Shown here one piece after another: positions 1 to 38,343 of a stretch of DNA of 38,343 nt (position 1 is the stretch's first letter; the number at the start of each line of letters is the position of its first letter). Source of the stretch: a virus. The notes beneath the pieces are model-generated. The model saw only the letters and a program-made list of their open reading frames with translations. It was not told where the DNA came from and ran no database searches. The position numbers and the translations under genes were made by a program. The stretch is taken from positions 1 to 38,343 of the IMG/VR virus record IMGVR_UViG_3300035698_020015. The stretch is one strand, 5' to 3'.

Positions 1-1382
1 GCATGAGCCCATTCATACTCAGTCATACCATCTGGGCACCCGGTAGCCTTCTTCTTTTGGCTCTGCTTGCTGATTCTCTCATTGGGTGTCTTCATGTTAA
101 CATAGCTATAGTCTGGTCTATATTCTCGATCTAGCCGGAATTTCATAGCTTCATAAACTCCACCAACACTCCAACGATTATCGCTAAAACTCAAAATCTC
201 AGTTGTGCCATTCTTCTTAGCCCAATCCACACAACGAGAGAACAATTTGCTGGCACCACCCCTCACCTGCACATCCTCCTTGAAGCAAAGACGGTCTAAC
301 ACCAAATTGCCGAATTGGCGATTGTGCCTGCCTAAAGAAATTACCCCCACAAGCTCGTCTTCATGGAACAAACCAAAGAACACTATGCCCAAATTGTTAC
401 GACCCTGAATATGGTGTTCTTGGAAAAATTCACGACCTTGAACTTTGTTAATCTCTTTGACCAAACATTTCCTTCCATGAAGCTTTCTGCTGCACACACC
501 CAATATAGATTTAATGTGAGATTGGCAATGTTGTTTTCTCGACACCCATTCGTCTGAAAAAACAGTCAGTAGTTGCACTCCTTGCTTCAGACACTCTTGG
601 TGTTTGAAGCAATGATACTTATTGTTTCGGGGCTCGGGAGAAAACTCATGATGCCAATGCAGTCCACAATATTCTATAGCGAGTTTCTTTTGATCGTCGT
701 ATAGATCTATTTCTTTCCCCACTACCAGTGATCGGTTTGACTTAAAGTCAAATCCAAAAGAGTTTAGCCAATCTTGAATATCCTTCTGGGTCTTTCCGTA
801 ATTATTGGCAGGGAAGTGACCAAAATTAGCTACGCAAGTGTCCATTGCCTTTTTACGAAATTGTGGATTTTGAAGAGCATATGAGACACCATGTCTCTGA
901 GTTAGTGTGGCTTTCTGTTTTTTCTGAACATCACCATTTTGAAACGGATTGTCGACACCATACTTCGCCTGCATGGTTTCCTTGATCTTATCTTTCACCT
1001 TCTCACTTTGGAAAGCATTGTCTACACCATATTTCTTTTGGCAAGTTTGTCTTTGTTTTTCTTGAACTTGTTTATTTTGGAATGGGTTTGCAACTCCATA
1101 ACGATCTATGTTGCTTTGCTTGATCTTGTCCTTAACATCTTTGTTTTGGAAAGCATTATCTGTTCCAAATACAACCCTGTTACTTTCCACTCGCTTCTTC
1201 TGAACACAGATGACATCAGAACAACTATCCTTCTTAATGTTCTTCCATGATCTCTCGATGTTATGTTTAAGTCTTTGGAAAACAGCCCCACAATAATCAC
1301 ATTGGCATGTGATTTGAGATTTCTGTTTCGCTTCTTCAAATGTCTTACCAATACTCTCGAAAGTTTCTTTATCCAAAATCAT
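1..1382 (-). CDS. EDxHD/Vsr-like homing endonuclease with zinc finger, FQN repeats and GNAT/Mom-like C-terminus (partial)
   Basis: The frame is open from ATG at 1382 to the left edge, so the C-terminus is missing (about 460 residues seen). GGAG lies 9 bases before the ATG. Residues 26-59 hold paired cysteines (CQCDYC, then C54 and C59), a likely zinc finger. Residues 72-190 carry five copies of a roughly 24-residue repeat built on YGVDNPFQN, a DNA-reading repeat common in phage homing endonucleases. Residues 195-290 look like a Vsr-fold nuclease (KEIDLYDD, then LAIEYCGLHWHHE) of the EDxHD type known from I-Bth0305I. Residues 300-430 (FFQEHHIQGRNN, LVGVISLGRH, RGGASKLF) resemble a GNAT/Mom-like acyltransferase fold; that part is inference. 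It lies directly downstream of the capsid gene on the same strand, a typical homing position. Nuclease call firm; acyltransferase call tentative. Confidence 0.8.
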   Translation of the reverse strand, partial: MILDKETFESIGKTFEEAKQKSQITCQCDYCGAVFQRLKHNIERSWKNIKKDSCSDVICVQKKRVESNRVVFGTDNAFQNKDVKDKIKQSNIDRYGVANPFQNKQVQEKQRQTCQKKYGVDNAFQSEKVKDKIKETMQAKYGVDNPFQNGDVQKKQKATLTQRHGVSYALQNPQFRKKAMDTCVANFGHFPANNYGKTQKDIQDWLNSFGFDFKSNRSLVVGKEIDLYDDQKKLAIEYCGLHWHHEFSPEPRNNKYHCFKHQECLKQGVQLLTVFSDEWVSRKQHCQSHIKSILGVCSRKLHGRKCLVKEINKVQGREFFQEHHIQGRNNLGIVFFGLFHEDELVGVISLGRHNRQFGNLVLDRLCFKEDVQVRGGASKLFSRCVDWAKKNGTTEILSFSDNRWSVGGVYEAMKFRLDREYRPDYSYVNMKTPNERISKQSQKKKATGCPDGMTEYEWAH

Positions 1383-1413
1383 GATAGATCTCCTTTTTCT
1401 TTAATACAATATA

Positions 1414-1460
1414 GTTTCATATGGAGCAGATGTCAATATCTATCCTGCTCCATATGAAAC
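1414..1460. promoter_or_regulatory. 16-bp perfect inverted repeat before the endonuclease gene
   Basis: GTTTCATATGGAGCAG at 1414-1429 is repeated inverted at 1445-1460, with a 15-base spacer. It sits between the capsid terminator and the endonuclease ribosome binding site. It could be an RNA hairpin or a protein operator controlling the endonuclease. There is no T-run after it on either strand, so a simple terminator is less likely. Confidence 0.6.
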
Positions 1461-1470
1461 TTCTGTAAGC

Positions 1471-1501
1471 AAAAAGAAAGCCTGTGTTTCCACAGGCTTT
1501 C
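1471..1501 (-). terminator. Rho-independent terminator of the head-gene operon
   Basis: An 11-bp perfect stem (GAAAGCCTGTG at 1476-1486, complement at 1491-1501) with a 4-base loop is followed on the minus strand by TTTTT. It lies 54 bases after the capsid gene stop and should end the 577-aa/21/22/23 transcript. Confidence 0.85.
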
Positions 1502-1554
1502 ATGATTTTGTGATCGTCGCAAGTCCTTTGACTACAACGAGTTATGACTAAAAA

Positions 1555-3003
1555 TCAGATAATGAAATTAGCAATACTCATGCGGGCGTAGAACTTGGCT
1601 CCTTCACGTAACAACTTTTTGCCGTACCTTGTTAAAATACCTTTTCTTGGGCAGAATGACTCAGGATCAAGCACAACGGGAGTCTGTGTCAGCGGGACGT
1701 ATGGGCAGTAGAAGTAGCCCGAGTCCATGTAAGAGTCGCCCTTGTATCCAAGCAAGATCTGACCTTGCGGGAAGAGGGGGTCTTTATACAGACGCCATCT
1801 GTTGTTGATAGTTCCGACATACTGGATGCCCAAACTCGAAGTGAAGGTTTCCGAAGGAGCGGGAGCGAAACCGGCTGTAGCTGTTTCGAACACTGAAGCA
1901 ACTTCAGGAGAAGTGACGAGCCAGTTACATCCACCACGAAGCGTTTTGCGGTGAACGACGTTCGATACTTCGACGACCTTGACGTAGAGGCTTTCGTACT
2001 TCTCTTTGATGGTATCACCAAGAGCGGTATTGAAGTCCCATACAGCGATAGTACCGGCGTTATTACGGAGATCCGTAAGAACTTCACGGTCGATCTCAAG
2101 GTTAATTTCCTGAGCGAGAACTGCTGTTAGCTCTGCCTCGGCGTCGAGGTTATGCTGCGAGCGAAGGTCTTGCTGTGCTTCGTAGCTCCAGACTGCCTTG
2201 AGCTTACGAGTCTTGGCCGCGATTTCCTCTGATTCAACAACGAGGTTGACTTCGGGGAGATCTTGGTTGCATTCCATGTTGTACTCATAGGAAACGACGA
2301 TATGGTTGGCACCCGGAGCGCTGTTCCATGTGAGTGTCATTTCGCCAGTAACAACATCGAGTGTTCCAGAGGTGCCCTTGGCAGCGGGTGCGCCAATGTC
2401 TGTGAAGGTGAACGTGCCGTCTTCTGCGACCACGAAGGTCTGAACAGCGACAGCGGCGTCATAGACAGTACCAGTCATGGTACCAGCAAGAACCGGAGTG
2501 TGCTCAAGGGGAGCGAACACTGAGGACACATCGTCGCCAGCATCAGTTGAGGAGGTTTCATTCTGCACGAACTGGTGTGTGTAGAAGATCTCCAAGTTTC
2601 CGTCACCGGAAGCCAACTGCTGGAGGGATGTTTCGTCATCACCGGGGAAACCACTGTTGAGGTCTGCACCTCTCATGGCACCCTTGTTAGACGAGTAGCG
2701 GAAACGCAGGTAGTAGACCAAGCCGGTCGGGCCGAGCAACGGTTGCACGGAGACGATCTTATTGGCAATCAACTGCGGATAGATACGACGAACCAGCGGG
2801 ATGCTGATTCTCTTAAACTGAGCAATGTCACCAGTGTCAGTCATAGCCTCATTCATGAGACGTTGGTTTTCAAGCATTACAGCGGCAGTGGCTCGTTCGT
2901 ACTTATTATCAAGTCCATCGAGCATGGAACGACCGTTGGAAAGAGGCTTGGACCATCTGGCTTCAATCTCTCTTGCTTCGTTCAAAAACTTTGCATTAAC
3001 CAT
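1555..3003 (-). CDS. 23: Major capsid protein (T4 gp23-like)
   Basis: 482 residues. The stretch around residues 63-103 (FKRISIPLVRRIYP, QLIANKIVSVQPLLGPTG, YYLRFRYSS) is the hallmark N-terminal part of gp23-type HK97-fold capsid proteins. The C-terminal half has the matching P-domain and Arg/Lys-rich end. Residues about 170-250 (Gly/Thr-rich, LTWNSAPGANHIVVSYEY) look like an inserted beta-rich domain, as the gp23/gp24 family often has. GAGG stands 7 bases before the ATG. It is the last gene of a run with scaffold and protease and is followed by a strong terminator, as expected for the most abundant virion protein. In T4 the N-terminal arm is removed by gp21 at an L/I-x-E site; here LNE at residues 7-9 is a candidate. 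Confidence 0.96.
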   Translation of the reverse strand: MVNAKFLNEAREIEARWSKPLSNGRSMLDGLDNKYERATAAVMLENQRLMNEAMTDTGDIAQFKRISIPLVRRIYPQLIANKIVSVQPLLGPTGLVYYLRFRYSSNKGAMRGADLNSGFPGDDETSLQQLASGDGNLEIFYTHQFVQNETSSTDAGDDVSSVFAPLEHTPVLAGTMTGTVYDAAVAVQTFVVAEDGTFTFTDIGAPAAKGTSGTLDVVTGEMTLTWNSAPGANHIVVSYEYNMECNQDLPEVNLVVESEEIAAKTRKLKAVWSYEAQQDLRSQHNLDAEAELTAVLAQEINLEIDREVLTDLRNNAGTIAVWDFNTALGDTIKEKYESLYVKVVEVSNVVHRKTLRGGCNWLVTSPEVASVFETATAGFAPAPSETFTSSLGIQYVGTINNRWRLYKDPLFPQGQILLGYKGDSYMDSGYFYCPYVPLTQTPVVLDPESFCPRKGILTRYGKKLLREGAKFYARMSIANFII

Positions 3004-3017
3004 TAGTATCCTCTTCT

Positions 3018-3917
3018 TTATTGTTCAACGATCCCTGAAAGGATCAACAAGTCATTCAGGGGTTCGTCAGTATCTTCCGTAAGATTCTGCTTTTTACCCT
3101 GAGTAGTTTTAGTTGCGTACTCGGCAATTACTTGCTGATCTTGAGCAACTCTTTGACCACGCCCGCTTGCATTCTTGGCTTTTCCAATTCGTACTTTCTT
3201 TTCTGCTTTGGCAGCCTCAGTCAGAAGCTCGCTGGCTTCTTTAACCTGCTCATTGAGCCTATTGTTCTGGGCCGACAACTTAACATTTCTTGCCTCTACA
3301 ATTCTCATCTGACCTTTGATATCTTCACATACTTTCGCAACTTCTTGAAGTTTCGAAGCACTTACGGCTGTAAGGTCATCACTTTCTACGTACTGGGACA
3401 GTAGCTCAGCCATCTTCTCGACGATGACTCTCTGCTCTGCCAGTGTGGGGTCGTCGAGTACGTCACGCTTTGCGTGCTCGTAAATCTCCGACTCTTGAAG
3501 ATTGAGGAACTGGTCAACTTTGTCGACCATGAAGTTCTTCATCTCTTGGAGCTTCTTATCGAACTCTTCATATAGTCCGACTTCGATGTTGTCATTCTTG
3601 CCTTTTTCTTTGCTCAATTCTTGATAAGCTTCTTCGAATCCCTCTTCGAGAGCGGTCTCGAACTCTTCGCGTTGCTCATCTAGACGATTCATCAAAGAGG
3701 CAATAATTTCGTATGCCTGTTGATATCCCTGTTCTGAGATCTGTCCTTCGGTATCCTTTTCTGAAGTCAACTGCTCGTAGGCTTCATCCAATTTAGCTTG
3801 GAATTCGTCCTCAAGACCTTTGACTTGCTCGGCCATCATTTGTTCGACGGCTTCGGAAACCTCAGCAACCTGATCTTCAGGGAGGATCTTTTTTAGCGCT
3901 TCAGTGATCTTATCCAT
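3018..3917 (-). CDS. 22: Prohead core/scaffold protein (gp22-like)
   Basis: 299 residues, rich in Glu, Lys and Gln, with long predicted coiled coil (about residues 20-240) and few hydrophobic stretches. It lies exactly between the prohead protease and the capsid gene, the T4 place of gp22, the core protein on which the prohead shell assembles. Several L-x-E sites (for example LDEAYEQ and LLTEAAKAEKK) fit degradation by gp21 during maturation. The start overlaps the protease stop by one base (TAATG), so translation is probably coupled. Sequence identity to gp22 is not obvious by eye; the call rests on composition, length and position. Confidence 0.85.
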   Translation of the reverse strand: MDKITEALKKILPEDQVAEVSEAVEQMMAEQVKGLEDEFQAKLDEAYEQLTSEKDTEGQISEQGYQQAYEIIASLMNRLDEQREEFETALEEGFEEAYQELSKEKGKNDNIEVGLYEEFDKKLQEMKNFMVDKVDQFLNLQESEIYEHAKRDVLDDPTLAEQRVIVEKMAELLSQYVESDDLTAVSASKLQEVAKVCEDIKGQMRIVEARNVKLSAQNNRLNEQVKEASELLTEAAKAEKKVRIGKAKNASGRGQRVAQDQQVIAEYATKTTQGKKQNLTEDTDEPLNDLLILSGIVEQ

Positions 3918-4624
3918 TACCCTAACCTCGACTTAAATTTCTGTGTTTGAGATTCTACAATGCCGCCCAAACAAGCGATCAATGCCTCTTTTTTGTTAAT
4001 CATATCTATGCCGCTGGCTTCGTTTTTAATACCAGCGTTCTCATTACGATCAACTCTCTCGTTTCGTACCTTGGAAGGTTCTACGTTCTCCTTCTTCGAT
4101 TTCGAAACGACCTTTTCTTGGAACGCCGCAAAGGTACTGGGGTCGGCGACTGCATCAAAGGTGATAAGCTTATAGCTTTCGCCAATAACTAGAATACCGT
4201 CCTCGTTAACCTTTCCGTTCCCCACTCCTCGTGAACTAATTCCTACTTTCACTCCGTCTTCGATAAGAGCCTTAAGGATCTTGCCGTTAGGAGTATTCAA
4301 AATTTCTCCCTCTCCCATTAAGATGTTTCCATCCCACCATAATTTGGTGACAACATGAGAGGCTTCGGAGAAATGAATGATAGAATCCGTTGGATGGTCT
4401 AGTTCGCCGACAAGTCGTCGATCTGTAACCGACTCACCGAGTCGATCAAGATTGTCATTAAGAACATCATACGGATACATTCGTTTGTTTTTGTTAACTG
4501 CTTCAGCTTCTTGGAATTTTCCCCGGAAACTGACGAGACCACGACTGGTCGTAGCCTCGCTCAGTTCGAGTTCCATACCTGAATCGCTGCAACAATCAAC
4601 AAGAAGCATCTGTTTGTTATCCAT
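3917..4624 (-). CDS. 21: Prohead maturation protease (gp21-like serine protease)
   Basis: 235 residues, close to T4 gp21 (212). Herpesvirus-assemblin-type signatures are present: GLVSFRGKFQEAE near the N-terminus, NKNKRMYPYDVL, the catalytic-His segment RLVGELDHP, and the catalytic-Ser segment VGISSRGVG. The family cleaves scaffold and capsid proteins after L/I-x-E inside the prohead. The C-terminal 60 residues are charged and probably act as a removable or targeting tail. AAGGAG stands 8 bases before the ATG. The gene is coupled to the scaffold by a TAATG overlap. Confidence 0.94.
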   Translation of the reverse strand: MDNKQMLLVDCCSDSGMELELSEATTSRGLVSFRGKFQEAEAVNKNKRMYPYDVLNDNLDRLGESVTDRRLVGELDHPTDSIIHFSEASHVVTKLWWDGNILMGEGEILNTPNGKILKALIEDGVKVGISSRGVGNGKVNEDGILVIGESYKLITFDAVADPSTFAAFQEKVVSKSKKENVEPSKVRNERVDRNENAGIKNEASGIDMINKKEALIACLGGIVESQTQKFKSRLG

Positions 4625-4643
4625 TGTTAGCTCCTTAATGATC

Positions 4644-6377
4644 TTACTTGTCTACCACTAGATCGGTTTCTGAGCCATCCTTCATCTTATGACCCTTTCC
4701 ACCTACGCCGCCAGCTTCCTTCGGAACGTATGGGTTCTGAAGGTCGGGCCACGTGTCGCTTGATTTCCATGTGGAGTGGTGAGGACCGATAGCGTCTTTG
4801 TCAACGCCCTTCTCACCCTTCATGGTGTAATCGCCGAATGGCTTCGGAACGTATGGGTTCTTCAGGCTTGGGAAAACTTCCTTACCACCTTCTTGGCCCC
4901 AACTGTTCTTTCGCATCTCTTTAGCGTGCTTTCCGCCCTTGTATTCCATGCTGTCTTGTCCGATGGCTGCGGCGGAATCGCCCATGGCATCGGTGTAACG
5001 GCCTGCTACGGCGGGAACCTTGGCGTTCTTAGCCATTTGCGGATGATCTCCGCTCACGGTTAGATGTGGCTTGTTAGAAACACTCCACTTCTCAGAAGCG
5101 CCTTCTACGTTGGCTTCGACTAATGTTGCAATAAGTCTCGCGGCTTCTTCGGCCACTGCAATATCAGGTTGAACTTTGCCGTTAAGAATGTCAGCGAGTT
5201 CATTAAGATATTCGGCAGCGTCTTGTTTCAGAGCCGAATCGCCTTTTCCATCAGCCTTACTGTAGATAGCTTCAAGAGACTCATAGATGTCCGAGAAAGC
5301 CTTTCTTTCTAGACCGAACTTCTCGTCGATGGCCGCATAGAACTGCTCTGCTACTTGCTGGAAGTGACCGTAAGGATCTACACCCTCTTCGATCTTGCTA
5401 GCACCAGCTAGATGTAGGATTTGAGCAATTTTTTCGGTGTAAGCACCGTGGGCTTTTCGGAGAATTCCTTCTGCCATGAAGGCACAAGTTTGATCATCAT
5501 AATTGCTAACGCCAGCGATCTGTAGAGACTCACCAATCATGCTGGACAATTCGTCCTGAGTGACATAAAGAAGGTTGGGCCATGTCTTGACAACATTTTC
5601 CAAAACTTCTTCAAGACCTTGTTGATCGGAGAAAGCATTTTGTCTCTTAAGATGAGCCATTGCTTTGCAGAATTCCTGATTTTTGACTGTCTCGGCGACA
5701 GAATGACGGGCTTCATGAGCTTTGCTGTTAAGCGAGCGATACCCGGATCGGACAGATCTGTCTGAATTTCTTTCGTTTACAGTTGGTACACGAACGTCGG
5801 TTACGTTACCTTTCTCGTCAGTCTTGACGACTGATTCTGAAAGGGCGGGGCCGAACTTCATGAATTCAACATATTCTAAGACGTGGCGTGCGATAATATA
5901 CTCTTTTTGGAGTCCCAATTTCTTGGCGGCTCTTAGAGTTGCAGCATCGTCTTTGTGCTCATTCGCCACACTACTCCGTGACGGTTTTGTCTCTTTGAAT
6001 TCGCTCCAGCGAACCATGCCCAAATAATCTTCAAATAAGTCCTTTGCTGTGTCGTGATCGTCCTGTAGGACGGCGTCAATCATTTCGGAGAGACGCACAC
6101 GTTGCTTGTCTTTCCTAGAGGATTCGTCGATGACCAATTCTTCAATGTTTGTGAAGTTTACTGCTTCTTTCTTAATTCCAAAGCCTGCGTGAACAAAAGT
6201 GTCATCGAGTGTCTCGAAAACTACTGTTGATTCATTGAAACTATGAAGTGAAAGAATGTTTCTTCCCAAAGCTTTTGCGAGAACTGGTGCAGCTTCGACT
6301 AACTCACGTTCGGCAGCAGTAACGGACTCATTAGTAATCATATCGAAGGCATCTTGCTTTATGAGTTTGCGCTTCAT
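4644..6377 (-). CDS. Probable virion/prohead-core protein in the gp67/gp68 position
   Basis: An open frame extends up to 6413, but GAGGAG 8 bases before the ATG at 6377 makes MKRKLIKQDAF the likely start (577 residues). No enzyme motif is seen. The N-terminal 100 residues are mixed alpha/beta and the middle is strongly helical. The last 120 residues are Gly/Lys-rich and carry a repeated NPYVPK motif (SLKNPYVPKPFG and DLQNPYVPKEAG), like a flexible tail. LVE near the N-terminus would be a possible gp21 cleavage site. It is first in the run 577aa-21-22-23, where T4 has the small core proteins gp67 and gp68, so a role in the core or inside the head is inferred. TATATAAAT about 50 bases upstream of the start may be the promoter. 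Confidence 0.65.
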   Translation of the reverse strand: MKRKLIKQDAFDMITNESVTAAERELVEAAPVLAKALGRNILSLHSFNESTVVFETLDDTFVHAGFGIKKEAVNFTNIEELVIDESSRKDKQRVRLSEMIDAVLQDDHDTAKDLFEDYLGMVRWSEFKETKPSRSSVANEHKDDAATLRAAKKLGLQKEYIIARHVLEYVEFMKFGPALSESVVKTDEKGNVTDVRVPTVNERNSDRSVRSGYRSLNSKAHEARHSVAETVKNQEFCKAMAHLKRQNAFSDQQGLEEVLENVVKTWPNLLYVTQDELSSMIGESLQIAGVSNYDDQTCAFMAEGILRKAHGAYTEKIAQILHLAGASKIEEGVDPYGHFQQVAEQFYAAIDEKFGLERKAFSDIYESLEAIYSKADGKGDSALKQDAAEYLNELADILNGKVQPDIAVAEEAARLIATLVEANVEGASEKWSVSNKPHLTVSGDHPQMAKNAKVPAVAGRYTDAMGDSAAAIGQDSMEYKGGKHAKEMRKNSWGQEGGKEVFPSLKNPYVPKPFGDYTMKGEKGVDKDAIGPHHSTWKSSDTWPDLQNPYVPKEAGGVGGKGHKMKDGSETDLVVDK

Positions 6378-6545
6378 GGTTTTTACTCCTCGACTTCTAA
6401 TGTTGGCATCCAAAGCACTACAGCTTGTGTTTCATTTATATAGGAAGAAGGCTTGAATTTGGTTGTGAGACCAATAAATACTCAATGCCCGCCACTATGT
6501 AAGTATGCAGGGAGACTCGATTTTTGTTAAGAAATGAGGCGTATA

Positions 6546-6902
6546 ATGTCTATGTTCCAACAGTGGTTACGAGATCGCAATCTTAAAGAAGGGTTAGCTA
6601 ATGGTGCTGACCCAGTCGACGGCTTCAAATTTGGGGGCAGTGGTGAGGACTACGCCGATGACTATGAAAATGTGCAACGCGAGTTGTTCAAGTCAATTAT
6701 GAGCAAGTATCCAGATGAGGCGATGGAATTTTTTAATGGCATCGCACAGCGTGGAGATGAAGAAGTAGCCGCATTATTGAGTAAGTTGCAGCAAGACAAA
6801 CCAGATCAGATGCGCGAACCGCAACATCCGTCAGACGGAGATGAGGTAGTTCCATCTGGAGCCGATTCAGGCTTCGGTGGTGAATATGGCGGTGATGAAT
6901 AA
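6546..6902 (+). CDS. Small acidic protein, possible internal head protein
   Basis: 118 residues from ATG at 6546. The upstream ATG at 6534 overlaps what looks like the ribosome binding site (ATGAGG, 6 bases before 6546), so the later start is preferred. The N-terminus MSMFQQWLRDRNLKEG is an amphipathic helix with an L-x-E (LKE) site, similar in shape to the capsid-targeting sequences of T4 internal proteins. The rest is acidic, with a Gly/Asp/Glu-rich tail (GFGGEYGGDE). It is transcribed against the head block and converges with the next gene. Function unknown. Confidence 0.7.
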   Translation: MSMFQQWLRDRNLKEGLANGADPVDGFKFGGSGEDYADDYENVQRELFKSIMSKYPDEAMEFFNGIAQRGDEEVAALLSKLQQDKPDQMREPQHPSDGDEVVPSGADSGFGGEYGGDE

Positions 6903-6910
6903 CCTACGCT

Positions 6911-7156
6911 TTACTTCTCGGCTGGACTAGACATCCAATAATCGTGCATAGCCTTTAACAACTCAGGGTCCACCAAATCTAATACGGAATCCACATTGCA
7001 TTTTGGACAAATAGCCGTCTCACTCATGTCTGTCCATTCTTTAATTTCCGAAACATCGTAGGTTTCCAAGCAATTGTAGCAACCACAAGGGCCTAGCAGA
7101 CCCTTGCGGTTTCTCATCGCTCTCAGAGGGGCATTCTTAATTAAATCTTCGTTCAT
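6911..7156 (-). CDS. Small zinc-ribbon protein of unknown function
   Basis: 81 residues with C-x2-C pairs (CGCYNC at about residues 24-29 and CPKC at 50-53), a four-cysteine zinc-ribbon layout. The phrases NAPLRAMRNRKG and SEIKEWTD recall a small conserved bacterial cytoplasmic protein family whose function is not known to me. A GGCGG-like site precedes the ATG. Its stop lies 8 bases from the stop of the convergent gene. Bases 7157-7283 upstream show no gene. Confidence 0.75.
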   Translation of the reverse strand: MNEDLIKNAPLRAMRNRKGLLGPCGCYNCLETYDVSEIKEWTDMSETAICPKCNVDSVLDLVDPELLKAMHDYWMSSPAEK

Positions 7157-7283
7157 TCTTCCGCCTTACGAAAGTCATATTCATAGGAATGGATATGTCA
7201 TCTTCATGCATGATTTGAGGTGTACCAATTGTTTCTCTTAGATTCTTTCGATTTATCCAATAATTCATTTGCCGTCACCGCTT

Positions 7284-7712
7284 TCATTGTCTTATAGCAT
7301 TTCCGCAAATACTCAACGTACCATGTGTGTTATATGTGGTTCCGCTTTGTCTAAAATTGTGCCATCGTCCAAAAACCAAAATTTCTATTGTGCTGTTGAG
7401 ATAAGTAATGGGTTGATAGGGCGTGAACGTGAGACGAATATTGTTGGGCGTTAGTTCTAGCCATTTCTTCCACCAAGGCAATTTGTATGATTCGTCTATT
7501 TCTACCCAACCCCAATCTTTACAATAAAGTCCTGCTATGCCAATGACACTATATTTCATTTTGGACTTTCTTGTAAATTTTGTAACGATATGAGCCCACA
7601 CTGATTTTTGTTTGCCTATTGTCCAAAATGTCCATTTTTTTCTATCTTCAACAGATGTACTAAGTATTATGGTGATCAATATTCCGATACATCCTATGAT
7701 TACTCCAATCAT
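7284..7712 (-). CDS. Unknown protein with N-terminal membrane segment
   Basis: 142 residues. Residues 2-19 (MIGVIIGCIGILITIILS) form one hydrophobic helix, followed by a Trp/Lys-rich soluble part (KKWTFWTIGKQK, LPWWKKWLEL). The start overlaps the stop of the endonuclease gene (ATGA), so the two are translated together. This could be a cargo gene carried with the endonuclease or an older phage gene. No family recognised. Confidence 0.6.
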   Translation of the reverse strand: MIGVIIGCIGILITIILSTSVEDRKKWTFWTIGKQKSVWAHIVTKFTRKSKMKYSVIGIAGLYCKDWGWVEIDESYKLPWWKKWLELTPNNIRLTFTPYQPITYLNSTIEILVFGRWHNFRQSGTTYNTHGTLSICGNAIRQ

Positions 7713-8560
7713 GACAAAATCCTTTCCAGTCGTTCCAAAACAATTTGATAGTTTTCGCAGTCAAACACTTCCGTGGCTGTTTTTCGATTGTTGATTTCTG
7801 TATATATCTGTGTGCATCCTTCACTAGTGGCTCTTTTTATAACAGATGTCTCATCGTCTTTCTTGCATTTCCATTTCTTTACGAGCTTGGCATTGGGGCA
7901 TACGGTTTTGTGTTCTTTCAATCTTCTGCTCGGTTTTTTCGTGAATCCCAACTTGATTCTGTTGAGATTGAATTCTGGAATTGGTTGTATTAAGTAAAAG
8001 AAACCATCAGATTTCATATCCATAAGATACTTTTCTAATCGCTTTGCGTCTTCTTTGCTTATGGAATATTTGGTTCTACCTCCATGATTAGAAAATGTTT
8101 TGACGAACTCGCAATTGTTGTTTTTAGCCCATCTTTTGATCACTCTCCAGTCTGTGTTGTATTCCTTTAAGATATCAAGTATAGGAATGCATTGTGGTGT
8201 GTTATATTCTTGAAAGAACTTTTCCCCATCTTTCAGGCTCATAGCTTTAGTTGGAGGTCCAACAGAGCTTCTTAAAAGACGAAGTTCTACATTGTTTCTC
8301 TCTGTCCACAACCTCACAGTTTTTCTATCAACATTATTCCTTTTGGCAACATCTGGTATGGTAACCATGTCATCTGGAAGTGTGGTTATTTCTTCCCAAT
8401 AACTTGCAAATTTTTCGGAGCAAGCTTTTGAGATAGCTTGTACTGTTTTCCCGTTAGACGCTTTGACCTTTTGTGTTTCTACTTTATATTTCTTGATCCA
8501 CTTTCTGATTGTGGCTGGGTCGCAAGAACATTTTTTTGCTAGATCGAGTATTGTAATCAT
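7709..8560 (-). CDS. T5orf172/MUG113 (GIY-YIG-like) homing endonuclease with three HTH modules
   Basis: 283 residues. The C-terminal part (about 187-275) fits the T5orf172/MUG113 branch of the GIY-YIG fold: GFFYLIQ, then RIKLGFTKKPSRRLKEH, LVKKWKC, and GCTQIYTE ending in TATEVFD. The front has three successive helix-turn-helix units starting at residues 1, about 65 and about 125, each reading like ILDLAKK...DPATIRKWIKK. GGAG lies 9 bases before the ATG. It sits between the portal and the next head gene, as free-standing homing endonucleases do in T4-like phages. The natural target is probably the portal region, which also holds an intein and a related remnant. Confidence 0.8.
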   Translation of the reverse strand: MITILDLAKKCSCDPATIRKWIKKYKVETQKVKASNGKTVQAISKACSEKFASYWEEITTLPDDMVTIPDVAKRNNVDRKTVRLWTERNNVELRLLRSSVGPPTKAMSLKDGEKFFQEYNTPQCIPILDILKEYNTDWRVIKRWAKNNNCEFVKTFSNHGGRTKYSISKEDAKRLEKYLMDMKSDGFFYLIQPIPEFNLNRIKLGFTKKPSRRLKEHKTVCPNAKLVKKWKCKKDDETSVIKRATSEGCTQIYTEINNRKTATEVFDCENYQIVLERLERILS

Positions 8561-8614
8561 AGATTTTTCTCCTTTATCTATAATAGTAATACCGAGTCTA
8601 TTTTTTCCTCTTCA

Positions 8615-11209
8615 TCAGTTTTCTTCGCTCCTGTCTTGCTCCTCTTCATCCATTTCCTTGGAGAAGTCCTTGATTTCTAGGTCATACTTGATTGCATCAT
8701 CATCAGAAACGTCTGGAATAGGATTGGCGCTTCCTGCCATTGGAGGTTCGCCTTGAGGTTGTGCTCCCATGGGATCTTGTCCACCCATTGCTGCCATAGG
8801 ATCTTCGGGATCTGCGTCCATGTACTTCCTCATACCCTGTGGACCCATAGCTCCGCCCTGATCACCAGCGGCTCCCATTTCCATTCCGCCACCCGGAGGT
8901 GCTCCTCCGAGCATCGGATTAGCTCCACCGACTTCGGAACCAATCTCAGTTTCATCTGGTCCCGGCAGTCCCACGCCCAACAGAGTCGGGTTCTGTGCAA
9001 TGATCTGTAGTTTCAACTCTTCCAACTTTTGGATTTTGAGACGAGCTAACATTTTTTGAGCTTCTTCTTCTGGATACTTCATCCAACTTGTTAAAATATC
9101 GAAGTCACTTAGCAGTTGAGATCCCTTCAGATTCGCAGCATTGTTCAATCTATTGGTTATGACCTCTGCTCTTGTGAGTTCTCGCCAATCCGAAGGAGGT
9201 GTCATCTTAATTTCCAGATCCTCGTAATCATCTTCTGGATAACCAAGCAATCTCAGGTGTCGATCACAGATTTCCCAGAAAGCATCTTCAACGTGTGACT
9301 GGAGACGTTCGATCATGCGAGCGAACTTGATATCCTGAGCCGACAAAGCAATTCTGGTAGATTGCGTGTCTTCGTTGTTGAAGTAATTCCTCGGAAAATT
9401 CATGGCTGTAAATAATTTGTTGCGGAAGTACACGGTGTCATCAATCTCGCCAAGGTTTTGGGCACCCGGCAATGTCTCTACGCGAGTGTTGGCGTTAGGA
9501 CGGATAGGAATCCAGTAGTCCTCATCGGCTGCTGGTGCGTGCCATCGTTCTTCAACTGATGAAGCTCCCGGTGCTGCTCCCCGAGTATTCGCAACCTTCT
9601 TCTTTTTGAATTGGTCCTTCATCCTCTCGATAAAAGCTTCCGCTTTGTAAGGAGGCATCTGTGCCACATCGATGTAGAACACACGACGTTCTGGTGCTCT
9701 GGTAAGTCGGTAAACAACCATCGCATCTTCCATCAATCTCAACTGATGGGCAGGCCCGCGAGCCGCTTCGATCAAGGAAACGCCATACGGGTAGAATGTC
9801 AGTCGATCATCACCAATCCTGATGTGGATCACTTGTTCTGGGGCAAATCTGATAGCTGTGGCTTGTTGCAGATCTGCTTCTGTGGCTTGCGTAACTTCCA
9901 CTCTGGCAAGGCTTTGATAGTCTGGTCCTTCTTTTGATTGCTGGAATTCTATCAATCGACCTTTGGTGGTTTCGATGCGATACATGCTATCGGGCGGTAA
10001 CGGTGTAAGGCCAATAATTCCAGACTTGGGATTCTCTATGTCAATGACCACTTCATACAAGAAGTCACCATTGATAAACAATCTCTTAGTCATATCCCAT
10101 GTCTTCTTCTGATCGAAGTTGAGCATTTGGCGATGAAAGATCAACCACTCCAACTCTTTGACGATCTCATCATTAGCACATGAGATCTTCAAAACATGCC
10201 CATCGTCATCTCGTTGACAATTGTGAGCGACTCCCCAATCAGTACAGAAGTTGTGATGTTTCTCAACTGACAGATCGTACACATCGATTTCTTGGAAAGG
10301 ATGAATACCAATAACTTTTCGGCAATCTTCTTTTTTACCCAACCACTTCATTTCTTTGTTGGAGAATCCGGCTCGCTCAATGCGATCCTTTACAGTTCGG
10401 AAGTCATTGCCAGTAAGTTTTTGGATTTGTCGTACAGTGAGACCTTCTGCTATCATGCGACAGTATTGGTTCACAAGCCTCGTACTTTCTGGCACTTTGC
10501 CTGTTGTCCATTCATCAATAAACTGTCTCTCATGAACCCAACCCTTATCGTGCGTCCAAATTCGTGCAAACTGATTGGTGTTCAATTCTGTAAGATCATG
10601 ACGAGCAGAGAGACGGTAGAATGGCATCAGTTCTGAGCCATGTTCTAGCTCTCCAGCTTCAATCCAAGACCCTGCTTTGGTAAGAATGCGGTGATCTGGA
10701 GTACAAACGAATTGACTTCCATCATCAAGGCTCACTTGGACTGTTTTGGCTTTTTTTGTTTTGCGTGGATTGAATGCCCATCCGAGCGTGTAATCTCTCT
10801 GGTCAAAATCATAGCAGTAGACCAAGAATCGCTCTGTTTCATTTTCGGCGAGTTCTTTGATGGTCTTGTAACCATGCGGTGTTGCTACTTTTGTAGATCC
10901 CGCGAAGCAAGCCTCGTCTGAAAAGACAGTCATTGCCATTTCAATCTCAGGCATGTTTCTCAGACGTTCATACTCTTTATATCTGTGTATTCGATTTGTG
11001 ACGGTTGAGAGGTCCACAAAATCGTTGGTGTCTCTTAGGCGAACCGAACCTTTGCCGCCGCCCCAAGAGCCGTCTTGACCAGCACGGATGTCTGGAATGG
11101 CGTCAGGTTGTGAAATACCTGCGCCAATAGGCTCTTTCCGTGTCCTCTTTGTGAGAGGATCATCGGTGAAAGCGTAGCTGAATACTTTGAAAAAATCCCA
11201 CCAAGCCAT
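8615..11209 (-). CDS. 20: Portal protein (gp20-like) with in-frame intein
   Basis: 864 residues encoded; 634 remain if the intein (residues 101-330) is removed, against 524 for T4 gp20. The gp20-type portal shows the segment RNMPEIEMAMTVFSDEA|CQRDDDG, then KTWDMTKRLFINGDFLYEVV, LTPLPPDSMYRIE, a conserved body with YPYGVSLIEAARGPAHQLRL, and NEDTQSTRIALSAQDIKFARMI. The C-terminal 140 residues are Gly/Met/Pro-rich and then acidic. The portal forms the dodecameric vertex for DNA packaging and prohead initiation. GGAGG precedes the ATG, which overlaps the stop of the small upstream frame (TAATG), so it may be translated by coupling. The mature function requires intein splicing. Confidence 0.95.
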   Translation of the reverse strand: MAWWDFFKVFSYAFTDDPLTKRTRKEPIGAGISQPDAIPDIRAGQDGSWGGGKGSVRLRDTNDFVDLSTVTNRIHRYKEYERLRNMPEIEMAMTVFSDEACFAGSTKVATPHGYKTIKELAENETERFLVYCYDFDQRDYTLGWAFNPRKTKKAKTVQVSLDDGSQFVCTPDHRILTKAGSWIEAGELEHGSELMPFYRLSARHDLTELNTNQFARIWTHDKGWVHERQFIDEWTTGKVPESTRLVNQYCRMIAEGLTVRQIQKLTGNDFRTVKDRIERAGFSNKEMKWLGKKEDCRKVIGIHPFQEIDVYDLSVEKHHNFCTDWGVAHNCQRDDDGHVLKISCANDEIVKELEWLIFHRQMLNFDQKKTWDMTKRLFINGDFLYEVVIDIENPKSGIIGLTPLPPDSMYRIETTKGRLIEFQQSKEGPDYQSLARVEVTQATEADLQQATAIRFAPEQVIHIRIGDDRLTFYPYGVSLIEAARGPAHQLRLMEDAMVVYRLTRAPERRVFYIDVAQMPPYKAEAFIERMKDQFKKKKVANTRGAAPGASSVEERWHAPAADEDYWIPIRPNANTRVETLPGAQNLGEIDDTVYFRNKLFTAMNFPRNYFNNEDTQSTRIALSAQDIKFARMIERLQSHVEDAFWEICDRHLRLLGYPEDDYEDLEIKMTPPSDWRELTRAEVITNRLNNAANLKGSQLLSDFDILTSWMKYPEEEAQKMLARLKIQKLEELKLQIIAQNPTLLGVGLPGPDETEIGSEVGGANPMLGGAPPGGGMEMGAAGDQGGAMGPQGMRKYMDADPEDPMAAMGGQDPMGAQPQGEPPMAGSANPIPDVSDDDAIKYDLEIKDFSKEMDEEEQDRSEEN
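10220..10909 (-). mobile_element. Intein inside the portal protein
   Basis: It spans portal residues 101-330 (230 aa). Block A is CFAGSTKVATPHGYKTI, block B is QFVCTPDHRILT (the T-x-x-H motif), block F is DVYDLSVEKHHNFCT and block G is GVAHN followed by the +1 Cys (C331). All splice-junction residues are present, so splicing is expected. It interrupts the DEA-C motif of the portal. The region between the splicing halves (about residues 205-290) has no LAGLIDADG or HNH motif but holds a resolvase-like HTH (LTVRQIQKLTGNDFRTVKDR). It may be a degenerate homing domain, or an element relying on another nuclease. Confidence 0.93.
11179..11209 (-). repeat. 31-base direct duplication of the portal start, copy 1
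   Basis: The first 31 bases of the portal gene, encoding MAWWDFFKVF, occur again without change at 11340-11370. The sequence differs immediately after, apart from a similar GAATA just before the ATG in both copies. Confidence 0.95.
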
Positions 11210-11370
11210 TATTCGCCTCCTAATTTGGCGAGATCCACAAATTCGGTCTCTCTTAAACCATTTTGTTTACACCAGATTTCTGTGCATCCACCGAATATCA
11301 TTGCTTTATCTTCAGCGGTACAACCTTTGATCGAATACATGAATACTTTGAAAAAATCCCACCAAGCCAT
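11209..11370 (-). CDS. 53-residue chimera: portal N-terminus joined to an endonuclease-like C-terminal remnant
   Basis: It is shorter than most annotation cut-offs. The first ten residues (MAWWDFFKVF) equal those of the portal. The rest includes GGCTEIWCKQNGLRETEFVD, which matches the end of the T5orf172-type endonuclease at 7709-8560 (GCTQIYTEINN...TEVFD). A strong site (GAGGAG) precedes the ATG, and the stop overlaps the portal ATG (TAATG), so the frame is probably translated and feeds ribosomes to the portal. I read it as the footprint of a homing endonuclease that landed at the portal start and was mostly deleted. Whether the peptide has a use is unknown. Confidence 0.75.
   Translation of the reverse strand: MAWWDFFKVFMYSIKGCTAEDKAMIFGGCTEIWCKQNGLRETEFVDLAKLGGE
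11340..11370 (-). repeat. 31-base direct duplication of the portal start, copy 2
   Basis: This is the second identical copy, forming the 5' end of the 53-codon frame upstream of the portal. The two copies flank the endonuclease-like remnant, the pattern expected after insertion repaired across the portal start. Confidence 0.95.
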
Positions 11371-11399
11371 ATTCTCTCCTCTGGGTGCCTTGTTACCCT

Positions 11400-11428
11400 A
11401 AACTCATGTTACCTTGCTGTAGTTATTA
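11400..11428 (-). promoter_or_regulatory. Leader element shared by portal and terminase genes (portal copy)
   Basis: On the minus strand TAATAACTAC, 5 bases, GGTAAC, then TGAGTT; the same order occurs before the terminase at 15749-15776 with a 4-base spacer. The TAATAACTA part resembles a T4-type late promoter box (TATAAATA). It lies about 30-58 bases before the ATG at 11370. Confidence 0.55.
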
Positions 11429-11475
11429 GAACAGGAAGGCATTTTGTTGGGGCAACTTACTTTAATTACAGTGTC

Positions 11476-11847
11476 ATGAAACAAATCCTATTCATAATGA
11501 CTCATCCTGATTCCGACTGGGAAGACCTTGTTGAGGTTCTGGAGGGACATCCGAGTATCCAATGCTTCCAGATTGATCGCGGGTACCATCACCCTGATGA
11601 CCTTGAGATCTTGACAGATCACATACACAAGAAAGACAATTCCGCCGCTGTTTGGGCGACTGTCATCTTGGACAACAAGGACTTTACCTGTCGAGCTTTG
11701 GTGAATTGCTGTAAGTTCATTTATTGGTCAAAAGATCCCACAGAATACAGATTGGATGGTATGAGACAATGGCACAAGAGAACGGGTGGACTATGGAATC
11801 CGTCACTTAGCGAAAGGGATGCGATGTTTAGTTCCATTTTTGGATGA
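11476..11847 (+). CDS. Short sulfotransferase-like protein (tentative)
   Basis: The frame is open from 11263, but that upstream part covers the remnant and leader on the other strand, so MKQILFIMTHPDSDWE at 11476 is taken (123 residues). The N-terminus and the segment CKFIYWSKDPTEYRLDGMRQ recall the 5' and 3' phosphosulfate-binding segments of sulfotransferases, but the protein is less than half the normal length, so activity is doubtful. There is no ribosome binding site; a TTTAAT box 9 bases before the ATG suggests a leaderless transcript. Its 3' end overlaps the convergent phosphoesterase gene by 45 bases. Confidence 0.6.
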   Translation: MKQILFIMTHPDSDWEDLVEVLEGHPSIQCFQIDRGYHHPDDLEILTDHIHKKDNSAAVWATVILDNKDFTCRALVNCCKFIYWSKDPTEYRLDGMRQWHKRTGGLWNPSLSERDAMFSSIFG

Positions 11848-12354
11848 GAAGACGGTGTAATTACAGATGAACTCCCGCCCTACCCACTCATCCAATCCTT
11901 TGTGTTTCCAACCTTTTCCTTTTTTGACATAAGCAATAGTTGCGTGTGGTTGGTATTTATCATAAGTGTTGGTATACTCCACGCTATCTCTTAGTTTTTT
12001 GTTTAGACGACACAGATCTTTGCTTTCTACACCAATGACCACTACATCAAACTTTTGAGGATTTGTGAAAACCTTAATTTTGCCAAGTTTCACATGGATT
12101 GATTTTTCATTTTCGAGTAGTTTTTTGACTTCTTCGGAAGATTCTGAGTGAAGACCATAGAGCATTGTGACATGCATTTCATCTTCTCTGCCGAATGATG
12201 GATCTTGTTGGCTTACGAAGATATCGTCATCGCTAACTTTTTTGCGTCCCCAACTTATGATGTTGTCAGCGAGAGAATTGGGAAGATTTACATGAATTGA
12301 AGAGTATTCATATTGCGTGTTTTTCATCTCCAGCAACCAATTTCTGAATTTCAT
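11803..12354 (-). CDS. 2H phosphoesterase (LigT/Acb1-like), possible anti-CBASS protein
   Basis: 183 residues from ATG at 12354, where AGAGGA lies 6 bases upstream; the longer open frame (to 12474) overlaps the previous gene and is not used. Two H-x-T motifs define the 2H fold: HVTMLYG and, about 80 residues on, HATIAYV. The family opens or cleaves 2'-5' and cyclic phosphodiester bonds. T4 gene 57B (Acb1) is a 2H enzyme that destroys CBASS cyclic nucleotides, and this protein is of comparable size. The N-terminus MKFRNWLLEMK resembles a capsid-targeting sequence and has an L-x-E cleavage site, so packaging into the head is possible. Fold call firm, role inferred. Confidence 0.82.
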   Translation of the reverse strand: MKFRNWLLEMKNTQYEYSSIHVNLPNSLADNIISWGRKKVSDDDIFVSQQDPSFGREDEMHVTMLYGLHSESSEEVKKLLENEKSIHVKLGKIKVFTNPQKFDVVVIGVESKDLCRLNKKLRDSVEYTNTYDKYQPHATIAYVKKGKGWKHKGLDEWVGREFICNYTVFSSKNGTKHRIPFAK

Positions 12355-12382
12355 TAAATCCTCTAAGTTTCGTTTGCAATAT

Positions 12383-12763
12383 TTAGTCTCCCAGCAATTG
12401 ATCTGGAATAGATTGATCTGGAATAGATTGGGCCTGTTTTTCCAAATCCTGAAGTTTCTTTTTTTCTCCCTCAATCATGGCATCCAGTTGCGAGAGTGAT
12501 TTTTGATGTGTTTCCACGGTCATTGGGGAAGCTGCCAATGCAGAAGTTCCAGCTTGAATGTTGCCCCACCAGCTTTCGGACTGGCTTTTGATCATACTCT
12601 TCTTTTTAGCCAGTGAATCCTGCGCAACATCGATCTTTTCGAGTGCTTGCTTCATGTGAGACCGTGCTTCTGTGACAGATCTGTTATTCGGCATGGAATT
12701 CAATGCCACACTCAGTGCTTGTCCGAGAAGATTCTTTACTCGATCTAGTTCTTTGTGTTTCAT
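12383..12763 (-). CDS. Coiled-coil protein of unknown function
   Basis: 126 residues, helical and Lys/Gln-rich, with two coiled-coil stretches (about 35-60 and 85-115) around a central WWGN. The C-terminus has a fresh 15-base tandem duplication giving SIPDQSIPDQ. The start overlaps the preceding endonuclease stop (ATGA), with GAGGCG upstream. A small-terminase role could be imagined from size and closeness to the terminase, but no family likeness is visible, so it is left unnamed. Confidence 0.72.
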   Translation of the reverse strand: MKHKELDRVKNLLGQALSVALNSMPNNRSVTEARSHMKQALEKIDVAQDSLAKKKSMIKSQSESWWGNIQAGTSALAASPMTVETHQKSLSQLDAMIEGEKKKLQDLEKQAQSIPDQSIPDQLLGD

Positions 12764-13851
12764 AATATCGCCTCTTCAAAATATTTCATACCTTTGTTGC
12801 TTTTATCTATGCCTTTAGCAATTTGTCCAAGCTCAGCATATTTGGGAAATCTCCCAAGTGTGTTTGTAAGGTCTTTGAGTTCAGCAATTATGTTTTCTTC
12901 TTTTCCCCAATAGCCATATGGTCGTTTAGTTCGCTCGCCTGTTACTATTTTTTGGAAATATCCATAACCACTATGTGTTTTGATAGAGCTTGCCAAATCA
13001 CTGTGATTACTTTCTTGAAGTTCTCTATCGTTAGGAAAATGACCCGAATTTTTGGTTATCAACTTAAGTTCGTTTATGATTCTATCTTCGGAATATTCTT
13101 TGGTTTTGGACTGATAACCAAGTAAGTTTGCAAATTTCCTAAAACCTCCAAACTTTTGTATTGCAGAAATCAAATCACTTCTGTGTTTTGCTCGCAATTG
13201 ATGGGCTGTGGGAAAATCACCGATTTTTTTTGCGATTGTTTTGATTTCCTTTAATACAGTAGTTTCATTCCAATAGTCTAGTTTTCTTCTGTTGAACACA
13301 GGGTAATCTTGCTGTTGATCTCTGGAATGAATATCAAATTTCTGTAGTCTATCTTTGAACAAACTTTGCAACTCGTTGGAATCAAGTCTGAAATCTCGTC
13401 CCTCAAAAGACAAAAGTTGTAATTCGAGTTTCTCATAAATCTTTTCTTTCTTTTTTCTTCTTTCGCAATAGTTATTGTAGAAATTACCTGTTGCAGATAT
13501 TCCCCATATTTCGACATAAACATCTTTGATTTTGAAGTCATATCGACATTTGCTTTCAGAGCAAATCTGGCTATCAATGTCATGAGGGATGTTATTCAAG
13601 AAAAGATATTCATCAAAGAGGTATTCGTAATAGCTGGACAGGATGTGTCCATCAGAAGCTTTGTGATATTTTGATATTTCTAGATCAGCTTGACTCACAA
13701 CATTTCGGTATCCTCCAAGAGATTTGATGCCGAGTCGAAATGATCTTCCGTACTCTTTTCTCATTTGGCAATATTTTGGCACTTTGCCATTTTTAGCTAT
13801 TTTTTGGAGGTGAGTTGTGGCTACTTCGATGTCATTCCATATGTTGCTCAT
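12760..13851 (-). CDS. Homing endonuclease with HNH-associated repeats and PD-(D/E)XK/Vsr-like nuclease core
   Basis: 363 residues from ATG at 13851. The frame is open to 13884, but ACTATGTAATAGT directly before 13851 matches the no-RBS start pattern seen at other genes. Residues 70-140 form a nuclease core: SSYYEYLFDEYLFLNN, then YDFKI (D105) and VEIWG (E114). Four copies of the homing-endonuclease-associated repeat occur (one before and three after the core), each with a G-x-[FV]-P core and an Arg/His-rich helix, for example GDFPTAHQLRAKHRSDL. It lies directly after the terminase on the same strand, a classic intergenic homing site. Confidence 0.78.
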   Translation of the reverse strand: MSNIWNDIEVATTHLQKIAKNGKVPKYCQMRKEYGRSFRLGIKSLGGYRNVVSQADLEISKYHKASDGHILSSYYEYLFDEYLFLNNIPHDIDSQICSESKCRYDFKIKDVYVEIWGISATGNFYNNYCERRKKKEKIYEKLELQLLSFEGRDFRLDSNELQSLFKDRLQKFDIHSRDQQQDYPVFNRRKLDYWNETTVLKEIKTIAKKIGDFPTAHQLRAKHRSDLISAIQKFGGFRKFANLLGYQSKTKEYSEDRIINELKLITKNSGHFPNDRELQESNHSDLASSIKTHSGYGYFQKIVTGERTKRPYGYWGKEENIIAELKDLTNTLGRFPKYAELGQIAKGIDKSNKGMKYFEEAIL

Positions 13852-13903
13852 ACTATTACATAGTAAGTTGCCGACCAAATTCATAAAATATTTTTAACCA
13901 ACA

Positions 13904-15733
13904 TTACCATCCGAACTCACGAATCAGAGCATCGTGAGTCCTTTTCATTCCTCCCGGAATAACAGAAGGAAGGTCGCTATGCCGATTGATTTTTTCCATC
14001 AAATCCATATCATCTGGAGACATCCAGTCATCGGGAGCGTTTTTTGACAATTCCTTCTTGATTTCCTCGAATATCTCAGCCTTATAAGCTTCGGTGTATT
14101 CTTCTTCGGTTGTGCTACCAACCGGAATCGAACGCTGAAGGCTGTCTCTGGCATACAAAGCCAAACATAAAGCCATAATTGCATCATCATGGAATCCTTT
14201 GGATGCTTTGGCTTTTTTGGTTTGGGGATCGAATATGAATCCCTTGAGTTCTTTAACAAACCGTCGACTGCGAATAGCAATGCTGTGATTGATGAGCAGA
14301 GTTTGCATGGTGGTTAGAAACTTGGGTCGATTACTTTGTGTAGTTTTGATTCCCGGTTTCATATTTGTGACACTTCCTTGAGAACTCTCAAAGAGGTTAT
14401 CGTAATAAAACTCATGTTGGAGCTTTTCTAAGATGGTAAGTCCAGCACTTTGACTTTCTATAACAACTGTTGCGGTATTGTAGGTTTGCCCTACCATTGC
14501 CAATATCTGAGCAAAGTTGTGTGGTGGACAAATGTTGCTGTAGAATTCGGCTACTTGTTCACTGGTCACTGAATCAATTACTTGGAAACAACTGTTGTCT
14601 CCATCCTCGCCCATGCCTTCCGCAGAGTCGACTCCAATGATATAGTCTCTGCCTTCAACGGGTTCTCTCCAAATCAGCAAAGCGCCTCGATGCCAATTGT
14701 CCATGTCGGTGATTCGTTCTTCTCTTGCTTCTTCGTAGTTATTCCAGTCCGGGAACAATTTTCTTAGTGGCTCTATTTCTCTTGTGGTTAAGTCAAGGTC
14801 GTTGATGATTTCTGGGTCGATGTAAGAATCACCGGCACCCAAGAAGTCACGCATAACTTCCTGAAGCCAACCCTTTTCACCCAATTGCGCACGAGTCTGC
14901 TTAACCCAGTCTTCGTCATCGTAGTCAGGGTGTTCCCAGTAATCCAATTCAATAATGTTAAAGTCATTCTGCGGAGGTGTCTTTTCCGCACCCTTAAAGA
15001 TGTCGTAGTACCAATTACCGACTCCATTGACCGTAGAGACACAGATGCAATGCCCACCAGTGCTGATCGTCGGGAACATAGCCTTCCAGTGTTTCTCCAT
15101 TTGCGGAATAAACGCAGCTTCGTCAAGAATGAGGTACGTAATGGATCGCCCACGAGCCGCTTCGGGTGTGTAGAAGAACAGCTTACAACCTGTATCAGAA
15201 AAGATCTTCTGGTGATCATTGTTCTTCTCCATGTCTGGTTTCATCCATTCAGGGAGTTCAATCATTGCTCGTTTGACAATTTCGCCAGCAGCAATGGCTT
15301 CACGATCTGACTTGGACAACACCATGATGGTTTCGTCTAGTTTGAACAGACATCTCCACGTGGACCAAATTACTGTAATTGTGGTCAGCCCACCTTGACG
15401 GAATTTCGAAAGAATATTGAAACGGTTCATTTCATATTCTTTGATGACTCGCTTTTGGTATTTGTAGATAATAAAAGGAATAAGACCCCGCTTGGGGTGT
15501 GCGATCTTTACATACTTATGACAGAAGTATGAAAATGACATAGCACACTTCAGTAGCTCTTTTTGTTGGACCTCGGGGGGATAATTTTCGATGTCCTCAA
15601 ACGGCTCTAACGGATCGATGGCCGTCTCGTGCTTACTGAAACCGTAATATTTCGGGTCATATTCGACCTGATAAAACTCTTCTAACGTAGAGTATTTCGC
15701 CCGCCAGTTGGGGTCTACATCCTTAAATGGCAT
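13904..15733 (-). CDS. 17: Terminase large subunit (gp17-like DNA-packaging ATPase/nuclease)
   Basis: 609 residues, the same length class as T4 gp17 (610). ATPase: Walker A-like SKFRQGGLTT at 109-118 (the Lys is at the front, a known deviant form), Walker B YLILDEAAF at 200-208 with D204 and E205, and coupling motif VSTVNG at 232-237. The RNase H-like nuclease acids are D369 in GVDSAEG, E426 in VVIESQSAG, and D516/D517 in FHDDAIMAL. It pumps DNA through the portal and cuts concatemers. GGAGG lies 10 bases before the ATG. Confidence 0.97.
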   Translation of the reverse strand: MPFKDVDPNWRAKYSTLEEFYQVEYDPKYYGFSKHETAIDPLEPFEDIENYPPEVQQKELLKCAMSFSYFCHKYVKIAHPKRGLIPFIIYKYQKRVIKEYEMNRFNILSKFRQGGLTTITVIWSTWRCLFKLDETIMVLSKSDREAIAAGEIVKRAMIELPEWMKPDMEKNNDHQKIFSDTGCKLFFYTPEAARGRSITYLILDEAAFIPQMEKHWKAMFPTISTGGHCICVSTVNGVGNWYYDIFKGAEKTPPQNDFNIIELDYWEHPDYDDEDWVKQTRAQLGEKGWLQEVMRDFLGAGDSYIDPEIINDLDLTTREIEPLRKLFPDWNNYEEAREERITDMDNWHRGALLIWREPVEGRDYIIGVDSAEGMGEDGDNSCFQVIDSVTSEQVAEFYSNICPPHNFAQILAMVGQTYNTATVVIESQSAGLTILEKLQHEFYYDNLFESSQGSVTNMKPGIKTTQSNRPKFLTTMQTLLINHSIAIRSRRFVKELKGFIFDPQTKKAKASKGFHDDAIMALCLALYARDSLQRSIPVGSTTEEEYTEAYKAEIFEEIKKELSKNAPDDWMSPDDMDLMEKINRHSDLPSVIPGGMKRTHDALIREFGW

Positions 15734-15748
15734 AATTAACTGCCTCCT

Positions 15749-15776
15749 AACTCAAAGTTACCAAAAGTAGTTATTA
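15749..15776 (-). promoter_or_regulatory. Leader element shared by portal and terminase genes (terminase copy)
   Basis: On the minus strand TAATAACTAC, 4 bases, GGTAAC, then TGAGTT, as before the portal at 11400-11428. It ends 16 bases before the terminase ATG and overlaps no gene. Probably a late promoter plus start of the leader. Confidence 0.55.
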
Positions 15777-15815
15777 AGGAAGTTTCAATTTTTGCCACAT
15801 CATGGAGAAAAAAAA

Positions 15816-16880
15816 ATGAAAGCCAGAGAAACGTTAATCTTGCTGATTGTTGTCGTGTCAGTGATGACAATGGGGATTTCGTACATCAGGTTCGTGAAGA
15901 AATCTGGTCCCCCAACTACGATAGGAGAACCTTATCGACCTGATGAACCTGCCGTGAAACCGGAAGAACCAAAACCTAAAACCTTTGAAGAAGCAGTTGA
16001 TTCTGTCACTGCTGAAGAACTTAAAGAACATGTCTACTTCCTTGCAGACGATAAATTAGAAGGTCGTAAGAGTGGAGAACCGGGATGTGATGCAGCCAGA
16101 GATTACATCGTCAAACAGCTTCAAGGGTATGGGCTGCCAACTGAACTAGATGAGTTCAAGGTCAGAACTGGAGATGGTTCAACTGAGAATGTCTATGCTT
16201 GGATTGAAGGCACAGAGAAGCCCGATGAGGTTGTTGTAGTTGGAGCGCACTACGATCACATCGGCACGGGTCGCAATGGAGTATTCAATGGAGCGGACGA
16301 CAATGCTTCTGGAACTTCTGCGGTTCTCGAAATGGCTGAAGCATTATCCATGATCAAAGAACAGTGCAAGCGAACGGTCGTGTTCCAGCTTTACTCAGGT
16401 GAAGAACTGGGGTTGATCGGCAGCACACATTATGTTGGAAGTCCCACTTTTCCCAAGAGCGGACCTTCTTTAGACAAGCACATCTTTATGGAAAACTTGG
16501 ATATGATCGGGTATCTTCCGCGAACCGTATCGATCACCACCAATTTCGGACCCGTAGATTCATTGATTACAGATCTTAAAGACAAGTATCCATTTGCCAT
16601 CAGAGTGACAAAGACTGGTGGCGGTGGTTCTGATCACGCTTCCTTTTCTCGTCGTGGTGTTCCTGTGGTTTTTATGCATACAGGAACAGGTACAAGTCCT
16701 TATCATCAAGTTACAGATGATGCTGACAAGTTGAACTATGAGGGTATGGAAGGCATTTCGAGATATGGTCTTGAATTACTTTGGAAAGTGTGTCAAGATG
16801 GTCTTGTAAAAAGAGCCATTAAGCTCGAAGTCTTAGAAGATACAGATCTAGATCACGGAACCGTGCCATTTTTGGAGTAA
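15816..16880 (+). CDS. Membrane-anchored M28-family metallopeptidase
   Basis: 354 residues from ATG at 15816, with GGAG 9 bases upstream; an ATG at 15792 lacks a site. Residues 6-27 are one hydrophobic helix (signal anchor), followed by a Pro/Glu-rich linker (about 32-55). The M28 dizinc aminopeptidase core is complete: H145 and D147 in VVGAHYDH, D161 in NGADDNASG, E196-E197 in SGEELGLIGS, D229 in MENLDMIG, and H297 in SPYHQVTDD. Such enzymes trim N-terminal amino acids from peptides outside the cytoplasm in bacteria. It faces away from the terminase and starts a plus-strand gene group. A role on the host envelope or in peptide scavenging is inference. Confidence 0.93.
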   Translation: MKARETLILLIVVVSVMTMGISYIRFVKKSGPPTTIGEPYRPDEPAVKPEEPKPKTFEEAVDSVTAEELKEHVYFLADDKLEGRKSGEPGCDAARDYIVKQLQGYGLPTELDEFKVRTGDGSTENVYAWIEGTEKPDEVVVVGAHYDHIGTGRNGVFNGADDNASGTSAVLEMAEALSMIKEQCKRTVVFQLYSGEELGLIGSTHYVGSPTFPKSGPSLDKHIFMENLDMIGYLPRTVSITTNFGPVDSLITDLKDKYPFAIRVTKTGGGGSDHASFSRRGVPVVFMHTGTGTSPYHQVTDDADKLNYEGMEGISRYGLELLWKVCQDGLVKRAIKLEVLEDTDLDHGTVPFLE

Positions 16881-16950
16881 GGAAGAAAAATGCCAACAAA
16901 AAATTGTGATTTTGCCCACAGAAAATGAATACACAACGCTATATAATTGT

Positions 16951-17778
16951 ATGGGTAAAAAATGGACAGAAAAAGAAATTGAAGTGCTTGAATCAAACTG
17001 GAGCACCAAACTAGTTTCGGAATTACAAAAGTTGCTTCCGTGTCGCAGCAGAGATGCAATTCTCAGTAAAGCCAAGTACATGAATTTGGTCATTTCCGAG
17101 AGCGAACTTCTCCGCCGCATGAAACTAGGGCGATCTTTAGTAAAAAAAGACAATTTCAAAGTAGATCAAAATTTGAAATTGGAAGACATCGATAATATCA
17201 CTTTTCAGGTTCTTCTTGGAAGCATGTTAGGTGACGGTTGTTGCAACAAGCAATCACCTAACTTAAAACATCATAGATTTTGTGAGTCTCATGGACTTAA
17301 ACAGAAAGACTACGCTGAATGGAAAGCTAAAAAATTGTTTGTATTCAAGCCTAGATTTTATGTATGGAAATCAACTGCACAAGTCATAACTCTTTCACAT
17401 CCTATCTTCGATTTACTAAGAGATAAATTTTACTTACCAGAGCACAAGAGGAAATCAAAGATTCCTTTGGATTTGGTAGAACAGTTGGATTTACTTGGAT
17501 TGATGATTTGGTACTTGGATGATGGACATCTAGGAAAAATATCTCACCAAATGTCCATTGCTGCTAAGGGCTGGCAGAAAGAAGGATTGGTTGAATTTTC
17601 TGAAATACTTAACCGCAAACATGGGTTATCCACTTATGTCTATTCATGTAAACATAAAGATGGCAAAAATCACATTGTCAAGTTTTCCTCTCAAGACAAA
17701 ACTATTCTTGATAAATGGGGAAAAATGGCTTTGAAGCACACGATGCCAGAGTGCATGATGTACAAAATGACTTTCTAA
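16951..17778 (+). CDS. LAGLIDADG homing endonuclease
   Basis: 275 residues from ATG at 16951. There is no ribosome binding site, but GCTATATAATTGT directly precedes the ATG, the leaderless pattern seen elsewhere; the ATG at 16906 in the same frame is unsupported. Two LAGLIDADG helices are visible, FQVLLGSMLGDGCC and LLGLMIWYLDDGHL, so it is a single-chain monomer. The N-terminal 45 residues (KKWTEKEIEVLESNW) look like a SANT/Myb-type DNA-binding unit. It separates the peptidase from the CYTH gene and probably has its own promoter. Confidence 0.88.
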   Translation: MGKKWTEKEIEVLESNWSTKLVSELQKLLPCRSRDAILSKAKYMNLVISESELLRRMKLGRSLVKKDNFKVDQNLKLEDIDNITFQVLLGSMLGDGCCNKQSPNLKHHRFCESHGLKQKDYAEWKAKKLFVFKPRFYVWKSTAQVITLSHPIFDLLRDKFYLPEHKRKSKIPLDLVEQLDLLGLMIWYLDDGHLGKISHQMSIAAKGWQKEGLVEFSEILNRKHGLSTYVYSCKHKDGKNHIVKFSSQDKTILDKWGKMALKHTMPECMMYKMTF

Positions 17779-17790
17779 AAAGGAGAAATC

Positions 17791-18351
17791 ATGTCGACTG
17801 AGTTTGAGTACAAGTATTTTTTGGATGTGAAAATTGCTGTCGATCCGAGATTGATCGGCTTGCCGCAAGGAACAATCCGGCAAGGCTATCTGGCCACATC
17901 CGACTCCATGAATGCTCGTGTTCGGAATTGCATTTATGCGAATGGTAATGAAGAATGGATTTACACTTTCAAACAGAAAGTTACAGGAAGACAAGTTGAG
18001 ATCGAACAAAGTCTCAATACTAGAGATGGCATGGATTTGTGGGAGGTTGCTGACTTAAAGCTCAAGAAAACAAGGCATTACTACGAAAATAAAGATAGAA
18101 CTGTATGGGAGATTGACCTCTTCTACAGCAGTGATGGGTTGTACATGGCGTTGGCGGAAATTGAGCTTCCAGAAGGTTCACCTCCCCCGAATGAACTGCC
18201 CGAGTTGTTACAGAAACATCTTTTATTCGAAGTACCCTTGACAGATGATCGTTTTTCCAATAAAAGATTGGGAGACGTGAAATACGTTCAGAGACTATAC
18301 GAAGAAATCCAAGGAGCCCATCATGGCCACAACCAAGAAGAAAGTGTATGA
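17791..18351 (+). CDS. CYTH-domain protein (triphosphate tunnel metalloenzyme-like)
   Basis: 186 residues. The family signature E-x-E-x-K appears at the start as FEYKYF (degenerate). Matching strands follow: IRQGYLA, ARVRN, WIYTFKQK, VEIEQSL, WEIDLFYS and MALAEIELPEG, which supply the charged tunnel residues. CYTH enzymes hydrolyse triphosphates such as PPPi or thiamine triphosphate, or make cAMP; which one applies here cannot be told. GGAG lies 7 bases before the ATG. It overlaps the next gene by 29 bases. Confidence 0.85.
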   Translation: MSTEFEYKYFLDVKIAVDPRLIGLPQGTIRQGYLATSDSMNARVRNCIYANGNEEWIYTFKQKVTGRQVEIEQSLNTRDGMDLWEVADLKLKKTRHYYENKDRTVWEIDLFYSSDGLYMALAEIELPEGSPPPNELPELLQKHLLFEVPLTDDRFSNKRLGDVKYVQRLYEEIQGAHHGHNQEESV

Positions 18352-18664
18352 ACTCGTTTCCAATCGACCGGTGGCGAAGTTCTTTTACCGAGGTACTCAC
18401 AGTCATCCAGTTCGCCGAACTGTGTTGATCATTGAAGACACGCCCACGAAGATCGTTGGGTATGAATTCCGATGCGGCAATGAAGTAAGATCAGTCTCCC
18501 AAGCATTGAACGAGAATGCGGTCAAGACGTATCGCAAAGATCGTATCGCCAAGTGGGGAGACTACGTCCGTCTGCGACAAACCTCGAAGACGTTCTTGAA
18601 AGACCCTGAGAAGTCGACACTGGAACGAATGCCGATCTTGGCAATGTTCACCGAGGGCGCGTAA
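18323..18664 (+). CDS. Unknown basic protein
   Basis: 113 residues, Arg/Lys-rich (MATTKKKVYELVSNRPVAKF, then RRTVLIIEDTPTKIVGYEFR), probably a small alpha/beta nucleic-acid-related fold, but no family is recognised. AGGAG lies 7 bases before the ATG, inside the end of the CYTH gene (29-base overlap), so the two are co-translated. A terminator follows. Confidence 0.75.
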   Translation: MATTKKKVYELVSNRPVAKFFYRGTHSHPVRRTVLIIEDTPTKIVGYEFRCGNEVRSVSQALNENAVKTYRKDRIAKWGDYVRLRQTSKTFLKDPEKSTLERMPILAMFTEGA

Positions 18665-18686
18665 GACAATTAAGCAAGGGTGGGGC

Positions 18687-18719
18687 AAGCCTCGTTCAAT
18701 TTTGGGCGGGGCTTTTTTA
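18687..18719 (+). terminator. Rho-independent terminator after the CYTH gene pair
   Basis: An 8-bp stem (AAGCCTCG at 18687-18694 with CGGGGCTT at 18707-18714, one T-G wobble) is followed by a T-run on the plus strand. Confidence 0.75.
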
Positions 18720-18732
18720 TTAGGAGAATGAA

Positions 18733-19191
18733 GTGGAGAAATATCTTAAGTTACTCATGGAACATGGATTTTTGATTTGCGAATACCCAGAAAGCAACTC
18801 ACATCCTCGTCCAAAATTTGTGTTATGGAAAGTTCAGACCTTTTCTGACCAAAACCTACATGATGACGAAGACTTTAACACATGGGATGATGCTTTTGCT
18901 AGAGCCATGTGTCATATTGGCGGCGTTGAATACTTCAATTTCTTGGATGAAACCAAACCTCCAAATACACCCAGCACTCATCAAGCCACTCATCATTGGA
19001 TGGCACAGTTGATGTATCGACACAAGGGACTTGGTCCAAAGTTCGCAGATCTTGGAATGATAAAAAGTGTGTCCTACGAAGAAGCGGTGAAGCAATCCAA
19101 AAAGTGTGCTGAGAAACACATCACTGATATCATCGGCGAAGAAGTCGTTGAAGGATGGGATGTACGTGTGCGTCCGTGTGACACGCCCTAA
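18733..19191 (+). CDS. Unknown protein, GTG start
   Basis: 152 residues. GTG at 18733 is chosen because GGAG lies 6 bases upstream and no in-frame ATG is near. Trp/His-rich middle (STHQATHHWMAQLMYRHKG); no motif recognised. It lies between two terminators, so it is probably read with a promoter inside 18665-18730 or by read-through. Confidence 0.7.
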   Translation: MEKYLKLLMEHGFLICEYPESNSHPRPKFVLWKVQTFSDQNLHDDEDFNTWDDAFARAMCHIGGVEYFNFLDETKPPNTPSTHQATHHWMAQLMYRHKGLGPKFADLGMIKSVSYEEAVKQSKKCAEKHITDIIGEEVVEGWDVRVRPCDTP

Positions 19192-19306
19192 TAGTTGGAG
19201 CAAGGTCATTGAACAGATCGTTAAGACTTTCTTCTCCGACATACCGGAAGGCAGGTGTTTTGATTTCTTGTTTGGTTGTGGCGAGAAAAACGTGGCTCCT
19301 TTTTGA
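19160..19306 (+). CDS. Possible small overlapping frame (48 residues)
   Basis: ATG at 19160 with AAGGATGG just before it opens a frame that leaves the previous gene and ends in the loop of the following terminator (CCT TTT TGA). The product (NSWSKVIEQIVKTFFSDIPE in the middle) looks protein-like. It could be a real small gene or the end of the previous gene cut off by a frameshift. Low confidence. Confidence 0.3.
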   Translation: MYVCVRVTRPNSWSKVIEQIVKTFFSDIPEGRCFDFLFGCGEKNVAPF

Positions 19307-19324
19307 GGGAGCCACGTTTTTTAT
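19286..19324. terminator. Bidirectional terminator
   Basis: An 11-bp perfect stem (AACGTGGCTCC at 19289-19299, complement at 19308-19318) has T6 after it on the plus strand and a T-run on the minus strand. It serves both the plus-strand unit ending near 19191-19306 and the minus-strand unit ending at 19373. Confidence 0.88.
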
Positions 19325-19372
19325 ATAGGAGGGAAAGTTATACAGCGTGTACTGATTCCAAATGTTCTCTCC

Positions 19373-20005
19373 TTACATTACGAAAAAGATGTAACCAAAG
19401 AAAGCCACTTGGGCAACAAGAATAAATGCTAACACACCATTCATGAGGTTGTCATTCTTCTTCTTCTCGGAAACGTTATTTTCAATCACTGATTGGGCAC
19501 GCAAGGGTTTCTGGGGCTCTGGTGCGTAACGAACCGGCTCCTCATAAACCTCTTCTTCTCTTACTGGTGGATGTACTGGTTCGTGAGGAACCATGTTCTC
19601 CATCAATGCCTCAACACCAGCGACAACGCCATCAGCAACTAGTTGACCAATTTCTTCTTTGCGAACATAATCACCGTCAACAATTTTACCATGGTCAGCT
19701 ACACCAATGCGTTCACGAATTTGTAATGGCACTTCGGGCTCAAGCGAACGGACCTCTACGTGATCCACTTCGCCATCCTTGATTGTTTCCCGAGTCTCTT
19801 TGGCCACGATTCGCTTTGTTTCTCTTACGATTCGTTCTTCGAGTTTTAGAGGACGTTGTTCCTCTGCGAAGATTTCAACCACTTCATTACCATTCTCATC
19901 CTTTATGGTATGCCTCTCTGCTTGGCGACCATCTTGAAGTCGAATCTGTTCGACCCTTTTTTGGTCTTCGCATGGGCAATTATGGTCATGTTGGTTATTA
20001 GCCAT
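19373..20005 (-). CDS. C-terminally membrane-anchored unknown protein
   Basis: 210 residues from ATG at 20005 (GGGAGGGG upstream); the longer frame to 20125 needs a GTG without a site. The N-terminus MANNQHDHNCPCEDQKR is His/Cys-rich. The middle is repetitive and Glu/Arg-rich (LEERIVRETKRIVAKETRET) and reads like beta-strand repeats. Residues about 187-209 (LMNGVLAFILVAQVAFFGYI) form one C-terminal membrane helix, a tail anchor. It could sit in the host inner membrane; function unknown. Confidence 0.72.
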   Translation of the reverse strand: MANNQHDHNCPCEDQKRVEQIRLQDGRQAERHTIKDENGNEVVEIFAEEQRPLKLEERIVRETKRIVAKETRETIKDGEVDHVEVRSLEPEVPLQIRERIGVADHGKIVDGDYVRKEEIGQLVADGVVAGVEALMENMVPHEPVHPPVREEEVYEEPVRYAPEPQKPLRAQSVIENNVSEKKKNDNLMNGVLAFILVAQVAFFGYIFFVM

Positions 20006-20143
20006 TTTCCCCTCCCTGTGGGTAAAAGAAAGACGAACTACTGCAATGTTATCTACTGTTGTGGGCTTAGATTTTGGAGAGTTGGATGCCTGAACAACCT
20101 CGAAACCACTCGATAAACACGGCACTTACCGCATATACAGGTC

Positions 20144-20719
20144 TTATATCCCCCATCTGAATTTGAGCTTCTGCCAAAAAGATTTCTTTTGTTCATCAAT
20201 CGTACCCATGATTTCTAGATCCCTTAGCTCTTTAAGATACTTCGATTCCTTTTTGGCGGCTTTGTAAAGTCTTTCAACCATTTGCTCCCATTCATCAAAA
20301 GGAGCGTAGCATAATAGCTCTCCTGCTATCTCTTTGTACACTTCATATCCTTTGTAAGTGACTTCGAGTTTTTGGTTGTGTGTCCAGAACTTAATTTCAA
20401 AATGCATACCGCGACTCAAACCATCGAAAACATAACCGATCTGCTGGGAGAAAGAGTCTTCTGCATCTTGGACATCATTGTTCCATATTTCTGGCCCATT
20501 TTGGTCGCTTAACATCGATCCGTATTCTACTTCGGATGCATCTTCGTAAGGGTCGCCTAAGTAGCCAACATCATAAAGTCCAGAAGCTTGCCTGACGACT
20601 TCAGATCCAAGTGTTTGAACAATTATCCCCAGTTTTCCCACAGAACCCATTAGGTTCTTTTTGGTGGCTTCGATGGTTCTTTGTTCTTTAATGGCTTTTT
20701 CTTTTTGACTCAAACTCAT
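20144..20719 (-). CDS. Unknown soluble protein
   Basis: 191 residues from ATG at 20719 with AGGAG 9 bases upstream; the longer frame to 20872 runs into the divergent gene. The N-terminal 40 residues are helical and basic (MSLSQKEKAIKEQRTIEATK), the middle acidic, the end basic (SFWQKLKFRWGI). No family recognised. It is the first gene of a two-gene minus-strand unit with 19373-20005 and is divergent from the metalloprotease. Confidence 0.7.
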   Translation of the reverse strand: MSLSQKEKAIKEQRTIEATKKNLMGSVGKLGIIVQTLGSEVVRQASGLYDVGYLGDPYEDASEVEYGSMLSDQNGPEIWNNDVQDAEDSFSQQIGYVFDGLSRGMHFEIKFWTHNQKLEVTYKGYEVYKEIAGELLCYAPFDEWEQMVERLYKAAKKESKYLKELRDLEIMGTIDEQKKSFWQKLKFRWGI

Positions 20720-20737
20720 GGTACGACTCCTGTTAAT

Positions 20738-20747
20738 CCTATATAGG
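20738..20747. promoter_or_regulatory. Palindromic TATATA element between divergent genes
   Basis: CCTATATAGG, a perfect palindrome, lies 19 bases before the minus-strand ATG (20719) and 43 before the plus-strand ATG (20791). A similar box occurs before other genes (for example ATCGTATATACGAT at 32067). It may be a shared phage promoter core read both ways. Confidence 0.45.
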
Positions 20748-20790
20748 TTAGGAGTGTTGTTGTGGAATTTTTCGTAATAAGGAGGTTGAT

Positions 20791-22230
20791 ATGAAATTTT
20801 TCGATAAACTTTTCGGAGTAAGAAAGCCCAAGCAAACACCGAAACGTCGCTGGAAGTTGCCTCGTCAGGCACCTAGTCCACAGAAAGATAATGGAAAGCA
20901 AATCAAATACATTCTGAATGATCCTACCACATTGGATTTGGTTGAAATCATGGATGCCCCTCAAGCTCCAGCTATGCCCAAGTACACCGTGCAACATTAT
21001 GCTGGGGGAGGATTCACCAGAGGTTCTCAAGAAGCCTTAGCTGCTAATTGTTACGTGACTGTGACAAACGTTCTCAACCTTTATGAAAGATGGGGTTATA
21101 AAGTAAACAGTTGGGCAGGCACATCCAATTTGATTGTGATGCCGAGAGCAGGAGCCGATCTGAACGCTTACTACGACAGACGTTCTTTGAGGTTTTTTTA
21201 TTACGCACACAAAAAAATTGGCGGCACGGTGTTCACTTCGGAATCTACTGACATTGTTGCACATGAATTGGGACATGCTATTCTGGACGCTTATCGACCA
21301 GAAACATGGAGTGCTGCGTCATTAGAGATCTGGTCGTTTCATGAAGCTTTTGCTGATCTTACAGCAATACTTAACGTCATGTCTTACGATAAGATTCTCC
21401 AACGTGCATTAAAACAAACAGATGGAAACCTCAGAAAACCCAATGTCATATCCAATCTTGCAGAACAAGTCGGGAATGCCATTTACAAATTCAGTCCGCC
21501 AGAAAGCGGAAGAAGCCCCGGTTGTTTACGTAGTGCTGTGAACAATTTCAAATATGTATCACCTAGCAAATTACCGAAAGACGCTCCCCACAATAAGTTG
21601 GCAGCAGAGTGCCACAGTTTTGGTCGCGTATTCTTGGGCGCTTATTACGACATCATAGTTGGCATCTATGAAAAACATGTTGCTGAAGGCATGGTTCCAT
21701 TGAAAGCATTGAAACGAGCTAAGTTGTCTTTGGGCAAAAGAGCAATTGAAGGCGTTTTGCACGCTGGCTTGAATGTTCATTTTTACGAAACAATGGCAAA
21801 AACCATGTTATGGGCTGATAAAACTAAGTTTGATGGAGCTTACCAAGATATCATGCGTAAGGTGTTCGTTGACAGAAAATTGATCCCAGAGGTTCAACTG
21901 CGAATTCTTTCTGCTCCTGTTTGCGACAACGAAGAAGGCATCGTGAAAACACAAAGCACTCTTCGATTTAAGCTTTCAGATCACGTGATGAGTGCTCAAT
22001 CTGGGAACAATCCTCTTTACAATGTCGAGTTAGAGATCCCCAATGATCAGCTCTATCTATATGACAACGAAAAGAACATCATTGATTCTGTTGAGGTTAC
22101 AGAAAACGAAGTTTTGATGGCCGCACAAAACATGGTTGATTATCTGCATGTTTCCAATAAGGTTGGCGACAGAACAGATACACCGTTTGAGGTACAAGAC
22201 GGAAAACTTGTGCGTACTCATTTTTCATAG
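20791..22230 (+). CDS. Zinc metalloprotease (HExxH gluzincin-like)
   Basis: 479 residues. HELGH at 158-162 in DIVAHELGHAILDAY is the zinc/catalytic motif. WSFHEAFADL at 181-190 gives E185 as likely third ligand, the gluzincin layout. Residues 1-35 are basic (MKFFDKLFGVRKPKQTPKRR) without a signal peptide. About 200 helical residues follow the active site, then a beta-rich end. AAGGAGG lies 6 bases before the ATG. It begins a plus-strand unit (with 22239). In a phage it could process virion or host proteins; a virion-carried protease is one option. Peptidase call firm, target unknown. Confidence 0.88.
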   Translation: MKFFDKLFGVRKPKQTPKRRWKLPRQAPSPQKDNGKQIKYILNDPTTLDLVEIMDAPQAPAMPKYTVQHYAGGGFTRGSQEALAANCYVTVTNVLNLYERWGYKVNSWAGTSNLIVMPRAGADLNAYYDRRSLRFFYYAHKKIGGTVFTSESTDIVAHELGHAILDAYRPETWSAASLEIWSFHEAFADLTAILNVMSYDKILQRALKQTDGNLRKPNVISNLAEQVGNAIYKFSPPESGRSPGCLRSAVNNFKYVSPSKLPKDAPHNKLAAECHSFGRVFLGAYYDIIVGIYEKHVAEGMVPLKALKRAKLSLGKRAIEGVLHAGLNVHFYETMAKTMLWADKTKFDGAYQDIMRKVFVDRKLIPEVQLRILSAPVCDNEEGIVKTQSTLRFKLSDHVMSAQSGNNPLYNVELEIPNDQLYLYDNEKNIIDSVEVTENEVLMAAQNMVDYLHVSNKVGDRTDTPFEVQDGKLVRTHFS

Positions 22231-22238
22231 GAGATATC

Positions 22239-22532
22239 ATGGGATATTACGATGGGACCAACAGAGCCGAATACAGTCGAGCCTATAAGCCCGAAAGCAA
22301 TAATGGTTGCTGCGGAGGTAGTAGTGGCTGCAACGAGCCTTCAAGGGCTCCTGAAGGTACTCCGCGATGGGAGTGGGAACAGATCTATGGAAAGCTCGTG
22401 ACTTACTTTGCCTTACGATCTGATGAAAATGGACATACCTATAAACTCATCGAGAGAATTCCGTGTCCTCTAAACACGAGTGGCACTAGCCAAGCTTCGT
22501 GTTGTTCTATAAAATACAAAGTATCTCGTTAG
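22239..22532 (+). CDS. Small Cys/Gly-rich protein
   Basis: 97 residues. The N-terminal third has CCGGSSGC and a CC pair recurs near the end; the middle (RWEWEQIYGKLVTYFALRSD) is a normal folded stretch. No family recognised. GGAG lies 6 bases before the ATG, 8 bases after the metalloprotease stop, so it belongs to the same transcript. A hairpin follows. Confidence 0.72.
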   Translation: MGYYDGTNRAEYSRAYKPESNNGCCGGSSGCNEPSRAPEGTPRWEWEQIYGKLVTYFALRSDENGHTYKLIERIPCPLNTSGTSQASCCSIKYKVSR

Positions 22533-22561
22533 AACTCCTTAAAAAATCTTCTTTATTTTCA

Positions 22562-22592
22562 AACGGACTTGCCAAAAAATGGCAAGTCCGTT
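22562..22592 (+). terminator. Strong hairpin, probable terminator
   Basis: A 13-bp perfect stem (AACGGACTTGCCA at 22562-22574, complement at 22580-22592) with a loop of five A. The plus side lacks a long T-run (CTAATATA), so it may be a weak terminator or an RNA-processing/stability hairpin. Confidence 0.65.
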
Positions 22593-22631
22593 CTAATATA
22601 CCCTACGTGTGTCCATTAGTAGGAGATTATC

Positions 22632-22886
<255 letters not shown>

Positions 22887-22888
22887 AC

Positions 22889-23509
22889 ATGAATCTTGGC
22901 ATTGAGTACCTCGTTAGAACCGGGGCAATAAAAAAGTTCATTCAAACCCCCTGCTCTCTTTTTGTGGAGCACTGGATGGGCGGTAAGATCATTGTTTTCC
23001 TTGAAAGGAAGCCCGGTCGATCTAATCTTTACAAAGTCACTCATTTTCATTTAGACAAGCTGTCTGAAGATGAGAGGCTTCCAAGAAGTGACAATTACGA
23101 AGTTCACAAAGATGAAATCTTTGATAGTGAAAGAGTTGTTCTTCCGGGAGACTACATTCTACTTTCCTACGTAGAACAACCAATCGACAACGGATATAAC
23201 AGATACAACCATCCTATGGATGAACGCACCTATAACCATTTTCTAAGCAAATACCTCCATTCTGAAATACACAAGCAAATGAAAGAAGCTTGGTTGTGGA
23301 AGGCTTATGCCAATTTGCATTTCAGCCAACCAATTCTTACTGACATATATTATGAACGATTTAGTCGGCACAGACTAACTTCGTCAGAACAAAATGTCGT
23401 CCAACAAGATGATCCAGAGAAATGGACAATTTGGACGATGTGGAGAAAGAAGTTTTTGAGATCCACCCGAGTGGCTCCTGAATTAGTCTTTAGTTCAGCT
23501 TACAACTGA
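22889..23509 (+). CDS. Unknown protein
   Basis: 206 residues from ATG two bases after the previous stop; only a weak GGGAA site is present, so coupling is likely. A TTG at 22877 in frame is possible but less likely. Sequence is Trp/Tyr/His-rich in the second half (WLWKAYANLHFSQPIL, WTIWTMWRKKFLRS). No family recognised. It overlaps the convergent gene by 15 bases. Confidence 0.68.
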   Translation: MNLGIEYLVRTGAIKKFIQTPCSLFVEHWMGGKIIVFLERKPGRSNLYKVTHFHLDKLSEDERLPRSDNYEVHKDEIFDSERVVLPGDYILLSYVEQPIDNGYNRYNHPMDERTYNHFLSKYLHSEIHKQMKEAWLWKAYANLHFSQPILTDIYYERFSRHRLTSSEQNVVQQDDPEKWTIWTMWRKKFLRSTRVAPELVFSSAYN

Positions 23510-23740
23510 CTCTTTCTTCATTTTCTTACGCATGGCTTTACGACGGCTCGCGGGATCTTCATAACCCACTGTGGCGGTTCTGATTCCGAGTTTAACCGGA
23601 TTATCGCCACCTTGCGGAAATGCACCAACTCCTTTGGATGCATCATATTTTGCTCGATCCATTGCGTCCTTCTCAGGACTGTCCATGGTGGCATTTCCTC
23701 CCGGACCCATTTCAATTTGAAGCCAGTTTTTGAATCTCAT
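23495..23740 (-). CDS. Small basic-tailed protein with capsid-targeting-like N-terminus
   Basis: 81 residues from ATG at 23740; the longer frame (to 23860) runs into the divergent gene. The N-terminus MRFKNWLQIEM is close to that of the 2H phosphoesterase (MKFRNWLLEMK). The C-terminus is basic (SRRKAMRKKMKKES), suited to DNA contact. No ribosome binding site; TATATA lies 6 bases before the ATG. It could be an internal head protein packed with the DNA; inference only. Confidence 0.62.
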   Translation of the reverse strand: MRFKNWLQIEMGPGGNATMDSPEKDAMDRAKYDASKGVGAFPQGGDNPVKLGIRTATVGYEDPASRRKAMRKKMKKESVVS

Positions 23741-23768
23741 AATACTTATATATGAGAGGAGATTGAAT

Positions 23769-24314
23769 ATGATGAATAACAATTGGCACGGTATAATGAA
23801 GATTCTTGACATCACCCACTGTGATACCGATGGAAATGTGATCTGGAAAGACCATAACATTCACAATCTTTTACACGTGGATGGCGAAGAGTTTCTGCTT
23901 CGGGCTGCTTTTCAAGGCGGCGGATCAACTTGGCCTGAAAATGGCACTATTCCAGAGTATTACTATTTGGGAATGGACAATCGACAAGTTGTGGCAAGTG
24001 ATGACACTCCAGATGATTTGATTGGAGAGCCTGCTGGAAGTGGTTATGAAAGACAACCAGTTCACTCTCATGATGATTTCGCAATAAACTTTGAGGACAG
24101 TCATTTTGTGGCCGTAAGTCCAATTGTTGCATTCAGAGCAACAACCGGGTCATGGGGGCCAGTCAGCAACTTATTCATTTCTGACACCAATGACAACACA
24201 AGTTATCTGATTTCCACAGCAGTGCTTACGACTGCTATCGAAGTCAACAGTGGAGACTCGGTAACTGTCAGGATTGGTATGCAATTAAGAGATTGTCTTG
24301 ATGGAACTTCATAG
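23769..24314 (+). CDS. Probable virion structural protein (tail/fibre-type)
   Basis: 181 residues from ATG at 23769 with GAGGAG about 8 bases upstream (or 23772). Features typical of phage structural proteins: HNIHNLLHVDGEEFLLRAAF, YYYLGMDNRQVV, GEPAGSGYERQPV, FRATTGSWGPVSNLFISD, and GDSVTVRIGMQL at the end. Predicted nearly all beta. The pattern (date/deg lines ending GY.R, then an AT.GSWG segment) is one I have seen in tail-associated proteins, but the family name is not certain. It overlaps the convergent gene by 6 bases. Confidence 0.68.
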   Translation: MMNNNWHGIMKILDITHCDTDGNVIWKDHNIHNLLHVDGEEFLLRAAFQGGGSTWPENGTIPEYYYLGMDNRQVVASDDTPDDLIGEPAGSGYERQPVHSHDDFAINFEDSHFVAVSPIVAFRATTGSWGPVSNLFISDTNDNTSYLISTAVLTTAIEVNSGDSVTVRIGMQLRDCLDGTS

Positions 24315-24794
24315 AGAATCAACCAGCTTTTTCATGTCATTGATTTGCAAAAAATGAACAACGTTCAGTGGTTTCTCCTTTTGCTCCAATTTGTTGTGCT
24401 CTCTGTACGCCATGTGTTGATGTCCGCCATCACATACATCCAACAAATTCTTTGAGGAAACTTCTGGAATGCACTTTTGATACAATTTCTCCAACTCTTC
24501 TGGTTTGTTAAAAGTCAAATCCATCCATTGTTCGTCTGTAAGGTCTAATTTCTTGCCGTCCCTGTGTGGTATAGAAACTTCATAGCCATCATCCCTGACT
24601 TGAATGGGGTTATCCTCTTTGCCATTATTGAGATAATACCTACAAAATACTTCTTTAGCGGGTTCGGAAGTTGCTTTTTCCATGTGCCATACAGGCACAG
24701 AAACTCCCGTCACAACTATTTCAATTCCAGCGTGAAGTGCGTATCTTTGATCTCGGGTAAGATGAATAAGGTGTTGTATGGTTAAACTAAGCAT
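24309..24794 (-). CDS. Unknown protein
   Basis: 161 residues. N-terminal part hydrophobic but not clearly membrane-spanning (MLSLTIQHLIHLTRDQ); the rest soluble, with DEQWMDLTFNKPEELEKLYQ in the middle. GAGGA lies 4 bases before the ATG. It converges with the virion-type gene and diverges from the serine protease. No family recognised. Confidence 0.65.
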   Translation of the reverse strand: MLSLTIQHLIHLTRDQRYALHAGIEIVVTGVSVPVWHMEKATSEPAKEVFCRYYLNNGKEDNPIQVRDDGYEVSIPHRDGKKLDLTDEQWMDLTFNKPEELEKLYQKCIPEVSSKNLLDVCDGGHQHMAYREHNKLEQKEKPLNVVHFLQINDMKKLVDSL

Positions 24795-24845
24795 GTTTCC
24801 TCACATATATAGATTAGATACATTGGACCAGTTTAGGTGGCACAC

Positions 24846-25772
24846 ATGCGAAAAACTCTCTTTATCACTGCTTTTCTTGTGTATATTGTTGTCGCTTTGT
24901 CGCTTTGGGTCAATATGAGATCGAATAGTGTTCCAGTCTCTTATGATCTGGAAGTACACGCTATCGACAATATGCCATTGGTTGGCGATGACCCATTTGC
25001 AGCAATTGCACACGGAAATGCTCCGCTCGAACAACGTAGCCAAGAATATCGTAAATGGATAGCTACAGGACTCAAGATAAGCGTTTCTGACGCTTCTGGG
25101 TCGGGCACCATTGTCTACTACAATCCAGAAGATGGATGGGCTTACATGCAGTCCTGCGGACATCTATGGGATGGGAACATGACTGCCGAGGAAAGCAAAC
25201 GAAAGAAAGTCACATGTACAGTAATCACTTGGTATCACAACAACCAAAAGCTGGATCAACCCAAAAAGTATCCTGCTGAAGTTCTGTATTACAGTAACAG
25301 CCGTGGCAGAGATATCAGTCTGCTAAGGTTTAAGCCAGATTGGGAGCCGGAATACCTGCCTATCGCCCCCGATAACTTCGAGTTTCACAAAGATATGATG
25401 TTGCATTCCGTTGGTTGTGATGGCGGTAGAGAAGTGGCACACTACAATGTTCGTCATATTGGTTTTCGTGATGTCGGGTCAGGCTGGAATGATCTCGTCA
25501 CCACAGAAAACAGCCCGCGACCCGGACGTTCTGGCGGTGGGTTGATGTCTGAGAGCTATTACGTAGGTATCTGCTGGGGAACTTCGAAATACGATGGAAG
25601 TGGAAACGGATACTTCACACCTTTGTCGACCGTTCGACAATACAACAAGCAAAACGGCTATGAATGGCTCAATGAAGTAGGATACAGTTTGGCTAGGATG
25701 ATCCCCATCAAAGATCGCAATAATCCTCAAGGCGAATACCCGGATAACTACATTCCATTGCCGGAACGTTAA
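24846..25772 (+). CDS. Trypsin-like serine protease with N-terminal membrane segment
   Basis: 308 residues from ATG at 24846 (AGGTGG 5 bases upstream). Residues 4-22 are hydrophobic after a basic start (MRKTLFITAFLVYIVVALSL), a signal peptide or anchor. The S1-type triad is visible in order: H106 in MQSCGHLW, D156 in GRDISLLRF, and S229 in RPGRSGGGL (the G-x-S-G-G loop). The fold suggests a secreted or periplasmic peptidase. A TATATAG box lies about 50 bases before the ATG. Its target is unknown; degrading host surface proteins or defence proteins are options. Confidence 0.88.
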   Translation: MRKTLFITAFLVYIVVALSLWVNMRSNSVPVSYDLEVHAIDNMPLVGDDPFAAIAHGNAPLEQRSQEYRKWIATGLKISVSDASGSGTIVYYNPEDGWAYMQSCGHLWDGNMTAEESKRKKVTCTVITWYHNNQKLDQPKKYPAEVLYYSNSRGRDISLLRFKPDWEPEYLPIAPDNFEFHKDMMLHSVGCDGGREVAHYNVRHIGFRDVGSGWNDLVTTENSPRPGRSGGGLMSESYYVGICWGTSKYDGSGNGYFTPLSTVRQYNKQNGYEWLNEVGYSLARMIPIKDRNNPQGEYPDNYIPLPER

Positions 25773-26017
25773 TCTATCTGCTCTAACACCACTACATTTG
25801 AAGCGTATAGGATTGGATTCTTTGAGAATCCAATCCTATTTGTGGTATACAAAGGGGCAATTGTCACACGATCAGGTGGATAGTAGGAACTATTGTTTGG
25901 GTCACTCGCATGTAATTTAGACACTTCGCCAATCACATATGTAGTTCCTGATCCACCAGTGCTGTAAATCACCTTATCGCCCAATTCAATTGGTTTATCG
26001 AAAGCGTCTTTCATCAT
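25769..26017 (-). CDS. Small SH3-like unknown protein
   Basis: 82 residues, probably all beta: LGDKVIYSTGGSGTTYVIGEV is typical of small SH3-like or KOW-like barrels. The start overlaps the stop of the previous gene (ATGA). A 15-bp hairpin (25807-25839) lies inside its 3' half. It ends against the stop of the serine protease with a 4-base overlap. Confidence 0.62.
   Translation of the reverse strand: MMKDAFDKPIELGDKVIYSTGGSGTTYVIGEVSKLHASDPNNSSYYPPDRVTIAPLYTTNRIGFSKNPILYASNVVVLEQID
25807..25839 (+). terminator. 15-bp hairpin after the serine protease gene
   Basis: A perfect 15-bp stem (25807-25821 and 25825-25839) with a TTG loop lies 35 bases after the serine protease stop, inside the convergent small gene. 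It probably ends the plus-strand transcript or acts on either strand; no T-run follows. Confidence 0.6.
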
Positions 26018-26262
26018 TTGTCATCACTTAATATTTTCAAGAACTTCCAGTTTCCATCTTTTTTCACCTCAACAAGAACGGAAATTTTACGTGTAGAGTG
26101 AAGACAGTGATGGGCATTTGTGTGTTCTTCGCTCACCTCTTCGTCCAAAGGTATTTGGTTCTTCCCAGCATGTTGTATATTGATCCACTGCTCTAATTCG
26201 CGACCAGTATCTCCACAAGGAAATGGAATGTTCACTTCAGCAACGAATTGATTTTCTTTCAT
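26014..26262 (-). CDS. Unknown small protein
   Basis: 82 residues with Cys and His pairs (FPCGDTG, NAHHCLHS) that could bind metal, and a beta-type end (ISVLVEVKKDGNWKFLKIL). Starts in an ATGA overlap with the preceding gene; GGGAG upstream. No family recognised. Confidence 0.65.
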   Translation of the reverse strand: MKENQFVAEVNIPFPCGDTGRELEQWINIQHAGKNQIPLDEEVSEEHTNAHHCLHSTRKISVLVEVKKDGNWKFLKILSDDK

Positions 26263-26792
26263 TGTTCTCCCTTTGCAATGATAAGTTTTCCATCTTCGAT
26301 CAACATCAAGAGTTCTCCGTTTTGATTAACATAACCATACGAAACATTATGTCGGCATCGTTGCTTGGGATTCTCTGAGTGATAAGATTCTTTAACGTCA
26401 ATGACCCAGTTATCAAAAGTTTCACAGAGTTGTGTACTCAATAATCGTCTTACTTCTATTCTTTCATAACCTTTTCCGTAAGAAAAGAAAATGTGATCAA
26501 CAGAGCGATCCTCTTGAAGTTTGTCTAAACCCGAGTTTTTGTGATATTGATACTCAAAGGAATTACCAATTCTTGCAGATTTTATCTCATGATTCATAAG
26601 ATCTGCACCGTTTCCTAGTTTCGCTTTATCTCTCATAAGAATCGCTCCCATCAATTCCCATTCTCTGGGAGCGATTATCTTCAATCCATCTACATCAAAT
26701 CCGTATTGTTCAAAAATACGGCGTTTTTTATCACATTCTTTCTTCAAGAAAAGATAGAATTTATAAGCGCCTTCTGCAAATACACTCACCAT
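26259..26792 (-). CDS. Probable PD-(D/E)XK nuclease (restriction-type fold)
   Basis: 177 residues. NGADLMNHEIKSARIGNSFE at residues 61-80 gives D64, E69 and K71, a D-x-n-E-x-K active site typical of restriction-endonuclease-like folds, with SFEYQYHKNSG continuing the pattern. The next segment (DHIFFSYGKGYERIEVRRL) fits a core beta strand. It overlaps the Cas4-like gene by 7 bases and the next gene by an ATGA, so the nucleases are co-expressed. Could act in repair, host-DNA breakdown or homing. Call rests on a single motif. Confidence 0.55.
   Translation of the reverse strand: MVSVFAEGAYKFYLFLKKECDKKRRIFEQYGFDVDGLKIIAPREWELMGAILMRDKAKLGNGADLMNHEIKSARIGNSFEYQYHKNSGLDKLQEDRSVDHIFFSYGKGYERIEVRRLLSTQLCETFDNWVIDVKESYHSENPKQRCRHNVSYGYVNQNGELLMLIEDGKLIIAKGEQ
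26640..26676. repeat. 11-bp inverted repeat in a coding region
   Basis: AATCGCTCCCA (26640-26650) pairs perfectly with 26666-26676 across a 15-base loop, inside the probable PD-(D/E)XK gene. It may be an RNA hairpin or chance. Confidence 0.5.
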
Positions 26793-27598
26793 CCTCCTCC
26801 AAGGCTATCCATGTTCCCGTCCCAAGCAGGAACGTCATTATTAGTGTAAAAGGAACACAATGTGTTGTAATCACAATTTTTGCAATGCCATCCAACCTTG
26901 CCCCAGACCTTTTCTGGATCTGATGCTTCGATCCTGTCATAAGCCTCAAGCAATTCCTTCTCAGCAGCTTCCAGTGATTCGTCACTGTAACAGCAACCAA
27001 CCATGTTTGCACCTTCCACATAGTACATTGCTGCCTTGATGTTCTTGGCTTCAACACCGAATTCACGTTGAATAACACGCGAGTACATGCGAAGCTGAAG
27101 ATCGGTTTTGACTGTGTTCTTGTTGACTCGGAACTTACCCTTCTTAGTAGTCTTGTAGTCGATGATAAAGGCTTTGCCTTTTCCAACAATAAGAAGATCG
27201 ATAAATCCAAGCACCATTTTCTTGTGAGGTGGATCTAAATCGTATTCAAATTTGTGTTCGGTTATCCCTGTGGTCCCAATTCTGTCTATGAGTTCCTTGA
27301 CGGCTTTGATGTGCTTGGGGAACTTCTTCTTGTAATCTTCTGTAAGAGGCGGGCATTTTCTCCCACGATCATCCAAGTCGCACTTACCGCTGAAAACATC
27401 TTTGACGATCTCTTCAATGGCTCTCTCACCTTTGTTTTGGACATAAAGTTCTGCGACTCTATGGACGATGGTACCATATGTAAAATAGAATGGTTCTTCG
27501 CCGGGGCGTGGGACTTTAAGATGGTAGCGAAATTTGTATTGTTGTGGGCAGGTATCGTAGCATTTCTTTCTCGAAACACTTTGATGATTGATAAGCAT
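26786..27598 (-). CDS. Cas4/RecB-like nuclease with Fe-S cluster cysteines
   Basis: 270 residues from ATG at 27598 with AAAGG upstream; a longer frame to 27673 invades the primase promoter. Motifs of the PD-(D/E)XK Cas4/AddB group: first cysteine(s) CYDTCPQQY (C13, C17), GTIVHRVAE (H46), GFIDLLIV (D134), AFIIDYKTTK (D147, K149), QLRMYSRVI (Q168), and C239, C242 and C248 in HCKNCDYNTLC for a [4Fe-4S] cluster. Cleaves single-stranded DNA in this family. It is divergent from the primase, so replication or recombination is likely. Confidence 0.9.
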   Translation of the reverse strand: MLINHQSVSRKKCYDTCPQQYKFRYHLKVPRPGEEPFYFTYGTIVHRVAELYVQNKGERAIEEIVKDVFSGKCDLDDRGRKCPPLTEDYKKKFPKHIKAVKELIDRIGTTGITEHKFEYDLDPPHKKMVLGFIDLLIVGKGKAFIIDYKTTKKGKFRVNKNTVKTDLQLRMYSRVIQREFGVEAKNIKAAMYYVEGANMVGCCYSDESLEAAEKELLEAYDRIEASDPEKVWGKVGWHCKNCDYNTLCSFYTNNDVPAWDGNMDSLGGGW

Positions 27599-27696
27599 GA
27601 AATGACCTTTCTCTGGAGATACCTTTAGGCATCGTTTCACACTTGCAGTATCGTCTATTTTACTGTATAACACAAGTGGATTTTAAGGAGATTTTC

Positions 27697-28752
27697 ATGG
27701 GCGTGGATTTTGATACATTTCTTGAATGGGCCAACGACCAATTCGGCGAACATAATGTCAGAGTGAAGAACACGGCTCATGGTACAGAAATTACCACTCA
27801 TTCTCTGTGGTCCGAGAGCAAAATCGGTAAAGAAGATCGAAAATACAAGCTATGGATGAGCCCATCTGGCGGAAAGAAAGGTATCGATCACGGCGTGTAT
27901 CGATGCTGGCTTACAGATGAAATGGGATCTCTGGTCTCACTCGTATCCGATTTGGACGGTATCCCATTTGAAGAAGCCGAAGAGTTACTTACAGGAACTA
28001 CTTCTTTACGTAGCCTAGAGCAAAAAGTTCATCGATTTTTCGGTTGCAAAGAAGAAACTCCCATAATTCTTGAAGAAGAGGAGGAAGTTGAGGAATTACC
28101 TTTCCCTGACTTCACCTTCAAAATCGACACAATGTCTCCTAACAATATTTGGCGTGCCAAATCTCGTCAATATCTGGCAGCACGTAAGATTCCTACCGCA
28201 GGTATTTATGTCTGTACCACAGAAAAGGAATATGGCAATCGGATCATGATCCCTTGGTATGACCGAGAAGGGAATCGATATTTCTGGAATGGTCGTTCCA
28301 TGGATAAAAAGAACAAACTGCGGTACGTTAAGCCCAAGGAAGGTGATCAGGAGAATGTCCTGTACATGACAACTTGGCCAGAGCCCGGAACTAGGGTCTA
28401 CATCATGGAAGGTGAACTAGACGCAATCTCGCTCTCTCTAGCGGATCTGGTGGGTTGTGCCTGCGGCGGCAAGTACCTCTCAGATGCCCAGATTGACCTG
28501 CTAAGAGGATATAAACCAGTTCTGGCATTCGATTCCGATGAAGCTGGGCGCAAAGCCATGGCTCAAGTGGGGGACGCTCTCTTGGAAGCTGGGTTTCCCA
28601 GCATCTATTATGTTCGACCACCTACAGTTTACAAAGATTGGAATAAACTTTTGGTTGAACGCAACATCTACACATTGAGATCCTATGTGGAACGCTTTGA
28701 AAAGCGATTTACAGACTCGACGGCGGATCATCTTTTGTCTCTGACAGTCTAG
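27697..28752 (+). CDS. DNA primase (TOPRIM domain, DnaG-type)
   Basis: 351 residues from ATG at 27697 with AAGGAG 8 bases upstream. N-terminal DNA-recognition region (Trp/Lys-rich, residues 1-100). TOPRIM motifs: VYIMEGELDAISL (E238, E240) and LAFDSDEAGRKA (D279, D281), then KDWNKLL at 313-319. RIMIPWYDREGN (182-193) matches the strand before TOPRIM in DnaG-type primases. No helicase part is attached, so a separate helicase is expected outside the window. T4 gp61 is the functional counterpart. Confidence 0.92.
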   Translation: MGVDFDTFLEWANDQFGEHNVRVKNTAHGTEITTHSLWSESKIGKEDRKYKLWMSPSGGKKGIDHGVYRCWLTDEMGSLVSLVSDLDGIPFEEAEELLTGTTSLRSLEQKVHRFFGCKEETPIILEEEEEVEELPFPDFTFKIDTMSPNNIWRAKSRQYLAARKIPTAGIYVCTTEKEYGNRIMIPWYDREGNRYFWNGRSMDKKNKLRYVKPKEGDQENVLYMTTWPEPGTRVYIMEGELDAISLSLADLVGCACGGKYLSDAQIDLLRGYKPVLAFDSDEAGRKAMAQVGDALLEAGFPSIYYVRPPTVYKDWNKLLVERNIYTLRSYVERFEKRFTDSTADHLLSLTV

Positions 28753-28936
28753 GCAGATCGATAAACTTGTTGTCTACCATCCAGTTGAACCCTTCTTTGT
28801 CAACGTATTTGATAGAGCCATCTGGCTGCCACAAAGGAATATTATATTCTTCTGTGGGCTCTGCCTTCAATCTGGGCGAGTACGCGGGCATAAACCCATG
28901 TTTGACCCTGCTGTTCTTACTTCTAATTCCGGGCAT
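28709..28936 (-). CDS. Small unknown protein
   Basis: 75 residues, basic N-terminus (MPGIRSKNSRVKHG), then LWQPDGSIKYVDKEGFNWMV. AAGGAG lies 8 bases before the ATG, which supports it. It overlaps the primase 3' end by 44 bases in the opposite direction. No family recognised. Confidence 0.65.
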   Translation of the reverse strand: MPGIRSKNSRVKHGFMPAYSPRLKAEPTEEYNIPLWQPDGSIKYVDKEGFNWMVDNKFIDLPRLSETKDDPPSSL

Positions 28937-28981
28937 ATTGGGCTCCTTCTGGATTATTTAGTAATCACACTCTGATATTGT

Positions 28982-29428
28982 ATGAAACATGGTAGAACAC
29001 TCGAACAAATGCAGCACTTTGTGGGAAAAGTCTGTAGCATTATCAGCACTTCGATGAATCGTAGTTTCGATGAGAAGATCTCGCGAGAACATTTCGTGAT
29101 CTACATCCAAGAAATTACAATGGACGGCATTTGGGGAACTCACCCATACAACAATGATCTTCTAAGCTATTTCGCTATGGATCACGTCATCTCCATTCAT
29201 CAAGAGATAGAATTGAACCCTGATAATCCAGAGCACGCTCAGATGATTAAGGATTATGAGAAGAAGACGGGTGAGAAAGTGCAGCCAGACATCAAGGGGA
29301 TGCCAAAAGAAACACCGTCACCTGAAGAGCCAGATGGCGGCGTAACTTTTGTTGATATCGATGCCTTGGAAGCACTGGCGGAAAACACCAAGCGAACCAT
29401 GGACGCTCATGATCTCTTAGGAAAATAG
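28982..29428 (+). CDS. Unknown protein, probably leaderless
   Basis: 148 residues. Helical N-terminal part (LEQMQHFVGKVCSIISTSMN), acidic Pro/Glu-rich end. No ribosome binding site; GATATTGT directly precedes the ATG. It converges with the large virion-type gene, overlapping by 12 bases. No family recognised. Confidence 0.65.
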   Translation: MKHGRTLEQMQHFVGKVCSIISTSMNRSFDEKISREHFVIYIQEITMDGIWGTHPYNNDLLSYFAMDHVISIHQEIELNPDNPEHAQMIKDYEKKTGEKVQPDIKGMPKETPSPEEPDGGVTFVDIDALEALAENTKRTMDAHDLLGK

Positions 29429-32035
29429 ATTCTTCATCTTGTTTTTAAGATTTTGAACGAAGGACTCTTTTCTCATTGCGGCTCGCGTAGTTGCTTCTGC
29501 TTCTGCTTTTTTAGCCGCTTCTTTTTTAGCTACTTGTTGTTGGAAATAATCATATCTTTGTTGTAGCAATTCAGCATATGTTTCTTCGTCTATGTCTCCT
29601 TTTTCATCAGTAGCGGCTTCTGTGGCAGGTTGAATTAGACGCGCTACGTAATCATCGGCGTCCTTTTTATTTTGCTCTGGAGAATTTTCGGGTCTAGCTT
29701 TTTGGACAATTTCCATAGCAAAATCTGTCATATCTATTTTAAGCTCTTCTGAGCTTAAAGGTGTTTCTCCTACTCCGGGAACTCCTGTTGGAGGTGCTTC
29801 TGTTGGAGGTGCTTCTGTTGGAGGTGCTTCTGTTGGATCTACGCCTGCTTGAGGTGCTTCTGTTGGAGGTGCTTCTGTTGGAGGTGCTACGCCTGCTTGG
29901 CGTCGTTTTATTTCTCCGCTCCTGACTTTTTCTTGTAACCAAGGAAGCATTGCTTGTTGCCCAAATGCATCTACGTTTTCTTCTTGTGCCATGTCTTTCA
30001 TGCTTAATCCTTCTTCTTGCATGTAGGCATCTACAAGTGACTTGAATGTCGCATCGTCAATAGTGAAGGGCTCGACTTGTTTGCCGCCTTGTTCAAATTC
30101 AGATTTGGAATTTGCCAATACATCGGGATATCCAGATGCTACTTCTAATTCACCTTCGCTTTCTGGTGGGACAGTGTTCTGGTCGACTCCACTTTTGGCA
30201 CCAGACTTAAGAACTATCTTCTCCAAATCTTCTGGAGTTCTGCCTCCTTCCAATGCACGCTTGATTGAGTTTTCAATACTATCCATTTCTGGATCTGCCT
30301 CTGTTGACTTTACAAATTGAGCCCAAGCTTCTGGTTGCTTTTTGGAAATGTAATCTATGAAACTACTGACATCTGCTCCGGGTGCTGCTCCGGGTGCTGC
30401 TCCGGGTGCTGCTCCGGGTGCTGCTCCGGGTGCTGCTCCGGGTGCTCTGGTTCCCTTTTCAGGATCTGGAAGCATTGTTGAGCCATGCAATATCTGGTGT
30501 GCGGAAGACAAGTAATTTACCGCCTTGCCTGCGGCTCCAGTTCCCTTTGCGAATTCTGTGATACCAAGCCAATCTCGAACTGTTTTTTCTTTCCCGCCGT
30601 AATTGGGTTTTACGTCGCCAGAATTATAAGATCCACCTTTGCCTCTGGATGCATACAGTGCTTCTGGTGGATATTGGAATTGTTCTGGTCGGAGTTTTGG
30701 AAGTTGCATAAAGACCAATTTGATTACTGCATTTTTAATAGCTCCATCACCAGTAATGGCTTTGCCGTTTACCATAAATGATTCTTTGGCGATTGATTGT
30801 TTCTTTGCTCTTGGAGATGTTTTTACATCAAAGGAAACTTGCAGATCTTCGGTACTAAGATCTTGAGCGCCTAGCTTTGCCAACTCGTGCTTTCTTCCTT
30901 CTATTGCATTTTTAACTTCTTCTTCACCGCCACCTTGTCTGGCAGCATAATCGCCTTCTTGTCCTAATTCTCTGTCAACTTCTGGATTTCCAGTTTTCAT
31001 GTCTTCAGGAACCTCACTTCCATCAATAGAATCAGTTCCGCCAATAGGAGAAGTTGGTATTCCTCCCATGCCACTAGCACCAGCACCGGCATCGCCATCG
31101 CCAGCGACAGCATTGGGGTCAACGCCCATCTGTTTAATGATTTGGTCTAGCTGACTTGCGATCAGAGATTTGACTTCTGCATCGAAATCTTTCAATGTGG
31201 AAGCAATTTGACCGTCCCAATTTTCTGTGAATAGAAATTCGAGAGCTTCAACATGTTCTCTGGACATTTGGCGAGTAGGATCGTTGTGCCATACTCTTCT
31301 AACAGGTCTTGTGGCGCGACCAAGTAATCTACCAGCACCAGCAAAAACACCATCAGAGGGACTGAATGATCCCATTTTAGCAGGCTGGTAACCTGATTGA
31401 GTTGTGGGTCGGATGCCTTGCAGGGGTTTTGGTTTTTCGCCAGAAACAGAACCACTTTGATTGTCGTAAATTCCACTGGCATCCGCAGTATAAGAGCTTG
31501 TTCCCGTTGAGGGATCAGGTGTGCGACCACGAAGACCAGATCCACCAGCGGCGGCAGGCACGGGAGGTGGGCTCGATCCGCCACCAGCAGGAGATCCGCC
31601 TGTTCCCGAGGGAGCCACGTCAGCATCAGTAGCCTGTTCTGGATCACGAACATTGCTTGTAGAATGAGCTATGAGACTTGTCATAGTTGCAACAAATTTA
31701 TCAACTGTTGCTGATAGATCTGACTTAAATTTAGCGAGAGATGATCCAGCATTAAAAGAAGCTTCGGCTTCTGTTATGATCGAATCATACAAATGCAGTT
31801 TGCATTCCTGAATGATATCATTTACAAAAGCACTGTTAATTCGATAGTCTTCTTTGCAAGACTTACGATATTGAGCTTCAGCAAGGATAGTTTGCTGCGG
31901 TAATTTTGGAAGTTTGATAGCTTCCAGAAGATCTATCCTTAATACATCCAATCGTTTCGAGAGACCTTCCCGAATGGTTTCTTGCTTAATGGTCTCTCGA
32001 AGTTGATCTTTTCGGTAATGAACGAAATTTCTCAT
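29417..32035 (-). CDS. Large repeat-rich probable virion protein
   Basis: 872 residues. Residues 1-130 are helical. From about 150 to 220 it is Gly/Pro/Ser-rich (linker), followed by helical/folded parts, then PGAAPGAAPGA repeats (12-base units at 30375-30446), another folded part and a TEAPPTEAPP repeat (15-base units at about 29786-29898), then a basic helical end (AMRKESFVQNLKNKMKNLF). Domain-linker-domain layout and low-complexity stretches are typical of structural or DNA-ejection proteins. TTTCGGTAATG-type start with GGGAGAAAG site; a TATATA palindrome lies 32 bases upstream. No enzyme motif seen. Role inferred. Confidence 0.7.
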   Translation of the reverse strand: MRNFVHYRKDQLRETIKQETIREGLSKRLDVLRIDLLEAIKLPKLPQQTILAEAQYRKSCKEDYRINSAFVNDIIQECKLHLYDSIITEAEASFNAGSSLAKFKSDLSATVDKFVATMTSLIAHSTSNVRDPEQATDADVAPSGTGGSPAGGGSSPPPVPAAAGGSGLRGRTPDPSTGTSSYTADASGIYDNQSGSVSGEKPKPLQGIRPTTQSGYQPAKMGSFSPSDGVFAGAGRLLGRATRPVRRVWHNDPTRQMSREHVEALEFLFTENWDGQIASTLKDFDAEVKSLIASQLDQIIKQMGVDPNAVAGDGDAGAGASGMGGIPTSPIGGTDSIDGSEVPEDMKTGNPEVDRELGQEGDYAARQGGGEEEVKNAIEGRKHELAKLGAQDLSTEDLQVSFDVKTSPRAKKQSIAKESFMVNGKAITGDGAIKNAVIKLVFMQLPKLRPEQFQYPPEALYASRGKGGSYNSGDVKPNYGGKEKTVRDWLGITEFAKGTGAAGKAVNYLSSAHQILHGSTMLPDPEKGTRAPGAAPGAAPGAAPGAAPGAAPGADVSSFIDYISKKQPEAWAQFVKSTEADPEMDSIENSIKRALEGGRTPEDLEKIVLKSGAKSGVDQNTVPPESEGELEVASGYPDVLANSKSEFEQGGKQVEPFTIDDATFKSLVDAYMQEEGLSMKDMAQEENVDAFGQQAMLPWLQEKVRSGEIKRRQAGVAPPTEAPPTEAPQAGVDPTEAPPTEAPPTEAPPTGVPGVGETPLSSEELKIDMTDFAMEIVQKARPENSPEQNKKDADDYVARLIQPATEAATDEKGDIDEETYAELLQQRYDYFQQQVAKKEAAKKAEAEATTRAAMRKESFVQNLKNKMKNLFS
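29786..29898 (-). repeat. 15-base tandem repeats coding TEAPP
   Basis: Multiple units of GGAGGTGCTTCTGTT (as read on the plus strand) with a few variants interrupted by TCTACGCCTGCTT; in frame, so length change leaves the protein intact. Confidence 0.9.
30375..30446 (-). repeat. 12-base tandem repeats coding PGAA
   Basis: Six perfect units of GCTCCGGGTGCT as read on the plus strand, giving a flexible Pro-Gly-Ala-Ala linker. Confidence 0.93.
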
Positions 32036-32066
32036 AGCTTTCTCCCTGTTTACACTGGCCTGTGTA

Positions 32067-32080
32067 ATCGTATATACGAT
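32067..32080 (-). promoter_or_regulatory. Palindromic TATATA element before the large virion gene
   Basis: ATCGTATATACGAT, a 14-base perfect palindrome, lies 32 bases before the ATG at 32035. Compare CCTATATAGG at 20738. Likely promoter core or operator. Confidence 0.45.
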
Positions 32081-32088
32081 AGGGAAAA

Positions 32089-32592
32089 CTATTTCGGAGG
32101 CATGTACTCACCGATTTTCTTCAGTGCCATGAGGTTCGAGTCATAGGTTTGGAACTGACTTGGGAGATATTGATAAGATAATCTCTCAAAGGCATCACTT
32201 TTACCCTCTGGGTGTTCGAAGTAAACGTATTTGCCCTTTTTGCCAATTACTTTTACTCCCAAGCTCTGTTCTCCGTATTTTCCGCCATACTCCTTCATGA
32301 GGAGATAAGCAGCCACACCAAGATCAGAAACTACTTTGTTTAGATTCTCGTCAAGTTCGGTCGGCACGACCTCGTTGATCTTCTTCAAAAACATCAGGCA
32401 CGAATCGAATGTATAAAACTCATTCGGAGGCTGGTATTCAAGAACCAGCTTATCAAAACCTTCTGCTTCTTCTTCTGTGGCGCACTCAAAATAAATCGAC
32501 CGTCCACGCTTTCCTATTACTACGTAACCGTGCATCAGGATATAAGCTGCTACACCCAAGTCGTTTACGAATTTGTGAATGCCTTCTGTCAT
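32089..32592 (-). CDS. Duplicated-domain protein (two DUF5659-like units, tentative)
   Basis: 167 residues made of two copies of one unit of roughly 75 residues: DLGVAAYILMHGYVVIGKRG...FYTFDSCLMFLKKINE and DLGVAAYLLMKEYG...FQTYDSNLMALKKIGE. The LGVAAYLL...YF pattern is like that of DUF5659, a phage/archaeal domain without known role. AGGAAGGA precedes the ATG. The upstream gap (32593-32752) holds nothing I can name. Confidence 0.7.
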   Translation of the reverse strand: MTEGIHKFVNDLGVAAYILMHGYVVIGKRGRSIYFECATEEEAEGFDKLVLEYQPPNEFYTFDSCLMFLKKINEVVPTELDENLNKVVSDLGVAAYLLMKEYGGKYGEQSLGVKVIGKKGKYVYFEHPEGKSDAFERLSYQYLPSQFQTYDSNLMALKKIGEYMPPK

Positions 32593-32752
32593 TTCTATTC
32601 CTTCCTAAACATTTGCATTAAGAACATAGCTATACATAGTCTTCGTAGAAGATGTATTTCTGGAAGTTCTTTCATTCTCATAAGAGCGTCTAAATCCATT
32701 AAACCATTCATATTTTATTGGCAATGGATCTATCCCCCTCACAATGACTGGT

Positions 32753-33766
32753 TTATCCAGCGTTCTCAGCAGCGATCAAACAGCCGCGAGACACGGAATA
32801 GATCGGATCATCAGGACGGATGACGGCACCGACATCGACATTTAGCTTAGTTCCCATGAGTAATTTACTAAACAAGGTATCAAACCCCGGAGGACTTGCA
32901 GTGCCTCCTGCCACAATGACATCAATCGGAGTATCGATACGAGCTTTCTTGTCTTTGTTGGCTTCAAGACCCTTTTTGATGCCACCAATGGTCTTCTCAA
33001 TCATCAGTTCATACTGAGTCTTAATGGCTCGTTCCACCAAGTTGTTGGGCTCTTGTCCCAAATCGATCTTGTGCTTTTCTTTATTGATGAAAGCAATAGT
33101 TTCTCCAGTGGCCTTGGACGATTGCTTATCAATCCAGTCGCCAGAATTTACGAGCGAGAAACTGAAAACTTCCGCACCGTAAAGCGAGAATGCCACATTG
33201 ACCATACCGGCACCACAACTTACGCCAATGCCTGTGAACATCTTGTCAGCAAGTTCTGAGTAAACCAGTGCCATACCTTCGTTGATAGGTCTTGCGTCAA
33301 CCATATAGCCTGCGTCCGACTTATATGCCTTGAAAATGGCTTCAAGAAGCTTGCGGTGATAATCGGCATCAGTTTCTTGGTTGACGGCATTGGCTGGAAC
33401 GCTGTAGTAAAGAAGTTCTTTATCATGTGTGACATTGTCCAAAAGACTGTGCATCATAATGTTCATGATCTGGAATGCGTCTTTTTCTTCTGGGTTGACA
33501 CAACCATTCTTCATGGGTCGTTTGAGAACTAGTTGATTCATGGTGTATGCCATGTTGATGGCAGCTTCGCCTAGAGCATAAGCCTTGTTGGCGTCTTCGC
33601 GATGGATAAGAGGAACTCCAGCTTTCTTCATCATGTTGAACACAAACTCATTCTCTAGCTCCATCTCCAAAAATGCATTTACTTCCCTTTTGTACACCAA
33701 ATCGCCAGTGTTGTTGCGTTTGCATGTCACGAGGTTGTATGTTCCGCAGTCAAATCCTATTGCCAT
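32753..33766 (-). CDS. Actin/Hsp70-fold ATPase (ParM/MreB-like)
   Basis: 337 residues. Phosphate-1 motif FDCGTYNLVTC at 5-15, phosphate-2 motif GVSCGAGMVNVAFS at 181-194, adenosine motif VIVAGGTASPPGF at 283-295, and conserved SGDWID (208-213) in between. The size matches plasmid ParM filament proteins (about 320), which push DNA apart. In a phage it might move or segregate genomes or place replication centres. No partner gene of ParR type is identified. AGGAG lies 7 bases before the ATG. Fold is secure; filament-forming role is inference. Confidence 0.87.
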   Translation of the reverse strand: MAIGFDCGTYNLVTCKRNNTGDLVYKREVNAFLEMELENEFVFNMMKKAGVPLIHREDANKAYALGEAAINMAYTMNQLVLKRPMKNGCVNPEEKDAFQIMNIMMHSLLDNVTHDKELLYYSVPANAVNQETDADYHRKLLEAIFKAYKSDAGYMVDARPINEGMALVYSELADKMFTGIGVSCGAGMVNVAFSLYGAEVFSFSLVNSGDWIDKQSSKATGETIAFINKEKHKIDLGQEPNNLVERAIKTQYELMIEKTIGGIKKGLEANKDKKARIDTPIDVIVAGGTASPPGFDTLFSKLLMGTKLNVDVGAVIRPDDPIYSVSRGCLIAAENAG

Positions 33767-33774
33767 GATTGCTC

Positions 33775-34014
33775 CTATTTTCCAAAATCTTCAAGCTTCA
33801 ACCCAGTCGAGAAATCGGGAATAAAAGGCTCGACATCCTCGTTATCCTCGCCTTCCTCATGCTTACGTTGTTGGACCTGTACGTCGGCATTAGCTGACGA
33901 CGCAGTCACGTGACCATCGATGGTCACGTTGATGTTTAAGGTAATTTCCAATTCCCCATCACGAGGAACCACTCGTACCTTAGTCTGTGTTGTAGGTCTT
34001 ACATGTTGAACCAT
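33775..34014 (-). CDS. Small unknown protein before the actin-like gene
   Basis: 79 residues: a beta-rich basic N-terminal half (VRVVPRDGELEITLNINVTI) and an acidic second half (EEGEDNEDVEPFIPDF). No ribosome binding site; TATATA lies 8 bases before the ATG. Only 8 bases separate it from the actin-like gene, so they are one operon and a helper/adaptor role is thinkable. A 22-base palindrome lies inside it. Confidence 0.62.
   Translation of the reverse strand: MVQHVRPTTQTKVRVVPRDGELEITLNINVTIDGHVTASSANADVQVQQRKHEEGEDNEDVEPFIPDFSTGLKLEDFGK
33908..33929. repeat. 22-base perfect palindrome in the small gene before the actin-like ATPase
   Basis: Both strands read identically from 33908 to 33929 (outer ACGTGACC, centre ATCGAT). 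It lies about 140 bases before the actin-like gene. Possible protein binding site. Confidence 0.6.
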
Positions 34015-34033
34015 ATCACAAGTATATAGAGTC

Positions 34034-35032
34034 CTAAGAAGACCATTTCTCTAACATGAGGTCTACCTTTTGCATGATGTCGCTTACGGTGATCTCGGTT
34101 AGACACGGCTTAGGATGGTTCTTGGTTTTTGGACAAGGACCCCAGTTGTAACACGGGCCACAAGTCCAATCACGGTCTAGGCTTCTGTGTTTCTGCACCA
34201 AAAAGAAATCGAAGTATTTGCCATAAATAATACCATCGGCAAATGTGAATATGCCCACGAGAGGTTTTCCCATTCCACCCGCAGCATGGAATGCGGCACT
34301 ATCGACACTAATCACATAATCCGCTTGATTGATGATCGCAAGCCACTGTCTCAAGTTCACTCCCGAAATTACAGGTATGTCATTCTTCAGAAATGGATAG
34401 ATGGGCTTTGTGTGAAGTCCAAAGACAAACTTGCCGCGATCATGTAAGCCTTTGGTCATTCCCATTAGTTGATGTTCTAGAAGATCTTTATTGCTCATGG
34501 CAGAGATTGGAGCCACAACCACACTGGGTCCACTTCTGTTTCTATGGCTCTCAATCAACCTTCTGCCTTCTCGCTTTTCCTCTTCTGTTAATTGGAAATG
34601 CATGTTGTGTTGGGTTAATGTGACTCCACAATGTTGAGCCCAAATGTCACTTCTGTGGAGATCTGAGTAGGGAGCCATCTTCATCTCGTATCGACCACAG
34701 GCAGTCGTGGTTACATAGGATGACATATAGTTGTTTCTGTTGCACTCTTCCACGCCCAGAATGCGATCTATAAATGGATGGTCTTTGACAGCATCGTGGT
34801 AGATTTTTAGGCAAGCGAAGTGAAGTTCTATATCGGGAGCGAGAATCTTGAAGTCCTCGAATATCATTCGATGCATCAGGGCATCTCCAAGTCCGCCAAC
34901 ACCTCGGATGACAATCACCTTGTTCCTCTTCTCGTAGAAATCAACGATCTTAAGGGATCGTTGGCTCTGAGGAGACTTGTTGCGTTCGATGCGTTTCCTG
35001 AGACTTGTGGCTGGTGTGGAGATTACTGGCAT
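34034..35032 (-). CDS. GT9/heptosyltransferase-like glycosyltransferase
   Basis: 332 residues. Family features: N-terminal Rossmann start VIVIRGVGGLGDALMH at 39-54, the middle VVVAPISAMSNK, and the C-terminal donor site DYVISVDSAAFHAAGGMGKPLVGIF at about 240-265. A Cys-rich tail (DWTCGPCYNWGPCPK) is added after the GT-B core, perhaps metal-binding. GT9 enzymes move heptose or similar sugars. AGGTGAG precedes the ATG inside the preceding gene's end (10-base overlap). Likely modifies host surface or virion sugar. Confidence 0.87.
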   Translation of the reverse strand: MPVISTPATSLRKRIERNKSPQSQRSLKIVDFYEKRNKVIVIRGVGGLGDALMHRMIFEDFKILAPDIELHFACLKIYHDAVKDHPFIDRILGVEECNRNNYMSSYVTTTACGRYEMKMAPYSDLHRSDIWAQHCGVTLTQHNMHFQLTEEEKREGRRLIESHRNRSGPSVVVAPISAMSNKDLLEHQLMGMTKGLHDRGKFVFGLHTKPIYPFLKNDIPVISGVNLRQWLAIINQADYVISVDSAAFHAAGGMGKPLVGIFTFADGIIYGKYFDFFLVQKHRSLDRDWTCGPCYNWGPCPKTKNHPKPCLTEITVSDIMQKVDLMLEKWSS

Positions 35033-35478
35033 GTCTCACCTAAGAGATCATTGACGTGACATGTGTAATATGCATCTCCATAATCGAGACGGATGATTAT
35101 TTTCAATTCAAGTATGCGTCTTTCTACCACGATAATGCTTCCAGTTATGGCGTCGATATCCCATTTTTCAAACGTATCTCCGTATGGTCCCAAGAGTGAA
35201 ATAGATCCATACTCAAGACGCGGAACTGCATAACGTATTGATTGTACAACTTTATCAACAACAACATCACCACTAACCTCTTCAGAGTAGATCATATGTC
35301 GAATTATGGTCAGGCGTGACTGACTTGGTCTGCTTTCTGGCTTGACAAAAATAGCCATTTGAACTTCGCCACGATTGTCTAATCCTTCAAAGTACCAACG
35401 CAGTTTGTGTGAATTGAATTCTTGAGAAACTTGTCCACAAGGAGAAAGGGCTTGCGTGTTTATACTGTTCATGTCCAT
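35023..35478 (-). CDS. Unknown protein
   Basis: 151 residues, beta-rich (RWYFEGLDNRGEVQMAIFV, VVERRILELKIIIRLDYGD). No family recognised. CTATTTTAAGGC directly precedes the ATG at 35478: either a leaderless promoter, or AAGG serving the next ATG (35472). Coupled to the glycosyltransferase by a 10-base overlap. Confidence 0.65.
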   Translation of the reverse strand: MDMNSINTQALSPCGQVSQEFNSHKLRWYFEGLDNRGEVQMAIFVKPESRPSQSRLTIIRHMIYSEEVSGDVVVDKVVQSIRYAVPRLEYGSISLLGPYGDTFEKWDIDAITGSIIVVERRILELKIIIRLDYGDAYYTCHVNDLLGETCQ

Positions 35479-35501
35479 GCCTTAAAATAGTATGAGCGCA
35501 T

Positions 35502-35533
35502 AAAAAAGGGAGCCATCCGCAAGAATGGCTCCC
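35502..35533 (-). terminator. Rho-independent terminator after the virion-type gene
   Basis: A 9-bp perfect stem (GGGAGCCAT at 35508-35516, complement at 35525-35533) is followed on the minus strand by T6 (35502-35507). Confidence 0.88.
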
Positions 35534-35575
35534 TGTATGTATTACTCCGTCTTTTTAAGTCAAATCATCGTTGCT

Positions 35576-36184
35576 TTAGCTAGTTGCTACTGAACGAACA
35601 GATGCGATCCAAGCGTAGCTGGAACCGGCTGTATCAGATTTCAGTCGCAGTGCTGTAATTGCAAGGTCGCCTTGGTTGAAAATCTGTGTTTCTTCACCAG
35701 CCAACTGGAAGGTGACATTAGTGTCTCCATTCAACTCGCCATTGACAACGGCTGTTGAGTCGAGGTTCTGTACCTGCAAGAATCGAGCCGCTCCACCATA
35801 GGTGGTTACGAAATCAACTACTGTGTCAGTGTAAAGTACGGTCAGAGTACCGTCAGTACCAGCAGCAAATGTATTCTCTTCAGGAATGTCACTGTAAACG
35901 CTGCCGTCATCAGTCTCAACGTTGATGAAAGCGAAATCAAGAGCAACCTGCGGATAAGCAAATCTCTTCCAGTAGTTGCAATCAGTGAAAGTTTCTCCGT
36001 CCTTCAAAAGACGGTAAGTGCTATTAGGGCCAGCGACAAAAATCTGGCGTTGTAGCGATACATCTTCTTGGCTACCAAGTTGACCGTAGGTAGCGGAAGT
36101 TCCGGCTGAAAGTGGATGAGTCGAAGGATCAAGGTCCATGAGACCTTGCTTGATGTTTTGTAGTTGTACTTTGAATACCGACAT
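35576..36184 (-). CDS. Probable virion protein with own terminator
   Basis: 202 residues, Thr/Val/Ala/Gly-rich, almost all beta: SATYGQLGSQEDVSLQRQIF, NVTFQLAGEETQIFNQG, ending in SSYAWIASVRSVATS. No membrane part or enzyme motif. GGAG lies 6 bases before the ATG, and a strong terminator follows, so it is a single-gene unit made in quantity like the capsid. It could be a capsid decoration or tail/baseplate protein. No family recognised with confidence. Confidence 0.72.
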   Translation of the reverse strand: MSVFKVQLQNIKQGLMDLDPSTHPLSAGTSATYGQLGSQEDVSLQRQIFVAGPNSTYRLLKDGETFTDCNYWKRFAYPQVALDFAFINVETDDGSVYSDIPEENTFAAGTDGTLTVLYTDTVVDFVTTYGGAARFLQVQNLDSTAVVNGELNGDTNVTFQLAGEETQIFNQGDLAITALRLKSDTAGSSYAWIASVRSVATS

Positions 36185-36224
36185 GTTAACTCCAAATACT
36201 TTTTGGTTCTCCGTCCGTCATAAA

Positions 36225-36836
36225 TTATCTATGCAAAACTTCTCCATTTGAAAATAGCATTTTGTATAAACGGGTACCAAGCCCTGTGGGATATAGTTTA
36301 GTTGGTATTCCTTGAGCCCCTGCTTCGAACAAAGACACGGACTCAACCCCCATAACAAGATCAGAATTTTCTATATCGGTATCAACTTCGGGTTCCCATC
36401 CTTGTTCTTTGGCAAGTTTTTCTAAACCTTTGATTTGTTCAGTAGTCAAAGACTCAGTTGGTTGAAAACCCTTAGACACAATCACACAACGACTGGTTGT
36501 TCTTTCTTTAATTGGCAAACCTGTGTTCAAATTTTTGATGCCAGACTCTACCAGCAAATCCTCAACAGGATGGGTTTTTCCATTGAATCTAACCTCGCGA
36601 ATATAAGCGTATGACTTTCTTTCTACCTTAATCCTTGATATTTTCAAGATTGGGCCTGAATCTTTAAGAAGGTGAGTTTTATCATCTTTACAACCGAGGC
36701 ATATGTTCAGTCCCGTAAAATGATTCTCCAACATTGGCTTTAGAAGCCTTAATTGCACCAAATACTCATCCGAATAACCAAAATAGCACAGGCAGTAATT
36801 GTTCTTGATTTTGGAGTATTGCTCGAAACCTATCAT
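36225..36836 (-). CDS. Possible glycosyltransferase-related protein
   Basis: 203 residues. The end (SDLVMGVESVSLFEAGAQGI) is like the C-terminal donor site of GT-B enzymes, where a polar residue and a Glu hold the nucleotide, but the N-terminal domain is short and Cys-rich (NICLGCKDDK). It has no ribosome binding site; the ATG directly follows ATACTTTAATATAGT. Divergent from the gene at 36850 with only 13 bases between. Call tentative. Confidence 0.55.
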   Translation of the reverse strand: MIGFEQYSKIKNNYCLCYFGYSDEYLVQLRLLKPMLENHFTGLNICLGCKDDKTHLLKDSGPILKISRIKVERKSYAYIREVRFNGKTHPVEDLLVESGIKNLNTGLPIKERTTSRCVIVSKGFQPTESLTTEQIKGLEKLAKEQGWEPEVDTDIENSDLVMGVESVSLFEAGAQGIPTKLYPTGLGTRLYKMLFSNGEVLHR

Positions 36837-36849
36837 ACTATATTAAAGT
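36837..36849. promoter_or_regulatory. 13-base divergent start region, likely two leaderless promoters
   Basis: The whole gap between two divergent ATGs is ACTATATTAAAGT; its complement ACTTTAATATAGT is nearly the same. Each side has a TATA-like box 5 bases before its ATG and no ribosome binding site. Confidence 0.55.
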
Positions 36850-37131
36850 ATGAGCAGTATAAAACAGAAAGCACAATTTGGAGCCCAGACGCTCCTTGAG
36901 TTCTTTGAACAATTCGGAGATAGCGTCGAAGGACGTTTGTTACTGGATATTGTGCTGGAGGGAATCAAAAATGAAGAGGCTTTATTTGTATTTGGCAAGC
37001 AGGAGCAAGCAGGGCATCAAAATGGTGACAGTGCTCCAGAGCGAAGAAGCAGTGAACAGCAAGTTACACAACGTAGAGAATCTGAACCTCCCTCAGACAT
37101 GGCAAAGACAGATCGCCCAGATTATCCATGA
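36850..37131 (+). CDS. Unknown small protein, leaderless start
   Basis: 93 residues: a helical N-terminal half (AQTLLEFFEQFGDSVEGRLL) and a polar Gln/Arg/Ser-rich second half that may be disordered. The second half shares DNA with the next frame (161 bases). The N-terminal half looks like real protein and the no-RBS TATA pattern supports the start; the end is less sure. Confidence 0.6.
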   Translation: MSSIKQKAQFGAQTLLEFFEQFGDSVEGRLLLDIVLEGIKNEEALFVFGKQEQAGHQNGDSAPERRSSEQQVTQRRESEPPSDMAKTDRPDYP

Positions 37132-37330
37132 CAACCGTATGCTCTATGAGCCCCGCATGGAAACTGCCACCAGCTACAAGGAACTCAGAGGTCGCCTAGA
37201 AGGTCACGGGTATACCAATCTGCCTTCCTCTGTGGCATCCATGCTTCATATGCAAGGTTACAGTAAGGCACCAATGGCAGACACAAGCTCTTGTAAAATC
37301 AGAAAGACAATGATCAGAAAGAAAGGCTAA
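36971..37330 (+). CDS. Unknown protein overlapping the previous frame
   Basis: 119 residues from ATG at 36971, with GGAGGG about 8 bases upstream; 37022 is a second possible start. Helical, basic protein (QTWQRQIAQIIHDNRMLYE, KELRGRLEGHGYTNLPSS). The stop overlaps the ATG of the glycosyltransferase-like gene (TAATG). No family recognised. Confidence 0.6.
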   Translation: MKRLYLYLASRSKQGIKMVTVLQSEEAVNSKLHNVENLNLPQTWQRQIAQIIHDNRMLYEPRMETATSYKELRGRLEGHGYTNLPSSVASMLHMQGYSKAPMADTSSCKIRKTMIRKKG

Positions 37331-38199
37331 TGATGGACGAATGCAAAGATCGCCTCGACGATCCCCGAATGGAATACTACAAACATGTCTATCAGAATAG
37401 TGAGCGATGGTCGCCAGACAAAGGTTCCTTAGAAGGAAAGACGGTTATTGTCTATGGAGAGCAGGGCTATGGGGACATCATTCAGTTCGCCCGGTACTTG
37501 CCTGTACTCAAGGAATGTGGCTGTAAGGTGCTCTATCACTGCCCAAAACCGCTTCACCGGCTCTTTGAGTGCTTGGACGTGGGTTTGATCGATAAAGACA
37601 ATCCAGATGTGCCAGAGCACGATTTCAACATTATGTCGATGAGTCTGCCATTCGTTTTGGATCAACCAAAGACTAAAGATTATCCATATCTTCGCGTGGA
37701 AGAAAAAGCCGATCTCGGAGATGACCCAGATATCAAGAAGATTGGCATCTGCTGGGAAGGTGGTGCCAACAATCCATTGAATGAATATCGCAATTGCCCT
37801 CTGGAATATTTCAAAGTGCTGGAGTGCCCATACACAAAACTAATCATGCTTCAGAAGGAAATCACAGATCCAAGGTTGCTAGAGAAATGCAATGACATGG
37901 ATCTGTATGGACATGAGGTAGACGATTTCTACGATACAGCCACAGTTATTAACTCTTTGGATATGGTTGTTACTGTGGATACGGCTGTATTGCATTTATC
38001 TGGAGCATTGAATAAACTCACATACGCTATATTGAATGTAGAACATGACCCTCGTTGGGATGTCGACACTTGGTATCCAAGTGTTGTTTGTGTAAAAGTC
38101 AAAGAACACAACAATTGGCAAGCGGCTTTCAGGACTATTGTTGAAATGTGTACAGGAATTAACAAAAACATCGAAGACGATTTGGTTAATGAAATATGA
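37330..38199 (+). CDS. Glycosyltransferase-like protein (GT9/TPR-associated type)
   Basis: 289 residues. TVIVYGEQGYGDIIQFARYL at 38-57 is the GDxxQF strand-loop typical of sugar transferases related to GT9 and to the catalytic part of bacterial TPR glycosyltransferases; KKIGICWEGGANN (about 136-148), NEYRNCPLEYFKVL and SLDMVVTVDTAVLHLSGAL (about 210-228, donor site) follow in the usual order. GT-B fold. With the enzyme at 34034 it suggests sugar modification of host or virion. Coupled to the previous gene by TAATG. Confidence 0.82.
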   Translation: MMDECKDRLDDPRMEYYKHVYQNSERWSPDKGSLEGKTVIVYGEQGYGDIIQFARYLPVLKECGCKVLYHCPKPLHRLFECLDVGLIDKDNPDVPEHDFNIMSMSLPFVLDQPKTKDYPYLRVEEKADLGDDPDIKKIGICWEGGANNPLNEYRNCPLEYFKVLECPYTKLIMLQKEITDPRLLEKCNDMDLYGHEVDDFYDTATVINSLDMVVTVDTAVLHLSGALNKLTYAILNVEHDPRWDVDTWYPSVVCVKVKEHNNWQAAFRTIVEMCTGINKNIEDDLVNEI

Positions 38200-38318
38200 A
38201 TGAAGAAGACAGAATATTCACTCATTGCGAGCCGGAAGCCCCTACTTTCGTAGAAAGTTTATCTGTCGTAGATCGTGAGCGAAGCGAACGAGCAAGGCAG
38301 ATAAACCCTTTAGGGTAG
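38196..38318 (+). CDS. Possible 40-residue ORF with structured 3' end
   Basis: Starts in an ATGA overlap with the glycosyltransferase-like gene and ends at TAG 38316-38318. Hydrophilic; no known family. The second half holds a 9-bp inverted repeat, so the region may work as RNA instead. Confidence 0.35.
   Translation: MNEEDRIFTHCEPEAPTFVESLSVVDRERSERARQINPLG
38257..38306 (+). repeat. 9-bp inverted repeat with 32-base loop
   Basis: GTTTATCTG (38257-38265) pairs with CAGATAAAC (38298-38306). The loop has a smaller TCGT/ACGA pairing and a repeated GCGAA pattern. CCCTTTAGGG follows. Perhaps a structured RNA or terminator; the window ends soon after. Confidence 0.45.
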
Positions 38319-38343
38319 TGGGTAAGGCGAGTCATAGGAATAA

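Follow-up and report, generated by a model that had tools for sequence, protein, structure and literature searches.

Why does the portal gene of this phage begin twice? The window, by which we mean the whole stretch of viral DNA that was analysed (38,343 nucleotides), carries on its minus strand a gene for a T4-like portal protein (gp20) at 8615-11209 (Portal_T4, 4.1e-73), which is interrupted by an intein from Cys103 onward (Intein_splicing, 2.2e-11). The intein (approximately 10217-10903) starts with Cys103 and ends with HN/C, contains an HTH-like stretch but no obvious endonuclease and occupies the same place in all relatives that could be read through the region. Directly 5' of the portal gene lies a 53-codon ORF (11209-11370, minus strand) that starts with ATG and whose TAA stop codon overlaps the portal ATG by one base, as TAATG. 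Nucleotides 1-31 of this ORF are identical to nucleotides 1-31 of the portal gene, and the two sequences diverge from nucleotide 32. The locus therefore holds two copies of the portal start on the minus strand, copy 1 at 11340-11370 and copy 2 at 11179-11209, the latter being the first 31 nucleotides of the intact portal gene; they agree at 31 of 31 positions. Copy 1 is fused in frame to a 130-nucleotide insert (11210-11339, minus strand) that encodes a 43-residue tail, MYSIKGC...LAKLGGE, and the spacing of the two copies, 161 bp, is the sum of the 31-bp repeat and the 130-bp insert. An exact repeat of 31 bp within 38 kb is not the work of chance. An earlier note on this DNA had described the duplicated start, the 53-codon frame and the coupling overlap, and direct reading of the sequence bears out all three.

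Which of the two starts is the original one? The 100 bases 5' of copy 1 (11371-11470, minus strand) resemble the leader that stands directly before the portal gene in relatives, as blastn shows for L005, L017, L014 and others (E as low as 3e-8). The resemblance includes the AGAGGAGA ribosome site; the AGAGGAG ribosome-binding site of copy 1 (11376-11382, minus strand) matches the portal leaders of L014 (CCCAAAGGAGAG) and L029 (CCCAGAGGAGA). The AGGAGG ribosome-binding site of copy 2 (11216-11221, minus strand), identified by direct reading, falls within the insert. Because the native leader precedes copy 1 and the ribosome site of copy 2 belongs to the insert, the insert entered the portal gene after approximately nucleotide 31, and it is the present portal start that was added. 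Our comparison set comprised 77 distinct related portals, 75 of them with a visible start. All 75 lack a second start and any counterpart of the 53-codon ORF, and the insert, flanked in the window by the duplicated 31-nucleotide segment of its host gene, is absent from them as well.

The perfect identity of the two copies says little about the age of the duplication, given that the site is conserved and that L021 and L038 share the same 31 nucleotides with the portal start of the window. Portal codons 2-10 are also highly conserved synonymously, with 62% identical codons across relatives against 43% at the median, which places them fifth among 826 windows of the gene. A recent origin, which could have been read from the 31/31 identity, was rejected on these grounds. 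Another phage may have been the source of copy 2.

Is the insert itself coding? Its codon log-likelihood in the ORF frame is +5.9, close to the in-frame median of the genes in the window (+5.0), and the two other frames score -17 and -18, close to the median for out-of-frame gene pieces of the window (-16). An open frame is found in 2.9% of shuffled inserts, none of which matches the codon score of the real one. The insert is a genuine coding sequence in the ORF frame. Since codon usage is gene-like in this frame only, the insert is either the terminal part of a genuine gene or a genuine short gene in its own right. A degenerate intron was considered as an alternative content of the insert and rejected: Rfam gives no match, and the RNA structure is not unusual (z -0.42). 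The group I intron core (RF00028) has no match at the site in the window, even at E 10.

Whatever its source, the ORF could now serve as a functional small leader gene that sets the expression of the portal through translational coupling. Two good-looking ribosome sites, the TAATG overlap, the intact frame and the gene-like codon usage are what such a gene would show; however, no conserved homologue of the ORF was found, and we consider this explanation rather unlikely. A more prosaic explanation is that a chimeric join in a metagenome contig produced the arrangement. The structure comes from a single contig, and a second instance was not found, but the position of the junctions makes biological sense, the reading frame is preserved, copy 2 has a new ribosome site and the codon usage of the insert is that of the phage. 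We consider an assembly artefact highly improbable.

The site of the insertion is one at which relatives are interrupted as well. A group I intron is located after portal nucleotide 34 in L016 (E 8.6e-21) and after nucleotide 15 in L067, and L128 contains two, after nucleotide 13 and just before PDAIPDIR. The RF00028 core was found in all three, with intron boundaries taken from reading frames rather than from transcripts. Rfam detected no other group I introns in 29 further portal loci (approximately 291 kb). The junction in the window, at nucleotide 31, lies no more than 3 nucleotides from the intron site of L016. This coincidence between an insertion junction and the group I intron site of a relative is new here, and it argues for a scar of homing or break repair. 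A free-standing HNH endonuclease gene is positioned on the opposite strand just upstream of the interrupted start in both L016 and L128 (phrog_374, E 1.6e-37 and 4.2e-39, respectively). The first portal codons are a hot spot for introns and homing. In L128, the two introns (4389-4952) are ORF-less and both fall within the first approximately 30 codons of the portal gene, and the opposite-strand HNH gene upstream of them spans 3587-4444.

What mobile genes surround the portal gene in the window? Just 3' of it lies a T5orf172/MUG113-like gene with N-terminal HTH repeats (7709-8560, minus strand). Its product scores 18.9 against T5orf172 (cut-off 20) and 20.9 against MUG113 (cut-off 22.3); since both values fall slightly short of the curated Pfam cut-offs, the T5orf172 label is provisional. 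The insertion is optional: many relatives have a small Cys-rich gene after the portal gene, and the T5orf172-like gene lies between the two. L016 and L024/L039 carry orthologues with 57% identity at this position, and all that remains of the gene in L042 (1138-1320) is a stretch for the C-terminal 58 residues, which follows the portal stop codon directly; such a gene was not found beside the portal in the remaining relatives. Endonuclease genes of this kind do decay to C-terminal tails beside the portal, as L042 shows, which supports the proposal of the earlier note in part. Three portals with a visible start have the T5orf172 gene beside them, and two of these (the window and L016) are interrupted at nucleotides 31-34 versus none of the 64 without T5orf172, a count that concerns nucleotides 31-34 only, L067 and L128 being interrupted elsewhere. 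L024 carries the T5orf172 gene, and its start is uninterrupted but different (MAWWDYFKTF). With three cases, noticed after the fact, the association is suggestive. On the other side of the portal, between it and the terminase gene, the window has a gene with three homing-endonuclease-associated repeats (12760-13884, minus strand; HNH_repeat, 2.8e-12), so that this gene and the T5orf172 gene bracket the portal.

Does the 43-residue tail derive from a T5orf172 endonuclease? The earlier note took the ORF for the remnant of such an enzyme, which would have inserted carrying its own portal start, regenerated the portal gene and later been deleted except for its tail. By eye, the tail resembles the T5orf172 C-terminus (GCT-x-I-[WY] ... 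TE-x-x-D), but the likeness is weak. Aligned with the C-terminus of the 7709-8560 product, the tail shows the motif and obtains a BLOSUM62 score of 34, which 180 of 5000 shuffles (3.6%) reach, and it is only the second-best frame, outscored by an unrelated one in the window. Against a C-terminal family profile built from four relatives, it scores 3.9 bits, reached by 175 of 20,000 shuffles (approximately 1%). No further T5orf172 relatives for a deeper profile were found beyond L016, L024/L039 and L042, distant phage matches being too weak. The N-terminal GIY-YIG-like core and the DNA-binding domain are absent from the 53-codon ORF.

Database searches with the tail were uniformly negative. It has no family match in Pfam, PHROGs, NCBIfam or PDB sequences, no relatives by tblastn in phages, no match to its peptide patterns in viral and genome contigs and no counterpart in whole related contigs of up to 459 kb; the GCTEIWC DNA pattern gave five matches, but never within a similar ORF. 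No full-length endonuclease joined to MAWWDFFKVF, as the proposed insertion would predict, was found among relatives, viral and genome collections included. The DNA of the insert shows no similarity above chance to the neighbouring T5orf172 gene, which also makes a tandem duplication of the portal and the present T5orf172 gene, followed by deletion, unlikely. The assignment of the tail to T5orf172 is only suggestive. Insertion and later loss of such an endonuclease can also call on the tail-only remnant of the family in L042 and on fungal mitochondrial mobile ORFs, which insert with a duplicated segment of the host gene (PMC3630166), yet with the evidence from the tail standing as it does, we regard this course of events as unlikely.

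The portal protein itself offers a competing match. The LRETEFVDLA segment of the tail resembles LRDTNDFVDLS of the portal N-terminus, and the corresponding DNA (TAAGAGAGAC and CGAATTTGTGGATCTC, separated by a gap) aligns with portal nucleotides 173-201 in the same frame and order. The score of this DNA match was reached by 2 of 500 shuffles when the first 400 nucleotides of the portal gene were considered. The insert could accordingly be a decayed tandem copy of the portal N-terminus with an internal deletion, its LRETEFVDLA being derived from LRDTNDFVDLS. However, 7 of 500 shuffles do as well over the whole portal gene, as do 316 of 5000 for the protein score and 464 of 20,000 for the portal profile score, and the middle 28 residues of the tail match nothing in the portal; a decayed portal copy is very unlikely. 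The portal match appears about as good as the T5orf172 match at the DNA level and weaker at the protein level. The proposal of the earlier note hence divides in two. A foreign coding piece did enter the portal start, with duplication of that start and at a hot spot of homing and introns, but a T5orf172 origin of the 43 residues is no more than possible, given the lack of matches in Pfam, PHROGs, NCBIfam and PDB sequences, the borderline shuffles and the portal's own LRDTNDFVDL, which matches about as well.

How, then, did the second start arise? The best reading, which we hold to be somewhat more probable than its negation, is that homing or break repair at the hot spot in the first portal codons left this scar. 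We infer break repair as the simplest route. A double-strand break would have occurred at approximately portal nucleotides 31-34. The donor would have been a second phage, with a gene on the portal strand that runs up to the portal start and ends there via TAATG. The right end of the break would have been repaired by portal homology, whereby the donor's portal start, its ribosome site and the end of the foreign gene were copied in, and the left end, consisting of the native leader and 31 nucleotides, would have been joined without homology. What results would be an in-frame fusion of the native start with the final 43 codons of the foreign gene, followed by a complete portal gene, which would have a new ribosome site and be read by coupled translation. 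The foreign gene was possibly itself a homing endonuclease, an identification that we make only tentatively. Several observations count against a scar of homing or break repair: no donor with a full gene upstream of the portal was found in viral or genome collections, the insert has no intron signature, L024 combines the T5orf172 gene with an uninterrupted start, and codon 11 of copy 2 is AGC instead of the usual ACN, so that the site may have been altered by substitution as well. Insertion of an endonuclease and break repair yield the same structure.

The setting resembles known systems in part. In phage ICP1, a T5orf172 gene lies beside the N-terminal exon of the intron-containing terminase gene, in a case of collaborative homing of ORF-less group I introns, and T5orf172 nucleases are found beside essential phage genes, which fits the setting of the window (PMC10448857); collaborative homing with adjacent free-standing endonucleases has been reviewed (PMC2988022). 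As in ICP1, an essential packaging gene is interrupted near its 5' end, endonuclease genes of the T5orf172 and HNH families flank it, and the interruptions vary between relatives. Unlike ICP1, the window has no intron but a duplicated start and a leftover coding fragment. In the mitochondria of the fungi Allomyces and Glomus, mobile endonuclease ORFs occur with duplicated host-gene ends (PMC3630166). These likewise insert in phase into an essential gene that the duplicated segment restores, but in those cases an intact endonuclease accompanies a duplicated 3' end, whereas in the window the 5' end is duplicated and only 43 codons without a family match, with no endonuclease ORF, remain in the insert. 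The tail shares with T5orf172/MUG113 C-termini the GCT-x-[IL]-[YWF] motif and the spacing to TE-x-x-D, but its match is not significant and the 53 residues lack a catalytic core. The locus might be the tail remnant of a 5' gene-restoring homing element, although we think this improbable; such an element would enter at the start of a gene, use the host's first codons and leader and carry a fresh start that restores the gene downstream.

The locus marks the first codons of a packaging gene as a place where group I introns and homing nucleases have entered more than once in a large group of uncultured T4-like phages, and it illustrates one route by which a phage survives a break or an insertion at its portal start, namely regeneration of the gene's start. 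Most free-standing T5orf172 nucleases are not known to have an established target, and a test of the pairing between the T5orf172 gene and this site, which is directly possible, would therefore be useful.

Two further features of the window deserve mention. The minus-strand ORF at 11803-12474 encodes a protein resembling 2'-5' RNA ligase and Acb1 (2_5_RNA_ligase2, 4e-9; Acb1, 3.7e-8), a candidate anti-CBASS enzyme, and ORFs resembling it are located upstream of the portal in many relatives. At 1405-1467 lies a long, near-perfect hairpin (GTTTCATATGGAGCAG...CTGCTCCATATGAAAC), whose mir-29 score arises by chance and which is perhaps a terminator.

What the first reader, a model, noticed from the sequence alone, without database searches (positions are those of the whole stretch)
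15816..25772. Three peptidases of different classes besides the prohead protease
A membrane-anchored M28 aminopeptidase, an HExxH gluzincin and a trypsin-like protease with N-terminal membrane segment all keep their catalytic residues. Lytic phages rarely carry any of these. They may act on host envelope, on defence proteins, or on a protein-rich surface layer during entry or release.
Basis: partly seen in the sequence, partly recalled or inferred. Interest (0 to 1): 0.75.

Follow-up and report, generated by a model that had tools for sequence, protein, structure and literature searches.

The report
Conserved three-peptidase set in huge phages
A group of uncultivated giant phages related to T4 carries, next to its DNA-packaging gene, a conserved set of three protein-cutting enzymes that look switched on late and, for two of them, sent into the host's cell envelope, which suggests these phages digest host surface or periplasmic proteins late in infection.

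Summary
The window is a 38-kb fragment of a T4-like huge phage (major capsid 78% identical to the 595-kb uncultured phage LR756511). Besides the S77 prohead protease it encodes three intact peptidases: an M28 aminopeptidase with a signal anchor, a thermolysin/fungalysin-fold gluzincin, and an HtrA/Deg-fold serine protease with a signal sequence. They are not chance acquisitions. In 40 related records the gluzincin occurs in 36, the serine protease in 30 and M28 in 21, in a conserved neighbourhood around gp17. Catalytic residues never change where the sequence is present, dN/dS (0.06-0.08) resembles that of capsid and terminase, and distances follow gp17. Across relatives all three carry the same TATATA promoter-like element as the head and packaging genes; primase, nuclease and ParM-like genes lack it. 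They are core, probably late genes. Best reading: a late proteolytic set, two enzymes acting in the envelope, the third cytoplasmic, membrane-docked or packaged. Substrates and host are unknown.

The parts
15816..16880 (+). M28 aminopeptidase: N-terminal signal anchor, Pro-rich linker, dizinc catalytic domain
   Evidence: PF04389 3.5e-38; profile matches S. griseus and Aeromonas aminopeptidases in PDB; active site invariant in all 52-54 sequences that cover it; hydrophobic N-terminus in 51 of 55
20791..22230 (+). Thermolysin/fungalysin-fold gluzincin without signal peptide or propeptide; basic tail with short hydrophobic helix at the N-terminus
   Evidence: active site invariant in all 60-63 sequences that cover it
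24846..25772 (+). HtrA/Deg-fold serine protease without PDZ domain, N-terminal signal anchor
   Evidence: PF13365 1.5e-6, 15 of 15 relatives match; model Z 19 to HtrA1/DegP catalytic domains; triad invariant in all 68-70 sequences that cover it
23769..24314 (+). Fibre-like protein (Pfam Gp80, podophage GP4 fiber I); nearly always travels with the serine protease
   Evidence: 12 of 14 relatives match PF23140, best 7.1e-10; the window protein itself is below the cut-off; synteny
24309..24794 (-). Conserved 161-aa protein of unknown function, divergent from the serine protease; shares its promoter-like site
20144..20725 (-). Conserved protein of unknown function, divergent from the gluzincin
17791..18351 (+). 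Conserved protein matching phrog_6660 (unknown function), part of the M28 side of the cassette
18323..18664 (+). Conserved small protein of the cassette
13904..15733 (-). gp17 terminase large subunit, divergent neighbour of M28
   Evidence: phrog_2 7.7e-45
3917..4624 (-). gp21 prohead protease (S77), for comparison
   Evidence: PF03420 5.6e-27
20740..20745 (.). TATATA promoter-like element between the gluzincin and its divergent neighbour
24806..24811 (.). TATATA promoter-like element between the serine protease and its divergent neighbour
23747..23752 (+). TATATA promoter-like element before the fibre-like gene
6437..6442 (-). TATATA promoter-like element before the first gene of the gp21-gp22-gp23 head operon

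Best explanation
The three peptidases are a conserved, vertically inherited part of the late region of a clade of T4-like huge phages. They are made late, with head and packaging proteins. The M28 aminopeptidase stays anchored in the inner membrane with its catalytic domain in the periplasm. The HtrA-like serine protease is exported, anchored in some phages and probably freed by signal peptidase in others. Together these two cut host envelope and periplasmic proteins, endo-cleavage followed by aminopeptidase trimming. That would weaken the envelope for release, remove receptors, or recycle amino acids. The thermolysin-like enzyme lacks export signals and works from the cytoplasmic side, or is packaged. 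Shown here by computation: gene identity, intact active sites, core status, co-inheritance, shared promoter-like element. Inferred: late timing, topology, substrates, role in release.
For: Presence in 36 (gluzincin), 30 (serine protease) and 21 (M28) of 40 records, conserved neighbourhood. Active sites invariant. dN/dS medians M28 0.065, gluzincin 0.062, serine protease 0.076, against 0.041 for gp17 and 0.069 for gp23. Mantel r with gp17 0.54, 0.80, 0.88 in the same order, 0 of 500 permutations reach them. TATATA/TATAAATA element within 65 bases upstream in 72% (serine protease), 80% (gluzincin), 50% (M28), 45% (gp17), 33% (head operon leader), against 5-12% in dinucleotide shuffles of the same stretches and 0-7% for primase, nuclease and ParM-like genes, about 35 bases before the ATG of the peptidase genes. 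Signal anchors or signal peptides with positive-inside charge and Pro-rich linkers. HtrA/Deg fold, a family that in bacteria is mostly periplasmic or extracytoplasmic (own knowledge).
Against: No expression, proteomic or activity data. LR756511 (595 kb) lacks M28 and an orthologous serine protease, and several records of one subclade lack M28, so the set is not obligatory. The promoter element is a consensus match; no late sigma factor was sought, and the window's own M28 gene lacks the element. The gluzincin has no export signal, so one enzyme does not fit a purely periplasmic scheme. Export signals were judged by simple hydropathy, not by a trained predictor. Host unknown, so the presence of a periplasm is assumed.
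Confidence: 0.45

Rival explanations
1. Virion-carried enzymes: at least the gluzincin is packaged in the prohead core and injected, or processes virion proteins besides gp21. Its basic tail with a short hydrophobic N-terminal helix would act as a targeting sequence.
For: Among 14 protein families of these phages compared, portal gp20 and scaffold gp22 are the others with frequently amphipathic N-termini; the gluzincin is the most widespread of the three, 36 of 40; it lies close to the head genes and shares their promoter-like element. Iyer and co-workers propose maturation roles for well-conserved jumbo-phage peptidases (PMC7824862).
Against: The T4-type cleavage motif (L/I-x-E) is not clearly enriched in the tails, 17 of 64 against 12.7 expected. 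It cannot explain the export signals of the other two.
Confidence: 0.2
2. Superinfection exclusion or receptor removal: envelope proteases expressed late destroy receptors so that progeny do not bind debris and competitors cannot enter.
For: Envelope-directed signals; the serine protease is nearly always coupled to a fibre-like gene. Al-Shayeb and co-workers suggest that huge-phage proteins predicted at the membrane or cell surface alter susceptibility to other phages (PMC7162821).
Against: No receptor or host known; the fibre match is remote and may be a shared beta fold only.
Confidence: 0.17
3. Amino-acid scavenging: an endo- plus exopeptidase set that turns host envelope protein into amino acids for the large demand of huge-phage protein synthesis.
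For: Combination of two endopeptidase folds and an aminopeptidase. A putative peptidase was listed among auxiliary metabolic genes of marine megaphages (PMC9723777).
Against: Conservation like a structural gene is unusual for auxiliary genes; patchier loss would be expected across hosts.
Confidence: 0.1
4. Chance acquisition of host peptidases without a shared role.
For: M28 has common cellular relatives and the gluzincin has signal-less bacterial relatives at about 25-40% identity.
Against: Conserved order, selection and co-inheritance.
Confidence: 0.03

Closest known systems
M28 aminopeptidases (Streptomyces griseus and Aeromonas leucyl aminopeptidase; MEROPS M28)
   Same: Dizinc ligands and catalytic Glu all present; profile E 6e-30 to 1cp7
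   Different: Signal-anchored with Pro-rich linker, phage late region, no close match among catalogued phages
Thermolysin (M4) and fungalysin (M36) gluzincins
   Same: Fold, HExxH + ExxxD, downstream His; Z 27 to fungalysins, 22 to thermolysin
   Different: No signal peptide, no propeptide; no PDB sequence match; no viral match in BFVD at E 0.001
HtrA/Deg proteases (DegS, DegP, HtrA1)
   Same: Catalytic domain fold and triad, Z 17-19; DegS too is anchored by one N-terminal segment (own knowledge)
   Different: No PDZ domain: only about 35 residues follow the protease domain; own conserved cysteines C107 and C246
Peptidases of jumbo phages reviewed by Iyer and co-workers (PMC7824862): ClpP, SprT-like, ArdC-like, a group 1 zincin
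   Same: Phage-encoded peptidases beside the prohead protease
   Different: 'trypsin' and 'M28' do not occur in the text; whether the group 1 zincin is related to this gluzincin was not tested directly, but the gluzincin has no PHROG match

Membership tests
Peptidase family M28 (aminopeptidase) | M28 domain with conserved dizinc ligands and catalytic Glu | tested here: met
   PF04389 131.7 bits against cut-off 21.3; six residues invariant
Peptidase family M28 (aminopeptidase) | Aminopeptidase activity | not testable with these tools
   needs an assay
M4/M36 gluzincins | Thermolysin-type fold with HExxH, Glu third ligand and transition-state His | tested here: met
   Z 21-27; H158 E159 H162 E185 D189 H275 invariant
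M4/M36 gluzincins | Score above the Pfam M4 cut-off | tested here: inconclusive
   window protein 22.1 against 22.4 bits; 7 of 16 relatives match M4 at E 0.01, best 9.4e-6; 2 match M36
M4/M36 gluzincins | Secreted precursor with signal peptide and propeptide | tested here: not met
   folded domain starts at about residue 30-35, tail disordered, no signal. The same seems to hold for several close bacterial relatives. So: thermolysin fold, but not filed as a typical secreted M4 enzyme
HtrA/Deg proteases | Chymotrypsin-fold catalytic domain with His-Asp-Ser triad | tested here: met
HtrA/Deg proteases | C-terminal PDZ domain(s) | tested here: not met
   about 35 mostly low-confidence residues after the domain; described as HtrA-fold, not filed as an HtrA member
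T4-like huge phage | gp17, gp20, gp21, gp23 of T4 type | tested here: met
   gp23 78% identical to LR756511
T4-like huge phage | Genome over 200 kb | tested here: inconclusive
   the window is a fragment; relatives with the cassette reach 458, 527 and 532 kb

The most novel reading that the evidence does not exclude
A clade of huge phages runs a dedicated late proteolytic programme against the host envelope, a lysis or release strategy in which proteolysis of envelope proteins stands beside peptidoglycan cleavage, with a packaged thermolysin-like enzyme as a third component.
Probability: 0.2. Interest if true: 0.82.

Novelty: new variant of a known kind. Interest (0 to 1): 0.6.

Why it matters
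Peptidases other than head proteases are usually seen as stray or auxiliary genes in phages. Here three unrelated classes form a core, co-inherited set, two of them directed to the envelope, in some of the largest phages known. If they act on the host envelope late in infection, this would be a step in phage release or exclusion that model phages do not show, with enzymes that can be expressed and tested one by one.

Tried and rejected
Chance acquisition: rejected. Degenerate or dead enzymes: rejected; gaps at catalytic columns come from sequences that do not cover the site (for L167 the full ORF is open in the whole record G018; L099/G034 has the gluzincin split over two reading frames in the record, a frameshift or assembly error not resolved). 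Defence or counter-defence genes by family: no PADLOC match, which does not exclude an anti-defence role. Bacterial relatives of the gluzincin as contractile-injection or toxin cargo: six neighbourhoods looked at by eye, no tail or injection genes recognised, not a systematic test. T4-type prohead cleavage motif in the gluzincin tail: not clearly enriched. Papers on such peptidases in huge phages: none found; 'peptidase' and 'protease' do not occur in the main text of Al-Shayeb et al.. Supplements could not be searched. No fold match of the gluzincin among BFVD viral models at E 0.001. A first small test of the promoter element missed M28; the larger set with better starts found it in half.

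Full report
What the window is. The window is a complete IMG/VR record of 38,343 bases, a fragment of a T4-like huge phage: gp23, gp22, gp21, gp20 and gp17 lie on the minus strand at 1555-15733. Its major capsid protein is 78% identical to that of LR756511, an uncultured 595-kb phage; the next best catalogued record is at 34%.

The three peptidases are real. The M28 protein (15816-16880) has PF04389 at 3.5e-38; a profile of relatives matches the S. griseus and Aeromonas aminopeptidases. The gluzincin (20791-22230) falls just under the Pfam M4 cut-off, but its model (pLDDT 87.7) aligns with fungalysins at Z 27 (rmsd about 3, 286-291 residues) and thermolysin at Z 22, well above the next rows (M1 aminopeptidases and the like) at 11-12. 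The serine protease (24846-25772) matches Trypsin_2 and its model aligns with HtrA/Deg catalytic domains at Z 17-19; it has no PDZ domain. By residue count the position six before the catalytic Ser is Ser226, so trypsin-like specificity is not implied.

They are conserved. Searching 40 whole related records, the gluzincin was found in 36, the serine protease in 30 at full length, and M28 in 21. Many records are fragments, and the records were picked partly through the gluzincin and the serine protease themselves, so these are not unbiased frequencies; among the 20 records reached through the capsid gene alone or first (L001 to L079 in the list), the gluzincin is missing from four, all under 45 kb. 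LR756511 has the gluzincin, no M28, and only a weak serine-protease match elsewhere. Profile scans brought 105 confirmed stretches for the serine protease and 72 loci for M28. In the loci held, there are 55, 65 and 71 distinct M28, gluzincin and serine-protease sequences. Every catalytic residue is unchanged wherever the sequence covers it.

Order. Two arrangements dominate: gp17, M28, small genes, gluzincin, fibre-like gene, unknown gene, serine protease; or the last three inverted on the other side of gp17. The fibre-like gene (PF23140 in 12 of 14 relatives), the unknown 24309-24794 and the serine protease nearly always move as one block, and M28 to gluzincin as another.

Selection and inheritance. 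Median dN/dS for close pairs (80% or more identical by BLAST) is 0.065 (M28), 0.062 (gluzincin) and 0.076 (serine protease), against 0.041 for gp17 and 0.069 for gp23. Pairwise distances correlate with gp17 at Mantel r 0.54, 0.80 and 0.88, no permutation of 500 reaching these values. Pairs are not independent and some synonymous distances are near saturation, so the values are indicative.

Timing. A TATATA or TATAAATA element lies within 65 bases upstream in 72% of serine-protease, 80% of gluzincin and 50% of M28 genes, 45% of gp17 and 33% of the head-operon leader. The dinucleotide-shuffled expectation for these is 5-12% and random 60-mers from the same loci give 1-3%. Primase, PD-(D/E)XK nuclease and ParM-like genes stay at 0-7%, and gp21, gp22 and gp23 inside the head operon at 0-2%. 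The site lies about 35 bases before the ATG of the three peptidase genes. T4 late promoters carry TATAAATA at -10 (own knowledge); by analogy these are late promoters. Because the element is nearly palindromic, divergent neighbours share it. The P values printed assume independent sequences, which related phages are not. M28 of the window itself lacks the element.

Location. M28 has a strongly hydrophobic N-terminus in 51 of 55 sequences and the serine protease in 62 of 71. Charge is higher on the N-terminal side in 43 of 52 and 50 of 55, and proline-rich linkers follow. Many serine-protease relatives end the segment with a clean small-x-small signal-peptidase site (for example L123, L124, L155). 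So the catalytic domains most likely face the periplasm; this is inference from hydropathy. The gluzincin has no such signal; its N-terminus is a basic tail that often begins with a short amphipathic helix of the kind otherwise frequent here in portal and scaffold, open to membrane docking or packaging.

Interpretation. The simplest account is a late proteolytic set, two members acting in the envelope. Substrates, host and phenotype are unknown, so I give the mechanism 0.45; core status is close to certain and late timing likely.

Novelty. Each domain family is known. I found no description of this set: the main huge-phage paper does not mention peptidases or proteases in its text, a jumbo-phage survey lists other peptidases, and one megaphage paper lists an unspecified peptidase among auxiliary genes. 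Supplementary tables and subscription papers could not be searched. No thermolysin-fold viral protein appeared in BFVD at E 0.001.

Noticed in passing
8615-11209 (-): The gp20 portal protein carries an intein (PF14890 Intein_splicing, residues 114-330).
   Followed up: partly
16906-17778 (+): LAGLIDADG homing endonuclease (PF03161) between M28 and the next gene; in the first set of loci only one had a match, so a likely recent insertion.
   Followed up: partly
12760-13884 (-): Protein with homing-endonuclease-associated HNH repeats (PF18780) between gp17 and gp20: mobile genes cluster among the head genes.
   Followed up: no
11803-12474 (-): 2H phosphoesterase close to anti-CBASS Acb1 (PF23474 3.7e-8) and 2'-5' RNA ligase models: candidate counter-defence gene beside the portal.
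   Followed up: no
22632-22886 (+): 84-aa ORF made largely of Asp and Glu with a long Asp run.
   Followed up: no
window, 9 sites; also L-loci: TATATA occurs only 9 times in 38 kb and mostly just before gene starts (6437, 20740, 23747, 24806, 32071, 34023): a clade-wide promoter-like element.
   Followed up: yes
L252-L331: Thermolysin-fold proteins related to the phage gluzincin, several without a signal peptide, are scattered over many bacterial phyla; their role is unknown to me.
   Followed up: partly
32753-33766 (-): Actin/ParM-like protein by eye, with 52 distinct upstream regions among related loci and no late-type element: possibly a phage cytoskeleton gene.
   Followed up: no
LR756511.1:496367-496996: Weak match (E 6e-6) to the serine-protease profile far from the cassette in the 595-kb relative: perhaps a displaced, diverged protease.
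   Followed up: no
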